This document shows, one piece after another, positions 1-64,000 of a stretch of DNA of 64,000 nucleotides. Made by a program: the position numbers and the translations under genes. The stretch comes from Pelagibacteraceae bacterium AG-404-P07 (GTDB taxonomy: Bacteria; Pseudomonadota; Alphaproteobacteria; Pelagibacterales; Pelagibacteraceae): positions 16,001-80,000 of the forward strand of contig QCJE01000001.1 of assembly GCA_003216235.1 (NCBI GenBank), given 5' to 3'. The notes under the pieces were generated by a model. It searched no databases and was not told where the DNA came from. It worked only from the letters and a program-made list of their open reading frames with translations. Numbering within the stretch: position 1 is the first letter of the stretch; the number at the start of each line of letters is the position of its first letter.

Positions 1-448
1 GAAGAACTTTTTCATCAACTTCTTTTTTTTTTGAAATCTTTTTATTACTTTCATCCAAAGTCAAAACACTTTCTAAATCTTGAAATCTTATCTGATTATC
101 TGCTTGAACCTTTGATAAACGATTTGATAACTTATCAAGTTTAAAGTTTATTTCCTCAAATTTATTTGTGAGCTGTTGAAATTGATTTTCAATTTCAGAT
201 AATTTTAATAGATGTCTAGTAAGAACATCCTCAGAGTTATTATTCATCTCTGAACTAGAAGCATTATTTGTTCTATTATTTAAATCAGATGAATTTGCAT
301 AAACTGCTTTTTCTAAAGTCTTAATATCGCTTTGAATTTGTTCAAGTGTTTCATAAATATTATGATTGTCAGCAAATGAACTTGTATAAAAAACTATGCT
401 TAAAAATAAAAAAAGTTTTTTTTTGAAAATTTTACTAACTAAATTCAT
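1..448 (-). CDS. cpoB: CpoB/YbgF-like Tol-Pal periplasmic coiled-coil protein (3' part outside window)
   Basis: Reverse-strand frame from ATG at 448 reads MNLVSKIFKKKLFLFLSIVFYTSSFADNHNIYETLEQIQSDIKTLEK..., a signal peptide plus coiled coil, next to pal as in other tol-pal operons. Confidence 0.65.
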   Translation of the reverse strand, partial: MNLVSKIFKKKLFLFLSIVFYTSSFADNHNIYETLEQIQSDIKTLEKAVYANSSDLNNRTNNASSSEMNNNSEDVLTRHLLKLSEIENQFQQLTNKFEEINFKLDKLSNRLSKVQADNQIRFQDLESVLTLDESNKKISKKKEVDEKVL

Positions 449-477
449 TGAAGAGTTTATGATTAAAATAATGGCAA

Positions 478-515
478 AAAAAAGACCCTTAATCATTTAA
501 TGATCAAGGGTCTTA
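478..515 (-). terminator. Rho-independent terminator downstream of pal
   Basis: Minus strand AAGACCCTTGATCATTAAATGATTAAGGGTCTT followed by a T run. Confidence 0.85.
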
Positions 516-529
516 ATTATTTTAAAAAA

Positions 530-1006
530 TTAGTTTGCTTTTACAGTTACTGATCTTCTATTTTTTGACCAAGCTAATGGATTAGATCCTGAGTCTACAG
601 GTCTTTCTTTTCCATAACTTAAAACTGAAATTCTGTCTGAAGAAATTCCATAAGTCATTAAATAATCTTTCGCTGCATTTGCTCTTCTTTCACCTAAGGC
701 TAAGTTATACTCTCTTGTTCCTCTTTCATCTGCGTGGCCCTCAAGTACAATTGTAATTTTAGAATTTTTTCTTAACCATGCTGCTTGTTTTCTTAATGTT
801 TCTCTTGAAGCAGTTGTTAAAACTGATTCATTAGTAGCGAAGAAAACTCTATCTGGTACACCTGATGCTAGATACTCAATTGTATCTGTTCCTGTGTAAA
901 CGTCACCTTGCATTTGACCTGTCTTTTTTGAAGTTGCACAGGCTGATAATGCTACACAAGCTAGTGTTACTAAAAAAGCGTTTTTAAGAATTTTGAATAA
1001 TTTCAT
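530..1006 (-). CDS. pal: Peptidoglycan-associated lipoprotein Pal (OmpA family)
   Basis: Lipobox LSAC; OmpA motif VLEGHADERGTREYNLALGERRANA. Confidence 0.97.
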   Translation of the reverse strand: MKLFKILKNAFLVTLACVALSACATSKKTGQMQGDVYTGTDTIEYLASGVPDRVFFATNESVLTTASRETLRKQAAWLRKNSKITIVLEGHADERGTREYNLALGERRANAAKDYLMTYGISSDRISVLSYGKERPVDSGSNPLAWSKNRRSVTVKAN

Positions 1007-1090
1007 TATTGCTCCTTGATCAATATTTCTTTATCTTAACTTTTTCACAACTAATTAAATGTTTCAAGATAAAAAATCAAGATATTTCCT

Positions 1091-2431
1091 TTAATTACTT
1101 AATAAAGATGACCATGATGGGTCTGAGGCGTCAGTTGGGGTCTTCACTAATCTTTCATTATAGCCTGTTAAGTCTATAGACCACAATTTAGCTGTAAATC
1201 CCTCTCCTTTTGAGTTTGATTTTGTCTCTCTGTAAAATATTAAGACTCTTCCATTGGGAGACCATGAGGGTGCCTCTTGATAGTAATTTTCTGTCAATAA
1301 TCTTTCACCACTTCCATCTGTTCTCATCACACCAATATAAAATTTTCCTTTATGTAATTTAGTAAATGCAATTAAGTCACCTCTTGGTGACCAAACAGGA
1401 GTTCCATACAAACCTTTTCCAAATGAAATTCTTTTTACATTACTTCCATCACTGTTCATTACATATATTTGCTGATATCCACTTCTATCAGAATTAAAAC
1501 TTATATATTTTCCATCAGGTGAATAAGATGGAGAAGTATCTATTGAGGGATGATTAGTAATTTTTTCAACAATTCTATTTTCTAAATCCATAGTATAAAT
1601 GTCTGAATTGCCATCTTTAGCAAAACTCATTATTATCTTTTTTCCATTTGGTGAAAATCTTGGAGCAAATGTCATTCCGGGGAAATCACCAACAACTTCT
1701 TGCATCCCTGTTTCTATATCTAACAAATAAACTCTGGGTAAATTTTTAAAATAAGATAAATAAGTTACCATCTGGTTTGTTGGATTAAATCGAGGAGTTA
1801 AAACAAGTTCATTTCCTAATGTTAAAAATTTATTGTTAGAACCATCTTGATCCATAATAGCAAGTTTTTTAATTCTTTTTGTTTTAGGACCTTCTTCTGC
1901 AACATATATAATTCTTGTATCAAAATACCCTTTTTCACCTGTCAGTCTCTCATAAACTTTATCAGTTATAATGTGACCAACTCTTCTCCAGTTTGTGGGG
2001 ACAGTTGTAAAAGCAAGTGCCATCATTTCTTTACCTGCAAGAACATCCCATAATCTAAATTCAACTCTCAATTTTTCATCAACAAAATTTACTTTGCCAG
2101 TAATCAAAGCCTGAGCTTTAATTAAAGCCCAATCTTCAAATCTAGGTTTCAAATTTGCTATGTCTGGTTCTTGTAAAAAAGCATCCTTACTTAAAGGATT
2201 AAAAAGACCAGATGCTTTTAAGTTATTCTCAACGACAACTGAAATTTCCGAACCAATATCTTTTTTTTTTAATATTTTTTCAAATTCTTTTTTTGATTGA
2301 TTGTCTATGGATAAAGGTGATACAGCAATTGGTAAGGGATCTAAATTACCTCTAGTGATATCTACTTCAATAAGTGCATACGAATTAAATTGTATACATA
2401 TTAATAATAAAGTTAAAATATATCTTTTCAT
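1091..2431 (-). CDS. tolB: Tol-Pal system beta-propeller protein TolB
   Basis: WD40-like/PD40 repeats ([37 protein letters not shown]); adjacent to pal. Confidence 0.97.
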
Positions 2432-2440
2432 AATAGTATA

Positions 2441-3250
2441 TTAACCCTCTAACATTTCTCTTGCATCAAAATTTAATTGCAACTCTTTCCATCTTTCATA
2501 TCCAGTAGTTGGAACTCTAAGAGGTTGACATAATTTTATAGCTCTTAAAGCACTTTCTGCTAAAACCTTATAAAAACCCTGGCCAGGTTTATTCATTCTA
2601 GCATGGTCTAATATTTCAGAATTCAAAACTGTTCCATCAGGTTTTAATTGAAGTTTTATTCTTACTAACAAATTTTCGTTATAAGGTAAACCTAATGGAA
2701 TACTCCAGCAACCAAATATTTGGGCCTTGAGTGCATCTTCTTCACTTAATGACAAACCTACGTTTTCAACATTTCTTTGTTGATCTTGAGTTACTTTATC
2801 AGTTTTATTAATAGTTTCGGCACTATCTTCTTTTGATTTATCTATAAGAGCAGCAATATTATTTGGATCAAACAACTCGTCTTTTTCAAATTCAGAGACC
2901 TGTTTTACTTCATTATCAATTTTTTCAGGATTTTGTTTATCTTCTTTTATCTTTTTAACTTTTTCTAGTTTGTCATCTGGCATAGGAACCGAGTCTGGTT
3001 TAATTTTTTTTACTTTTTTTGGTGGGGCCTGTTCAGAAACAAGTTTTTTTTCTTTCTCTTTAATTTTTTCAATTATTTTTTTTGCTTTTGGCGCAAAGGG
3101 AATATTTGTTTCGTCTGTAATCTGAATTAACTCTACAGAGATAATTGGTGGAAGATCTATGGGTTTTTTTGCTAAAAATGGTAGGCTCATCGCAGTGATA
3201 AATATAAACAAAATATGAACAGCAGTGGAGATTATTATGCTTCTACTCAC
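2441..3250 (-). CDS. tolA: TolA-like protein
   Basis: N-terminal TM, charged Lys/Glu-rich middle, C-terminal TonB/TolA-like domain; operon position. Confidence 0.85.
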   Translation of the reverse strand: MSRSIIISTAVHILFIFITAMSLPFLAKKPIDLPPIISVELIQITDETNIPFAPKAKKIIEKIKEKEKKLVSEQAPPKKVKKIKPDSVPMPDDKLEKVKKIKEDKQNPEKIDNEVKQVSEFEKDELFDPNNIAALIDKSKEDSAETINKTDKVTQDQQRNVENVGLSLSEEDALKAQIFGCWSIPLGLPYNENLLVRIKLQLKPDGTVLNSEILDHARMNKPGQGFYKVLAESALRAIKLCQPLRVPTTGYERWKELQLNFDAREMLEG

Positions 3251-3258
3251 TGATTAAA

Positions 3259-3675
3259 TTACCTTTCTTTATATGGCTCTGAAATTAGTGCTACTTTTGT
3301 AAAACCTGATCCAGATAATAAACCCATAATCTCTAAAACTCTTCCATAATTGATGGTTTTATCACCTCTTACATAAATTCTTGTATCTGTTCTATTTTTG
3401 GAAACAGCTAAAACCTTTGCTATAATTTTCTCGTACTCAACTTTTGACTCCTGAATATAAATCTCTCCTTTAGAATTAATTGTTAATGTTAGAGGTTCTG
3501 TTTCTTCTGGAAGAGAATCGGCAGAACTTTCTGGTAAATCAACTTGAACGCCTACAGTTAACAAAGGTGCAGTAACCATGAATATAATCAAAAGGACCAA
3601 CATTACATCAACAAATGGTGTAACATTTATTTCGCTCATTGGTTCTTTTGAGGAACGGTTAAATTTAAATGCCAT
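3259..3675 (-). CDS. tolR: ExbD/TolR biopolymer transport protein
   Basis: SEINVTPFVDVMLVLLIIFMVTAPLL signature. Confidence 0.95.
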   Translation of the reverse strand: MAFKFNRSSKEPMSEINVTPFVDVMLVLLIIFMVTAPLLTVGVQVDLPESSADSLPEETEPLTLTINSKGEIYIQESKVEYEKIIAKVLAVSKNRTDTRIYVRGDKTINYGRVLEIMGLLSGSGFTKVALISEPYKER

Positions 3676-3676
3676 T

Positions 3677-4351
3677 TTAAATTATTGTAAGAAATCTTTT
3701 TGAAAAATTTTCTAATTTTTGAGAATATATTGCAGAGTCATTATTAAATTTATTATAAGCTATAACCGCAGGTATAGCTGCTAACAATCCTAAAGCAGTC
3801 GCAAAAAGTGCTTCAGCTATACCAGGCGCAACTATTGCCAAACTAGTATTTCTTGAAATAGCAATTGATTGAAATGAATTCATAATTCCCCATACAGTTC
3901 CGAATAATCCAATGAATGGAGCTGTTGAGCCTACAGTTGCTAAAAAAGTATATCCTTTACTTATTTTTGACATTTGTCTTTCGATGCCAGTTTCTAAAAT
4001 TGTCATAATTCTATCATGTAAATCTGTTTTTGATCTTCGCTTTAACAAGTTTTGCATTGCATCTTTAAAAATAAGGGACATTGGGTCTTCTGTATTAGCC
4101 GGAAGACTATTATAAAATGTTTCTGCTGACTTTGAATTCCAAAATTTTTTTTCAAATTCTTCTGTTGATTGATTTATTTTTTTGAACAACCTAAATTTTT
4201 CGATTATTACCGCCCAAGAATATATTGAACATACAATTAATATGATTATCACTGACTTGACTATAAAATCTGCACGAATAAATAAGTTCATTAAAGAAAA
4301 ATCAGTATTCGAGGCTAAACCTACAGCTTGAGTTGAAATATCAGCTTCCAT
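3677..4351 (-). CDS. tolQ: MotA/TolQ/ExbB proton channel protein
   Basis: TVGSTAPFIGLFGTVWGIMNSF signature. Confidence 0.96.
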   Translation of the reverse strand: MEADISTQAVGLASNTDFSLMNLFIRADFIVKSVIIILIVCSIYSWAVIIEKFRLFKKINQSTEEFEKKFWNSKSAETFYNSLPANTEDPMSLIFKDAMQNLLKRRSKTDLHDRIMTILETGIERQMSKISKGYTFLATVGSTAPFIGLFGTVWGIMNSFQSIAISRNTSLAIVAPGIAEALFATALGLLAAIPAVIAYNKFNNDSAIYSQKLENFSKRFLTII

Positions 4352-4404
4352 AATGTCTTCTCACACTTAAATGTGTCATGAATTTGTCTTTGATCCTATA
4401 ACTA

Positions 4405-4899
4405 TTAATCGTCAGTTTTATATGTTTCGTAGTAAAAACTAGCAATTAAAATGGCATCAGCCTTATTGGAGTCCTTTTTTTTAGATAATTGTGACGAAAA
4501 ATAAGGAAAAATTTCTATTGCTCTTGTTCTACTTGCATCTTTCTCTGAATTAATAAGGTTAAAATATTTTTTCCATTTAGCTGGTCTAACAAAGTACATG
4601 GGTAATTGCATCGCCGAACACAAACCTTTTAAAATTCCAAATGATTGGCCAAAATTAAACATACTCGTAACTCCTTGTCCTGGCATTGCTGACACTTGTT
4701 CAATTACAACTCTTACATCTTGATTCTCTGATTTATTAATTCTTTTTGAAATTTCATTATATAGTTGAGAGCCATTTACTTGTCTTTTATTTTTCTTCCC
4801 CTCAGTCATTGTTGGCATTTCAACAACTTCAAGAATTTTACCGTCTTTTAAAAAACAAACTGATCCAGATATGCCAGGGTCTATTCCAATAATTAACAT
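4405..4899 (-). CDS. ruvC: Crossover junction endodeoxyribonuclease RuvC-like
   Basis: RNase H-like IIGIDPGISG start, VIEQVSAM; no ruvA/ruvB follow it, so a divergent RuvC-like family member is possible. Confidence 0.7.
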   Translation of the reverse strand: MLIIGIDPGISGSVCFLKDGKILEVVEMPTMTEGKKNKRQVNGSQLYNEISKRINKSENQDVRVVIEQVSAMPGQGVTSMFNFGQSFGILKGLCSAMQLPMYFVRPAKWKKYFNLINSEKDASRTRAIEIFPYFSSQLSKKKDSNKADAILIASFYYETYKTDD

Positions 4900-4902
4900 A
4901 AG

Positions 4903-5625
4903 TTATTCAGTAAATTCAGCATTAGAGTAAATATTCTGTATGTCATCCTCTTCTTCTAATAATTCAAAGAAATTAATCAAATTCTCATTTTTTTCCTTTG
5001 AAATTTGAACGCTATTGAGCGGTATCCACTCAATTCCTGTTGAAATAAAATTGCTAATTTCTTTTTCTAACTCTTTTTTCACGTTATAAATTTCATTTAT
5101 TGAACAATGAATTTCATGATAATTTGCATTTGATTTACATTCATCTGCTCCAGCTTCAATGGCTAATTCTAAAATTCTTTCATCTGAGACCTCTTTTGTG
5201 TCAATTTTAATGATGCCCAATTGTTGAAAATTATGTGAAGCTGAGCCCTGGGTTCCAAGACTACCACCAGCTTTTTGAAAAATAGTTCTTACAATTGAAG
5301 CTGTTCTATTTTTATTATCAGTTAAAGTTTCAACAATCACAGCAACCTTTTCAGGACCAAAACCCTCGTATCTTAAATTTTCGAAATTCAATCCTGCACT
5401 TACAGAAGATTTATCAATTGCTCTTTCAATATTATCTTTAGGCACGTTTGCAGATCTTGCTGCTTGGATAGCAGATCTTAATCTTGGGTTCATTGCAGGA
5501 TCTTTATCACCTAGTTTTGCAGCAACAGTAATTTCTTTAGATAATTTGGAAAAAATTTTAGACCTTTGCTTGTCAGCCTTCCCTTTTTTATGCTTTATTC
5601 CTGCCCAATGTGAATGACCTGCCAT
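4903..5625 (-). CDS. yebC: YebC/PmpR family protein
   Basis: MAGHSHWAGIKHKKGKADKQRSKIFSKLSKEI. Confidence 0.97.
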   Translation of the reverse strand: MAGHSHWAGIKHKKGKADKQRSKIFSKLSKEITVAAKLGDKDPAMNPRLRSAIQAARSANVPKDNIERAIDKSSVSAGLNFENLRYEGFGPEKVAVIVETLTDNKNRTASIVRTIFQKAGGSLGTQGSASHNFQQLGIIKIDTKEVSDERILELAIEAGADECKSNANYHEIHCSINEIYNVKKELEKEISNFISTGIEWIPLNSVQISKEKNENLINFFELLEEEDDIQNIYSNAEFTE

Positions 5626-5629
5626 AAAA

Positions 5630-6436
5630 TTAATAAGTTTTGTTTAACTGACCTCCAAAGATATAACTTTTTACTTTATTGGCTAATCCAGTTTCTGTAT
5701 CACAATCTACTATAACACCACTTAAAGTAGCTTCACCTTTTGCAGGAAAATGTTTTACAGAATCTTTTTTCATAAATCTATTTAAAGAATTATCCTTATT
5801 CATTCCTATAACTGAGTCATAATCACCACACATTCCAGCATCTGTCTGGTAAGCTGTACCATTTTTTAAAACTCTCGCATCGTTAGTTGGGATATGAGTA
5901 TGTGTTCCAACTACTAGTGTTGCTTTACCATCAAAATAATGTCCAATAGCATTTTTTTCACTAGTAATTTCTCCATGAAAATCAACTATTAAAAAATCAT
6001 AATCTTTTTTAAGCTCATAATTTTCCATAAATATTTTAGAAGCCTCAAAAACATCATCACACTTTTTCATAAAAATATTTCCCATTAAATTAAGAACTCC
6101 AACCTTTAGATCATTTTTTGTAATATAAACTTCAAAACCTTTGCCTGGTGCAGGCTCAAATAAATTCTTTGGTCGAAGCAAACGATTTTCTTTGTCAATA
6201 TAATTCATTATATCTTTTTGATCCCAAACATGATTGCCAGTTGTGACAACATCAACACCACAATTAAAAAAATTTTCGCAAATTTCTTTGGTCAATCCAA
6301 CTCCCGACTCCGCAGCATTTTCACCATTAACAATTACAAAATCAATTTGATTTTTTTTGATTTGATCTAAAAGATTACTCATTATTTTTGAGCAGCCAGA
6401 AATTCCAACAACATCACCTAAAAACAATATTCGCAT
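5630..6436 (-). CDS. YmdB-family metallophosphoesterase
   Basis: MRILFLGDVVGISG, NGENAAESGVGLT, GNHVWDQKDI, VGTHTHIPTND. Confidence 0.93.
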   Translation of the reverse strand: MRILFLGDVVGISGCSKIMSNLLDQIKKNQIDFVIVNGENAAESGVGLTKEICENFFNCGVDVVTTGNHVWDQKDIMNYIDKENRLLRPKNLFEPAPGKGFEVYITKNDLKVGVLNLMGNIFMKKCDDVFEASKIFMENYELKKDYDFLIVDFHGEITSEKNAIGHYFDGKATLVVGTHTHIPTNDARVLKNGTAYQTDAGMCGDYDSVIGMNKDNSLNRFMKKDSVKHFPAKGEATLSGVIVDCDTETGLANKVKSYIFGGQLNKTY

Positions 6437-6437
6437 A

Positions 6438-6986
6438 TTAATTTTCCTTTTCAGTAACTACAAAGTCTAATTTAATATCATGCTTATTAACTGAAATTTT
6501 TTTTACTTTTTGAAATGAATAAGCTAAACCAATTGTTATTATTTTTTTTATTTTTTTAATTTTCTTTATATATCTATCGTAAAAACCTCCGCCATATCCA
6601 ACTCTATTTAAATTTCTATCAAATGCTACAAGAGGAACTAATAAAATGTCAGGATATTTAAGTTGATTTGAAATTGGTTCTGGTATTCCATATTTGTTAA
6701 TGTTCATAGGATCTCTTGATGACCAACGAAAAAAATCCATTTGTGAATTTTTTTTTATTTTTGGAAGCGAGATGATATAATTTTGTTTTTCAAATTTCTC
6801 TAGAATATTCATTATGTCAGCTTCATAGTTATAGGGATAATACCCACCTAAAACTTTTCCTTTTAATCTCATCTTTCTTAAAATTTTTAATATTGATTTA
6901 AAAGTAATCCTGTAGTTACTCAAATTTTGAGTTTTTCTGTACTTGAATATTTTTTTTCTGATTTGGGATTTCTTCACAAAGGTCAA
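6438..6986 (-). CDS. 5-formyltetrahydrofolate cyclo-ligase
   Basis: LLVPLVAFDRNLNRVGYGGGFYDRY signature. Confidence 0.92.
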   Translation of the reverse strand: MTFVKKSQIRKKIFKYRKTQNLSNYRITFKSILKILRKMRLKGKVLGGYYPYNYEADIMNILEKFEKQNYIISLPKIKKNSQMDFFRWSSRDPMNINKYGIPEPISNQLKYPDILLVPLVAFDRNLNRVGYGGGFYDRYIKKIKKIKKIITIGLAYSFQKVKKISVNKHDIKLDFVVTEKEN

Positions 6987-7430
6987 TTAAGATAGGTTTT
7001 CTAAGTTTGCTTTTTCTACAAAACTTGAAATTTCATCAGCAGCTTCATCAATTAATTTTTCATAATTTTTTTGATTGATTTCAATTTCATTTTTTAACTT
7101 TAAATGATTATTATTTAATTCTTTTATCTCTTGTTCTTTTTTATCTTTATACTCATAAATTAAAGTTTTTAGCTCTTTAAATTTATCGGATAGATTTTTA
7201 AGCTCATCTTTTTTTTGTTCTATCTTTTTTTTTGTTTCATAATATTCATCCATTACTTTAACGGCAGTAATTAATAAAAGTTTATTTTCACCCAAGTTAC
7301 CTAAATCGTTTTTTAGATTATTAAATTTTTGATTAATTTGTATTAATAATGCTTCCAAATGTTCTTCCTGTCCATCCTCACAAGATAACAAAAATTCTTT
7401 TCCATTAAATTTTATACTTACGTTTGCCAT
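6987..7430 (-). CDS. zapA: Cell division protein ZapA
   Basis: ANVSIKFNGKEFLLSCEDGQEEHLEAL...KLLLITAVKVMDEYYE; next to the cyclo-ligase. Confidence 0.88.
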   Translation of the reverse strand: MANVSIKFNGKEFLLSCEDGQEEHLEALLIQINQKFNNLKNDLGNLGENKLLLITAVKVMDEYYETKKKIEQKKDELKNLSDKFKELKTLIYEYKDKKEQEIKELNNNHLKLKNEIEINQKNYEKLIDEAADEISSFVEKANLENLS

Positions 7431-7741
7431 TTATCTATTTCATCTAATAAAGTATCTGTTTCTTGATTTAATTCATCAATTTTTTTTGAAAATTCGATTT
7501 GTTTTTTTTGTTCTGTTTTCTCTTGATTTTGAAATTCATCCAATTTTTTACTCAAATCATTATAATCTTCATTTAAACTTTTATATTTTTCCTCTAGTTC
7601 TTGCTTTTCAATTTCTAATTGATTTTTTTGCACACTCAAATTTTCAATGTTTTTTTTTATATCTGGGTTATTGAGATTTAAATTTTTTAATTTTGTTAAC
7701 GCTAAATTTAATTTTTTTTCTTTTTCGGTTAGAGAATTCAT
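7418..7741 (-). CDS. Coiled-coil protein upstream of zapA (DUF4164/ZauP-like by position)
   Basis: 107-aa coiled coil between tkt and zapA, the alphaproteobacterial ZauP/DUF4164 position; overlaps zapA by 13 nt. Confidence 0.6.
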   Translation of the reverse strand: MNSLTEKEKKLNLALTKLKNLNLNNPDIKKNIENLSVQKNQLEIEKQELEEKYKSLNEDYNDLSKKLDEFQNQEKTEQKKQIEFSKKIDELNQETDTLLDEIDKWQT

Positions 7742-7794
7742 ATATATATATTTATAATATTAAATAGAATCTTCTTAGTCTAGACAGGATAATT

Positions 7795-9738
7795 TTGAGC
7801 AAACAATATAGAGAATTAGCTAATTGTATTAGGTTTTTGTCCATTGATGCTGTTCAAAAAGCTAATTCAGGACATCCTGGTATGCCAATGGGCATGGCTG
7901 ATGTTGCAACTGTTCTTTTTAAAGATTTTTTGAACTTCAATCCAAATAATCCTAGTTGGATTAATAGAGATAGATTTGTTCTGTCGGCGGGACATGGCTC
8001 TATGCTGCTTTATTCTCTTCTTTATCTGACGGGCTTCAAAAGCGTTTCATTAAATGATATTAAAAATTTTAGACAATTAGATTCAATTTGTGCTGGCCAT
8101 CCAGAATATCATCCAAATAGTGGGATAGAGACAACCACTGGACCTTTGGGGCAAGGGATATCAAATGCTGTTGGTTTTGCAATTTCAGAAGAAATTTTAA
8201 AAAAACAAGTTGGAAAAAAAATAATTGACCATAAAACCTATGTCTTAGCTGGCGATGGTTGTTTGATGGAAGGGATTAGTCATGAGGCTTTAAGTCTCGC
8301 AGGCCACCTAAAGTTAAAAAATCTTATTTTATTATTTGATAACAATTCTATATCAATCGATGGTCCTACTAGCTTGGCAGTTTCAGATGACTATGAGAAA
8401 AGATTTAAAAGCTATGGTTGGGATTATATAAAAATTAATGGTCATAATTATAAAGAAATATCAAAAGCTTTAAAGAAAGCACAAAAATCGAAAAAACCTA
8501 TTGCGGTCTCATGCAAAACAACAATTGGTTTCGGTTCTCCAAATAAGGGTGGTAAAGCATCTTCACATGGAAGTCCTTTAGGTGAAGATGAAATAAAATT
8601 GGTTAGAAAAAGACTTAAATGGAATTACGAACCTTTCGAGATTCCAGATGCATTATTGAAAGAGTGGAAAATGGTAGGAAAAAACGCATCTGATAAAGCA
8701 AAAAAACATGAACTTAAATATAAAAAGAATTTTTCAAACTTTGAAGATTTAAATAAATTAAAAAATTTAATTTCAAAAGCAAAGAAAGACTATCTAAAAA
8801 ATTTGAAACCACTTGCTACAAGAAAGTCATCTGAAATGTTTTTAAACTTAATAGGAAAATTACAAAATTTAATTGGTGGTTCAGCTGATTTAGCTGGTTC
8901 AAATAATACAAAAACTAAAGCTCATAAAATAATTAAGCCAGGTGACTTTTCTGGAAATTATATTCACTATGGAGTTAGGGAACATGCAATGTGTGGAATA
9001 ATGAATGGAATTGCATTACATAGCAATTTAATCCCTTATGGTGGTACATTTTTAATATTCAGCGACTACTGCAAACCATCAATCAGATTAGCAGCAATGA
9101 TGAAACAAAGAATTATTTATATATTTACACATGACTCTATTGGTCTAGGTGAAGATGGTCCGACACATCAGCCTATTGAACAATTAACAAGTTTAAGATC
9201 AATTCCAAATCTAAATGTTTTTAGACCTTCAGATACAATTGAAACTTTTGAATGTTGGCAATTAGCTCTTGAAAGCAAGAATACCCCAAGTGTAATAGCT
9301 TTGACTAGACAAGGAATTAATCCTGTAAGGATAAAAGATTCTTCCAAAAACGAGTCATCTGTTGGCGCTTATGAGATTTTAAGAACTGGAGATAAAATAA
9401 GTGTAACAATTTTAGCAACAGGATCTGAAACTAGTTTAGCAAGTGATATAGGTCATAAATTGGCCACAGATGGTATTTATTCCAAAATAATATCAATGCC
9501 ATGTCACAAATTATTTGATCAACAAAGTGAAGGCTATAAAAATAAAATTTTAGGCGAAACTAGTCTTGTTGTATCTATAGAGGCCTCTGAAACTGATTTT
9601 TGGAAAAAGTATACTGGTTTTGATGGATTAAATTTTGGAATTAATGATTTTGGTAAAAGTGCTCCATATAAAAAAATATACAACCATTTTGGTTTAAATG
9701 TAGAAAATATAGTTAAAAAAATTAAAGAAAAATTATGA
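7795..9738 (+). CDS. tkt: Transketolase
   Basis: [48 protein letters not shown] start. Confidence 0.98.
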
Positions 9739-10736
9739 AAACAAAAATTGGAATAAATGGAATGGGAAGAATAGGTAGAATGATTGTTCGATCCATAATT
9801 GAAAGCAATAATAAGAATATTGAGATAAAGCATATTAATAATAGAACAAATTCTGAAACTTGCTGTACTCTATTAAAATATGACTCGATACATGGAAAAT
9901 TTAAAGCAGATGTAGGTTTTGATGATGAACATTTAATTATAAACCACAATAAAATTTCTTTTAGCCAAGAAAAAAATTTAGATAATATTAAATGGAACAA
10001 ATATGATGTGGACTATGTTTTTGAATGCACTGGGAAATTCAACTCTAAAGAAAAATTAGAGCCTCACTTAAGTAATGGAGCAAAAAAAGTTATTGTTTCA
10101 GCTCCGTGTAAAAATGCAGATAAAACTATAGTATTTGGAGTTAATGAGTCTCAATTAAAAAAAAGTGATAAAATTATTTCTGCTGCATCTTGTACTACAA
10201 ATTGTCTAGCACCAGTGGCACACGTATTAAATGAAAATTTCGAAATTGAAAAAGGGTTTATGACAACAATCCATGCTTTCACTAGTGATCAAAGAATTTT
10301 AGATAATTCTCACAAAGATCCAAGAAGGGCAAGATCTGCTAGTCAATCTATAGTACCTACCTCGACTGGAGCATCAAAGGCAATTGGTGAAATCATACCA
10401 TCTCTCAAAGGTAAATTAGAAGGCGTAGCGATGAGGGTACCTACTCCTAATGTTTCTTTAATTGAACTTGTCTTTTGTACAAAAAAAGATTTAAGTATTG
10501 TTAAAATTAATTCGGCATTTCAAAACTTTAGTAAAAAAAATAAAGTCCTCGAAATTACCCAAGAAAAACTTGTTTCCATTGATTTTAATCATAATCCAGC
10601 ATCTTCAATTGTTGATGCAAGTTTAACTAATGTAGTTGGTAACAACATGGGTAAAATTTCAGCTTGGTATGATAATGAATGGGGTTTCTCTAATAGAATG
10701 TGTGATATAGCTGAGTATCTTCATAAAATTTCATAA
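9735..10736 (+). CDS. gap: Glyceraldehyde-3-phosphate dehydrogenase, type I
   Basis: [36 protein letters not shown]. Confidence 0.98.
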
Positions 10737-11914
10737 TGAACAATATTAAAGACCATGAAAACCTTGATGGAAAAAAAGTATTACTAAGATTAGATTTAAA
10801 CGTACCGCTTAAAAATGGGGTGATTAAAGATTTCACAAGAATTGATAAAATACTTCCAATTTTAGAATTTTTAATAAAAAAAAATTCAAAAATTATAATA
10901 ATCTCTCATGTTGGAAGACCAAAAGGAAAAGTAAACCAGGATCTATCATTAAGGCCAATTTGTGAAAATTTAGAAAAAAAAATTAATAAAAAAATAAAGA
11001 TCATCGATAAGAATATTTACGAATTAAAAAAAGATGAGGTGTTTGAAGACTCTAAAGAAACCATAGTTTTTTTAGAAAATATTAGATTCTATGAGGAAGA
11101 AGAAAAAAATGACTTAAATTTTTCAAAACATTTAGCTAAACTTGCAGACCTTTTTGTTAATGACGCTTTTTCTTGTTCACACAGAGCACATGCATCTGTT
11201 TGCAAAATAACAGAATTTTTACCATCTTTTGCGGGATTACAATTAGAAACAGAGATAAATGCATTAAAAAAAGTCACTACCGAAATTAAAAAACCAATTA
11301 CCTGTATTATCGGAGGTTCAAAAATTTCGACAAAAATTGGAGTAATAAAAAATTTAATTCCGAAATTTGATAATATTATTATTGTGGGAGGAATGGCTAA
11401 TAACATTTTAAGTCATAAAGGTAATCAAATAGGAAAATCAATTAAAGAGGATAATTGTGAGGCTATAATTGAAGAAATTTTCGAAATTTCAAAAAAAAAT
11501 ACATGTATAATCACTTATCCGGAAGATGTATCAGTGGGTAAAAGCCTGAATGACAATCGAAAAATCAAAAAACTTAATGAAATAGCTGATGATGATTTAA
11601 TTTTAGATATTGGGCCAAAAACAATTGATAAGATTAAAAATATTATAGATAAAAGCAGCACAGTTTTGTGGAATGGTCCAGCGGGATACTTTGAGAACCC
11701 TAATTTTGCAATTGGTAGTTATGAGATCACAAAAACTATTGTTAAAAAGAATAATAATAAATCAATTTACTCAGTCGTTGGAGGTGGTGATACAATTGCT
11801 GTCATAAATCAAATAAATGCAATTAAAGATTTTAACTTTGTTTCAACTGCTGGTGGTGCATTTTTAGAATATCTTGAAGGGAAAGTTCTTCCTGGTATAA
11901 AATCCTTAAATTAA
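10736..11914 (+). CDS. pgk: Phosphoglycerate kinase
   Basis: VLLRLDLNVPLKNG, ISHVGRPKGK, VLWNGPAGYFE, GGGDTIAVI. Confidence 0.98.
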   Translation: MNNIKDHENLDGKKVLLRLDLNVPLKNGVIKDFTRIDKILPILEFLIKKNSKIIIISHVGRPKGKVNQDLSLRPICENLEKKINKKIKIIDKNIYELKKDEVFEDSKETIVFLENIRFYEEEEKNDLNFSKHLAKLADLFVNDAFSCSHRAHASVCKITEFLPSFAGLQLETEINALKKVTTEIKKPITCIIGGSKISTKIGVIKNLIPKFDNIIIVGGMANNILSHKGNQIGKSIKEDNCEAIIEEIFEISKKNTCIITYPEDVSVGKSLNDNRKIKKLNEIADDDLILDIGPKTIDKIKNIIDKSSTVLWNGPAGYFENPNFAIGSYEITKTIVKKNNNKSIYSVVGGGDTIAVINQINAIKDFNFVSTAGGAFLEYLEGKVLPGIKSLN

Positions 11915-11915
11915 A

Positions 11916-12923
11916 ATGTCAGAATTAAATAATATAGCTCTTAAAATTTTGGAAAAAGGAAAAGGAATTTTAGCTGCAGATGAAAGTACAGCTACAATGA
12001 CTAAAAGATTAGACGGGGTGAGTGTCCCATCAACTCCAGAAAATAGATTATTATTCAGAGAAACTCTTTTCAGCTCATCGAGTATGAAAGAATGTATCGG
12101 TGGCGTAATTTTATATGACGAAACCATAAGACAAGAAACATCAAATAAAAACAAGATTCCAGAATTAATTTCAAAAATGGGATCTGCCCCTGGAATTAAA
12201 GTTGATACAGGAGCTAAAATTCTTGCAGGTTCACCAGATGAAAAAATAACTGAAGGCTTAGATGGATTAAGAGAAAGATTAAAGGAATATTATAAACTTG
12301 GGGCAAAATTTACCAAATGGAGAGGCGTTTATAATATATCTAAGGATTACCCAAGCAAACTTTCTATACAATCAAATGCGCATGCTTTGGCAAGATATTC
12401 TGCACTAGTTCAAGAATACAATATGGTGCCAATAGTTGAGCCAGAAGTTTTGATGGATGGTGAACATTCTGCTAAAGATTGTTTTCAAAAAACTTCAAAA
12501 GTAATTAAAAAATGCTTTGAAGAATTAATTTTACACAAAGTTGATTTAAAGGGAATTATTCTTAAGCCTAATATGATTTTAGCTGGAAATAAATCTAAAG
12601 ATAAAATTTCAAATGAGGAAGTTGCAAAATTAACTTTGAAATGTTTAAAAGATTCAGTGCCTTCAGAGGTACCAGGAATTGCTTTTTTATCTGGAGGTCA
12701 ATCAGAAATAGAGGCAACAGAAAATTTGAACTTAATTAACAAGTACAATGATACTAATTTCATAATGAGCTATTCTTATGGAAGAGCTCTTCAGCAAAGT
12801 GCATTGAAATTTTGGTCGAAAAATATAGATGATATCAATGGCACTCAAAAGGTTTTTAACCACAGGGCAAAAATGAATACATTAGCTGCTCAAGGAAAAT
12901 GGTCTAAAGATCTTGAGAATTAA
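11916..12923 (+). CDS. Class I fructose-bisphosphate aldolase
   Basis: GKGILAADESTATMTKRL, FTKWRGVY, VEPEVLMDGEH, FLSGGQSE. Confidence 0.97.
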   Translation: MSELNNIALKILEKGKGILAADESTATMTKRLDGVSVPSTPENRLLFRETLFSSSSMKECIGGVILYDETIRQETSNKNKIPELISKMGSAPGIKVDTGAKILAGSPDEKITEGLDGLRERLKEYYKLGAKFTKWRGVYNISKDYPSKLSIQSNAHALARYSALVQEYNMVPIVEPEVLMDGEHSAKDCFQKTSKVIKKCFEELILHKVDLKGIILKPNMILAGNKSKDKISNEEVAKLTLKCLKDSVPSEVPGIAFLSGGQSEIEATENLNLINKYNDTNFIMSYSYGRALQQSALKFWSKNIDDINGTQKVFNHRAKMNTLAAQGKWSKDLEN

Positions 12924-13527
12924 TAAAAATAAATTCTTATATCTCATCTCTCCATTAAATATTTATAAATCTTTTTATACTGAATTGATTGAAGTTCTAA
13001 AGCAAAAAAAAGTAAGTTTTTTTCAATTACGTCTAAAAAAAGAAAATTTTAAAAATAAATTAATAATTGGAAAAAAAATCAAAAGAATCTGCAAAAAATT
13101 TAATGTTAAATTTTTAGTTAATGATGATGTTTATCTTGCGAAAAAGTTAAATGCTGATGGATGTCATCTTGGTCAAAAAGATATGAATATATTCAAAGCA
13201 AGAAAATTAATAGGGGAAAAAATAATAGGCATTACCTGTCATAATTCAATAAAGTTGGCAAAAAATGCTTTGAAAAATAAAGCTGACTATATAGCTCTAG
13301 GGGCCTTTAATTCTTCAAAAACCAAAAAAATAAAATACATAGCCTCAATTAATTTATTAAAAAAAGTTAGAAAGATAACAAAATCTCCAATAGTTGCTAT
13401 TGGTGGTATAAATGCGAATAACTACAGAAAACTTTTGTTGAATAAAGCTAACTTTTTAGCTATTTCAGGCTACATTTGGAAAAATAAAAAATTCAAACCA
13501 CAAGAGGCTATAAAAAAAATAAAATGA
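12913..13527 (+). CDS. thiE: Thiamine phosphate synthase-like protein
   Basis: FLVNDDVYLAKKLNADGCHLGQKD, IGITCHNS, VAIGGINANN; TTG start overlapping the fba 3' end. Confidence 0.85.
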   Translation: MRINKNKFLYLISPLNIYKSFYTELIEVLKQKKVSFFQLRLKKENFKNKLIIGKKIKRICKKFNVKFLVNDDVYLAKKLNADGCHLGQKDMNIFKARKLIGEKIIGITCHNSIKLAKNALKNKADYIALGAFNSSKTKKIKYIASINLLKKVRKITKSPIVAIGGINANNYRKLLLNKANFLAISGYIWKNKKFKPQEAIKKIK

Positions 13528-14084
13528 AAATAAATGCAAGTGAAATAAGAGTAGGAATGCTTTTGGAGTATAAAGAGGATTTATGGCAAGTGCTAAAAAC
13601 CCAACATGTAAAACCTGGTAAAGGAGGTGCATTTGCTCAAGTAGAAATGAAAAGTGTAAATAAAAATACTAAATTAAATGAAAGATTTAGATCTAGTGAA
13701 ACAGTTGAAAAAGCCTCACTTGATGAAAGTAATTTTAATTTTCTTTATGAAGATGAAACTAATTACTTTTTCATCAATGCAAAATCATTTGAACAAATTG
13801 AAATAAAAAAAGAACTAGTTGGAGAAAAAGGTAAATTGTTATCAGAAAATTTAGAGGTAAAAGTTTGTTTTTATAATGAAAAACCAATTTCAGTAGATTT
13901 ACCAAATCAAGTTACATGCAAAATCGAAACAACAGATGTTGCTCTAAAAGGACAAACAGTCTCATCTTCTTACAAGCCTGCAACTTTAGAAAATGGTCTA
14001 GCAATACAAGTGCCGCCATTTATTGATTCAGGGGATGAAGTTATAATTGATACAAGAAATTTAGAATATATAAAAAAGATTTAA
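13524..14084 (+). CDS. efp: Elongation factor P
   Basis: KTQHVKPGKGGAFAQVEMKSV; VPPFIDSGDEVIIDTRNLEYIKK. Confidence 0.97.
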   Translation: MKINASEIRVGMLLEYKEDLWQVLKTQHVKPGKGGAFAQVEMKSVNKNTKLNERFRSSETVEKASLDESNFNFLYEDETNYFFINAKSFEQIEIKKELVGEKGKLLSENLEVKVCFYNEKPISVDLPNQVTCKIETTDVALKGQTVSSSYKPATLENGLAIQVPPFIDSGDEVIIDTRNLEYIKKI

Positions 14085-14088
14085 CTAT

Positions 14089-14829
14089 ATGAATTCAATT
14101 TCTGCAAATCTCAATATAATGATTAAAGCTAGCGAAAAAGCATCAAAAAGATTGATAAGGGACTTTGGTGAGATTGAAAAACTTCAAGTGTCAAAAAAAG
14201 GCCCTGCAGATTTTGTTACTAACGCAGATATTAATACTGAAAAAGTAATAATTGACGAGTTAAAAAAAGCGAAACCTAATTACACAATATTATCTGAAGA
14301 AAATGGATTAGAAAACAATAAAGATAAAGAAAATATGTGGATCATTGATCCAATAGATGGAACAATTAATTTTTTACATGGAATACCTCATTTTGCCATT
14401 TCAATTGCTTTGATGTCAAAAAAAGAAATTGTTAGTGGTATAATTTATGATCCAATTAAAGATGAGTTATTTTATGCTGAAAAAAATAGTGGTGCTTTTT
14501 TAAATAATCAACGCATTAGGGTTTCAAAAAAAAACAATTTAAATGAATGTTTATTTGCTGCTGGAAGTAAAATTGAAATAGAACCTGAAATTAATTATAG
14601 AAATTCTGGATGTGCAGCACTTGATATGGCTTATGTAGCTAACGGTCGATACGATGGTTACTTTCAAAAAAGCTTAAATTTATGGGATATTGCTGCGGGA
14701 ATAATATTAATAAATGAGGCAGGTGGAATAATTGATAATATTGACCTTTCTAATAAAAAAAATATTAAAGTTATAGCATCTAACCCTGATATACATGAAA
14801 AATTTAAACAAAAAGTAGGTAACTTTTAA
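14089..14829 (+). CDS. suhB: Inositol monophosphatase family protein
   Basis: [41 protein letters not shown]. Confidence 0.95.
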
Positions 14830-14857
14830 TTGTTTTAAAAGATTCTTTTGCTATAAA
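14830..14857 (+). promoter_or_regulatory. Candidate sigma70-type promoter for rpmE
   Basis: TTGTTT - 16 bp - TATAAA (extended TGC-TATAAA), ending 7 nt before the rpmE ATG. Confidence 0.5.
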
Positions 14858-14864
14858 TCTCGGC

Positions 14865-15095
14865 ATGAAAAAAAAAATACATCCTGATTACCATAATATT
14901 AAAGTTGAAATGACAGATGGCACACAATTCGAAACCAAATCTACCTGGGGAGCAGAGGGTGATGTATTAAAATTAGAAATTGATCCAAAATCACATTCTG
15001 CTTGGACTGGTGGTAAACAAAAATTAATGGATAAAGGTAGAATAAGTAAATTTAATAAGAAATTCCAAAACTTTAAATCAGAAAAAAAAAATTAA
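14865..15095 (+). CDS. rpmE: Ribosomal protein bL31 (cysteine-free form)
   Basis: [29 protein letters not shown]...[13 protein letters not shown]. Confidence 0.96.
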
Positions 15096-15662
15096 ATGTC
15101 TAATACACCTTTAATGCCAATGGCTACAGCTGTATGGCTAGTTGAAAATACCACTTTGACTTTTCAACAAATAGCCAATTTTTGTAATCTTCATGAGGTA
15201 GAAGTTCAAGGAATCGCTGATGGTGAAGTTGCAAAAGGTATCAAGGGTTATAATCCAATTATTTCAGGTCAACTTTCTAGAGAAGAAATTGACTTATCAT
15301 CAAAAGATCAAAATAGACCACTTGAAATCAAAAACTCTGATATTGAAATTTCTAACGAAGAAAAAAAGATAAAAAAATATATTCCATTATCAAAAAGGCA
15401 AGACAAACCAGATTCTGCTTTATGGCTAATTAAACATCATAATATTCTTAAAGATTCACAAATAGCAAAGTTGGTTGGAATAACAAAAAATTCGGTTACG
15501 TCAATAAGAAATAAAAATTATTGGAATTATAATAATTTAAATCCTAAAGATCCAGTAGCTCTAAATTTATTTACACAAAAAGATTTAATTTTAGCTATAG
15601 AGAAAGCAGAACGTAGAATTAAAAGAGAAAAAAAACAAAAGGCTAAACTAAATCAATCATAG
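15096..15662 (+). CDS. trcR: DUF1013 protein (TrcR-type RNA polymerase-associated regulator)
   Basis: MSNTPLMPMATAVWLVENTTLTFQQIANFCNLHEVEVQGIADGEVAKGIKGYNPI is characteristic of DUF1013. Confidence 0.9.
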   Translation: MSNTPLMPMATAVWLVENTTLTFQQIANFCNLHEVEVQGIADGEVAKGIKGYNPIISGQLSREEIDLSSKDQNRPLEIKNSDIEISNEEKKIKKYIPLSKRQDKPDSALWLIKHHNILKDSQIAKLVGITKNSVTSIRNKNYWNYNNLNPKDPVALNLFTQKDLILAIEKAERRIKREKKQKAKLNQS

Positions 15663-15736
15663 AATATAAGATATGAATAAATTTAATAGACATGAAATTA
15701 TAAAAATGATAACAAAACATTTTTTTGGAGGTATTT

Positions 15737-15931
15737 ATTAAAATAGAAGTTAAAGATAACAATATTGAGCAAGCTTTAAGAGTTTTAAAAAGAAAATTAC
15801 AAAAAGATGGTTTTTTTAAAACAATCAAGCTTAAAAATACTTACGAGAAACCATCTGAGAAAAAGAAAAGAATTCTGCAAGAAAACATTAAGCGAGTAAA
15901 AAAACTTAACAAACTAAAAAATAGAATTTAG
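15737..15931 (+). CDS. rpsU: Ribosomal protein bS21, probable non-canonical ATT start
   Basis: KIEVKDNNIEQALRVLKRKLQKDGFFKTIKLKNTYEKPSEKKKR; SD GGAGG at 15727-15731. The TTG-start ORF from the track (15725) overlaps the SD. Confidence 0.8.
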   Translation: MKIEVKDNNIEQALRVLKRKLQKDGFFKTIKLKNTYEKPSEKKKRILQENIKRVKKLNKLKNRI

Positions 15932-15937
15932 ATATAT

Positions 15938-16014
<77 letters not shown>

Positions 16015-16019
16015 ATTTA

Positions 16020-17267
16020 ATGATCAAAGAAATAAAAAAAAAGTTTTCAAAAATAGATAATAAAGATAAATTTTTTATAATTTTATTTACGTTTTTTCCA
16101 ATAAGTTTAATTTTAGGCAATTTAATTATAAATTTATTTTTTTTATCATTTTCAATTAGTTTTTTTTTGAATTTTAATGAAAATAAATATTTTATAAAAA
16201 ATAAGATTATTTATCTTTTATCATTTTTTTTTATATCTCTATTAATAAATTTGATCTTTAGTTTATACCCCATAAATTCTTTACCGCGTGTTATAAAAAT
16301 ATTTTTTATTATACTTTTTATAATTGAAAGTTTAAGAATTTTTCAAAAGTATAATAAAGATTTCATTGATAATATTTTTTTAGGTTGGTCGGTAATTTTA
16401 GTTATTGTAATATTGGATTGTTATTTCGAAATAATTTTTGGATTTAATACTTTGGGTTATTCGACTCCATTAGTCGGAAGAGTTGCAAGTTTTTTTGGTG
16501 ATGAACTAGTAGTTGGTGCATTTGTATATGGATTTTCACTTTTTTTTATAAGTTATTTAATAATGCAAAAAACAAACAATTATATCGTTGCAATTAGTAT
16601 TCTAGGCGTGATTATTGTAAGTTTTTTGATTGGAGAAAGATCAAATTTTATAAAACTGTTTATTTCAATTATTCTTTTTACAGCGTTTGCTGTTAGAACA
16701 AAATTTTTTAATAAGATTTTAACTTTTTTAATTTTAATTTGTTTATTTTTTGTAATTTTAAAATTTAATGAAAATTATAAACATAGATACTACGAACAAT
16801 TCAAGAATTTATATCAAGTAAATGGATTGACCAATTTTTATAAGGAATCTCAATATGGAGCTCATCAAGATGCAGCAATTAAAATTTTTAAAGAATTTCC
16901 AATTTTTGGGGTTGGAGTTAAAAATTTTAGGTATGAAAGCATTAAAGAAAAATATAAAAATTTAGATTTAAAAGCAACTAACTCTAAACATACAACACAC
17001 CCTCATCAAATCCACTTAGAACTTTTATCTGAAACTGGGTTATTTGGATATGTATCATTTATCATTTTCATATTATTTTCATTATTTATTGGGATTAAAA
17101 ACTTCGTTAAATATAAAAATATTTATCAGTTAGCAAGTATACTGTTTATTTTTACAAGTTTATTACCATTTTTGCCATCTGGGAGTTTTTTATCAACTTT
17201 TAATAGCGCAATATTTTGGATAAATTTTTCGATAATGGTTGGGTTATGGCGGAATTTTAAAGTCTAA
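16020..17267 (+). CDS. O-antigen ligase/polymerase (Wzy/WaaL-like) membrane protein
   Basis: Multiple TM segments; periplasmic-loop motif IFGVGVKNFRYES...HPHQIHLELLSETGLFGY. Confidence 0.88.
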   Translation: MIKEIKKKFSKIDNKDKFFIILFTFFPISLILGNLIINLFFLSFSISFFLNFNENKYFIKNKIIYLLSFFFISLLINLIFSLYPINSLPRVIKIFFIILFIIESLRIFQKYNKDFIDNIFLGWSVILVIVILDCYFEIIFGFNTLGYSTPLVGRVASFFGDELVVGAFVYGFSLFFISYLIMQKTNNYIVAISILGVIIVSFLIGERSNFIKLFISIILFTAFAVRTKFFNKILTFLILICLFFVILKFNENYKHRYYEQFKNLYQVNGLTNFYKESQYGAHQDAAIKIFKEFPIFGVGVKNFRYESIKEKYKNLDLKATNSKHTTHPHQIHLELLSETGLFGYVSFIIFILFSLFIGIKNFVKYKNIYQLASILFIFTSLLPFLPSGSFLSTFNSAIFWINFSIMVGLWRNFKV

Positions 17268-17952
17268 ATTTTGATTTTTTACTGTCTATTAAAAAATTTT
17301 TTACTGTCTCTTTAGTTAGCTGATCAAATGTTTTTCCAAAATTTTCAATTTTTTCTATTATAGACGGAGGTGTGGTTATTATATGACAATTGTTTTGTTT
17401 TGCTTGTAAATAATTATAAGGCTCTCTAACACTGGCCCACAAAATTTCTACATTTTTAAAATTTTTGGATAATGATATACTTTTCTTAATCTCTGGTATT
17501 GGATCTTTTCCTGTATCTCCTGCTCTGCCAGCAAATATGGAAATAATTACTTTTGATTTTTTATTAATACAATTTAAGATTTTCTTTGTTTGTTTTGCAG
17601 TATATACGGCTGTAATATTTAGTTTTATTTGTTTCTCATTAAGTTTTTTTATTAATTTACCCATAAAAATACCTTTAGAATTTATTACTGGAACTTTGAC
17701 AAAAACATTTCTACCCCAAGTATTTATATCTAATGCTTGTTTTCTCATAGAAGAATAGTCATCAGCAAACACCTCAAATGATATTGGCTTTTTTGTAACT
17801 TTAAGGATCTTTTTTGAATAATTTTTATAATTCTTAGCTCCTGCTTTTCTCATTAAACTTGGGTTTGTAGTAAATCCTTTTACAATTTTTTTTCTATCAA
17901 ATTTTTTAATTTGATTAATATCGGCAATATCACAAAAAATTTTTGTTTTCAA
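17257..17952 (-). CDS. Transaldolase family protein
   Basis: IKGFTTNPSLMRKAGA-type motif, SFEVFADD, VFVKVPVIN, LNITAVYTAKQ. Confidence 0.9.
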   Translation of the reverse strand: MKTKIFCDIADINQIKKFDRKKIVKGFTTNPSLMRKAGAKNYKNYSKKILKVTKKPISFEVFADDYSSMRKQALDINTWGRNVFVKVPVINSKGIFMGKLIKKLNEKQIKLNITAVYTAKQTKKILNCINKKSKVIISIFAGRAGDTGKDPIPEIKKSISLSKNFKNVEILWASVREPYNYLQAKQNNCHIITTPPSIIEKIENFGKTFDQLTKETVKNFLIDSKKSKFRL

Positions 17953-17959
17953 AAATTAC

Positions 17960-19354
17960 CTATAGATTTTTAGTTATATCTTCAGTCATTTTTTTTGCAT
18001 CTGCAAATAACATTAAAGTATTTTCTCTATAAAAAAGATCATTATCAATTCCAGCATAACCTGGTGATAAGCTTCTCTTTACAAATAAGACTGATTTGCA
18101 TTTTTCGACATCCAAAACTGGCATGCCATATATTGGGCTTTGAGGATCAGTTTTTGCAACTGGATTTGTCACATCATTGGCTCCAATTACAAATGCAACA
18201 TCAGCATTTGCAAAATTGTTATTTATTTCCTCTAATTCAAACACCTCATCATATGGAACATTTGCTTCAGCCAATAATACATTCATATGACCTGGCATTC
18301 TTCCTGCAACAGGATGGATTGCATATGAAACTTTAATTCCACTTTTTTTTAAAGTATCAACCATTTCTCTAAGAGCGTGCTGAGCTTGAGCGACAGCCAT
18401 TCCATAACCCGGTACAATAATAACTGATGAAGCATTCTTCATTAAAAAAGCTGCATCGTCTGCATTGCCACTTTTAACAGGTCTTTGTTCTTTATTTTTA
18501 TCTCCAGTAGTCCCAGTCGTTGCACCAAAACCACCTAATATAACATTAAAGAACGATCTATTCATTCCCTTACACATTATGTATGAAAGAATAGCACCTG
18601 ATGAACCAACTAAAGCTCCTGTGATAATTAAAGCAGTATTTTCTAAAGTGAAACCAATTCCAGCAGCAGCCCAACCTGAGTATGAGTTTAACATTGAGAT
18701 TACAACTGGCATGTCTGCTCCACCAATTGGAATAATAATTAAAAAACCAATCAAAAAAGAAACTGCGATTAATATCCAAAATAAATTTGAGGACTGAGTT
18801 GAACATAAATAAAAAGTTAAAATTACTATTGAAATCAATATTAATGCATTCAATGCATGTTGCCCTTTAAAAGTGATGGGCGCACCTGACATAATTCCTT
18901 GAAGTTTTAAAAAAGCAATGACAGAGCCTGAAAAAGTAATCGCCCCGACTGCAGCTCCAATTGCCATTTCAATCAAGCTTGCTAGTTTTATGTTTCCTGG
19001 AGTTCCTAGATTAAAAGCCTCCGGATTAATAAAGGCAGAAATCGCAACAAATACAGCAGCTAATCCAACTAAACTATGGAAGCCTGCAACTAATTCTGGC
19101 ATCGCAGTCATAGGAATTTTATAAGCTATAAAGGCACCGATAGTTCCGCCAATAGCTAAAAATATTAGTACATAAATAAATCCAGATGTAAAATTGCCTA
19201 CAGATAGGAATGTAACTGTAATTGCTATTATCATTCCAATTATACCAAATAAATTTCCCTGTCTTGAGGTTTCTGGTGAAGACAGACCTCTTAAAGCTAG
19301 GATAAATAATACTCCTGATATTAGATATAAAGTTGCTGAAACGTTTGCGGACAT
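17960..19354 (-). CDS. pntB: NAD(P) transhydrogenase subunit beta
   Basis: VIIVPGYGMAVAQAQHAL, VSYAIHPVAGRMPGHMNVLLAEANVPYDEV. Confidence 0.98.
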   Translation of the reverse strand: MSANVSATLYLISGVLFILALRGLSSPETSRQGNLFGIIGMIIAITVTFLSVGNFTSGFIYVLIFLAIGGTIGAFIAYKIPMTAMPELVAGFHSLVGLAAVFVAISAFINPEAFNLGTPGNIKLASLIEMAIGAAVGAITFSGSVIAFLKLQGIMSGAPITFKGQHALNALILISIVILTFYLCSTQSSNLFWILIAVSFLIGFLIIIPIGGADMPVVISMLNSYSGWAAAGIGFTLENTALIITGALVGSSGAILSYIMCKGMNRSFFNVILGGFGATTGTTGDKNKEQRPVKSGNADDAAFLMKNASSVIIVPGYGMAVAQAQHALREMVDTLKKSGIKVSYAIHPVAGRMPGHMNVLLAEANVPYDEVFELEEINNNFANADVAFVIGANDVTNPVAKTDPQSPIYGMPVLDVEKCKSVLFVKRSLSPGYAGIDNDLFYRENTLMLFADAKKMTEDITKNL

Positions 19355-19363
19355 TATTTATAT

Positions 19364-19672
19364 TTATTTATCCTTTTTCTTTTTTTTATACATAGCAAGC
19401 ATTCTTTGAGTAACTAAAAATCCACCAAAAATATTAACCGCTGCTAGAATAATTGCTAAAAAACCATAAATGCTTGATGATGAAAAGATAACGTCTTCAT
19501 TACCCGATAATGCAGCGATTATTGCGCCCACTATAATTACTGATGATATTGCATTAGTCACTGACATTAAAGGAGTATGAAGCGAGGGTGTTACGCTCCA
19601 AACTACGTAATATCCTATAAATATTGACAAAATAAAAATACTAAATCTAAATATAAAAGGATCTATTTCCAT
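19364..19672 (-). CDS. NAD(P) transhydrogenase subunit alpha, C-terminal membrane part (PntA2)
   Basis: SVTPSLHTPLMSVTNAISSVIIVGAI; between pntA1 and pntB. Confidence 0.95.
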   Translation of the reverse strand: MEIDPFIFRFSIFILSIFIGYYVVWSVTPSLHTPLMSVTNAISSVIIVGAIIAALSGNEDVIFSSSSIYGFLAIILAAVNIFGGFLVTQRMLAMYKKKKKDK

Positions 19673-19676
19673 AATT

Positions 19677-20765
19677 CTATTTTATAAAAGTTTTTTCAAT
19701 AATTTCGTCTTCTAAATTAATATTAATTTTTTTGTTTTCTTTATCATACAAATTTGAAACAAAATTAAACACGTTTTTTGCGTACAAATTAGACGCAGAA
19801 GTAGGAAGTTTGTTTAAAATATTACTTTCACCCATAATTCTAATTCCGTTTTTATCTATAATTTGATCTACTTCTGTAAAAGCAGTATTTCCACCTTGTA
19901 TTGCAGCCAAGTCATAAATTACTGATCCAGGTTGCATATTATTTATCATATCATCTTTAATTATTACTGGTGCTTTTTTACCTGGAATTAAAGCTGTACA
20001 AATCACAATATCAATTTTTTTTAATGTTTCGCTTAACAGATCCTCCTGTTTTTTTTTAAAATCATCTGATGCTTCTTTCGCATAACCACCTTCTGTCTCA
20101 AGATTTTCTGCTCCTTCAACAGTTAAAAATTTCCCTCCTAAACTCTCTACTTGTTCTTTTGAAGCCATTCTTACATCTGTAGCAAAAACTATTGCACCCA
20201 TTCTTTTTGCAGTTGCTATAGCTTGCAAACCTGCAACTCCAGCACCAACGACCAAAACTTTTGCTGCTGGAACCGTTCCTGCAGCTGTCATCATCATTGG
20301 TATTGCTTTTTCAAAATTTGCAAATGACTCGATAACTGCTTTATAGCCAGCAAGATTGGCCTGAGACGAAAGTATATCCATAGATTGAGCTCTTGTAATT
20401 CTTGGAAGCAGTTCTAAAGAAAAAAAATTAATTTTTTTTTTTGAATGATTAATTATTATTTCTTTATTTTTATATGTATCCAAAACACCAATAAAAGTCT
20501 GATTTTCTTTTAATATTTCTATTTTATGGTCTGTAAATAATCCTAATTGAACTATTACATCAGCACTTTTAATTACTTCATTCTCATCTCTCTGAATATT
20601 TACACCTAATTCTTTATAGTCATTATCTTTTATACCTAAATGATCACCATAGTTTTCAGGTAAGATAACATCAAATCCTAAAGATATATATTTTTTTGCA
20701 ATTTCAGGTGTTATTGCAATTCTTCTTTCAAATTCTTTATTTTCTGAGACTGAAACAATTTTCAT
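19677..20765 (-). CDS. pntA: NAD(P) transhydrogenase subunit alpha, soluble part (PntA1)
   Basis: RRIAITPEIAKKYISLGFDV, RITRAQSMDILSSQANLAGYKAV, VVGAGVAGLQAIATAKRMGA. Confidence 0.97.
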   Translation of the reverse strand: MKIVSVSENKEFERRIAITPEIAKKYISLGFDVILPENYGDHLGIKDNDYKELGVNIQRDENEVIKSADVIVQLGLFTDHKIEILKENQTFIGVLDTYKNKEIIINHSKKKINFFSLELLPRITRAQSMDILSSQANLAGYKAVIESFANFEKAIPMMMTAAGTVPAAKVLVVGAGVAGLQAIATAKRMGAIVFATDVRMASKEQVESLGGKFLTVEGAENLETEGGYAKEASDDFKKKQEDLLSETLKKIDIVICTALIPGKKAPVIIKDDMINNMQPGSVIYDLAAIQGGNTAFTEVDQIIDKNGIRIMGESNILNKLPTSASNLYAKNVFNFVSNLYDKENKKININLEDEIIEKTFIK

Positions 20766-20774
20766 TTAAAAACT

Positions 20775-20885
20775 TTACAGTAAGAATATCGCCATTAGAA
20801 CTAAAACTAATATTACCGCGACAGTTCCCCACAACACAAATTTTGTAAAATTTATCCAAGTATTTTTATGGTTATTGTTATCCAT
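20775..20885 (-). CDS. aa3-type cytochrome c oxidase subunit IV-like small membrane protein (36 aa)
   Basis: MDNNNHKNTWINFTKFVLWGTVAVILVLVLMAIFLL; not in ORF track because of size; resembles PF07835-type peptides found near pntA in alphaproteobacteria. Confidence 0.7.
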   Translation of the reverse strand: MDNNNHKNTWINFTKFVLWGTVAVILVLVLMAIFLL

Positions 20886-20890
20886 AAAAA

Positions 20891-21016
20891 CTACTTCTGT
20901 CTTGCTTTAAATTTTGGATTGATTTTATTAATTATGTACACACGACCTCTTCTCTTTACCATTTTTGAGTTTTGGTCTCTTTTTTTGATAGATTTTAAAG
21001 AACTTTTTATTTTCAT
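20891..21016 (-). CDS. rpmJ: Ribosomal protein bL36 (cysteine-free form, 41 aa)
   Basis: [41 protein letters not shown]; not in ORF track because of size. Confidence 0.95.
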
Positions 21017-21023
21017 AATTTTA

Positions 21024-21140
21024 ATGCCGGCAACGACCTACTCTCCCGTGTCTTAAGACAAAGTACCATCAGCGCTGAAAGGCTTGACTTCCGAGTTCGG
21101 AATGGGATCGGGTATAACACTTTCGCAATAATTACCGGCA
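21024..21140 (-). rRNA. rrf: 5S ribosomal RNA, unlinked to 16S/23S in this window
   Basis: Minus strand TGCCGGTAATTATTGCGAAAGTGTTATACCCGATCCCATTCCGAACTCGGAAGTCAAGCCTTTCAGCGCTGATGGTACTTTGTCTTAAGACACGGGAGAGTAGGTCGTTGCCGGCA; closing helix TGCCGGTAA/TTGCCGGCA. Confidence 0.97.
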
Positions 21141-21145
21141 TGGGT

Positions 21146-21173
21146 GTTATAGCTTAAATGAGATTATTGTAAA
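21146..21173 (-). promoter_or_regulatory. Candidate sigma70 promoter dedicated to 5S rRNA
   Basis: Minus strand TTTACA (21168-21173) - 16 bp - TATAAC (21146-21151), 5 nt before the mature 5S 5' end. Confidence 0.65.
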
Positions 21174-21185
21174 CTATGATTTATA

Positions 21186-22085
21186 TTAATTTTTCTTTGA
21201 TTTTTTGTGTTTTTTAATAAAACTTTCTATGTACTTTTTTAGATCTATTTTTCCATAACTTCTATTCACGTAGTTATTAATAGTCATGGTAGATAATGCT
21301 GAGGCATATCTTTCACCTAATCTCTGAGGTAATAATTTAATTTTTGATTTAAAAAATTTAGCAACTCTTATAATTGAATAGCTTTTTTTATTAGAAATTG
21401 TGTAATACTTACATTTATTTTTCTTCCAAGCCTTGTAACATACATCAATAGTATCATTTATATGAGTGAATCTTCTTGATTGTGTTCCAGGTTTTACAAC
21501 TGGCAATGGTCTATTTTTTAAATAACAATCTTCAAATATACCAATTACGGTTGCCATACTTCCTTTAGATATTTGATTTGGACCATATACGTTGTAAAAA
21601 AAAATTACTTCATATTTAAAATTAAACCATTTTTTTAAATTTTCTAAAAATTCCAAATTTTTTGATTTCGTAAAGGCATAAGGAGATAAATTTTTATCTT
21701 TTCCCCTGTTGCCTAAAGATGCAGAAGTAGCTGAATAAATTAATTTTATTTTATTTTTTAAGCAAAAATCAAATACAGCGTTAGTACCAATAGTGTTTGA
21801 TTGAATACAATGATTCATTTTTAAAAAACTTTGGTAAATTCTTGCAAACTCACCAAAGTGAAAAATTGAATGTATTTTTTTTTTATGTTTATTTAAAATA
21901 ACTGAAATATTTTTTGTATGTGATTCTTTATATGATACTTTTTTATTTTTAATGTGATTTTTCTTATTTCCAGATGAGTAATCATCAATACTTATGATTT
22001 TGTAATTAGTTTTTTTTATAAGTAATTTAATAAGATTTGAACCTACAAACCCGGCACCACCAGTTACTACAATTATATTTTTCAA
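21186..22085 (-). CDS. NAD-dependent epimerase/dehydratase (GalE-like SDR)
   Basis: IIVVTGGAGFVGSNLIKLL Rossmann motif; Yx3K-like YAFTKSKN. Confidence 0.88.
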   Translation of the reverse strand: MKNIIVVTGGAGFVGSNLIKLLIKKTNYKIISIDDYSSGNKKNHIKNKKVSYKESHTKNISVILNKHKKKIHSIFHFGEFARIYQSFLKMNHCIQSNTIGTNAVFDFCLKNKIKLIYSATSASLGNRGKDKNLSPYAFTKSKNLEFLENLKKWFNFKYEVIFFYNVYGPNQISKGSMATVIGIFEDCYLKNRPLPVVKPGTQSRRFTHINDTIDVCYKAWKKNKCKYYTISNKKSYSIIRVAKFFKSKIKLLPQRLGERYASALSTMTINNYVNRSYGKIDLKKYIESFIKKHKKSKKN

Positions 22086-22126
22086 ATTTTACCTCAAAAG
22101 TATTAATTAAATATACGATTATTAAA

Positions 22127-22906
22127 TTAAATAAAGAAATTTATTAATCTTGTTAGAAAATAATCAACACTATAATAAAATTTTATTTTTAACTTTCTAT
22201 TCAATGTCATGAGATAATTAAATGCCTCATTTCTTTTTTTCCACCAAGATATACTTAATTTATTGTATCTAGATGAAATCCCACTTTTATCATAGTTATA
22301 ATTAGTTAAATTTTTTTTAATGATGGAAAATTTATTTTTTTGAAATGCAAAAATTGATAGCCTTGCGTCAATCTCTAAATTTGGGTGTTTATTTTTTTCT
22401 AAAAACTTTAAAAAATTTGTGAAAAATTTTCTTCTAAAAGAGATGCAGCTTGTTGGGTAAAATCTAGGCCATATAGAATAACTGTGTTTTTTTGGTTTTA
22501 TATACATTAATTTATTTTTATTGGTCAAAAATGGGGTGTCCTGAATGAAGTCTAGATCATTATTTCCAGAAAATAATTTAAATATAAAAGATAATTTATT
22601 TTTTTTGAATGTGTCATCCCCATCTAATAGAAATATTATTTCTCCTTTTGATTTATTAAATAATTCAATTAATCCATAAATTTGATTTAAAGGACCACTT
22701 GTAAATTTTTTATTTTTATTTTTGATTAGTTTTATCTTTTTATTGTAAGATTCTAATATTTTTATTGATTTATCTGATGAACAATCATCAAAAACTAAAA
22801 TTTCTTTTTTCTTAAAATTTTGTTTTAAACAAGAATCTATTGTATTTCTTATGTATGTATCTTTATTATAGTTAGTAATTAATATTGATGCATAATTTTT
22901 TTTCAT
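22127..22906 (-). CDS. Family 2 glycosyltransferase
   Basis: ASILITNYNKDTYIRNTIDSCLKQNFKKKEILVFDDCSSDKS; LLDGDD. Confidence 0.9.
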   Translation of the reverse strand: MKKNYASILITNYNKDTYIRNTIDSCLKQNFKKKEILVFDDCSSDKSIKILESYNKKIKLIKNKNKKFTSGPLNQIYGLIELFNKSKGEIIFLLDGDDTFKKNKLSFIFKLFSGNNDLDFIQDTPFLTNKNKLMYIKPKKHSYSIWPRFYPTSCISFRRKFFTNFLKFLEKNKHPNLEIDARLSIFAFQKNKFSIIKKNLTNYNYDKSGISSRYNKLSISWWKKRNEAFNYLMTLNRKLKIKFYYSVDYFLTRLINFFI

Positions 22907-23931
22907 TGTTTAATAAGATTTCTAGAAAAAAAATAATAAAAAACAATATAAAATAATATATTAAAAAAAATAATTGATAAAAGTATATCAGATTTTGTTG
23001 GAAAATTACTAGCTACCAAAAATCCAGGCAAATTAATAGATAAAATAAAAAAACTAGATATAGGATTTAATGTTTTTTTGGAAAAAATTTTCTTACTTTG
23101 TAAAAATAAAAATATCATGTGATGTAAATGTAAATTATCAGGTAAAGATGTTTTTTTTTTTTTCAAAATTCTTCTTATAAGTGAAAAAAGATTTTCAAAA
23201 GCGGGATACCATAACAAAACTACAATATAGTAAGGAGATAAAAAATCATTATTAGAGTAAAATTTAATTAGATAAAAACCAATTAATAATGATAAGAGAT
23301 AAGTCCCACTATCTCCTAAATAAACTAATCCAAAAATATTAAAAACAAAAAAGATGAATAAAACAAATATTAAAATATTTACAAAATTATAATCTATTGC
23401 GTCAACTTCCGGATAAAAGTTAACTAAAAATATTATTGAGATCAAAATAAACAAGTAATATCCAGCTAAAAGACCGTTTAAACCATCTAAAAAATTACTA
23501 CCATTAATTAAAATTGCTAAGCAAAAAACTGTAAAGAAAAGATTAAAATATTCATTTGATAATAGTAAATTAAAAGTATCTAATCTTACGTCGTTGATTT
23601 GCAAATTTTCAAAATAAGAGAGAAATAGTAAAATTAATATTTGAAAAATTAATCTTTTATTTGGACTTGTAAGAATATTCTTATCCGACAATAACCCTAA
23701 TAAAGTAATTAAAACTGTGGATACTATAAGTATTAAAGTATGACTATAAGTAAAAAATAAGTATACAACCAATATATACAAACCTCCAATTATAACTGGA
23801 GATTTATTTTCATTACCTATAGTTTTATGATCTGAATAAGAAATTTTATCAATCAAAAATTCTTTTTTTTTTAAAAAACTATAAAGGCACACAAATATTA
23901 AAAATATAAAAAATAAATTTTTTAAATCCAT
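22903..23931 (-). CDS. MraY/WecA-family polyprenyl-phosphate sugar-1-phosphate transferase
   Basis: Multi-TM; INGSNFLDGLNGLLAGYYL; NIFGLVYLGDSGTYLLSLLIGFY. Confidence 0.92.
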   Translation of the reverse strand: MDLKNLFFIFLIFVCLYSFLKKKEFLIDKISYSDHKTIGNENKSPVIIGGLYILVVYLFFTYSHTLILIVSTVLITLLGLLSDKNILTSPNKRLIFQILILLFLSYFENLQINDVRLDTFNLLLSNEYFNLFFTVFCLAILINGSNFLDGLNGLLAGYYLFILISIIFLVNFYPEVDAIDYNFVNILIFVLFIFFVFNIFGLVYLGDSGTYLLSLLIGFYLIKFYSNNDFLSPYYIVVLLWYPAFENLFSLIRRILKKKKTSLPDNLHLHHMIFLFLQSKKIFSKKTLNPISSFFILSINLPGFLVASNFPTKSDILLSIIFFNILFYIVFYYFFSRNLIKQ

Positions 23932-23939
23932 TTCAAATA

Positions 23940-24887
23940 TTAGTTCATCCTTGATTGAACTACTTGTCTTAAACCTTCATAAAAGTTAATCTTTGGTGAC
24001 CATCCAAATCTGATGATTTTGCTTGAGTCTAAATTTTTTTTAAATGTTCCATCTGGTGAATTTTTATCAAAAATTATCTTCCCTCTAAAATTTATATATT
24101 TAGCTATTAAACTTGATAATTTTTTGATTGAAATATGATCTTGAGTACCAACATTCAGTATTGGCAATTTGTTATTGAATTTTTTTTCTAATATTTTTTT
24201 TTTGATTTTAAGAGACAGTAATATCGCAGAGGCTAAATCATCTGAATGTATAAACTCTCTTAAAGGTTTTCCTGTTCCTAAAAGTTTAACGAATTTATTT
24301 CCTTTTTTTTTTGCATTCTCAATTTTTTTAATTATTGCAGGAATAACATGTCCATCAATAGCATCGAAAGTATCATTTTCTCCATAAACATTAGTAGGCA
24401 TTAAACATATAATATCTAAGTCATAATCCTCGTATAATGTCTCACAAAATTTTATGCCTGCTATTTTAGCGATTGCATAGCATTGGTTAGTTTTTTCTAG
24501 ACTTCCAGTAAGTAGACTTTCTTCTTTAATAGGAGTTTTTGAAAACTTTGGGTAAATACAAGATGTCCCAAGGTAAATTGTTCTTTTAATTTTTTTTTTT
24601 AATGCCATTTGTAATAAAGAGTTTTGTATTTCGATATTATTTAAAAAAAAATCTTTTTGATTTGAGCTATTTGCTATTATACCACCTGCTTTAGCTGCTG
24701 CCATTATCATATAGTCAATTTTTTTATTTTTAAAATATTTTAAAACTTTTTTTGTGTCTCTTAAATCAAGTTTTTTTCTATCAACTACAATCAAATTTTT
24801 ATAGCCCTTATCCTTTAATAATTTTAATACTGAACTACCTACAAGACCTTTGTGTCCCGCAATAAAAATATTATCTGATTTTTTCAT
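23940..24887 (-). CDS. fcl: GDP-L-fucose synthase
   Basis: IFIAGHKGLVGSSVLKLL, AAKAGGI, YLGTSCIYPKFSKTPIKEESLLTG, YAIAKIAGIK. Confidence 0.93.
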   Translation of the reverse strand: MKKSDNIFIAGHKGLVGSSVLKLLKDKGYKNLIVVDRKKLDLRDTKKVLKYFKNKKIDYMIMAAAKAGGIIANSSNQKDFFLNNIEIQNSLLQMALKKKIKRTIYLGTSCIYPKFSKTPIKEESLLTGSLEKTNQCYAIAKIAGIKFCETLYEDYDLDIICLMPTNVYGENDTFDAIDGHVIPAIIKKIENAKKKGNKFVKLLGTGKPLREFIHSDDLASAILLSLKIKKKILEKKFNNKLPILNVGTQDHISIKKLSSLIAKYINFRGKIIFDKNSPDGTFKKNLDSSKIIRFGWSPKINFYEGLRQVVQSRMN

Positions 24888-25939
24888 TTATTTTTTTTTT
24901 TAAAAATAGATATATCTGAGTCAAGCATATCTTTTACAAGATCTTTTAAACTATGCTTGAGTTTATATTTTAATTCTCTAAGTGCTTTTTTGGGATTGCC
25001 TTTTAGATAATCTATTTCTAAAGGCCTATAATATTTTCTGTCAACTTTAATTATAAGTTCTTTTTTTTTATTTTTTATCAAATATCCTTTTTCATTAACA
25101 CCTTTTCCCATCCAGACTATTTTTAGACCAAGATATCTGCAACATTCATTCACAAATTCTCTTACACTTGTAGTTTTTCCTGTTGCAATAACATAATCAT
25201 CAGGTTTTGATCTTTGAAGAATTTTCCATTGCATTTCTGTATAATCTTTCGCATGACCCCAGTCTCTTTTGGCATTTAGGTTTCCTAAATATAAAATATC
25301 TTTTGAACCTAAAATTTTTTTTGCAAAATACATTGTTATTTTTCGTGTGACAAAGGTTTCACCTCTTCTAGGACTTTCATGGTTAAATAAAATTCCATTA
25401 CAAGCAAAAAATCCATAAGCCTCCCTATAAACTTTAGTAATATAATAAGAATATAATTTAGATACTCCATAAGGAGATTTTGGAACCATCAAAGATTTTT
25501 CGTCAAATGAATTTACTTTATCTGGTTTTTCCCCAAAAAGTTCAGACGTGCTTGCTTGATAAAATTTTGTTTTTTTTAAATTTAAAAATCTCATAGCTTC
25601 TAAAACTCTTAGTGTTCCCAAGCCTGTGACCTCAGATGTATATTCTGGAATTTCAAATGAATGCCCTACATGACTTTGTGCACCCAAATTATAAATCTCA
25701 TTTGGTTTAACTTTATTAATCACATTTACAATACTATTAGAGTCTGACAAATCTCCATAATGAAGTCGGAAATTTGATTTAGTATGAAAGTCTTTATAAA
25801 TATGATCTATTCTATTCGTATTAAAAGTTGATGCTTTTCTTTTTATGCCGTGAACAATATAACCCTTACCTAAAAGGAACTCTGCAAGATAAGATCCATC
25901 TTGACCAGTTATACCTGTAATTAATGCTTTTTTTTTCAA
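24884..25939 (-). CDS. gmd: GDP-mannose 4,6-dehydratase
   Basis: ALITGITGQDGSYLAEFLLGKGYIVHGIKR, LGAQSHVGHSFE, ILFNHESPRRGETFVTRKI. Confidence 0.96.
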   Translation of the reverse strand: MKKKALITGITGQDGSYLAEFLLGKGYIVHGIKRKASTFNTNRIDHIYKDFHTKSNFRLHYGDLSDSNSIVNVINKVKPNEIYNLGAQSHVGHSFEIPEYTSEVTGLGTLRVLEAMRFLNLKKTKFYQASTSELFGEKPDKVNSFDEKSLMVPKSPYGVSKLYSYYITKVYREAYGFFACNGILFNHESPRRGETFVTRKITMYFAKKILGSKDILYLGNLNAKRDWGHAKDYTEMQWKILQRSKPDDYVIATGKTTSVREFVNECCRYLGLKIVWMGKGVNEKGYLIKNKKKELIIKVDRKYYRPLEIDYLKGNPKKALRELKYKLKHSLKDLVKDMLDSDISIFKKKNK

Positions 25940-25940
25940 T

Positions 25941-26696
25941 TTAGTTAAAATATTTGATTAACTTATTATAGGATAAAACTAATACACTAAAAAATGAAGA
26001 TATTAAATTTTTTTTTTCAAAGAAATAATATAATTTAAAAGCATCTTTTAATTTAGTGAAAGTACTTGATGATAATGAGTTTTTGCTATCTCTCCACGAT
26101 GATAATGTTTGATTTAAATGTTTAAGTTTAAAGCCTTTTCTCGCTAATTTTAACCATAAACCAAAATCTTCTTGAGTATTTAACTCTGGGAAACTTAAAT
26201 TCAATATCATCCTTTTATTTATCATTACAGTACTAAGACCAATAAAATTTGATTTGATTAGGTTAGAATAGCTTGCATCAGAATTTACTTTTTTTAACTT
26301 AAGAAGTTTATTTTTTTCATCAATCACAGCATAAGATGTGAAAGAAAAATAGTAAGAATTTTTTTCCATAAAATTTAATTGTTTTAATAGTTTATTTTTT
26401 TTCCAAATATCATCTGCGTCAATAAAAGCTAAATATTTTCCTTTAGAATGTTTAATTGCTAAATTTCTAGACTTTGCTACACCAAAATTTTTCTTATTAA
26501 TGATAATTTTTTTTTTTTTAAATCTATCTAAAAGTAATTTAATGTATTCAATATCAGTATCATCATCTTCATCAAAAACAAAAATTACTTCAAAGTTTTT
26601 ATAAGTTTGATCAAAAATTGATTTTAAAGTTCCTTTTATGAATTTTTTTTTTTTATAATAAGTTATGATAACAGAAACTAATGGTTTTTTTTTCAC
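25941..26696 (-). CDS. Family 2 glycosyltransferase
   Basis: LVSVIITYYKKKKFIKGTLKSIFDQTYKNFEVIFVFDEDDD; AFIDADDIW. Confidence 0.9.
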   Translation of the reverse strand: MKKKPLVSVIITYYKKKKFIKGTLKSIFDQTYKNFEVIFVFDEDDDTDIEYIKLLLDRFKKKKIIINKKNFGVAKSRNLAIKHSKGKYLAFIDADDIWKKNKLLKQLNFMEKNSYYFSFTSYAVIDEKNKLLKLKKVNSDASYSNLIKSNFIGLSTVMINKRMILNLSFPELNTQEDFGLWLKLARKGFKLKHLNQTLSSWRDSKNSLSSSTFTKLKDAFKLYYFFEKKNLISSFFSVLVLSYNKLIKYFN

Positions 26697-27820
26697 TAAA
26701 ATAATCTAGATAATGATTTATAATGATAAAATAAAGTAAATTTTTTAATTAACTTTAAATTATTTAATTTAAATTGATTAATTTTCTTATTATTTTCAAA
26801 ATTTTTAAATTTTTCTAAGAAATCATTCATATTATTATTTTCAAAAACTATTCCATTATAATCATCTTTAATTAATTCTATAGGGCCGGGCCATGCATTA
26901 GATGTTAAAACTGGAGCTCTGCAGTAAGATGCTTCAACTAAAACAAAACCTGGATCTTCCCACAAAGAACTCAAAATAAATCCTTGGGAATTTCTAAAAT
27001 AGGGATAAATATTACCTATATAGCCTAACAGAATTATATTATTTTCCAAATTATTTTCTCTTATAAATTTTCTTATTTTATTTTCCTCTTCTCCATTACC
27101 AGCTATCACTAATTTTACTTTTTTATTTTTTTTAATTATCTCTTTGAAAGCTTTGCATAAAAACATAAAATTTTTTTGTTTTGTTAATCTACCAACAGAC
27201 AAATAAAAATTTTTTAAATCTATTTTTTCTTTTTTTTTATTATTAATTTCTTTTACTTTAATTACTGGATCATATAAAAGTTTAACTTTTGAAGAATCTA
27301 CAAGATTCAAACTCTTAATATATTTTAAAGTGTTTTCTGTTGGGCAGGTGATTAAATAAATTTTTTTAAGTGTTATTTTCCAAAAAAATTTTCTTATGAA
27401 ATTCATTTGGGGATATCCTGAAATTCTTAAAATAAATTTTGTTTCAAATTTAAAAAAAAGTAAAAGAAAAAGAGGAAGAGATGTTATCAAGTGGATAATT
27501 AAAAATTCAGGTTTATTTTTAATTAGAATTTTTTTTAAAGGAAAAAAACCTAAAATAAAAAATATTAAAAATGATAGTCTGCTTTTTAATTTTCCTTTAT
27601 AAGGTAAAAAATTTGTTAAAGAAGAATAATAATTAATAAACTTTAATTCCTTTTTTTCTTGAGTCTTATAAAATTTGTCAAATTCGCCGAAAAAATTTAA
27701 AATGTAGCTTTCATAATTTGAGCTATATCTTTTTAATGATTCAGCTGAATTTAAAACTGCCTTGCAAGTTGCTATTGGTGATAAAAAAGGTGACCAATAA
27801 TAGATTTTTTTTTGTTTCAA
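26696..27820 (-). CDS. Family 4-like glycosyltransferase
   Basis: YLSVGRLTKQKNFMFLCKAF; ILSSLWEDPGFVLVEASYCRAPVLTS. Confidence 0.9.
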   Translation of the reverse strand: MKQKKIYYWSPFLSPIATCKAVLNSAESLKRYSSNYESYILNFFGEFDKFYKTQEKKELKFINYYSSLTNFLPYKGKLKSRLSFLIFFILGFFPLKKILIKNKPEFLIIHLITSLPLFLLLFFKFETKFILRISGYPQMNFIRKFFWKITLKKIYLITCPTENTLKYIKSLNLVDSSKVKLLYDPVIKVKEINNKKKEKIDLKNFYLSVGRLTKQKNFMFLCKAFKEIIKKNKKVKLVIAGNGEEENKIRKFIRENNLENNIILLGYIGNIYPYFRNSQGFILSSLWEDPGFVLVEASYCRAPVLTSNAWPGPIELIKDDYNGIVFENNNMNDFLEKFKNFENNKKINQFKLNNLKLIKKFTLFYHYKSLSRLF

Positions 27821-27884
27821 GGTATTTCTAATTTGTAATTCTAGTGTATTAGTAATATTAAAATATATCTTACAAAATAAATAA

Positions 27885-28520
27885 ATGAATGACTATAGTT
27901 ATAAACTAGATAATTATTTATTTCCTCTAATTGAAAATATTAACAATCCAGTTTTTTTAGAATTAGGTGTTCAAAAGGGTGTTTCAACTAAAAAATTTTT
28001 AGAAATATGCAAAAAGAAAAATGGAAAGCTTTTTTCTGTTGATGTGGATGATTGCTCTAATATTTTAAATGATATAAATTGGAATTTTTTTCATACAAGA
28101 GATGATGATTTTGATTTTATAAAATCAAAGATTCCTGATAAAATTGATGTTCTATTTATTGACACTATTCACGAAGCAAGTCATGTTCAAAAACTATTTT
28201 ATGAATATTTTGATATCGTAAAAATGAATGGATATATATTTATAGATGATATATCGCATCTACCTTATCAAAAAGGTTTGGAGAGAGATAATTTCTACTG
28301 TGAAATAAATAATAAAGAAACATTTCAAATGATTTTGGATATCTTTAATTCAAACAGTGATAAGTTCGATTTAAATTTTTCATTTAAATCATCTGGTTTA
28401 TGTATTATTAAAAAAACTAAAGATGAAAAGTTAAATAAATTAAAAAAAATTAAAGTTAGAGACATCTCTTTTAAAAATTTTTTAAGAATACTGTGGAAAA
28501 AAATAAAAAGAAAATCATAA
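27885..28520 (+). CDS. Class I SAM-dependent methyltransferase
   Basis: VFLELGVQKGVSTKKFLEICKKKNGKLFSVDVDD; DVLFIDTIHEASHV; MNGYIFIDD. Confidence 0.7.
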   Translation: MNDYSYKLDNYLFPLIENINNPVFLELGVQKGVSTKKFLEICKKKNGKLFSVDVDDCSNILNDINWNFFHTRDDDFDFIKSKIPDKIDVLFIDTIHEASHVQKLFYEYFDIVKMNGYIFIDDISHLPYQKGLERDNFYCEINNKETFQMILDIFNSNSDKFDLNFSFKSSGLCIIKKTKDEKLNKLKKIKVRDISFKNFLRILWKKIKRKS

Positions 28521-29599
28521 TTTTTATGCCCTCTATGGATGGGGGTGGGGTAGAAAAAAATTTAATTATAATCTCGAATTATTTATCCAATCATGGAAAT
28601 AAGATTGTTCTTATAACATTTAATAATAAATTTAATAAATTTTTTTCAAAAAGAATTAAAATTATAAATTTTAGTTTATTTCAAAAAAGTAGATGTAGTA
28701 AATATTTTAAATATGCAATTTGCTGTTTTTTATTAATTAAAGAATTATCAAAAAAAGACAATTGTGTAATATTATCTTTTCAAGCAAATATATATTCACT
28801 AATAATATCGAAATTATTAAGAAAAAAAATAATTATAAGATCTAATTCTTCACCAAGTGGTTGGACAAAAAATTTTTTAAAAAATTTTATTTTTAGATTT
28901 ATGTTTAAAAAAGCAGATCATATAATTGTTAATAGTAAAGATTTTCAAAAAGAATTAAATAAAAAATTTAATGTTAAATCTAATTTAATTTATAACCCTT
29001 TAAATAAAATTGAAATAAAAAAAAAGAGTAATGAAAAATATAATTTTCCTTTTTTTAATGATAAAAAAAGTTTAAAATTAATTAATATTGCTAGATTTAC
29101 AGATCAAAAAGACCATCTAACCTTACTTAAATCTTTTCGAGAAATAAATAAAAAAATAAATGTTAAATTACTTATTATTGGTTATGGAGTAAATGAAAGT
29201 TTAATTAAAAATTTTATAAAACAAAACAATTTAAATAAGAAAATAATTGTTGTTGATTTTACTAATAATCCCTTTAGGTATTTAATAAAATCTGATGCAT
29301 TAATTTTAACTTCAAAATTTGAAGGATTGCCTAATGTTATTTTAGAGGCACTTGTCTTAAAAAAAATTGTAATATCAACAAACTGTCCAACAGGGCCTAG
29401 TGAAATATTAAACAATGGTAAATTTGGTACACTGTTCAAAATTGGAGATTATAAAAAATTAAATAAGATAATTTATGAAATTAATCAAAATAAAATTAAA
29501 TTTAAAAAAAAAGCAATTTTAGGTTATAAAAGCTTAAATAGATTTGATTATAATTTTAATTGTAAACAATATCATAAACTACTATTAAAAATAATTTAA
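28493..29599 (+). CDS. Family 4-like glycosyltransferase
   Basis: LINIARFTDQKDHLTLLKSF; LTSKFEGLPNVILEALVLKKIVISTNCPTGPSEIL. Confidence 0.93.
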   Translation: MEKNKKKIIIFMPSMDGGGVEKNLIIISNYLSNHGNKIVLITFNNKFNKFFSKRIKIINFSLFQKSRCSKYFKYAICCFLLIKELSKKDNCVILSFQANIYSLIISKLLRKKIIIRSNSSPSGWTKNFLKNFIFRFMFKKADHIIVNSKDFQKELNKKFNVKSNLIYNPLNKIEIKKKSNEKYNFPFFNDKKSLKLINIARFTDQKDHLTLLKSFREINKKINVKLLIIGYGVNESLIKNFIKQNNLNKKIIVVDFTNNPFRYLIKSDALILTSKFEGLPNVILEALVLKKIVISTNCPTGPSEILNNGKFGTLFKIGDYKKLNKIIYEINQNKIKFKKKAILGYKSLNRFDYNFNCKQYHKLLLKII

Positions 29600-29605
29600 A
29601 CTTTT

Positions 29606-30616
29606 TTAATTTAATTTTTTAATATCATCAATCCACGCGTATAAATATTTTAACTCATTGGGATTAAAAATCTTTTCTTTAATTAGAGCTTTATATGATA
29701 CTAAAAGATTTTTTAAGTAATTTTTATTTCCTTTATCTAATTTTAATTTTTTCAATTTTTCTAAACCTTTTTCTAAATTTTTATATAAAGAGAATTCTTG
29801 CTTTAAATCATCTGTCAAATCATGAATATTTCTTATCTGTTTCATCGTTGTTCCAAAAAATAAGATGCTAGATCTGTCTTTTATAATTATATTAAGTGCA
29901 ATAATACCTCTCCAAATATCAGTAACTCTCATTTCACATGTAGAAGGTAAATACATTAATGGAAAATATCTATTAAACCATATGGTATTTTGACTATTTG
30001 TTGGGGAAAAAGCTTTACCTAGATCAACAGAATAATTTTTTTTAAATTTTACATTAATTTTTTTATTCAGAATTCTATACAGAGCATCAACATCAGGATT
30101 TCCTTCACAAACACCTTGTTGAAGATAAAAATTTTTACTTTTTTTTTTATTTGATAATTTTGGTATTTCGTCGATTTTATTAAGAGGTAATCCTCTTGGC
30201 CATATACTTTTTTTATTATTGACTGTAAAAATATTATAAATATTGACCCAATCATTATTTTTAATTTTTACTTGCTTAACTTTATGCTTAAGCTTAATAT
30301 TTTTTATAAAATTATCTTTTGGGAAATTATCATCATCTGTTTCTATTATTACTTTCGACTTATTCTTCATAGATATTAAATATCCAATGTTTTTTCTTGC
30401 ATAATTATTTTTTTTACAGACTTTAGAAAACTGAAATTTCAATTTTTCTTGAGATTTTATTCCATAATAATTTCCATATTTAATTATAAAATTTTTAGGT
30501 GTTTTTTTGTCTCCAATAATTATAAAATCGCTTTGATCTTTTAAACAAAGATTGCTAATTTTTTTTATATTTTCGTTTGGTTTATTAATTGTTGTAATTA
30601 CGACAGATTTTTTCAT
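29606..30616 (-). CDS. STELLO/DUF288-type glycosyltransferase
   Basis: SVVITTINKPNENIKKISN...YARKNIGYLISMKNKSKVIIETDDDNFPKDN; WPRGLPL; RVTDIWRGIIAL. Confidence 0.75.
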   Translation of the reverse strand: MKKSVVITTINKPNENIKKISNLCLKDQSDFIIIGDKKTPKNFIIKYGNYYGIKSQEKLKFQFSKVCKKNNYARKNIGYLISMKNKSKVIIETDDDNFPKDNFIKNIKLKHKVKQVKIKNNDWVNIYNIFTVNNKKSIWPRGLPLNKIDEIPKLSNKKKSKNFYLQQGVCEGNPDVDALYRILNKKINVKFKKNYSVDLGKAFSPTNSQNTIWFNRYFPLMYLPSTCEMRVTDIWRGIIALNIIIKDRSSILFFGTTMKQIRNIHDLTDDLKQEFSLYKNLEKGLEKLKKLKLDKGNKNYLKNLLVSYKALIKEKIFNPNELKYLYAWIDDIKKLN

Positions 30617-30666
30617 GTATATATATTATTATAGGATATAAGTAATATTTATTTTATAACTTTCAA

Positions 30667-31713
30667 ATGTTCAAACATACATTAAAAATTTTTAAATATT
30701 TTAAAAAAAAATTTAAACCATATGAAGCACAAACTATTTGTAAATTCAATATCAATTATATTAATGAAAATCTATTATCATTAAAAAGGCCCCAAAAGAT
30801 AAATAAAAATGAAAAATTTTATATTATACGAAGAACACCAGGAGCAGGTTTATTTTCTAATTTAATTTATATTCTTAATCATATTAAAATTGCAGACTCA
30901 TGTGGTTTGAAACCTGTAGTTGATATGGAAAATTTTTTAACAATTTATAATGAGAAAAAAAAGATCGAGGGTTCAAATAATTCGTGGAATTATTATTTTG
31001 AGAATAATCAGAATTATAATTTAAATAAAATTTATAAAGAAAATATTTTTTTTTTAACAAGTAATAGATTTAGTAAAAATTTTTCTCATTCAATCGATAG
31101 TCAAGAATATAGAAAACTCTTTAAAAAATATTTTAAAATAAAAAAAAAATACATTAATTATGTAAATTTTTTTCATAATAAATACTTTTCTAGAGAAAAA
31201 GTGCTGGCCCTACATTTAAGAGGAACTAGTTATAAAACTTCAGCAAATCACCCTCTTCCAATAACGTTGGTACAATCTGAAAACTTAATAGAAAAATTAA
31301 TGAGCAAATACAAATTTTCTAAAATTTTTTTATGTACTGAAGATTTGAACTATTTAGATAATATTAAAAAAAGATTTGGTAAAAAAATAATATATCTAAA
31401 ACAAAGTTATAGATCTTATAAAGATGATGCTTTTAAAATATATCCAAGAAATAATCACAGATTTAAACTAGGTGAAGAAATATTAATTGAATCCTTATTA
31501 ATATCTAGATGTAATTCTTTTGCATTTACAAATTCTAATGTAAGTGAATTTGTAAAATTTTTAGACAAAAATAAAAAAATAAAATATTTTTTAATAGAAA
31601 ACGGATTTAATAGTTCTAATGAATATATTGCAAAATGGTACTGGTATTATAAAAATATAATTCCCTCAGTATTAGGCGGGTTTAAAGATACAACTAATGT
31701 TAAAAATATTTAA
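30667..31713 (+). CDS. Putative fucosyltransferase-like protein, tandem copy A
   Basis: FYIIRRTPGAGLFSNLIYILNH; VLALHLRGTSYKTSANHPLP; NHRFKLGEEILIESLLISRC; HxRG motif. Confidence 0.5.
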   Translation: MFKHTLKIFKYFKKKFKPYEAQTICKFNINYINENLLSLKRPQKINKNEKFYIIRRTPGAGLFSNLIYILNHIKIADSCGLKPVVDMENFLTIYNEKKKIEGSNNSWNYYFENNQNYNLNKIYKENIFFLTSNRFSKNFSHSIDSQEYRKLFKKYFKIKKKYINYVNFFHNKYFSREKVLALHLRGTSYKTSANHPLPITLVQSENLIEKLMSKYKFSKIFLCTEDLNYLDNIKKRFGKKIIYLKQSYRSYKDDAFKIYPRNNHRFKLGEEILIESLLISRCNSFAFTNSNVSEFVKFLDKNKKIKYFLIENGFNSSNEYIAKWYWYYKNIIPSVLGGFKDTTNVKNI

Positions 31714-32722
31714 AGAAATACTTACAAATACAGGTCCTAAAATTTTTTTTCATAGAGAAAAAAAAATTAAAAATTATGTATCTAATAATTTAGATTTTAA
31801 AAGTTTTGGTAGTCATAATAAAAATAAAAACTTTTATATTATTCGACGTCATCCATGGGCTGGCTTTTTCTCAAATATCACTTTTATACTTAATCATTTA
31901 CATTTTTGTGAGTTAATAAATTTTATACCAATAATTGATATGAAAAATTTTCCAACAATTTATAATGAAAAAAATAAAGTTAAAAATTCAAATAATTCTT
32001 GGGACTATTATTTCAAAAAGTTGAATAAATATTCTCTTTCAGATGTTTATCAAAGTAAAAATGTTTTTTTTAGTAAATTGACTTTCGAAAAACATATGCC
32101 TTTAGACATGACAAATAAATTAATTGCTAAGCAGTTTGAGAAAATTAAAATTAAGAGAGATATAAACAAAAAAATATTATTTTTTTTTGATAAAAAATTT
32201 AAAAAAAAAAAACAAAAAATTCTAGGTATACATTTAAGGGGTTCAACTTATAAAACTGCAAGAGGACACGCTTTTCCACCTACTCCAGAAATAATGATTG
32301 GTCATATTAAGGAACTAATTAAAAAATATAAATATAATAAATTATTTATTGTTACCGAAGAAAAAAAATATCTAGATAAACTTAACAAAGAATTTGGCCA
32401 AAGATGTCTATTTTACAATTCATATAGAATGGAAAACTTAGATAGTTTTCAAGTATATCCAAGAAAAAATCATAGATATTTGTTGGGAGAAGAAATTTTA
32501 ATTGAAGCTGTACTATTATCAAAATGTGATGGGTTAACTTTTATAAAATCAAATGTTATTTCTGCAGCAATCCTTTTTGCAAAAAAAAAAATTAAACTTC
32601 ATGAAATTTTTCTAGGTTTTAATTCAAGAAATAGATTAATCTCTTGGTGGCTATGGTATTTTAAAAGAATATTACCCTATAAATTAGGAGGATTAAAAAT
32701 TATAAAATCTTATGATCGTTAG
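31697..32722 (+). CDS. Putative fucosyltransferase-like protein, tandem copy B
   Basis: FYIIRRHPWAGFFSNITFILNH; ILGIHLRGSTYKTARGHAFPPTP; NHRYLLGEEILIEAVLLSKC; paralogous to 30667-31713. Confidence 0.5.
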   Translation: MLKIFKEILTNTGPKIFFHREKKIKNYVSNNLDFKSFGSHNKNKNFYIIRRHPWAGFFSNITFILNHLHFCELINFIPIIDMKNFPTIYNEKNKVKNSNNSWDYYFKKLNKYSLSDVYQSKNVFFSKLTFEKHMPLDMTNKLIAKQFEKIKIKRDINKKILFFFDKKFKKKKQKILGIHLRGSTYKTARGHAFPPTPEIMIGHIKELIKKYKYNKLFIVTEEKKYLDKLNKEFGQRCLFYNSYRMENLDSFQVYPRKNHRYLLGEEILIEAVLLSKCDGLTFIKSNVISAAILFAKKKIKLHEIFLGFNSRNRLISWWLWYFKRILPYKLGGLKIIKSYDR

Positions 32723-33530
32723 AAAAATAATCAAAAATATTAAACGATATGGAATTATAAGTTTATTTAATAGAATTTTAAAAAAAAATTTTAATTTTGA
32801 AATTTTAGATCCTATACAAAAAAAAAGGTCTTACCTATCAAGAGAAATTGAAAAAATTACCTCTGGAAAAGTTGTAAATGGAAAATATTCAGGTGCTAAA
32901 TTCATAAATAGTTCTAATTATTTTTTAGCAAAATCGTCTCAATTATTAGGATTTTATGAACTTGAAGTACAAAATGAAATATTTAATTTAGCATCAAAAT
33001 TTAAACTTAAATATTTTATTAACTTAGGTGCGGGTGAAGGTTTTCACTCAATAGGATGTATGTATAAAAAATTATTTGAAAAATGTATAACTTTTGAAGC
33101 TGATCCTAAAAATAATAAAACAATTTCTGAAAATTTTAAAATCAATAATATAGAAAATTTTATGATAATGGGTTTAGCGAAAAAAAATTTTCTAGAAGAA
33201 ATTAAAAAAAAGATAACATTAGAAGAATCTTTATTCCTATTTGACATCGAAGGGAGTGAATTTAATCTACTAGATAAAGATAATCTAGAATTATTAAAAA
33301 AAAGTTTTTTAATTATTGAACTCCATCATTTTTATTCTAATGCTACAAATATTGAAAAATTTAAGGAAAATTTAGATTATTTTTTTAAAGTTAAATACAT
33401 AAAAACCTCATCAAGAAAATTTTCAGATATAGAAATTCTTAATAAATTTAATGATGATGAAAAATGGCTTATGATGTCTGAAAGTAGACCGGAAACCATG
33501 GAATGGATTGTGTGTGAACCAAAAGTATGA
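32712..33530 (+). CDS. FkbM-like methyltransferase
   Basis: FINLGAGEGFHSIGCMYKKLFEKCITFEADPKNNKTISENFKIN; LFDIEGSEFNLL. Confidence 0.7.
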   Translation: MIVRKIIKNIKRYGIISLFNRILKKNFNFEILDPIQKKRSYLSREIEKITSGKVVNGKYSGAKFINSSNYFLAKSSQLLGFYELEVQNEIFNLASKFKLKYFINLGAGEGFHSIGCMYKKLFEKCITFEADPKNNKTISENFKINNIENFMIMGLAKKNFLEEIKKKITLEESLFLFDIEGSEFNLLDKDNLELLKKSFLIIELHHFYSNATNIEKFKENLDYFFKVKYIKTSSRKFSDIEILNKFNDDEKWLMMSESRPETMEWIVCEPKV

Positions 33531-34627
33531 AAATTTTATTTGATTATAATATATTTAGCCATCAAAAACTTGGTGGAATTTCCAGATATTTTTTGAATCT
33601 ACACAAATATATTAATAAACATCCTCAAATATATTGTAAGATTTTTGCTCCAATACATCTTAATAAGTTTTTAAATACATATGAAAAAGGTAAAGGATTT
33701 AATTTTTATTTAAAAAATTATCCAAAATATACGAGAAAATTGATAAATATTATTAATTTAAATTCCTCTAAAATTTACTGCAAAAACTTTAAACCTAATA
33801 TAATTCACAAAACTTTTTTTAATCATAATTTTGAAAATAATTTTAAAATTAAAAAAATTATTACAGTGTATGATTTAATTCATGAGATATATTATCGTGA
33901 TTTTAAAAAGTCTGAGGGTTATTTACCTAAAAAAGATTTTTTAAAAAATGTTGATTTTATTATATGCCCTTCAAATAAAACTAAAGATGACTTAATGCAT
34001 TTCTACAATGTAAAGCCTGAAAAAATCAAAGTGATATATATGGGTATTAATAAATTTGATGATGTTAAAGAATTAGAATTTTTAAAAAAATTAAAACCTT
34101 TCTTGCTTTATGTGGGAGATAGAAAGAGATATAAAAATTTTAGAAATTTAATAATCGCTCTATCTCTCAAAACAAACATTCTTAATGATTTTAATTTAAT
34201 TTGTTTAGGAGGTGGAAATTTTTCAAATACTGAAAAAGAATTATTCAAAAAACACAAAATTAAAGAAAACAAAATAATTCAATTAGAGGGTGATGATAAT
34301 GTTTTATTTAATCTATACAAAAATGCTAAAGCTTTTATTTTTCCCTCAACATATGAAGGTCTTGGTTTACCTCAATTAGAAGCAATGTCTCTCGGATGTC
34401 CAGTAATTTCAAGTAACCACGAGGCCATTGTAGAAGCAGTAGATAATGCTGCAGAACTATTTAACCCTCATGATCCTGAGGATATAATTAATGTCATTGA
34501 TCAAACTTTATATTCTGAAAACAAATTAAATGATTTAAAAAAAAGGGGTTTAGAAAGATCAAAACTATTTTCGCTTGAAAAATGTGCTAATGAAACTTTA
34601 GATTTGTATAAACTAATATCAGGCTAA
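33527..34627 (+). CDS. Family 4 glycosyltransferase
   Basis: FDYNIFSHQKLGGISRYF; LLYVGDRKRYKNFRNLI; FPSTYEGLGLPQLEAMSLGCPVISS. Confidence 0.94.
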   Translation: MKILFDYNIFSHQKLGGISRYFLNLHKYINKHPQIYCKIFAPIHLNKFLNTYEKGKGFNFYLKNYPKYTRKLINIINLNSSKIYCKNFKPNIIHKTFFNHNFENNFKIKKIITVYDLIHEIYYRDFKKSEGYLPKKDFLKNVDFIICPSNKTKDDLMHFYNVKPEKIKVIYMGINKFDDVKELEFLKKLKPFLLYVGDRKRYKNFRNLIIALSLKTNILNDFNLICLGGGNFSNTEKELFKKHKIKENKIIQLEGDDNVLFNLYKNAKAFIFPSTYEGLGLPQLEAMSLGCPVISSNHEAIVEAVDNAAELFNPHDPEDIINVIDQTLYSENKLNDLKKRGLERSKLFSLEKCANETLDLYKLISG

Positions 34628-35008
34628 TTTTTGTTTTAGTCTAAATGTATCTTTTTCATAATTTTTTCCACCTCTCAATCCATCAGCAAATGCAAGTAAA
34701 TTACTTTTTTCTACTGCTTTGAATGCATGCGCATGAAAAGGTTTATGAGTAACTAAAGAATTTTTTGTTAAAACTATTTTTTTTGGTTTGCCGATAAATT
34801 TTCCATTTTTATCTACTTTGCAGTAAAATAACATTAATTTCCCTGAAATTACAAATGAATATTGTGTACTTTTTTTATGAAAGTGATTTCCTCTAATAGC
34901 TTTTCTATTGAATGAGACCAATGTGCAATGATCTTTTGGCTTATTGATAAATATATCTAATATAAAACCACGTTTATCTTTAAAATTTATTTTTAAATTT
35001 TTTTTCAT
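34619..35008 (-). CDS. WxcM/FdtA-like cupin (sugar 3,4-ketoisomerase-type)
   Basis: NRKAIRGNHFHKKSTQYSFVISGKLMLF; KPFHAHAFKAVEKS cupin residues. Confidence 0.65.
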   Translation of the reverse strand: MKKNLKINFKDKRGFILDIFINKPKDHCTLVSFNRKAIRGNHFHKKSTQYSFVISGKLMLFYCKVDKNGKFIGKPKKIVLTKNSLVTHKPFHAHAFKAVEKSNLLAFADGLRGGKNYEKDTFRLKQKLA

Positions 35009-36195
35009 TTTATTTTTTTGACAATTTTAGCTATTGAAGTATATCTGATTTTTCTTTTATTGAATAATTTTTTAATTAAATGTTTGCTTATATTCCATGG
35101 TAAAATTAAAGCAGCATCTATCTTAAAGTTTTTTTTTTCTTTTATAATTTTTATACCAGAGGATGGAGTAAATTTATTTATCTTATGTTTTGAATTATCA
35201 AGAATTAATCGAATATCCTTATCGGTAAATTTACAACAATTCAATAAAGTATTTCCTTTAGTAGCAGCACCTATGCCAAAAGTAATGTGATTTGATTGTT
35301 TGTTCTTAATAACAAAATTTTTCAATTCTTTAATGACTTTTGGAATTTTTTTTTTAAAATTTCTAAAATCTGCTAGTTTTACTTCAGAAAAAATCATTTT
35401 TTTTTTTTGCGGAACTTTATTTTTATGAGCAAAAATTCTTAGTGATCCAGCCATATAGTTTATTTTTTCAATACGAAAAATTTTAAAACCTTTTTTACTT
35501 AAAATCTTATTAATTGATTTTTCAGAATAATAATGTCTATGTTCATGATAAATAGTATCAAAACCAACCTTTTCGATTAATGATTTTAGGTCAGGTACTT
35601 CTAATATTAAAGTACCAACATCTGACAATAAAATATTTGCCCCATCAAGAAAATCTAAATTATTGTCTACATGATTAAAAACATTTGCTCCATAGATTAC
35701 ATCTGATTTACCATATCTTTTAATAATTTTTTTTGAGGAACTTTTTGAAAAATAATCAATAAATGTCTCAATATTTTTTTTTTTTGCCAGCAAAGAAATA
35801 TTTTTTGAGGGATCTATTCCTAAAACTCGTGCACCAGAAATTTTTTTTATTTCACTTAAAAATGTTCCATCATTACTTCCAGCTTCAACTACAAAACTTT
35901 TTTTGTTAATTTTGAGTATCTTGAATATTTTTAATGCAATATTTTTAAAATGTAGTCTTGAAACAGGAGAATTGTCTGACGTATATGAATAATCATATTT
36001 TTCGTATCTGTTGTAGCTTTGAACTGGATAAATTGAAGTCATGTGTGAACATTTACAAAAACCTACAATCAAAGGAAATCTTTTTAATTTTTGTGCTTTT
36101 GTTTTATTCTTCAAAAAAGTATCAGCACAAGGGTGTTTACCGAGTGATAAAGTATCAATAAATTTTTGATCACAAATATTACATTTTTTTTTCAT
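35005..36195 (-). CDS. Sugar C-methyltransferase-type SAM methyltransferase with N-terminal zinc-binding domain
   Basis: CNICDQKFIDTLSLGKHPCADTFL...PLIVGFCKCSHM; VVEAGSNDGTFLSEIKK; YHEHRHYYSEKSI; ATKGNTLLN. Confidence 0.85.
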   Translation of the reverse strand: MKKKCNICDQKFIDTLSLGKHPCADTFLKNKTKAQKLKRFPLIVGFCKCSHMTSIYPVQSYNRYEKYDYSYTSDNSPVSRLHFKNIALKIFKILKINKKSFVVEAGSNDGTFLSEIKKISGARVLGIDPSKNISLLAKKKNIETFIDYFSKSSSKKIIKRYGKSDVIYGANVFNHVDNNLDFLDGANILLSDVGTLILEVPDLKSLIEKVGFDTIYHEHRHYYSEKSINKILSKKGFKIFRIEKINYMAGSLRIFAHKNKVPQKKKMIFSEVKLADFRNFKKKIPKVIKELKNFVIKNKQSNHITFGIGAATKGNTLLNCCKFTDKDIRLILDNSKHKINKFTPSSGIKIIKEKKNFKIDAALILPWNISKHLIKKLFNKRKIRYTSIAKIVKKIK

Positions 36196-37000
36196 AAAGA
36201 CTGTTTCTTAAATATTTTCTTAATAACATTAAAGATTTTTCATTGAAATAAACACTGCTTTTCTTTAACGGGACAGAATTTTTATTTGCTCTTTGTGATT
36301 TAAATAAAATCTTAAAATTTTTACCATTAATTCTTTTATAATGTTTGTTATATAAATCATATATCTCAGAAACTTTAACTAAATCTTTATTGCCATAATC
36401 TTTAATAAAATTTTTTGAAAAATTTGAATTTTTATAAACTATTTTAACAAAATGATTAACACTAGAGTAACCTCTTTGATCCTGTTGATTCCCGGAAAAA
36501 TAATATGATTTTTTTTTATCCAAAAACATTACCTTAAATAAATGATTATGAAAATGGTCTGAATTTACAAATTTATTTCCAATCAAATTGAATGGTCTCC
36601 ATATTTGAAAGTTTTTAAAAAGTTGTTTTTTCTTAAGTATAAATTTCTCACAATTCGATTTTGTGGCACCTATTATATGATTTTTTTTATAATAAATGCT
36701 TGAAGAAGATAAATAAATTAATTTTTTTATTTTTATATTTCTAACAATTTTTTTTAACCATATGTATTCGTTGCTAAAGATTTTATTGGTAAAATTTTTT
36801 TTCTTAATTCTTGGGCTTGCAAAAAAAAAACATTTGTCCACTTCTTTAAAAGAAAATTGTAGTTTTTTTTTTTCTAAATCTAATTTTTTAAATTCAATGC
36901 CTGATCTACTAAAAAAAATAAAATTTTTTTTTTTTTTAAATTTATTGTAAAAAGCACTTCCAACCAATCCTGAAGAACCAAAAACAATGTTATATTTCAA
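36179..37000 (-). CDS. NAD-dependent epimerase/dehydratase (SDR)
   Basis: IVFGSSGLVGSAFYNKF; YLSSSSIYY. Confidence 0.8.
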   Translation of the reverse strand: MKYNIVFGSSGLVGSAFYNKFKKKKNFIFFSRSGIEFKKLDLEKKKLQFSFKEVDKCFFFASPRIKKKNFTNKIFSNEYIWLKKIVRNIKIKKLIYLSSSSIYYKKNHIIGATKSNCEKFILKKKQLFKNFQIWRPFNLIGNKFVNSDHFHNHLFKVMFLDKKKSYYFSGNQQDQRGYSSVNHFVKIVYKNSNFSKNFIKDYGNKDLVKVSEIYDLYNKHYKRINGKNFKILFKSQRANKNSVPLKKSSVYFNEKSLMLLRKYLRNSLYEKKM

Positions 37001-37008
37001 TTTAAAAC

Positions 37009-37962
37009 CTATAATTTATAAATTTTATTTTTTTTGTACCATTCAAAAGTTTGATAAAATTTTTTGTAAAACTCAGAATAATTTAATCCTAAACCATAAT
37101 TTGTTAATTTTTTATTACTTCCATGTGTTTTCATAATGTCTGCTTTGTGCATTTCAATCAATTTAAATTTAACTTTATGAGCTTTATTAAAATTTCTTAC
37201 AACATCATAAATATTTATAGGATTGTTGGAACAAATATTAAAAACTTCATGTTTATTAAATCTTTTTTTAATTATCTTTTCAACTGCCTTAACAGCATCA
37301 CCAATATATGTAAAATCTCTTTCATGATTTCCAAAATTATTTATGTAGAATATTTTTTTTGTCATATGGGCTTTGAATAATTTCATCATAAACATGTCTG
37401 GTCTACCCCACTCTCCAAATATTGTAAAAAATCTAAGACCAACAAAATTTATTTTATCAATTTTTTGATGCATTTCTGCAATTTCTTCATTGAGTTTTTT
37501 ACTAACTGCGTAGATATTTTTTGGATTAAGTTTTTCATTTTCTTTTAAAGGAAAATTTTTATTTTCACCATAAACAGAACTTGATGATGCATAGATAAAT
37601 TTTTTTATTTTATTTATTTTTGCTTCTTCTACTAAATTCAAAAAACCTAAAATATTAACATCTATATATTTTGTTGGATTTATAAGAGAATACCTAACAC
37701 CAGCCTGGGCAGCTAAATTAATAATAATGTCAATTTTTTTTTTTTTAAAGAAATTATTTAATTTTTTTTTATTATTTATATCCAATTTACTAAAATTGAA
37801 TTTTTTATTCTTATTTAGTAAATTTACTCTTCGTTTTTTTAAAGAAACTGAATAATATTTATCAAAATTATCTATTCCATAAATTTTATGTTTTTTTTTT
37901 AAAAGTTGAATAGCTAAACTAAAACCTATAAATCCAGCCACACCAGTAATTAAAATTTTCAT
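37009..37962 (-). CDS. UDP-glucuronate 4-epimerase-like SDR
   Basis: ILITGVAGFIGFSLAIQLLKKKHKIYGIDNFDKYYSVSLKKRR; NLAAQAGVRYSL; YASSSSVYGENKNFP; FFTIFGEWGRPDMFMMKLFKA. Confidence 0.93.
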   Translation of the reverse strand: MKILITGVAGFIGFSLAIQLLKKKHKIYGIDNFDKYYSVSLKKRRVNLLNKNKKFNFSKLDINNKKKLNNFFKKKKIDIIINLAAQAGVRYSLINPTKYIDVNILGFLNLVEEAKINKIKKFIYASSSSVYGENKNFPLKENEKLNPKNIYAVSKKLNEEIAEMHQKIDKINFVGLRFFTIFGEWGRPDMFMMKLFKAHMTKKIFYINNFGNHERDFTYIGDAVKAVEKIIKKRFNKHEVFNICSNNPINIYDVVRNFNKAHKVKFKLIEMHKADIMKTHGSNKKLTNYGLGLNYSEFYKKFYQTFEWYKKNKIYKL

Positions 37963-38783
37963 AATTTAGAAATATTTTTTAAAAATTTGTATATAAATAT
38001 TATTAATACAAGAAATCTATTTTGTCCGTTATCTAATCTTATTCTAATTTCCTCAATAAAATGATCAAAAAAATTTATTTTACTTGAATAACCGCCTCTT
38101 CTAAAAACTCCAAATAATTCATTTTTTTTTGTTCCAATACCTTTCAACTTTTCTTTTACTATCATTCTAAAAAAATAATCATAATCTGATGAATACTTAT
38201 ATTTAAGATTATATAAACCTACTTTCTTAGCTGAATTTTTTTTAATAAAAAAACCAGTTGAATGACTGGAGTAAAAGCCCCAACTCCAAAAAATTTTATA
38301 TGGTTTGTATCCATGTAAAATTCCCCAATGTTTTTTAACTGCTCCAAAAATAAAATCTTTAGAAGGATTATTTTTTATATAAACATTTAATAACTCAAAA
38401 GCATTTTCTGTGTAAACATCATCAGAATTTAAAAAACCTAAATAATCACCTTTGGCAAGTTTCATACCATTATTAAAAGCATGATAAATTCCATTATCTT
38501 TTTTTGAACACCAATAATCAATTTTATCCTCATATTTTTTTATAATATCTAGTGTTCTATCAGTTGAGCCACCATCTAAAATTATATGTTCAAAATTATC
38601 ATATTTTTGATTATGAAGACTTTTAATGCATTCTTCTAAATATATTTCATTATTATAAACTGCAGTAATAACAGTGATTAAAGGTTTGTTAGTTTTAGAA
38701 CTTTTAAAAATTTTTTTGGTTCTTAATCCTCCTTCCATTATAACTTCAGGAAGTGTTTCGAATGATTCAAATTTTTCTTTCAT
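37959..38783 (-). CDS. Family 2 glycosyltransferase
   Basis: ITVITAVYNNEIYLEECIKSLHNQKYDNFEHIILDGGSTDRTLDIIKKYEDKIDYWCSKKDNGIYHAFNNGMKLAKGDYLGFLNSDD. Confidence 0.95.
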   Translation of the reverse strand: MKEKFESFETLPEVIMEGGLRTKKIFKSSKTNKPLITVITAVYNNEIYLEECIKSLHNQKYDNFEHIILDGGSTDRTLDIIKKYEDKIDYWCSKKDNGIYHAFNNGMKLAKGDYLGFLNSDDVYTENAFELLNVYIKNNPSKDFIFGAVKKHWGILHGYKPYKIFWSWGFYSSHSTGFFIKKNSAKKVGLYNLKYKYSSDYDYFFRMIVKEKLKGIGTKKNELFGVFRRGGYSSKINFFDHFIEEIRIRLDNGQNRFLVLIIFIYKFLKNISKL

Positions 38784-38786
38784 TTT

Positions 38787-39737
38787 TTATATTTTTCCAC
38801 TTAATAAATTATTAATAACATCTCTATATTTATATTTAGGAAACCATTTAATATTTTTTTTAAGTTTTTTTGTGCTTGAGTAATTTTCCCTTATTTCAAA
38901 CTTTCTAAAACTTTTCTTCTCTACTAATGTATAATGTTTCCAATTCATATTGAATTTTTTAAAAGAAAACTTAATTATTTCCTTAAGTGAAACCGTTTTG
39001 CCGGTTGCAATAATATAATCGTCCAATTTTTTGGAGTTTAAAATTTTATGACAACCAATCATGTATTCTGGCCCCCAACCCCAATCTCTTTTAATATTTA
39101 TATCTCCAACTTTAAGTTTTAATTTACGATCCTCTTTAATTTTTTTTATATTATCAATAATTTTTTTAAAAACGAAATCTTTATTTCTTAGTGATGACTC
39201 ATGATTAAATAAAATTGCTGTACAAACAGGAATTTTATAAATTGATCTGTAAGATTTTATAATTTCATAGCCGATTAATTTCGCCATTCCATATGGACTT
39301 ACAGGTTTTTTTAAACTTTTTTCATTTACCTTTTTTTTAAGATTAAAGTTACCAAATATTTCACTACTCCCAGCATATAAAAATTTTGATTTTTTTCTTT
39401 TTTGGTTAACAATAAAATCTAATATATATCTTAGAGGTGAAATTTGACTCTCGTAAGTAAGAAGTCTTTTGGTAAAAGATTTCCTCACACTAGACTGTCC
39501 TGCCAAAAAATAAATTTCATTAAAATTTTTTTTAAGTAATTTTTTAATTTTAATATTATTAAAATCAGGTAAATTTAATAATCTTATTTTTTTTAAAATA
39601 TCTAATTTTATTAAATTAATATAATTTTTTCTTCTACTAACGCCATATACATAATATTTATTTTTTATTAATCTTTTTGCTAAATACGCTCCATCTTGGC
39701 CATTAATTCCAAATATTAAAGCAGTCTTTTTTTTCAT
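38787..39737 (-). CDS. Divergent GDP-mannose 4,6-dehydratase-like SDR
   Basis: ALIFGINGQDGAYLAKRLIKNKYYVYGVSR; LAGQSSVRKSF; ILFNHESSLRNKDFV; IKRDWGWGPEY. Confidence 0.82.
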   Translation of the reverse strand: MKKKTALIFGINGQDGAYLAKRLIKNKYYVYGVSRRKNYINLIKLDILKKIRLLNLPDFNNIKIKKLLKKNFNEIYFLAGQSSVRKSFTKRLLTYESQISPLRYILDFIVNQKRKKSKFLYAGSSEIFGNFNLKKKVNEKSLKKPVSPYGMAKLIGYEIIKSYRSIYKIPVCTAILFNHESSLRNKDFVFKKIIDNIKKIKEDRKLKLKVGDINIKRDWGWGPEYMIGCHKILNSKKLDDYIIATGKTVSLKEIIKFSFKKFNMNWKHYTLVEKKSFRKFEIRENYSSTKKLKKNIKWFPKYKYRDVINNLLSGKI

Positions 39738-39845
39738 ACTTGATAAGGGTTTTTATATAAAGTAACTATTTTTCAGTACATTTTTAAAGAAAATTCTTTT
39801 GATTTTAAAGTCCTTTTAAATTAATAAATTTTTTATAGTTATATC

Positions 39846-39854
39846 TGCTATAAT
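39846..39854 (+). promoter_or_regulatory. Candidate extended -10 element (TGCTATAAT) for the 39968 operon
   Basis: Perfect TGnTATAAT about 110 bp upstream of the ATG at 39968, in the largest intergenic gap seen. Confidence 0.35.
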
Positions 39855-39967
39855 TTATTAAACAATATTAGGCATTATTTTTTTAGTAAAATTTGCTTTA
39901 TTTTTGACTAATTTTTATTACATAAATAAGTTTATTTTATATTTATATTATTTCACAATTTATTTTT

Positions 39968-41596
39968 ATGGCAAATTACTTTATTACACAGCTAAAATAT
40001 TTAGCAATCTATATAAGATTAACAAAAAAAATAAAAAAAAATAATCTTAAAAACAATTTTTCAAAAAAAAAAATTATACTTTGTGAACTCAATAATTTCT
40101 CAAGTTTTCAAATACCAATATTTTATTTTTTAAATCATTTTTTACATTCTTTCCCTTATGAAATCAGAGGTTTTTATAATTATTCTGTGATTAAACATTC
40201 AATTGATGAAAATTATTTCATTTTTTTCTTAAGGAAATATGTATTTAACTTAATGATAAAAAAAATTTACAAACTATTTAATGTAAAAAATTTTATATAT
40301 CCTAGAAAAGTCCACAATCAAACTAAGGTGAATAAGTATCATAGTAAAATAATAAATTTAAAATCAAAAAAAAAATTAACAAATTTTAAAGTACAGGATG
40401 TTTTAATTGGAGATTTAATCTATGATACATATTGTAAAAAATATCGTGAACCAACTTTAAATTTCAAGGATCAAAGGTTTTCAAATTTAGTTAGAGAATC
40501 TATAAATCTATTATTTTTTTGGTTAGAATATTTTGAAAATAATCAAGATATTGAAAAAGTTGTCAACTCACATGCTGTATATTCATACGGTATAATACTA
40601 AGAGTTGCATTAAAATTTAATAAAAAAGCTTACTTACTAAGTTTAGATAGAATTAAAAGATTAAATAAAAGATTTCCTTTTGAAATACATCATAAAGATT
40701 TTGATTTAATTCGATTCAACAAATTAAATTTAAAAAAAAGGAAAAAAATATATTTACAAGGAAAACATATTTTAGATAATGTGCTTAAAGGAAATGAAAA
40801 GTCTTTTAATATTGTTTCCACTCTTAAAAAAAATTCATTTCTTAAAAATAATCAAAAATCTTTGATCAAAAAAAATAATAAAATTAAGATATTAGTTTCT
40901 CCTCATGATTTTTATGATGCTCCTCACGGATGGGGGGATCATGTTTTGTTTTCAGATTATTATGAGTGGCTTAGATACATATTAAATTTATCTTTAAAAA
41001 CAAATTATAATTGGTATATAAAAAGTCACCCTGATTTAGTTGGCAAACTTGGCACAACACAGAGAAAATCTAGATCAATTATAGACGAGATGTTTAATAA
41101 TAAAAAAAATATTACTGTTCTTCCTCCGAATTATTCAAATTATAGAATTGTGAAAGATAAAATTGATTTTATTATAACTTGTCATGGTAGTGTAGCATAT
41201 GAATTTCCTTATTTTAAAATTCCCACAATAACTTGTTCAAAAGTAAATCCATTTATTAATTGTAAATTTAATATACATGCAAAAAGTAAAAATCATTTAA
41301 AATATATTATTTTTAATTTAAAAAAGTTTAAAAAAAATTCATCAATTAAAAAAGAGGAGATATATAAATATTTTGCAAATAGATATGTTTTTTATAATAC
41401 TAATGATTGGTTATTTAATTTTTTTGAATATTCAAACTATTTAAAAGGATGGTATAGAAGAGACGGGCCTGAATTATACTATTATTGGTTAAAAAATTAT
41501 GAAAAAATAAGTATAAAAAATATTAATTTAACTATTGATAAATTTATTAAATCTGAAGATATTTTAATGAACAAAGAACATTTAAATAAACAATGA
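39968..41596 (+). CDS. Putative capsule-type GT-B glycosyltransferase / surface polysaccharide protein
   Basis: ILVSPHDFYDAPHGWGDHVLFSDYYEWLRYIL; WYIKSHPDLVG; FIITCHGSVAYEFPYFKIPTITCS. Confidence 0.55.
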   Translation: MANYFITQLKYLAIYIRLTKKIKKNNLKNNFSKKKIILCELNNFSSFQIPIFYFLNHFLHSFPYEIRGFYNYSVIKHSIDENYFIFFLRKYVFNLMIKKIYKLFNVKNFIYPRKVHNQTKVNKYHSKIINLKSKKKLTNFKVQDVLIGDLIYDTYCKKYREPTLNFKDQRFSNLVRESINLLFFWLEYFENNQDIEKVVNSHAVYSYGIILRVALKFNKKAYLLSLDRIKRLNKRFPFEIHHKDFDLIRFNKLNLKKRKKIYLQGKHILDNVLKGNEKSFNIVSTLKKNSFLKNNQKSLIKKNNKIKILVSPHDFYDAPHGWGDHVLFSDYYEWLRYILNLSLKTNYNWYIKSHPDLVGKLGTTQRKSRSIIDEMFNNKKNITVLPPNYSNYRIVKDKIDFIITCHGSVAYEFPYFKIPTITCSKVNPFINCKFNIHAKSKNHLKYIIFNLKKFKKNSSIKKEEIYKYFANRYVFYNTNDWLFNFFEYSNYLKGWYRRDGPELYYYWLKNYEKISIKNINLTIDKFIKSEDILMNKEHLNKQ

Positions 41597-42693
41597 AACC
41601 AATACCTTTATATTCTCCTACAATTGGCATTAATGAAAAAAAAAATGTTATAAGTTGTTTAGATGAAAAATGGATATCATCAAAAGGAAAATTCATAAAA
41701 TTGTTTGAAAATGAATTTAAGAAATTTACAAATATAAAACACTGCACAACGGCAGTAAATGGGACAGCAGCTTTGCACTTATGTCTTTTAGCGCTCAATA
41801 TTAGACAAAATGATGAAATAATTGTTCCAACATTTACTTATATTGCGTCTGTAAACTGCATTAAATATGTGGGTGCAAAACCTATATTTGTGGACTCAGA
41901 TTTTGGTACAATGCAAATATCAATAAAAGATATAGAGAAGAAAATATCAAAAAAGACAAAAGCTATTATAGTGCCACATCTTTATGGTTATACATGTAAT
42001 CTATCAAAACTTCTGAAATTGAAAAAAAAACACAATTTATACCTTATTGAGGATTGTGCTGAAGCCCTAGGTTCTTTTTATAAAAAAAAACATTTAGGAA
42101 ATTTTGGTGATATCTGCACTTTTAGTTTTTTTGGCAGTAAAACTATTTCTACAGGAGAAGGGGGGATGGTATGTTCAAATAAGAAATTCTTGATAAAGAA
42201 AGTTAAAAAATATAAAGGCCAAGGTTTAAGTGTTACAAATAAAAAAAAATATTACTGGCATGATGTTATTGGTTATAATTATAGAATGACAAATATTTGT
42301 GCATCATTAGGTTTTGCTCAAATTAAAAAAATCTCAAAAATCTTAAAAAGGAAAAAATATATATTCAATTTTTACAAAAAAAATTTAGATGCTAAACATG
42401 TAAAGTTTCCAAATGAAGTGCATGGTCTTGATAACTGCTATTGGCTAACAGTAATTTTTTTTCAATCTAAAAAAATAAATCAAATTATAAATAAAATACT
42501 TAATAAAAATAACATTGAAACTAGACCGACATTTTATCCTATTCACACCATGCCAATGTATAAAAAGAAAAATAATTTCAAAAACGCAATACAATTAAAT
42601 AATCTAGGTTTGTGTTTACCAAGCTATCCTGACATAGAAAATAGACAATTAAAAAAAATATGTAAGATAATTAATGATTATTTTAAAAAATGA
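41593..42693 (+). CDS. DegT/DnrJ/EryC1/StrS aminotransferase, perosamine synthase-like
   Basis: IPLYSPTIGINEKKNVISCLDEKWISSKGKFI; TTAVNGTAALHLCLLAL; FSFFGSKTISTGEGGMVC (PLP Lys). Confidence 0.92.
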   Translation: MKPIPLYSPTIGINEKKNVISCLDEKWISSKGKFIKLFENEFKKFTNIKHCTTAVNGTAALHLCLLALNIRQNDEIIVPTFTYIASVNCIKYVGAKPIFVDSDFGTMQISIKDIEKKISKKTKAIIVPHLYGYTCNLSKLLKLKKKHNLYLIEDCAEALGSFYKKKHLGNFGDICTFSFFGSKTISTGEGGMVCSNKKFLIKKVKKYKGQGLSVTNKKKYYWHDVIGYNYRMTNICASLGFAQIKKISKILKRKKYIFNFYKKNLDAKHVKFPNEVHGLDNCYWLTVIFFQSKKINQIINKILNKNNIETRPTFYPIHTMPMYKKKNNFKNAIQLNNLGLCLPSYPDIENRQLKKICKIINDYFKK

Positions 42694-43259
42694 CAAAAGG
42701 TTATTTAAATTTTTCAAAATTAAAAAAAATAGGTTTCAAAAAATTAGGGAAAAATGTTTTAATTTCAAAAAAAGCTTCTTTCATTAACCCAAAAAATATT
42801 TCTATAGGCTCTAATGTGAGAATTGATGACTACGCAATTATAATAGCTATCAGAGGTATGGTCATAATTAAAAATAATATACACATAGGTAGTTTTTGTT
42901 ATCTGAATGGATCTGAAAATTTATTTATTGGAAATTATTGTAACTTATCACAAGGAGTAAAAATTTATACGAAATCTGATAATTATGATGGCTCAACAAT
43001 TACAAATCCAACATTTAAAGAAAAATATACAAAACCTATTAAAGGAAAAGTTTATCTAGATGAGCACTGTATAATTGGACCAGGTACAGTTATTCTTCCT
43101 GGTGTCACATTAGATAAAGGCGTGTCTGTCGGGGCACTATCATTAATAAAGAAAAATTTAAAAAAATGGAATGTGTATGCTGGTATACCCGTCAAAAAAA
43201 TTAAAAAAAGAAAAATAATTACAAAAAAAATGGAACATGCCGCATTAAATGAAAAATAA
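42690..43259 (+). CDS. Left-handed beta-helix acyltransferase (WbbJ-like)
   Basis: Hexapeptide repeats ISIGSNVRIDDYAIIIA; LDEHCIIGPGTVILPGVTLDKGVSVGALSLI; VYAGIPVKKI. Confidence 0.9.
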   Translation: MTKGYLNFSKLKKIGFKKLGKNVLISKKASFINPKNISIGSNVRIDDYAIIIAIRGMVIIKNNIHIGSFCYLNGSENLFIGNYCNLSQGVKIYTKSDNYDGSTITNPTFKEKYTKPIKGKVYLDEHCIIGPGTVILPGVTLDKGVSVGALSLIKKNLKKWNVYAGIPVKKIKKRKIITKKMEHAALNEK

Positions 43260-44454
43260 AATTCTCCTAAACCCTTTTTTTTTTTTGAATTGGAATGGTG
43301 GAATTGATGTATTTTTATACTTTCTTAATGGAATAAAAAATTTAGATAGAAAATTTGAATTATTTATAGTTTTACCAAAAAACAATATCAATACTCAAAT
43401 CAAAAAAAAGATATATCCTTTTTATAGTTTGTTTAATTTTTTTTTTAATAAAAAAAAATTTTCTTATAAATGGCCTCTTACGGATGGAGTTAAAACAATT
43501 GAAAATTATATTATAAAAAATGGTATAAGAATTAGAATAATTGATAAAGATTACTCAAATTTAGTATCAACAATTCAAGAAATAAACCCAAAATTAATAT
43601 TTCCTGTAGCTAAACCATTTAAAAGGTATAAAGAAAAAAATATTTTTTATGTTTTCGATTTACAACATGAATACCTTAAGAAATATTTTTCTTCAGATGA
43701 AATTAAAAGTAGAAAATTAGAAATTAAAAAAAATTTAAATAATTGCGATTCTATTATAGTTAATGCAAAAAATACAAAGAAAAATCTTAGGAGTATTTAT
43801 TCAAGAAATTTAATAGGGAAAAAAATTCATTCAATACCTTTTGCTCCAAACATAAATTTAAATAATCTAAAATTCAGGAGAAATATAAAAAAAATTTATA
43901 ATATAAAAAAGAAATATTTTATTGTTTGCAATCAGTTATGGGTACATAAAAATCATAAATTCGTTATTAAAGCATTTAATAATTATTGCAAAAAAGGAGG
44001 AAAAAATGACCTCATATTTACTGGAGACACTCATGATAGAAGAATGCCGAATTTCCTCAATGAAATATTAGATCTTATAAATAAATTTGAACTCAATGAT
44101 AGAATTAAGATATTAGGAAATATTTTGAAAAATGATCAGTTGTTTCTTATGAAAAATTCTGAGGCTTTGATACAAGCAAGTTTATTTGAGGGAGGTCCCG
44201 GAGGTGGATCTGCTTACGAGGCCATGAGCCTAAATGTTCCAATTTTTGCATCTAATATTAAAGTGAATTTAGAAATGGGTAAAAGTAAAAACTTAAAATA
44301 TTTTGATCCTTATAAAGTTGATAAATTAACTTATTTAATGCTCAATTATAAATTTAAAACAAAAAAATATAGTTTGAAAGAAATTAAAAAATTTTCAAAA
44401 AAACAACAAAAAAAAACGACTATTTTTTTTGATAGGATATTTTCAAATTTTTAA
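43249..44454 (+). CDS. Family 4 glycosyltransferase
   Basis: YFIVCNQLWVHKNHKFVIKAF; ILGNILKNDQLFLMKNSEALIQASLFEGGPGGGSAYEAMSLNVPIFAS. Confidence 0.9.
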   Translation: MKNKILLNPFFFLNWNGGIDVFLYFLNGIKNLDRKFELFIVLPKNNINTQIKKKIYPFYSLFNFFFNKKKFSYKWPLTDGVKTIENYIIKNGIRIRIIDKDYSNLVSTIQEINPKLIFPVAKPFKRYKEKNIFYVFDLQHEYLKKYFSSDEIKSRKLEIKKNLNNCDSIIVNAKNTKKNLRSIYSRNLIGKKIHSIPFAPNINLNNLKFRRNIKKIYNIKKKYFIVCNQLWVHKNHKFVIKAFNNYCKKGGKNDLIFTGDTHDRRMPNFLNEILDLINKFELNDRIKILGNILKNDQLFLMKNSEALIQASLFEGGPGGGSAYEAMSLNVPIFASNIKVNLEMGKSKNLKYFDPYKVDKLTYLMLNYKFKTKKYSLKEIKKFSKKQQKKTTIFFDRIFSNF

Positions 44455-45645
44455 ATTAAAAATTTTTTTACATTTACTTAGAAAAAAATTCACATTTCTT
44501 TTTGATAAATCGTTATAAATTGGCAATGAAAGCTCTTGATCATAAAATATCATAGAATTTTTAAAATCTTTTTTTTTAAAAGAATATTTTTTTTTATAAT
44601 AAGGTTGAGAATTTACTGGAATGTAATGTACCTGTAGTTTTATATTAAATTTTAAAAATTTTTTTATGACAAAATCTCTACTTTCTTTTATTTTTTTAAA
44701 ATTGATAAGTAAAGGATATAGATGATACGAATTAAAATTATGAGCAATATTTTTAGGAATTTTAAAAATATCATATTTTGAAAAAAAATTATCATAAACT
44801 TTTGCTATTTTTCTCCTTTTAGAAATAAATTTATCAAGTCTTTTAAGCTGACTTATTCCAAGTGCACAATTAATATCTGGAAGTCTAAAATTATAACCCA
44901 ATTCATTCATTTTATAGCTCCAGTATTTATTATTTTTTCTCTCAATTCCATGTGATCTCAATATTTTTATTCTCTGATGAAGATTTTTATCATTTGATAG
45001 AATGGCTCCACCCTCTCCAGTAGTAATAGCTTTTGCTGGGTGAAAACTTAAAGTTGTTATATCTGCATACTTACAAGCATATCCAGAATTATTATTTATT
45101 CTTGAACCTATTGCATGACAATTGTCATTAATTAATTTTATACCGTATTTTCTCTTTAATCTTAAAAATTTTTTCCAATTTGCTGGCTGACCACCATAAT
45201 CAGTAACTATAGCTGATTTAATTTTTTTATATTTATCTTTTTTTAGTTTTTCCTCAAGTTTATCTGCATCCATGCAGTAATCATTCATATCTATATCTAT
45301 AAAAAGTGGCCTGGCTCCTAAATGTTCAATAGCATTCACAGAAGATAGAAATGTTATTGGTGGTACTGCAATATGATCACCTTTTTTCCAATTTAAAACT
45401 TTACCGGCTAAAATTAGTGCTGATGATCCATTATTGACTACTGTTGCATTCTTACATTTAAATTTTCTTTTCAGCTTAGCTTCAAAAATATTTACTAACG
45501 GTCCTTGAGTAATAAATTCATTTTTTAAAGATTTAACAACTTCATTTATATCAGAATAAGAAATACTCTGTTTTGTGTAGGAAATTAACATTTTATTTTT
45601 CAAAATCGGAAATATTTTTAAAGATAAGTTTTTTAATTTCGTCAA
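44443..45645 (-). CDS. pseC: DegT-family aminotransferase, PseC-like
   Basis: ISYTKQSISYSDINEVVKSLKNEFITQGPLVNIFEAKL; LSFHPAKAITTGEGGAI; next to pseB. Confidence 0.88.
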   Translation of the reverse strand: MTKLKNLSLKIFPILKNKMLISYTKQSISYSDINEVVKSLKNEFITQGPLVNIFEAKLKRKFKCKNATVVNNGSSALILAGKVLNWKKGDHIAVPPITFLSSVNAIEHLGARPLFIDIDMNDYCMDADKLEEKLKKDKYKKIKSAIVTDYGGQPANWKKFLRLKRKYGIKLINDNCHAIGSRINNNSGYACKYADITTLSFHPAKAITTGEGGAILSNDKNLHQRIKILRSHGIERKNNKYWSYKMNELGYNFRLPDINCALGISQLKRLDKFISKRRKIAKVYDNFFSKYDIFKIPKNIAHNFNSYHLYPLLINFKKIKESRDFVIKKFLKFNIKLQVHYIPVNSQPYYKKKYSFKKKDFKNSMIFYDQELSLPIYNDLSKRNVNFFLSKCKKIFNLKI

Positions 45646-46579
45646 CTTTTAAAAAATTTTTATTATTAAAGCTATTATAGGAATTTAGGGAAATGATTCT
45701 TTTATTCTTTTTTAATTTAATGTTTTTTAAAGGATAAAGAATAAATGACTCTTTATTTTCTTTTGAATAATAAAATTCAGAACTATTAACCAATTCTTCG
45801 TGAATCTTTTCGCCTTTTCTAATTCCTATAATATTAATTTTCCTATTCTTATTTATCGCATTTGTTATGTCTAAAATCTTATAAGATGGGCATTTTGGTA
45901 TAAATATTTCTTGACCTGTCATTTTTTGAATACAATTATCTACAAACTTAACTGCCTGGTCCAATGTAATATTAAATCTTGTCATATTCTTATCTGTTAC
46001 AGTAAAATTTTTATTTTGTTGGTTTTGTCTTAATAAAATTGGAATTACCGAGCCTCTACTTCCCATCACGTTTCCATATCTAACTACACTAAATTTACAT
46101 CTCGACTTACCTTTAAATAAATTTGCAGAAATAAAAAGTTTTTCAGCAGTTAGTTTTGTTGAACCATATAAGTTCAGTGGAGACACAGCTTTATCTGTAC
46201 TTACTAAAATTGTTTTATTGATATTTTTGTTTATACAAACTTCAATTATATTTTGAGTACCTACGATGTTAGTTTGAACCGTTTCAAATGGGTTATACTC
46301 TGTTGTTGGGACTTGTTTTAATGCCGCGGAATGTATTACTACATCAATATCCTCATTAATTGCCCATTGTAATCTATTTTTATCTCTAACATCTCCAATA
46401 TAAAATCTAAAAATACTCAAATTTGATTTAACAAAAGAAGATTCTTTCATTAGTTGTTGTTTAAATTCGTCTCTACTAAAAACTATAATTTTCTTTGCTA
46501 ATTTTTTTTTGATTAATAAACTAATAAATTTCTTTGCAAATGAACCTGTCCCCCCAGTAATAAAATAATTTTTTTTCAT
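45593..46579 (-). CDS. pseB: UDP-GlcNAc 4,6-dehydratase (inverting), PseB-like
   Basis: YFITGGTGSFAKKFISLL; VIHSAALKQVPTTEYNPFE; LVSTDKAVSPLNLYGSTKL; VVRYGNVMGSRGSVIP. Confidence 0.92.
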   Translation of the reverse strand: MKKNYFITGGTGSFAKKFISLLIKKKLAKKIIVFSRDEFKQQLMKESSFVKSNLSIFRFYIGDVRDKNRLQWAINEDIDVVIHSAALKQVPTTEYNPFETVQTNIVGTQNIIEVCINKNINKTILVSTDKAVSPLNLYGSTKLTAEKLFISANLFKGKSRCKFSVVRYGNVMGSRGSVIPILLRQNQQNKNFTVTDKNMTRFNITLDQAVKFVDNCIQKMTGQEIFIPKCPSYKILDITNAINKNRKINIIGIRKGEKIHEELVNSSEFYYSKENKESFILYPLKNIKLKKNKRIISLNSYNSFNNKNFLKVDEIKKLIFKNISDFEK

Positions 46580-46587
46580 ATCAAAAT

Positions 46588-48297
46588 TTAATTTAATTCC
46601 AAAATTTTTTTATCTTTAATTTTATATTTTTTATCACATAATAAAAAATCTTTTTCATCATGAGATATGATTATAATTGTTTTATTCTTTTTTAGTTTAT
46701 TTATCAAATTAAGAATTTGGTTATAATTTTTACTATCAAGACTATTAAATGATTCATCAAAAATAATTATTGATGAATTATTATATAATGCTCTTGCAAT
46801 ACCGATTCTTTGCGCTTGCCCACCTGATATTCTTGCTCCAAGTTCACCAAGAGACTCTTCTTTTTTTTTTGTAAATTCCTGAATATTTAAATTGCTCAAT
46901 ATTTCATCTATTAATTTATGATTTATTTTACTTTGATCATTTTCCAATGCAATATTCTCAAAAATATTTGAGTCAAAAATATAAATAGATTGCTGAATAT
47001 AACTTATCTGATTTTTCCAATTATTTTCTTCATGAATGTCTTGCTCTTCTCCATCTAAATATATAGTTCCATTATCTATTTTTAATAAACCACAAATAAT
47101 ATCAACTAAAGTACTTTTTCCACAGCCACTTTCCCCTTGAATTCCAATGCACGAATTTTTTTTTATTAATAAATTTAAATTTTCAAAAATTTTTTGATCA
47201 TTATAATTAAAATTAACATCTCTTAATTCTAAAGAATCATTAAACACTAAATCTTTTTTTTGTAATTGTATTTGATTTTTTTTATCTAATTCAACTTCTT
47301 TTAAGACAGGTACTAAATAATCTGCTGCTGTATTAGAAAAATTCATCCTCTGGTATGATCTAATTAAAGATATCACATTTGGCATAATCCTAAAAGAGGA
47401 AGCAACAAAAATTCCAATTGTTGCCAAATGTTGTTGTGAATTATCTTGATTAAGTAACACCACAATCAAGAATAAAAATACCACCATTACTTCAAGTATT
47501 AGTCTTGGAATATTTGAAATTAAACTTCTTGTAACATTTAAGTTAGCCATTCGATTTAATCTTTTTTTTAGATCTTTTCTAAAGAAATTTTTTTTCTGAT
47601 AAACGGTAAGTTCTCTTATTCCTTCAAATATTTGTTTTACATTATCAATCATTTTGTAATTCATTGATCTTCTTTGACTTCCAAAAAAAATTATTTTTTC
47701 TCTAAAGATTAATGCAAATATGAAATAAAATAATATCGAAAATAATATAAGATAAACTGTATATTCAAAATTTACATTAAATAAAAATATAGAAAAAAAT
47801 AAAATTGTTATTAAGTTCAATAATATTGTCAAAATTGGTTGAACAAAATTTGTATTAAGTTGTTTAGCTTCCATGAGTATTTCTCTTACAAAAAAAGAAG
47901 AGTCTTTATTTGATAGCCAATCATATCTTTTTGATAGAAAACTTTCTAAAATTTGCTCCTGATGGAAAATAGTTAAATATGAAAAATAATATGAAGAAAT
48001 TTTCATATAGTAAAACATAAATAAGTTTTTTATTGAAAATAAAAGAAATGTAAGAATTAGAAAAAAAATTAGCTCATTTTCTATACCAAAAAAAGTATAA
48101 AGATGATCCATCTTATCACTTAAAAAAAAATTAGTTTCACCCATTATTAGCTGATTGAAAATTGGAAATAATGAGCCTATTGATAATACATCAACAATAG
48201 CGGCTATAATCATTAATGCACAAACATAAAATAATCTCTTTCTTTGAAAGTTAGTGACAATTATAAATTTTTTTATAGTTTCAGTTAAATTCATCAT
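46588..48297 (-). CDS. ABC transporter, permease plus ATPase, PglK-like flippase
   Basis: TM domain with FFGSQRRSMNYKMIDNVKQIFEGIREL; Walker A GESGCGKST; signature ISGGQAQRIGIARAL; IIFDESFNSLD. Confidence 0.92.
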   Translation of the reverse strand: MMNLTETIKKFIIVTNFQRKRLFYVCALMIIAAIVDVLSIGSLFPIFNQLIMGETNFFLSDKMDHLYTFFGIENELIFFLILTFLLFSIKNLFMFYYMKISSYYFSYLTIFHQEQILESFLSKRYDWLSNKDSSFFVREILMEAKQLNTNFVQPILTILLNLITILFFSIFLFNVNFEYTVYLILFSILFYFIFALIFREKIIFFGSQRRSMNYKMIDNVKQIFEGIRELTVYQKKNFFRKDLKKRLNRMANLNVTRSLISNIPRLILEVMVVFLFLIVVLLNQDNSQQHLATIGIFVASSFRIMPNVISLIRSYQRMNFSNTAADYLVPVLKEVELDKKNQIQLQKKDLVFNDSLELRDVNFNYNDQKIFENLNLLIKKNSCIGIQGESGCGKSTLVDIICGLLKIDNGTIYLDGEEQDIHEENNWKNQISYIQQSIYIFDSNIFENIALENDQSKINHKLIDEILSNLNIQEFTKKKEESLGELGARISGGQAQRIGIARALYNNSSIIIFDESFNSLDSKNYNQILNLINKLKKNKTIIIISHDEKDFLLCDKKYKIKDKKILELN

Positions 48298-49484
48298 GTT
48301 TTTAATTCCTCAAACAATCTTAATATCTTTTTTTTTGAATAACTTCGTTTCAAAAAATATTTTTTAAAATTTTTTTGTTGATTCAACCATAGTCTTGAAT
48401 TTGTCCTATATAAGGCTAAATTTATTTTTTCTTTAAAATCCTCTATTGAATTAGTTCTTTTAATTAATCCAAGTTCTTCATTATAATTTAATACCTTGAT
48501 ATTCTCTTTGTCTATTGGAAAGCTTATTACCGGAGATTTATAAACTAATCCATATATTGCAGAAGATGTTACTAAATTACAAATTAATAAATTAATATCT
48601 TTACACAAGTTTATTATTAATTTTTTACTTTCAATAAAATTTTTATATTTATTTTTATATTTATTTATCAGCGTATCTAATTTCTTTGAATAAACAAATG
48701 GGTGCGTTTTGACAATTATTTTTATATTTTTTAATTTAATAAAATAATCAAAAATCTCTTCTGCATGATTAATAAAATATTTATAACCCGGTTGAGCTGG
48801 CTGACCAATCGCTAGCAGAATTGTTTTTTTTTTTGATTTTTGAGTTTTATTTTTTTTTCTAATTTCATTAAACTGAGGAACTCCAATAGATTTTATTTTT
48901 TTTTTATCTATAAAATTTTTCCAATAATTTTTTTCTTTATCTGAAATTGTTAACAATAAGTCTCCATATAATTTTTTATTTTTATTAATTTTTTTTGTAT
49001 TAGAGATTATTTGTGGTGAACTTGGAAAAAAGATAATTTTTGGTCTATCTTTTAAATAGTAAAAATTTTTAATCCATATTGAAAAATTATTATATTCAGT
49101 GAATAAATACTCAATATCTTTAATTGACCCTATATCTAGTTTATTGATTAATTTAGTTGGATCATGCAAGTCGTAATTAATTTTATTCTTAAAATTATTT
49201 ATAATTCTAAAATTTAATTTTTGTAAAATATGATTAATAATTTTATAAATTGGAAAATGAAATTTTTTTTGAATAAAGAAATTATTGTTTATCTTTTGCC
49301 ATTCCTCAAAAAGTTCAGTTTTAGATTTTAAATTTTCATATGATCTATTATTTAAAAAAATCGTGTTGATTTCAAATTCCAAAGATAAATCTTTTAGAAT
49401 AGTTTGAAAATATTCGAACTCTAAAAATCCTCTTCTAACAATAAGCAAGATTTTTTTTTTCATCTTTTTATTACTTTTTCCCAT
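48294..49484 (-). CDS. Putative GT-B-like surface polysaccharide biosynthesis protein
   Basis: ILLAIGQPAQPGYKYF; IIVKTHPFVYSKKL; LLICNLVTSSAIYGLVYKSPVISFP. Confidence 0.4.
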   Translation of the reverse strand: MGKSNKKMKKKILLIVRRGFLEFEYFQTILKDLSLEFEINTIFLNNRSYENLKSKTELFEEWQKINNNFFIQKKFHFPIYKIINHILQKLNFRIINNFKNKINYDLHDPTKLINKLDIGSIKDIEYLFTEYNNFSIWIKNFYYLKDRPKIIFFPSSPQIISNTKKINKNKKLYGDLLLTISDKEKNYWKNFIDKKKIKSIGVPQFNEIRKKNKTQKSKKKTILLAIGQPAQPGYKYFINHAEEIFDYFIKLKNIKIIVKTHPFVYSKKLDTLINKYKNKYKNFIESKKLIINLCKDINLLICNLVTSSAIYGLVYKSPVISFPIDKENIKVLNYNEELGLIKRTNSIEDFKEKINLALYRTNSRLWLNQQKNFKKYFLKRSYSKKKILRLFEELKT

Positions 49485-49788
49485 TTGATTCTTCCTTTAA
49501 ATCCTTTTTTAATTCTTCATATTCTAAGGCTTTTCTTTGCATAAAATTTAGCGTTAATTTTGTTTTTTCGGATATACCTTTGGGAGTAAGGATATATATA
49601 TAATTTAATTTATTTTTATTTTTTTTGAAGTTTGAGAATTTTATTAAACCTTTGTCCTTTAAACTTTTCAGACAATAATTTAATTTTCCAAGACTAAAGC
49701 CTAATTTTTTAGCTAATTCTCTTTGACTTGTCTTTGGATTGTCATTAATTGATCTTAGAATATCTAGTTTTTTGCTTTCGTTATCCAT
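49471..49788 (-). CDS. MarR-family EPS-associated transcriptional regulator
   Basis: wHTH ILRSINDNPKTSQRELAKKLGFSLGKLNYCLKSLKDKGLIK. Confidence 0.9.
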   Translation of the reverse strand: MDNESKKLDILRSINDNPKTSQRELAKKLGFSLGKLNYCLKSLKDKGLIKFSNFKKNKNKLNYIYILTPKGISEKTKLTLNFMQRKALEYEELKKDLKEESNGKK

Positions 49789-49795
49789 TTTATAG

Positions 49796-49812
49796 TGTTC
49801 AATAATTGAACA
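49796..49812. promoter_or_regulatory. Candidate operator palindrome between the EPS regulator and the GT2-fusion gene
   Basis: TGTTCAAT-A-ATTGAACA, perfect 8-1-8 inverted repeat, 8 bp upstream of the regulator start codon. Confidence 0.5.
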
Positions 49813-49864
49813 GTAGTTGAATTTACATCTAAATTTTGATAGGTCAATAATAATATTTTAATTT

Positions 49865-51241
49865 ATGAAATATAAAAATAATCGGAAAAATCCAAAAGTT
49901 TCTATCGTAATAAGAACAAAAAATGAAGAGCAATGGATTGAGCAATGCTTAATAAAGATCAAAAAACAGACTTATAGTAATTTTGAGATAATAATCGTAG
50001 ATAATAAATCTAAAGACTCAACATTAAACAAAATCTCTAAATTTAAAGTTAAACTAATTAAGATTAATAAGTTTTTTCCTGGTGATGCTTTAAACAAAGG
50101 TATTCAAAAGTCCTCTGGTGAAATTATTGTTTGTTTATCCGCCCATTGTATTCCAGAAAATAATGATTGGTTATTAAAGTTAGTCCAAAATTTCAAAGAC
50201 AAAAATGTTGCTGGTGTTTATGGAAGACAGCTACCACTTGCTTATTCATCTGATTTTGACAAACGAGATCTTTATACATTTTTTGGATTAGAAAAGAGAA
50301 TTCAAAGAAAAGATACATTCTTTCATAATGCAAATAGTGCAATTAGAAAAACCCTTTGGAAAAAAATACCTTTTGATAAAAATGTTGAACATATAGAAGA
50401 TCGTATTTGGGCGCACAAAGTAATTAACAAAGGGTATAAATTAATTTATGAACCTGAGGCAGCAGTTTTTCATTGGCATGGAATAAATCAAAATATGGAT
50501 GAAAAAAGGTGTTCTGAAATAGTAAGTATTTTAGAAAATTTAGACAATATTTATAGGCCTAAAGTAAGTACAAATTTAAAAAATATGAATACAATCGCAA
50601 TAGTTCCACAAAGGAATATATCTTTAACTCATAACAATAAAAATTATTTAATTACAAAAACAATACAAGATTTAAAAAAATCAAAATATATTTCAGATGT
50701 TTATATTGCGACAGATAATAAAAATACAAAAAATATTTCTTCAAAAAATGGTGCTAAAGTTCCATTCTTAAGACCAAAAAATCTTTCACAAGACTATATT
50801 GATATTGGAACAATAGCCAAATTTTATTTAAAAAAATTAGAAAAAAATAAAATTTTCGCCGATTATATAGTCTTGGCTACAGAAAACTTTCCTTTTAGGG
50901 ATTATAAAATTTTTGATAAAATGTTAGAACAAATTCATAAAAATAATTCAGATATTGTTTACGCCGTTAAAGAGGAGAAAGGTACAATTTTCAAACAAAT
51001 AGATAAAAAAATTAACAAAGTAAATGATGGGTTGATGCCTAAAAAAATAAGAAATATTAAAAATTTATTTTCAAGGATCGGTTTATCATTTATAGCAAAA
51101 GCAAATTTAATTAGATCTGGAAATTTTAATACAAAAAATATTGGTATTTATAATGTTAAAGACCATTTTAGTTTTTTAGAAGTAAATAAAAATAATATTA
51201 AAAATATAAAAATTAAAAATCTCTTAAACGAAATATTTTAA
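49865..51241 (+). CDS. Family 2 glycosyltransferase fused to a degenerate acylneuraminate cytidylyltransferase-like domain
   Basis: N-term VSIVIRTKNEEQWIEQCLIKIKKQTYSNFEIIIVDNKSKDST; C-term IAIVPQRNISLTHNNKNYLITKTIQDLKKSKYISDVYIATDNKNTKNISSKNGAKVPFLRPKNLSQ. Confidence 0.8.
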   Translation: MKYKNNRKNPKVSIVIRTKNEEQWIEQCLIKIKKQTYSNFEIIIVDNKSKDSTLNKISKFKVKLIKINKFFPGDALNKGIQKSSGEIIVCLSAHCIPENNDWLLKLVQNFKDKNVAGVYGRQLPLAYSSDFDKRDLYTFFGLEKRIQRKDTFFHNANSAIRKTLWKKIPFDKNVEHIEDRIWAHKVINKGYKLIYEPEAAVFHWHGINQNMDEKRCSEIVSILENLDNIYRPKVSTNLKNMNTIAIVPQRNISLTHNNKNYLITKTIQDLKKSKYISDVYIATDNKNTKNISSKNGAKVPFLRPKNLSQDYIDIGTIAKFYLKKLEKNKIFADYIVLATENFPFRDYKIFDKMLEQIHKNNSDIVYAVKEEKGTIFKQIDKKINKVNDGLMPKKIRNIKNLFSRIGLSFIAKANLIRSGNFNTKNIGIYNVKDHFSFLEVNKNNIKNIKIKNLLNEIF

Positions 51242-51942
51242 ATTATTTTTTTTAATCTCATTTTATATAATGTATCAACAATCTTAAGATCTTTTTTATC
51301 ATGGATTTCAAAACTAGTTAAAATATCATCATTTTCAATAATCTTTATATTATCTCCTATTCTATTACCTTTTCTCCATAAATATGATCTGGATACACAA
51401 GTTAGAGCAGTATCTTCTCTAATTATTTTTTGCCTAACTTGCCTTGAAGAATATTTTTTCATCCATGGTTTCAATCTAATCCATTTATTTTTCTTTTTTT
51501 CCCAAAAATTTTTATGAGTTACATGTCCTGAAAAAACACTTTCAACTTTCTTTTCTCTTTTTAAAATATCTAACCCTTTTTTTATCCAATTGATATTTCT
51601 AAAAATATCAGTAGCACCCAAAAAAACACAAAATTCAAATTTTTGTCCCGTCAATTTTTCATATCTTAATAAAGTATATTTTAAACCATCTTCTGTAGTA
51701 GACAAATCACCTGCTAGTTTCTTCGGTCTCATAAATGGAATTTCAGCACCATAAGATTTTGCAACCTTAGCAATCTGTTTATCATCAGTGGAAACTATAA
51801 TATGATCTATAACACCAGATTGAATTGCATCAGTTATTGGATAATATATAAGTGGTTTTCCATTAATTTTTCTAAGATTTTTTTTTTTTAATCCTTTAGA
51901 TCCACCTCTAGCTAAAATAATACATATAGTTTTATTTTTCAT
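51238..51942 (-). CDS. Acylneuraminate cytidylyltransferase family protein
   Basis: ICIILARGGSKGLKKKNLRKINGKPLIYYPITDAI; IIVSTDDKQIAKVAKSYGAEIPFMRP. Confidence 0.92.
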   Translation of the reverse strand: MKNKTICIILARGGSKGLKKKNLRKINGKPLIYYPITDAIQSGVIDHIIVSTDDKQIAKVAKSYGAEIPFMRPKKLAGDLSTTEDGLKYTLLRYEKLTGQKFEFCVFLGATDIFRNINWIKKGLDILKREKKVESVFSGHVTHKNFWEKKKNKWIRLKPWMKKYSSRQVRQKIIREDTALTCVSRSYLWRKGNRIGDNIKIIENDDILTSFEIHDKKDLKIVDTLYKMRLKKII

Positions 51943-52080
51943 AATTAAATTTATATTTTTTTGATAATATCAAACCTTTAATTAATTAATAACTTTATAT
52001 AAGGATTCATAAAAATATCTATTTTTCTATTTAAATATATACTTAATTTATTTAAAGTAAGATAATTGATAATAAACTAA

Positions 52081-53100
52081 ATGAACGAATATTTTAAAGA
52101 ATACTATTGTCCTTCATGCAACGAAAAAACAGATACAAAAAAATTAAAGTTTGAATATAAAACCAATAGATACATAAAATATTTAAATAATCGGTTTAAT
52201 TTAAACGATAAATTAATAATTGAGAATACTGAACTTTCACAATGTTTAAATTGTGATCTAATTTTTTTTAATAAATGGTTAAAGGAATATTATATTAAAA
52301 TTTTATATTCAGAGACTAGACATCATAGTGGTTGGAGTCGTTTTTTTATGATTTTAAGTAAAAATCAAAAATTTTTGAATAATAGATTGATGATACTTAA
52401 ATTTATGCATAATAGATTTAATAATATTTATAGCTATGCTGAATTTGGTTGCCCCTTTATGGGATTTTTATTAATTTTCAGTCTAATTAAAAATAAAGAA
52501 AAAAGTTTAGTTTATAATATTAGTAATGTTTTTTTAAAAAAAAATATTGATGACACAAGGTATTATAAAAAGTTATCAATTTTTTATAACCTTATTGGAT
52601 ACTTAAATATAATTATATTAAAAACCTATAATTTTTTTAATAATTTAAAAAATAAATCTTTATTCAAAAATTTTGATTCGAAAATTAACCCTCAAAAATT
52701 ATATTTTATAAAAAATACAACTGAACGAAATTGGAACCTCGGTTGTAATATTATGAACATTAATTGTAAAAATTTAATAAATATGGAAAATAGTATCAAT
52801 TTTGTTGAACTTAAGGATTTAAGTGAAAAAATTGATTTAGTCTACTTAGATAATTCAATAGATCATACAGAGAATATTTCTAAAGTTTTAAATAAAATAC
52901 TCAATAATTCTAATAATATTTTAATTCAAGCACATGGAATTAATGATGGTGTGCAACATTCTTTTTTTTTAACATTAAATTATCTTAAAAAAATTTCAAT
53001 TAAATTGAATTTTAAGGTTACAGTACTAAATAAAGATTTGATAAAAATTGACAACGATCCTAATCTTGAAGAAAAATTTTACCTCCTTGAAAAAAATTAA
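52081..53100 (+). CDS. Hypothetical protein, two-CxxC N-terminal motif and methyltransferase-like layout
   Basis: YYCPSCNEKT...LSQCLNCDLIFF; no convincing SAM-binding motif I. Confidence 0.45.
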   Translation: MNEYFKEYYCPSCNEKTDTKKLKFEYKTNRYIKYLNNRFNLNDKLIIENTELSQCLNCDLIFFNKWLKEYYIKILYSETRHHSGWSRFFMILSKNQKFLNNRLMILKFMHNRFNNIYSYAEFGCPFMGFLLIFSLIKNKEKSLVYNISNVFLKKNIDDTRYYKKLSIFYNLIGYLNIIILKTYNFFNNLKNKSLFKNFDSKINPQKLYFIKNTTERNWNLGCNIMNINCKNLINMENSINFVELKDLSEKIDLVYLDNSIDHTENISKVLNKILNNSNNILIQAHGINDGVQHSFFLTLNYLKKISIKLNFKVTVLNKDLIKIDNDPNLEEKFYLLEKN

Positions 53101-53106
53101 AATAAG

Positions 53107-54177
53107 TTAAATTTTTATAAATAAAAATTTTATTCTTAAATAAAGAGATAACAAAAATACCTTAAAGTATTTTATGTAAAATAGTTTATTAATTTTATTA
53201 AAATTATTCCAATTTGAATCCATAATATTAAAAAAGAATTCAGATTTTTCAGAAATTTGATGTCTATCATCATTTATTTGATCCAAATGGTTTTCTTTTA
53301 TTTTTTTAGATAAATAAGTAATTTTTGTTAAAATTTCTTCAAATTTTATATTCAAAAAATTTGCTACTTTTTTCATTTCTTTTTCTTTATCATCCACAAG
53401 TGCTTCTAGAGATGTCAAAAAAATTTGATCTGGAAACTTTTTTTTTAATAATCTAATTTTTTTTTTTTGATAATTAATTTTTTTTAAAAAATCTCCTTTT
53501 GAAAATATCAAAAAATATCTATCAAAATCTTTAATATCTAAATTTCTTATCTTTATGAAATTCAAAACTCTTGATTTCATAATTCCAATACTTTTTCTAT
53601 CTACATAAATTATTTTTGAATTTGGAATATTATTTAGTGCGAATTCTATACTACTTATATTAGTGGGTAACTTACTGACAATAGATTTTTCATTTGATAA
53701 AATGAATTTTTTATCTAGCCAATTTGAAAAAAAATTGTAATAAAATTTTTCTATAAATGTTTTAAAAGATAAGGCAGAATCTTTATTATTTTCTAAATCT
53801 TTCTTCAAATTTTTCATAAAGTTTTGAAAATCAAAATTAAATTCCAAAAAATCTTTTTCAAGTGCTGACGTATGATTTGGATATGTTTTATCATTTGAAT
53901 ATCTTTCTAATTTTTTAATATCAATATCTAAAAGGATGTTCTCTAGATCTTGTTCAGTTATGTAATAGTTTTTTTCTTTATACTTTAAAAAAAAACAGAA
54001 GTTTTTATCACTAATCTTTCTATCTTTAATTTCATTGTAATTATTTATTAAATTTTGAAATGCTTCAATTATTTGAAAATGAATAGCATTAACTAGGAAT
54101 TCAGGATGACCATCAAATAAATAAATTATTGTTGATTTTCCTGAAGCAGTACCTCCTCCTATAAAAATATTTCTCAT
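53107..54177 (-). CDS. Sulfotransferase-like P-loop protein
   Basis: IFIGGGTASGKSTIIYLFDGHPEFLVN; KIIYVDRKSIGIMKSRV. Confidence 0.6.
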   Translation of the reverse strand: MRNIFIGGGTASGKSTIIYLFDGHPEFLVNAIHFQIIEAFQNLINNYNEIKDRKISDKNFCFFLKYKEKNYYITEQDLENILLDIDIKKLERYSNDKTYPNHTSALEKDFLEFNFDFQNFMKNLKKDLENNKDSALSFKTFIEKFYYNFFSNWLDKKFILSNEKSIVSKLPTNISSIEFALNNIPNSKIIYVDRKSIGIMKSRVLNFIKIRNLDIKDFDRYFLIFSKGDFLKKINYQKKKIRLLKKKFPDQIFLTSLEALVDDKEKEMKKVANFLNIKFEEILTKITYLSKKIKENHLDQINDDRHQISEKSEFFFNIMDSNWNNFNKINKLFYIKYFKVFLLSLYLRIKFLFIKI

Positions 54178-54269
54178 AAAATAAATTTTTACTTTTGAAA
54201 ATAAATTTTAATTAAGCTCAAAATTATTAAACTACCTTAATAAATCATCTATTTTTTTAAAAAATTTTT

Positions 54270-55157
54270 TCACAAAATTCTTCTTTTACTTATCTGATTA
54301 GAAATTATATTCATTTCTTTCATAAGATTACGAAATTCTTTAAAATCTATAGGTTGCAATGGATCAACAGCTGAGTTGTGTGGGTCTGGATGGACTTCCA
54401 GCATAACTCCATCTGCACCAGATGCTATACTCGCTAAGGCCATAGGTCTTACCCATTGTCTCCAAAAAGTTGCGTGTGAAGGATCTACAATTATGGGTAA
54501 ATGCGTAACCTCTTGAGCAGCTGGCACAACTTGTAAATCTAATAGAAATCGTGATGTTGATCTATGTGTATGAGGAACTGAAACTCCTCTTTCACATAGA
54601 ATTACTTTTTTATTTCCCTCAATTAACACATACTCTGCGGCACCTAACCAATCTCTTAATGAAGAACCATAATGTCGTTTAATCATTATAGGTTTTTTTG
54701 TTTTCGCACATGCGGTAATTAAAGGATAATTTTGCATATTTCTAGATCCTATCTGAAGTATATCAGCAACATCGCAAACTAAATCTAAATATTTTTCCTC
54801 CATAATTTCGGTAATAACAGGAATGTTGTATTTATCTTTTGCTTCTGCCAACCACTTTATTCCATCTTCTCTTGTTTCGTTATATTTTTTATTTCTATAT
54901 GGAAAAGTTAACGGCTTGAAAGCTCCACCTCGCAAAAAGTGTGCTCCACTAGATTTCACATTTTTTGCAACATCTAATATAAGCTTCTTACTTTCTACCA
55001 TATTTGGTCCAGCAAAAACTGGTATTGTATTTCCACCAAACTCAACTCCAGCTATCTTAAATTTACTTTTATGATTTTTGTTTTTCTTAGCGGCTAATGG
55101 AAATTTAGTCTTTAAATCTTCAATTGAGATATCTTTTCCTGGAAATTTATTATCCAT
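54270..55157 (-). CDS. DAHP synthase type I-beta / KDO8P synthase superfamily protein (divergent)
   Basis: VFAGPNMVES, AHFLRGGAFKPLTFPY, ADILQIGSRNMQNYPLI, VILCERGVS, IIVDPSHATF, GVMLEVHPDP. Confidence 0.9.
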   Translation of the reverse strand: MDNKFPGKDISIEDLKTKFPLAAKKNKNHKSKFKIAGVEFGGNTIPVFAGPNMVESKKLILDVAKNVKSSGAHFLRGGAFKPLTFPYRNKKYNETREDGIKWLAEAKDKYNIPVITEIMEEKYLDLVCDVADILQIGSRNMQNYPLITACAKTKKPIMIKRHYGSSLRDWLGAAEYVLIEGNKKVILCERGVSVPHTHRSTSRFLLDLQVVPAAQEVTHLPIIVDPSHATFWRQWVRPMALASIASGADGVMLEVHPDPHNSAVDPLQPIDFKEFRNLMKEMNIISNQISKRRIL

Positions 55158-55162
55158 TCTTT

Positions 55163-56887
55163 TTATTTCTTTTTAGCTTTTTTAATTAAAAATGTGTCCA
55201 TTATTAGATAATCTATTTTATATTTTCTAAAGCAATCTATAGCATCCTTTGGGCTATTTACAATTGGTTGGCCTTTAATATTAAAAGAAGTGTTTAATAA
55301 AATAGGAATTCCAGTTATTTTTTTAAATTCATTTATTAACTTCCAAAAATTAAGGTTTAAATTTTTTGAAACACTTTGAGCCCGACAACTTTCGTCTACA
55401 TGAACCACTGCTGGAATGGATTTCTTTTTATTCTTTTTTACTTTGCAAGCAATCAACATATGAGGACTAGATTGTTTTATAGAGAAAAAATCATATAAAT
55501 TTTCATCTAATACTGCTGGTGCAAATGGTCTGAAGTACTCTCTGAACTTAACATTTTTATTTATATGATCTCTCATTTTTTCTGGAAAAGGTTTGCATAA
55601 AATACTCCTATTCCCTAAAGCTCTTGGACCAAACTCAGTTGCTCCTTGATACCATCCAATTATTTTTCCTTCAGAAATTAGTTTTGCAGTTTGTAAAAAA
55701 ATATCATTTTTATAATCTTTAAAATTAATTTTTTTTTTAATTAAAATTTTTTGTATTTCTTTTTTTGATGTTCTTGATCCTAAATAAAAATCATAATTTT
55801 TTTTAAATTTAAAATTTTTATGATATTTAGAATGACTATACAAACATGTGCCGTAAGCTACACCGGCATCACCACTTGCTGGTTGAACAAATATCTTCTT
55901 AAAAAGTTTTGATTTTTCAATTTTTCCATTTAAAGAGCAATTAAGCCCAACGCCACCAGAAATACATAAAAAATTAGATTTTGTTCTCTTTTTTAATATC
56001 TTTAATTGGTACAATACAATTTCTTCGAGTCTATCTTGAAGAGCAGCAGCAATATTTTTATGATGTAATGATATTTTAGATCCAGGTTTTCTTTTCTTAC
56101 CAAAAATTTTATTAAATTTATCACTTACCCACTTATTTCTTACTTTGTGGTAATCTATCCAGTCTTTATTAATAATGTATTTTAATGGATCCTTTTTATC
56201 AATTTTTATAATTTCCCTAAAAAAGTCAATATATCTTTTATTTGAATTTCTTAATTTGGCTTTTGAATTGCCGTACGGGGCAAGCCCCATTATTATTCCC
56301 TCATCACAATAAATATTCCAGCCTAAATGAAATGTAATAGCTGTATAAATCAAACCTAGTGAGTCGGGATACTTATTTTCTTGATGAATTACCTTGATCT
56401 TATTTTTGTTACCAATAGCAAATAGAGCTGAATGGATTTCACCTATCCCGTCATAAGAAATTATTAATGATCTATCAAAGCCACTGGGGTAAAAAGTGCT
56501 TGCCAAATGGCAAAGGTGATGTTCGTTGAAATCAATCTTTTTTTTAAAATTAAGTTTTTTCCTTAAAAAATTTTCAGTTTCACTTAATTTCTTTATTCTA
56601 TCAATATCATTGATTAAAAAGTTTATTCTATCATTGTTGTTTACTGCAAGTTTAATATATTTTTCTTTAATTTGAAGATAAGGATCATTTGAGAATGATA
56701 TTAAATCGATATCATTTAATTTTAATTTGGCAATTTTCAAACAATCATTTATTGCCTCCATTGGAAAATTTCTTGAATGTTTTATATAATCATATCTTTC
56801 TTGTTCACATGCTGCTACTACTTTTCCTTTTATTGAAATACAGGCAGATGTGTCATGGCCTCCATAATTTAATCCTAAAATATTCAT
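55163..56887 (-). CDS. NodU/CmcH-family carbamoyltransferase
   Basis: NILGLNYGGHDTSACI; EQERYDYIKHSRNFP; EHHLCHLASTFYPSGFD; GWYQGATEFGPRALGNRSILC; ILLNTSFNIKGQPIVNSP. Confidence 0.95.
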   Translation of the reverse strand: MNILGLNYGGHDTSACISIKGKVVAACEQERYDYIKHSRNFPMEAINDCLKIAKLKLNDIDLISFSNDPYLQIKEKYIKLAVNNNDRINFLINDIDRIKKLSETENFLRKKLNFKKKIDFNEHHLCHLASTFYPSGFDRSLIISYDGIGEIHSALFAIGNKNKIKVIHQENKYPDSLGLIYTAITFHLGWNIYCDEGIIMGLAPYGNSKAKLRNSNKRYIDFFREIIKIDKKDPLKYIINKDWIDYHKVRNKWVSDKFNKIFGKKRKPGSKISLHHKNIAAALQDRLEEIVLYQLKILKKRTKSNFLCISGGVGLNCSLNGKIEKSKLFKKIFVQPASGDAGVAYGTCLYSHSKYHKNFKFKKNYDFYLGSRTSKKEIQKILIKKKINFKDYKNDIFLQTAKLISEGKIIGWYQGATEFGPRALGNRSILCKPFPEKMRDHINKNVKFREYFRPFAPAVLDENLYDFFSIKQSSPHMLIACKVKKNKKKSIPAVVHVDESCRAQSVSKNLNLNFWKLINEFKKITGIPILLNTSFNIKGQPIVNSPKDAIDCFRKYKIDYLIMDTFLIKKAKKK

Positions 56888-57894
56888 TATCTATTTTGTT
56901 TTAACATAAATTTTTGAATTTTCTTATAATTTTTATATTCATTTACTTTTGCAAATGCAATTACTGCTTGGTCTAAATTCATTTCACTGCCATTAAAAAT
57001 TTTGTTATTAAATGATTCACAAATTTTTTGAATGACTGTTTTTTTTGGGTTATAAATGATATCAAATACTTTTACGTTGTTATTATTTTTAAAGAATTTG
57101 TAAGAATTTGAAAAATTTTCCTGAATTAAAAATTCATTTTTAGAAATAAATTGTTTTTCATCCATAGAATGAACGTATTTAATTTTTTTAATACTAGACA
57201 ATGGTGAAAAGTATTTAAGATTGTAAAAATTTTTTTCCTTATTAAACCAGCAATCAAAACCCACTGAAGTGGCATTAATAACAAGTTCAACATCTTTTAA
57301 ATTTCTCAATTTACCGAAATTTTCAATTATATTTAGATTTTTATAACTCATGTTATTAAAAAATTTTCTTAAATTATTTTGGCTTCTATTAAATAAATAA
57401 ATAGGATTTTTCTTAAATATCTTTAAAACAGATATTACAGCTGCTTTTCCGACACCTCCAATACCCAGAACAAGAATCTTATTATTTTTTTTTATCCGTA
57501 TTCTTTTTAAGGTCTTACAACATCCCTCAAAATCAGTATTAAAACCAAAAAGTTTTCCATTTTTTAACTTCTTAATAGTATTAATTGATCCAATTATTTT
57601 TGAATTTTCATCTATTTTATCTAAATATTTCATTATTTTGGACTTGTATGGAATGGTAACTGATCCACCTATAAATTTATCATCTGACTTAAGTATTTTA
57701 ACCAATTTTTCTAAATTTTTCTCTTTTACATCAAAAGGAATCATCGAAAGTGACATTTTTAATCTTTTAAACGCTTTATTCCATAATTTTGGTGATCTAG
57801 CTCCAGAAGAAGGATTTGATCCAATTATACAAGCGAACTTATTTTTATAAGTTTCTTTAATTTTATTTGATAAAAATTTATTATATCTTTTCAT
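56887..57894 (-). CDS. Shikimate/quinate dehydrogenase-like protein (AroE family, divergent)
   Basis: CIIGSNPSSGARSPKLWNKAF; FIGGSVTIPYKSKIMKYLD; KIIGSINTIKKLKNGKLFGFNTDFEGC; ILVLGIGGVGKAAVISVL. Confidence 0.88.
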   Translation of the reverse strand: MKRYNKFLSNKIKETYKNKFACIIGSNPSSGARSPKLWNKAFKRLKMSLSMIPFDVKEKNLEKLVKILKSDDKFIGGSVTIPYKSKIMKYLDKIDENSKIIGSINTIKKLKNGKLFGFNTDFEGCCKTLKRIRIKKNNKILVLGIGGVGKAAVISVLKIFKKNPIYLFNRSQNNLRKFFNNMSYKNLNIIENFGKLRNLKDVELVINATSVGFDCWFNKEKNFYNLKYFSPLSSIKKIKYVHSMDEKQFISKNEFLIQENFSNSYKFFKNNNNVKVFDIIYNPKKTVIQKICESFNNKIFNGSEMNLDQAVIAFAKVNEYKNYKKIQKFMLKQNR

Positions 57895-57983
57895 ATATTT
57901 TTTTAGCCCTTTTACTATTTAATTCAAAATTAAGTAACAAAAACTTTAAAATAAGTTATTTCAAAATGAGAATATTAAATAAG

Positions 57984-59060
57984 TTAATTATTTTTTCCTA
58001 ATTTTTTTGATTTTTTATTTTCGTTCATTTTGACCCATTTTTTTTTTTCACAACTATAATAAATTGAATGTATCAATTTAGTTGTCATCAATGCTTCATG
58101 ACAACTTACAACGGGATTAATAATATTTCTTTTTAATCTTCTGATTGTCTCATTAATTAAAAATACATGATTGTTACCATATCCATTTTGGACCTTCTCA
58201 TCGTACTTTTTTTTTATCTTTGATAATTTTATATTCAACAATTTCATTTTAAAATCTTTAATTTGATTTAATGCTATACCACTAATAACTATTCTGCCCT
58301 TTTCTCCCAAAACTGTAACAGAAGCCTCAAGATCTAATGGCCTAGTGGCAGTAGTAGCTTCAATAGTGCCATTAAATCCATTAGAAAATTTTACCAAAAC
58401 ATGCATTGTATCTTCAGCTTGTAATCTATTTAGTCTGTTTGAGCTTACGGCACATACTGATTTTATTGGGCCAAAAAGCCATCTCATAACATCTACATGA
58501 TGTATTGCTTGCTGGTTAATTACACCGCCATCATCTTTCCATTTTCCGTGCCACTCATCATTATAATAATCCTGGTATCTGCACCATAAAAGCTTTATTG
58601 AAACTGAAACAATTTTTCCAAGTTTTTTTTTTTCAACTAATTCTTTTAAAAATTGAATAGATTTGTTAAATCTATTTTGAAAAACAACTCCACACATAAC
58701 ATGGTTCTTTTTAGATAATTGTTCTAAAAAAAGAGTTTTATCAGGTGTCATTGTAAGTGGTTTTTCACAAAGAACATTAATTTTTTTTTTTATTAAAAAT
58801 TTAGCTATCTCAAAATGAGAACCAGAGCTTGTCAAAATAAAAACTAAATCAATATTTGTATAAAATTTAGGGTCTCTATAATTTTTAAAAGCCTTTATTT
58901 TTAAAGATTTAGCATAATTCTTACTTTTTATAATTGATTTATCACAAACCGAGACTAATTGAGCTTCTCTGAAAAATTTTTTGTTAAAAACTTTTTTTTT
59001 ATAATGTTCAGCAACTCGTCCACAACCTATCAAGCCAATTTTCAAAAATTTTTTTTTCAT
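57984..59060 (-). CDS. Gfo/Idh/MocA family oxidoreductase
   Basis: KIGLIGCGRVAEHYKKKV; KINVLCEKPLTMTPDKT; GVINQQAIHHVDVMRWLFG. Confidence 0.95.
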   Translation of the reverse strand: MKKKFLKIGLIGCGRVAEHYKKKVFNKKFFREAQLVSVCDKSIIKSKNYAKSLKIKAFKNYRDPKFYTNIDLVFILTSSGSHFEIAKFLIKKKINVLCEKPLTMTPDKTLFLEQLSKKNHVMCGVVFQNRFNKSIQFLKELVEKKKLGKIVSVSIKLLWCRYQDYYNDEWHGKWKDDGGVINQQAIHHVDVMRWLFGPIKSVCAVSSNRLNRLQAEDTMHVLVKFSNGFNGTIEATTATRPLDLEASVTVLGEKGRIVISGIALNQIKDFKMKLLNIKLSKIKKKYDEKVQNGYGNNHVFLINETIRRLKRNIINPVVSCHEALMTTKLIHSIYYSCEKKKWVKMNENKKSKKLGKNN

Positions 59061-59074
59061 CTAAAAATTATCTA

Positions 59075-59734
59075 TTATTTTTTCGCCAAAGCAAACATAC
59101 CCTGGGATTTCCCTTTTAAAAAATTTGGAATTAACTTGTTAGTGCCGCTAAATGGTAAAAAATAATTAGCTATAAAAAACCTAAATTTACCTTTATACCA
59201 CCACTTTGATTTACATCTTAAACTAGGCATTAACATTACTTTATTAAATCCTTTTATTTCAAGTAATTGTTTTAATGAATCTGGAGAATAAGGTTTCACA
59301 TGGGTAACATCATCAAAAAAATTATTTTTGCTATATTTCCAATTTGGTGTAGATAAAAATAAAAATGACCCTGGTTTTAAAACTCTCATTATTTCATTTA
59401 AAAATAAATTTGGATCTTTTAAATGTTCTATTACTGCAAGACTAACAATCAAATCAAAACTATTATTGCCAAACTTAAATTTATCTTTTTCAAAATCAAG
59501 CTCTTCTATATCAAGAGAAGAATAAGAGATTTCTCTACTATTTATTGAGTCCCTTAAAAAATTATCTCCTGAACCAAGGTCTAAAATTTTATGACCTTTA
59601 TCTAAATTGAAACCATAAAATTCTCTCAACAAAAATTGAATTGTATAAAGTTCCCTCTCAGCAAAAATTTTCCTTGTATTGTCTTTTTGATCGACCTCAA
59701 TTTTGTGATGAAAATATTCTTTTTTGAGAGACAT
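59075..59734 (-). CDS. Class I SAM-dependent methyltransferase
   Basis: HKILDLGSGDNFLRDSI; FDLIVSLAVIEHLKDPNLFLNEIMRVLKPGSFLFLSTPN. Confidence 0.9.
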   Translation of the reverse strand: MSLKKEYFHHKIEVDQKDNTRKIFAERELYTIQFLLREFYGFNLDKGHKILDLGSGDNFLRDSINSREISYSSLDIEELDFEKDKFKFGNNSFDLIVSLAVIEHLKDPNLFLNEIMRVLKPGSFLFLSTPNWKYSKNNFFDDVTHVKPYSPDSLKQLLEIKGFNKVMLMPSLRCKSKWWYKGKFRFFIANYFLPFSGTNKLIPNFLKGKSQGMFALAKK

Positions 59735-59739
59735 TTTGT

Positions 59740-60432
59740 TTATTTATAATTTTTTTTATTAATTATTTTATACTGAAGATTTGCCATTTTAAGGTCTTGT
59801 ATTTCATTAATATCAACTGATCTCATTCTATCAATCTTTAAAAAAGTTGTTTTTTTCGTCAAATTACCTTTTTTATTTAATAATGATAATGTTTTATAGA
59901 AATAAAAACTTCCTGTATCATGATATAAATTCTGTAAATCTTGAGATCTATATTTGGAGTATTTTTTAAATAAAAACTCAATCCAATTATTTCCTCTCTT
60001 TTTAAATGATCTATAAGGAGAATAATTGTAATCTGTAATTGGAATTAAATAATCTGCATTTGTTTTTTTTATTTTTTTATACGCCTTAATTAAATCTTTA
60101 GTAGTAGCCAAGACTGCTGTAGGATATAAACAGCAATGATATTTTACTTTTTCAGAAGAAATTTTTTTTATTGCATCTATAATAACCTCTGTTGAGCTTG
60201 ATTTATCATCTGAAATATTTTTATTTCTTTTAAAGGGTACTTCAGCTCCATATTTTTTTGCAATTTTTGCAATTTGACTATCATCAGTTGAAACAATAAT
60301 CCTTGAAAACAATTTACTTTTTTTTGCTAAATTAATTGCATAAAAAATTATAGGTTTTCCATTAAAAATAATTATATTTTTTTTTTTTATCCTCTTACTT
60401 TTACCTCTTGCTGGTATAATGCAAATAGTCAT
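59740..60432 (-). CDS. pseF: CMP-sugar synthetase, PseF-like
   Basis: ICIIPARGKSKRIKKKNI; IIVSTDDSQIAKIAKKYGAEVPFKR; CCLYPTAVL; HDTGSFYFYK. Confidence 0.87.
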   Translation of the reverse strand: MTICIIPARGKSKRIKKKNIIIFNGKPIIFYAINLAKKSKLFSRIIVSTDDSQIAKIAKKYGAEVPFKRNKNISDDKSSSTEVIIDAIKKISSEKVKYHCCLYPTAVLATTKDLIKAYKKIKKTNADYLIPITDYNYSPYRSFKKRGNNWIEFLFKKYSKYRSQDLQNLYHDTGSFYFYKTLSLLNKKGNLTKKTTFLKIDRMRSVDINEIQDLKMANLQYKIINKKNYK

Positions 60433-60435
60433 TGA

Positions 60436-61281
60436 TTAATATTGGATAGTTTTAAAATAATTAGAGTTTAATTGAAATGCTTTTCTTAAAGTTTTCAAAC
60501 TTCTACTTTTTGTTTTCAAATTAAATTTAGGAGATATTGATGTAAAACCAAATAGTTCTTTTTGTGTTTTATTCAAAAGCTTAAATATTTTAGGACCACA
60601 TTTCGTCCAGTCTGTTGAGGGTTTAATCCACCATCTTTTATAATGACATAAAATTCCCCATCTCTTTTTTGAATTTATGTTTTTTCCTATTTGATGCCAA
60701 GTGTGACCAAGAAAAAAAATTGCGGATCCTTTTTTTGCTTCAACAAATTTAGAATTTCTTTTTATCATTTTAGAATATTTATTATGATTTTGTATACGAA
60801 CTCCAGAGATATGACTTTTAGGCCAAATACGTGTTGCACCATTTTCTTTTGTAAATTGATTAAGACAATAACACACAACCACATCTGAAGTATTTTCAGA
60901 ATATCTTGAGGGCAAATGAGAATCGATATGAACTAAAGTGTTATATTTTGATTTTACATTTAGACTTGCGCTAGCCTGACAATTATCCAATATGAATGTT
61001 TCTTTAAAAATTTCTTTTAGTATTTTCATTGTTAAATTCTTATCGATCACATCTAAATAACTTTTAGGATCCCTTAAAGGTAAATCTCTTATTACTAATT
61101 GGCCATTATGAGAGTTTTCATCAATAAAATTTTTATTTTTAAAAATCCTTTTTTTTAAATTTTCCAAATTTTTAATTTTTCTATTACAATCTTGAGGACT
61201 AATAATATTTTCAATAACACAAAAACCATTCTTAAATAGTTCCTTAACAATTTTTTTTACAATTAATCTATTATTTTTCAT
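60436..61281 (-). CDS. Phytanoyl-CoA dioxygenase-like Fe(II)/2-oxoglutarate oxygenase
   Basis: HIDSHLPSRYSENTSDVVVCYCLNQFTKENGATRIWPKSH; GSAIFFLGHTWHQIGKN (HxD...H). Confidence 0.85.
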   Translation of the reverse strand: MKNNRLIVKKIVKELFKNGFCVIENIISPQDCNRKIKNLENLKKRIFKNKNFIDENSHNGQLVIRDLPLRDPKSYLDVIDKNLTMKILKEIFKETFILDNCQASASLNVKSKYNTLVHIDSHLPSRYSENTSDVVVCYCLNQFTKENGATRIWPKSHISGVRIQNHNKYSKMIKRNSKFVEAKKGSAIFFLGHTWHQIGKNINSKKRWGILCHYKRWWIKPSTDWTKCGPKIFKLLNKTQKELFGFTSISPKFNLKTKSRSLKTLRKAFQLNSNYFKTIQY

Positions 61282-61855
61282 TATCTGAGAAATATTTTCT
61301 ATAAATTTGTTTTTTTGTACTCTTCCATTTAGACTTTTTTAAGACGAGATATACAGCATTTATTATTTGTTTATTCAAAAATTTTTTTCGAGAATAGTTT
61401 GTAAATGAGATTTCTTTAAATCCAAATTTTTTATGTAATCTTGATATTTCTAAATTATTTCCCAAAACATAACAATATAACTCGTTCAATTTAAATATTT
61501 TAAAAAGAAATTCAATTGCTTTGTATTCAATGGATGCACCAAGTCCTATAAAATTTTTCTTATTTGATATATAAAAAGACCATTCACCACATAAAATTTT
61601 TTTATTAAAATTATTGAAGCCCAAGCCCCCTATTAACTGATCGTGATAATTGATAGTATAAAAGAAATTTGTCTTGGAAGATTTAACTTTATTGCACCAT
61701 AAAGAATGCTCAGAAATTAAAATTTTATGCTGAGTTTTCATTTTTTTTCTAATTTTTTCCTCATTTCTGATTTGTCTAATAAGTTTTATTTCTAAAGAAG
61801 TACATCTTTTTAAAGATTTAAATTCAATGTTATTCAATACTGTTTCAAGATTCAT
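61271..61855 (-). CDS. pseH: GNAT acetyltransferase, PseH-like
   Basis: IRQIRNEEKIRKKM...ISEHSLWCNKVK; IGLGASIEYKAIEFLFKIFKLNELYCYVLGNNLEISRLHKKFGF. Confidence 0.8.
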   Translation of the reverse strand: MNLETVLNNIEFKSLKRCTSLEIKLIRQIRNEEKIRKKMKTQHKILISEHSLWCNKVKSSKTNFFYTINYHDQLIGGLGFNNFNKKILCGEWSFYISNKKNFIGLGASIEYKAIEFLFKIFKLNELYCYVLGNNLEISRLHKKFGFKEISFTNYSRKKFLNKQIINAVYLVLKKSKWKSTKKQIYRKYFSDNEK

Positions 61856-62756
61856 TGTTATTAATTATCTTATGTATAATTTCTTCATTGTTATATTTAG
61901 GTTTCCATTTTAAAATTTTACATGTAGTTCTGTTAGATATTCTTAAATTTACCGGGTTATGATCTACCTCAAAACTTTTTTCATTTAATTTTATTGCAGC
62001 ATTTATATCAAATTTTTTTTTTATAACTTTAATAATTTTTTTTATACTAATAGGATTACTGCTATTAAATACATTTAAAATTCTATATCCTTTTTTTGTC
62101 TTCTTGGCACATCTTTCGCAAGCTGATAAAAAATCGTTTATATAAATAAAGTTAAAATTAAGCTTTGGGTTTTGTATTATAATTTTTTTTTTTCTAATAA
62201 TATTTTTTTTTAACTGTTTTATTAAATTAAAATTATTTTTTGAAATTACTCTAGGAAATCTTAAAATATCAACAGAAATTTTATTTTCTTTATAAAATTT
62301 GTATAAAATTTTTTCAGCTAAAAGTTTTGATAGTCCATAGTAATTTTTTGGATTTGGCTCATTTCCATTCAAATGATCTGATTGATAATCATTATCTCCA
62401 TAGACGTGTTCAGTGGACATAAAAATAATTTTTTTTAAATTACTTTTTTTTATTTGATTTAAATAATTAATCAATGTTTCACAATTTTTTTTTATATAAT
62501 TTTCAAAATTATTTAATTCCATGCTTAAAGGTCCACCAACCTTTCCAACCAAAAAAAAGACAATGTCAATTTTTTTAGGAATATTATGAATATTTTTTTT
62601 TTTTAAAAGATCACACTTTAGATAATCCTTTTTTTTTTTATTTGATAAATTTTTTTTATCCACTACGAATATTTTGTATTTAGGTCTTAAATACTCAAAA
62701 AGATTTTGGCCTAGTTCACCAGCACCTCCAATTATTAAAATATTCTTAATTCTCAT
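61845..62756 (-). CDS. NAD-dependent epimerase/dehydratase (SDR)
   Basis: ILIIGGAGELGQNLFEYL; FMSTEHVYGDN; YYGLSKLLAEKIL. Confidence 0.9.
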   Translation of the reverse strand: MRIKNILIIGGAGELGQNLFEYLRPKYKIFVVDKKNLSNKKKKDYLKCDLLKKKNIHNIPKKIDIVFFLVGKVGGPLSMELNNFENYIKKNCETLINYLNQIKKSNLKKIIFMSTEHVYGDNDYQSDHLNGNEPNPKNYYGLSKLLAEKILYKFYKENKISVDILRFPRVISKNNFNLIKQLKKNIIRKKKIIIQNPKLNFNFIYINDFLSACERCAKKTKKGYRILNVFNSSNPISIKKIIKVIKKKFDINAAIKLNEKSFEVDHNPVNLRISNRTTCKILKWKPKYNNEEIIHKIINNNES

Positions 62757-63579
62757 TTTTAAATCTTATAATTTTTTCTTTTAAATTTTGAGTTTTAAAA
62801 TAATTAAAATTTTTGAATAATTTATTTGATATATAATTATTTTTTTTTAGACTTTTATTCAATCTTTTTTCTAATACTGTTTTATAAAAAAATTCTAATG
62901 TTGTTTTTTTTGGGTAAGTTAAATTATAAATTCCTTTAGCTTTTTTAAAGTTTTTTAAAATAATGTAAGAAATATCTTCGGTATGAATTAAATTTAAATT
63001 TAAATTTAAATTAAATAAGTTAACTTTATCATTTTTTTTTATACTTTTAACAATTTTTTTAACCAATCTATTTTTGTTCATTCCTTTTCCAAAAACATAG
63101 CCAAGTCTATAGCATAAAAAATCTATATTTTTTTTATTACAATAAACTTGTAAAATTTTTTCCTGCATAAACTTAGAGATAGCGTAAAAATTATTTGGTT
63201 TTAAAATATTTTCTTCTCTAAAAATTTTTTCTTCCCCATATTCATAAACAGAACATGATGATGCTAGAATAATCTTCTTGATTGGTATTTTAATATTTTC
63301 CAGTAAATTAACCAATCCAAAAATATTAATATTTTTACATTTTTTCCAATCTGATTTTTTTTCATTTAATGGGACATAGCTCGAAAAATAAAATAAATAG
63401 TCAATTTTTTTTATTTTAATATTTTTAAATACTTTGTGCTTTTTTTTTTTTAGATTAAAATAAAAGGAGTTTTTAATATTCCTTCTTCTATTAAAAAAAT
63501 AAACATTATTTTTAAGTGCCAATTCATTTGATAAATTTTGAGCAGCAAAACTTGTGTTGCCAAAAAAAAATATATTCAT
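62746..63579 (-). CDS. NAD-dependent epimerase/dehydratase (SDR)
   Basis: IFFFGNTSFAAQNLSNEL; ILASSCSVYEYGEE; FYAISKFMQEKIL. Confidence 0.85.
   Translation of the reverse strand: MNIFFFGNTSFAAQNLSNELALKNNVYFFNRRRNIKNSFYFNLKKKKHKVFKNIKIKKIDYLFYFSSYVPLNEKKSDWKKCKNINIFGLVNLLENIKIPIKKIILASSCSVYEYGEEKIFREENILKPNNFYAISKFMQEKILQVYCNKKNIDFLCYRLGYVFGKGMNKNRLVKKIVKSIKKNDKVNLFNLNLNLNLIHTEDISYIILKNFKKAKGIYNLTYPKKTTLEFFYKTVLEKRLNKSLKKNNYISNKLFKNFNYFKTQNLKEKIIRFKNEN
62989..63014. repeat. In-frame TAAATT hexamer tandem repeat (about 4 units)
   Basis: ATTAAATTTAAATTTAAATTTAAATT coding (NL)n on the minus strand before IHTEDI. Confidence 0.8.
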
Positions 63580-63608
63580 AATAATTTATTTATACTAAAT
63601 TAAATAAA

Positions 63609-64000
63609 ATGAATACTTACATATTTATTCCAGACACAAACAAAAAAGCTGGTCTTGGTCATTTATTTAGATGCTTAAAATACTCTTGTTTTCTAAAAAA
63701 ACCAGATAAAATTTTTTTTCTAATAAATAAAAAATTTAATAAAAAATATCTAATAAAATTTAATAATAACAAATTAAAAATAAATTATATTTTTTACGAG
63801 AATTTAATCAATACTTTAAATTTTCTAAAAAAAAATAATAAAAATATAATAACTTTTCTAGACAGTTATAATAAATCTATACAAAATTTTAGATTCAAGA
63901 AAATTTCAAATAAACATATAAATATTTTGGACTTTAAAATGAAGTGTAGATCTGATTTTTTAATTGATCACACATTCAATAGAAAATCAGGTTATCATCT
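63609..64000 (+). CDS. pseG: PseG-like UDP-sugar hydrolase, 5' part only
   Basis: MNTYIFIPDTNKKAGLGHLFRCLKYSCFLKKPDKIFFLINKKF; GxGHxxRC motif; runs off the window. Confidence 0.78.
   Translation, partial: MNTYIFIPDTNKKAGLGHLFRCLKYSCFLKKPDKIFFLINKKFNKKYLIKFNNNKLKINYIFYENLINTLNFLKKNNKNIITFLDSYNKSIQNFRFKKISNKHINILDFKMKCRSDFLIDHTFNRKSGYH

Follow-up and report, generated by a model that had tools for sequence, protein, structure and literature searches.

The window analyzed here, a stretch of 64,000 nt, contains four consecutive genes that had been predicted to encode a DAHP synthase (DAHPS)-like enzyme, a carbamoyltransferase, an AroE-like dehydrogenase and a Gfo/Idh oxidoreductase. Open reading frames are present at the predicted coordinates, all on the minus strand and with intergenic distances of -1 to 89 bp, and Pfam searches confirmed the four family assignments (DAHP_synth_1, 2.6e-53; Carbam_trans_N/C, 4e-55 and 4e-69; Shikimate_dh_N, 1.8e-19; GFO_IDH_MocA). 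The methyltransferase, PseF-like and PhyH genes said to come next were also recovered, using Pfam and the PseF equivalog TIGR03584, for which the profile search gave 253.5 bits against a cutoff of 205.7. Two further genes, which had gone unnoticed in the original prediction, belong to the conserved set described below; they encode a CMP-sugar synthetase and a GT2 glycosyltransferase fused to a cytidylyltransferase domain (Table 1). DegT aminotransferase genes are present elsewhere in the island, as predicted (41593-42693 and 44443-45645); their products score best as PseC- and LegC-type enzymes, and thus fit pseudaminic/legionaminic synthesis and not an AHBA synthase. Judged by gene content alone, the window agrees with the SAR11 HVR2 or O-chain cluster, a variable island located between the 23S and 5S rRNA genes (PMC2217521, PMC11898729); on this contig, the rRNA operon would be expected in the 5 kb directly beyond the window.

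Table 1. Genes of the module and its surroundings (positions in the 64,000-nt window).
Feature	Position	Strand	Support
GT2 glycosyltransferase fused to degenerate cytidylyltransferase domain, core	49865..51241	+	PF00535 1.8e-26, PF02348 7e-8
CMP-sugar synthetase (CTP_transf_3), core	51238..51942	-	PF02348 1.7e-24; PDB NeuA 3e-22
PEP-condensing synthase resembling type I-beta DAHP synthase, core	54270..55157	-	PF00793 2.6e-53
NodU/CmcH-type carbamoyltransferase, accessory	55163..56887	-	PF02543, PF16861
AroE-like dehydrogenase, core, module-specific clade	56887..57894	-	PF08501 1.8e-19
Gfo/Idh/MocA oxidoreductase, core	57984..59060	-	Pfam GFO_IDH_MocA + C-terminal domains; PDB 3q2i 4.9e-48
SAM methyltransferase, probable accessory	59075..59734	-	Pfam
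PseF-like CMP-sugar synthetase	59740..60432	-	TIGR03584 1.7e-75
PhyH-family 2OG oxygenase, accessory	60436..61281	-	PF05721 2.3e-15

A check of the conservation of this gene set across SAR11 revealed that the DAHPS-like and AroE-like genes recur in 12 of 397 genomes. The module is also present in 3 of 266 Prochlorococcus genomes, in other Alphaproteobacteria and in one Myxococcota MAG. In all 12 SAR11 genomes having the DAHPS-like orthologue, this gene is adjacent to, or at most about 2.5 kb away from, the module aroE gene, which excludes a chance association. The two genes occur together in 29 of the 31 loci sampled, and the genes for the Gfo/Idh enzyme and the GT2 fusion in 27 and 24 of them, respectively. 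A CMP-sugar synthetase gene is located near the module in about 29 loci, and copies 52-72% identical to the one in the window directly adjoin it in many loci. The core of the module consists of the CMP-sugar synthetase, the GT2-cytidylyltransferase fusion, the Gfo/Idh enzyme, the DAHPS-like synthase and the AroE-like dehydrogenase. Hence, three of the four genes originally grouped together are core members, but the carbamoyltransferase is not: it adjoins the module in only two loci, the one studied here and that of G024 (L045), whose protein is 31% identical. Two other candidates were rejected: an AroE match in G121 that looks like a module copy sits, by synteny, in the canonical aroE locus, and G616 (42%) has a synthase of the canonical KPR type. 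No relatives of the module were found in the viral contigs searched, and the plasmid matches listed comprise only ordinary I-beta DAHPSs, at most 46% identical.

The closest solved structures of the DAHPS-like protein are type I-beta DAHP synthases. It shares with these enzymes (P. furiosus 1zco, A. pernix 1vs1 and T. maritima 1rzm) the fold, about 40% identity and the residues of the PEP site; its AF2 model superimposes on 1vs1 with a TM score of 0.83, and the two are 41% identical in the structural alignment. In a tree with six plasmid I-beta DAHPS sequences as outgroup, the module enzymes (31 rows) form one group apart from the canonical enzymes. The PEP-binding residues R76, K81, R139, K160 and R190 are invariant in the 22 module copies aligned, as are H228, E254 and D265. 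The differences from type I-beta enzymes lie elsewhere. The KPR motif, present in all canonical copies compared, is KPL in 31 of 31 module copies; we take its Arg to be the residue that holds the phosphate of erythrose 4-phosphate, and its loss suggests an acceptor without a phosphate. The metal-ligand Cys is replaced by Asn (GPC to GPN) in 30 of the 31 copies, the loop containing the metal-binding Asp reads VDPLQ instead of the SDGPQ type, a three-residue insertion with HTH follows CERG, there is a conserved N-terminal segment, and the gene is located among surface-sugar genes. In KDO8P synthase, the Cys-to-Asn replacement is a required step towards metal independence, which involves further changes in the metal-binding Asp loop (PMC3052366). 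By analogy, the module synthase probably works without a metal ion; the Myxococcota copy is the only one that retains the Cys, so this property would not be general across the module.

In metal-independent KdsA, too, Asn occupies the position of the metal Cys, and the enzyme operates in a CMP-ulosonate pathway, but it is only 20-24% identical to the module synthase in structural alignments, and the same genome contains a separate KdsA-like copy on contig C10. NeuB, PseI and LegI resemble the module proposed below in that they join PEP to a sugar lacking a phosphate, and a PF02348 enzyme then couples the resulting acid to CMP. The match of the module synthase to NeuB is nevertheless weak (24 bits), and true NeuB genes are located elsewhere in this genome. 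Judged from sequence and modelled fold, the lineage of the synthase is that of the I-beta DAHPSs and not that of the KdsA or NeuB families.

The AF2 model of the AroE-like protein (pLDDT 92.5) has the shikimate dehydrogenase 1nvt as its best PDB match. The module proteins (26 rows) form one clade apart from canonical SAR11 AroE (SH-aLRT 100). The fold and the catalytic Lys/Asp pair are shared with AroE, YdiB and 5-ketofructose reductase (7cok), a member of the AroE family with a sugar substrate that is among both the structural and the sequence relatives, and the catalytic Lys/Asp, Asn and Gln residues (K84, N105, D121 and Q309) are invariant. In contrast to these enzymes, the carboxylate motif HSLSP (HSxSP) is GARSP in the module, in which the first Ser is Ala and the second is kept, and the gene lies beside that of the module synthase. 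As for the cytidylyltransferases, the CTP-binding motif ARGGSKG...KN is intact in the CMP-sugar synthetase, but eroded in all copies of the GT2 fusion. The hallmark of a CMP-ulosonic acid pathway, a PEP-dependent synthase together with an intact-motif PF02348 synthetase, is therefore present as far as gene content and motifs go. Module-bearing genomes also contain NeuB-type synthases elsewhere, and in some loci the nearby CMP-synthetase could serve those instead.

The view that primary aromatic biosynthesis does not explain this context was borne out. The genome encodes a separate class II DAHPS (C7:37140-38453), and almost all SAR11 genomes, other carriers of the module among them, have a canonical aroE. 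A second aroE copy was not found in the present assembly, which is 79% complete; a gene that neighbours canonical aroE is likewise missing, which makes an assembly gap the likely reason. The refuting case of the original prediction, that the window holds the only copies in the genome, is thereby answered directly for DAHPS and indirectly for AroE. Automated models do give both genes aromatic-enzyme names. However, that they are ordinary or feedback-insensitive aromatic biosynthesis genes residing in the island by coincidence is a notion we rejected and to which we attach next to no weight, given the separate primary DAHPS, the canonical aroE of related genomes, a linkage to surface-sugar genes conserved across phyla, and the module-specific clades and residue changes. 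The names "DAHP synthase" and "shikimate dehydrogenase" are thus misleading for the whole clade.

We favor, with a probability of roughly 0.6, a mobile module in the O-chain island for a CMP-activated 3-deoxy-2-ulosonic acid of the surface glycan, for which we infer all reactions, the substrate and the order of the steps. The aldehyde that the DAHPS-like enzyme condenses with PEP would not be erythrose 4-phosphate but probably a sugar lacking a terminal phosphate, and the product would be the 3-deoxy-2-ulosonic acid. The AroE-like and Gfo/Idh enzymes may then work as paired dehydrogenases, resetting or oxidising one hydroxyl group. A pyranose 3-deoxy-ulosonate resembles quinate (a carboxylate and a hydroxyl on one carbon, then CH2 and CHOH), and by this analogy the AroE-like enzyme might act on O-4; in this preferred version, the Gfo/Idh enzyme would reduce from the opposite face or modify the acceptor beforehand. 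The synthetase encoded at 51238-51942 would activate the acid, and the GT2 fusion would transfer it. The fused cytidylyltransferase-like domain would be inactive and might serve to recognise either the CMP-sugar or the acid; GT2 is not the usual family for CMP-sugar transferases. In this genome, accessory genes could add carbamoyl and perhaps methyl groups. Between the products originally envisaged, a cyclitol or a 3-deoxy-ulosonate, the conserved CMP-sugar synthetase and the intact PEP site argue for the latter. Heptulosaric acid (Dha), whose biosynthesis is undefined in plants (PMC12168206), was considered as the product, but nothing in the module obviously oxidises C7 and it is a lead only.

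One alternative is that the synthase still accepts a sugar phosphate, be it erythrose 4-phosphate or a different one, and that its C7/C8 ulosonate, for example 3-deoxy-heptulosonic acid, is activated after an unlinked phosphatase step. The affinity of its sequence and fold to type I-beta enzymes such as 1vs1 is in line with this, but the Arg-to-Leu change affects the acceptor-phosphate site of every copy and no phosphatase was seen among the annotated neighbours; we give it a small but real chance. Another scheme would draw dehydroquinate or dehydroshikimate from primary metabolism, for which a DHQ synthase is present, and let the AroE-like and Gfo/Idh enzymes make a quinate- or shikimate-like decoration of the glycan, the DAHPS-like copy only boosting flux. 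The AroE fold and catalytic residues are indeed kept. On the other hand, loss of the KPR Arg in all 31 copies makes a flux-boosting DAHP synthase unlikely, the first carboxylate-site serine of the AroE copy is lost, and the conserved CMP-sugar synthetase is left unexplained, which together render this scheme unlikely.

We consider it very unlikely that the two enzymes feed a carbocyclic building block through an aminoshikimate/AHBA-like or cyclitol pathway. The co-occurrence of DAHPS, AroE and oxidoreductase families does resemble the rifamycin AHBA cluster (RifH/RifI/RifL), and DegT enzymes are found in the island, but the analogy drawn in the original prediction breaks down on closer comparison. 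The window indeed lacks a DHQ-synthase-like gene, as had been noted, and the check for one just outside gave none: the assembly has a single PF01761 match, which is on a different contig (C6). A dedicated DHQ synthase was not found in the SAR11 module genomes either, which makes a carbocycle route unlikely. Among the recurring neighbours of the module there was no DHQ or aminoDHQ synthase, no AHBA synthase and no kinase; there is instead a conserved CMP-sugar synthetase, which suits ulosonic acids and not cyclitols, and the DegT enzymes are of the PseC and LegC types.

SAR11 and Prochlorococcus rank with the most abundant cells of the ocean; the chemistry of their surface glycans, the first contact for phages and grazers, has to our knowledge scarcely been described. 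We found no published description of the module in the literature searched, and nothing relevant on a pairing of DAHPS with shikimate dehydrogenase in clusters for surface polysaccharides or nonulosonic acids; two papers on the SAR11 island do not mention shikimate or heptulosonate/DAHP (PMC2217521, PMC11898729). A cross-phylum module of re-tooled aromatic-pathway enzymes predicts a specific class of acidic sugar, open to detection in glycans and to in vitro reconstitution. More tentatively, and at clearly less than even odds, the module may represent a third way of making CMP-3-deoxy-2-ulosonic acids that relies on neither KdsA nor NeuB. A metal-independent DAHPS-derived synthase would here be combined with an AroE-derived dehydrogenase to which the ulosonate ring looks like quinate, and the product of the module may be an undescribed monosaccharide common to SAR11 and Prochlorococcus. 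A natural Cys-to-Asn enzyme of DAHPS lineage would also allow the issue of metal dependence, known from work on KDO8P synthase, to be addressed in a second enzyme family.

Among the accessory genes, homologues of the methyltransferase adjoin the module in L040 and L042. The whole PhyH-PseF-methyltransferase block also adjoins it in G130 (L042), where the PhyH copy is 77% identical. The PseF-like synthetase of this block may belong either to the pseudaminic pathway or to the module as an accessory.

The four consecutive genes described in the original prediction, encoding a DAHPS-like synthase, a carbamoyltransferase, an AroE-like dehydrogenase and a Gfo/Idh oxidoreductase, are present on the minus strand and belong to the families proposed. 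The methyltransferase, PseF-like synthetase, PhyH oxygenase and DegT aminotransferases that it reported were all found in the window as well. Just beyond these genes lie a CMP-sugar synthetase and a GT2-cytidylyltransferase fusion, which together with the DAHPS-like, AroE-like and Gfo/Idh genes form the core of a conserved module. The fusion is unusual and co-occurs with the module; its added C-terminal domain can be aligned with the CMP-synthetase, and the CTP-binding motif is lost in all copies.

Location of the module genes and of other genes discussed (window coordinates unless a locus, L, or contig is named)
Feature	Location	Strand
GT2-cytidylyltransferase fusion, module core	49865-51241	
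CMP-sugar synthetase (PF02348), module core	51238-51942	
DAHPS-like, module core	54270-55157	-
Carbamoyltransferase	55163-56887	-
AroE-like, module core	56887-57894	-
Gfo/Idh, module core	57984-59060	-
PseB-, PseC-, PseH-, PseF-like	44443-46579, 61271-61855, 59740-60432	
Two NeuB matches	G000:C6:5216-8035	
Winged-helix protein	49471-49788	
Island proteins, 339-542 aa	39968-41596, 30667-31713, 52081-53100, 48294-49484	
Radical SAM-SPASM protein and class I/II aminotransferase	L040 1785-3600	
CMP-sugar synthetase-methyltransferase block	L039 12382-16134, L040 4474-8186	
Pyruvate-kinase barrel-domain protein	L073 9455-10459	
ORF of similar size, matching position	L075 9454-10455	
Dihydrodipicolinate synthase/aldolase family	L042 6090-7082, L038 2557-3552, L084 9056-10027	

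The window DAHPS-like and AroE-like genes are not genes of primary metabolism. The source assembly G000 (SAR11, 937 kb, 79% complete), whose stretch C1:16001-80000 is the window, contains a full class II DAHP synthase on contig C7 (PF01474, 691.7 bits), and a second PF00793 match on C10, about 27% identical to the window DAHPS-like protein, is by inference KdsA-like. A separate canonical aroE, the other gene to be expected elsewhere if the pathway is specialised, accompanies the module copy in other carriers (e.g., G153, G107, G192, G128, G116 and G130) but was not found in the G000 assembly, where the window gene is the sole PF08501 match. AroE matches occur in 359/397 genomes of the order; canonical AroE has about 260-285 aa and shares about 35% identity with its window counterpart. 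Because the gene adjoining canonical aroE was likewise not found in the G000 assembly, the missing aroE probably lies in an assembly gap. G000 carries a single DHQ synthase gene, on C6, and no second one was found in any SAR11 module genome.

Using a threshold of E <= 1e-60, we detected the DAHPS-like gene in 12/397 SAR11-order genomes (9/151 of high quality), and in all 12 the module AroE gene adjoins it or lies within about 2.5 kb. Orthologues were also found in five further alphaproteobacterial genomes from four families (60-74% identity), in 3/266 Prochlorococcus genomes (68-71%) and in a Myxococcota-placed MAG titled Deltaproteobacteria (44%). At 31 sampled loci, the neighbours of the DAHPS-like gene include AroE (29) and Gfo/Idh (27), with a PF02348 CMP-sugar synthetase (about 29) and the GT2 fusion (24) within reach and a carbamoyltransferase directly adjoining the module at two, loci scored as lacking a neighbour including 6-10 kb contigs truncated by their ends. 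The order CMP-synthetase, GT2 fusion, Gfo/Idh, DAHPS, AroE is recurrent (e.g., L041, L076, L078, L107, L112, L119 and L120).

In quick maximum-likelihood trees made without bootstrap, in which the Myxococcota copy (L084) sits on a long branch, one branch separates the 31 module DAHPS proteins from eight canonical I-beta enzymes (SH-aLRT 99); for AroE, the split lies between 26 proteins of the module and 12 canonical ones of SAR11 (SH-aLRT 100). The AlphaFold2 model of the AroE-like protein (pLDDT 92.5) has its best matches among shikimate dehydrogenases, and that of the DAHPS-like protein (pLDDT 86.8) among I-beta DAHP synthases. The AroE-like proteins retain the catalytic Lys, Asp, Asn and Gln, and their carboxylate motif HSLSP is changed to GARSP. 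In the DAHPS-like proteins the PEP-site residues are kept. In DAHPS structures, the Arg of the KPR motif holds the acceptor phosphate; all 31 module proteins have KPL instead of the KPR of the canonical enzymes compared, and a three-residue insertion with an invariant HTH follows CERG. The metal-binding Cys is replaced by Asn in 30/31, only the Myxococcota copy having Cys, and the metal-binding Asp loop reads VDPLQ or nearly so rather than SDGPQ. In KDO8P synthases, metal independence requires this Cys-to-Asn change plus changes in the metal-Asp loop (PMC3052366).

The enzymes that this surface-polysaccharide island brings together, namely a synthase that condenses PEP, a CMP-sugar synthetase and a glycosyltransferase, suggest that the product is a CMP-activated 3-deoxy-2-ulosonic acid. 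The acceptor pocket, altered as judged from its residues, speaks against erythrose 4-phosphate and in favour of an acceptor that lacks a terminal phosphate. We infer all reactions of the pathway: the DAHPS-like synthase would condense PEP with such an acceptor, the resulting ulosonic acid being CMP-activated later, and the AroE-like and Gfo/Idh enzymes would act after condensation as a redox pair, possibly at O-4, a site suggested by the resemblance of a pyranose ulosonate to quinate. The parts belong to known families, and no description of their combination with the altered residues was found in the literature searched. We regard the module as a probable variant form of ulosonic acid biosynthesis; that it represents a third route of its own is moderately likely.

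The PhyH, PseF-like and methyltransferase genes may be accessory to the module, since they recur beside it in identical order in G130 (L042). A carbamoyl group is likely added in G000, since in G024 too the carbamoyltransferase gene sits between the DAHPS and AroE genes. At L040, a radical SAM-SPASM protein and an aminotransferase are inserted at this position. A gene that fuses a CMP-sugar synthetase with a methyltransferase is conserved between two module genomes (L039 and L040), as are the second Gfo/Idh protein and the FMN-dependent hydroxyacid dehydrogenase encoded after it. The pyruvate-kinase barrel-domain protein near the synthase at L073 (334 aa; PF00224, 2e-46) may be connected with the chemistry of PEP or pyruvate; at L075 an ORF of similar size occupies the matching position. 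A dihydrodipicolinate synthase/aldolase-family protein is encoded near the module in three genomes.

In gene content the island is consistent with the SAR11 HVR2 / O-chain biosynthetic cluster, a variable island that lies between the 23S and 5S rRNA genes (PMC2217521, PMC11898729). The Pse-like genes in the window, together with the two NeuB matches on C6, make a separate, split pseudaminic/legionaminic-type pathway probable and indicate that it explains the DegT enzymes; the synthetase at 59740-60432 perhaps also belongs to it. Four island proteins had no Pfam match, and the island also encodes a stand-alone winged-helix protein of 105 aa (MarR/HTH_24-like).
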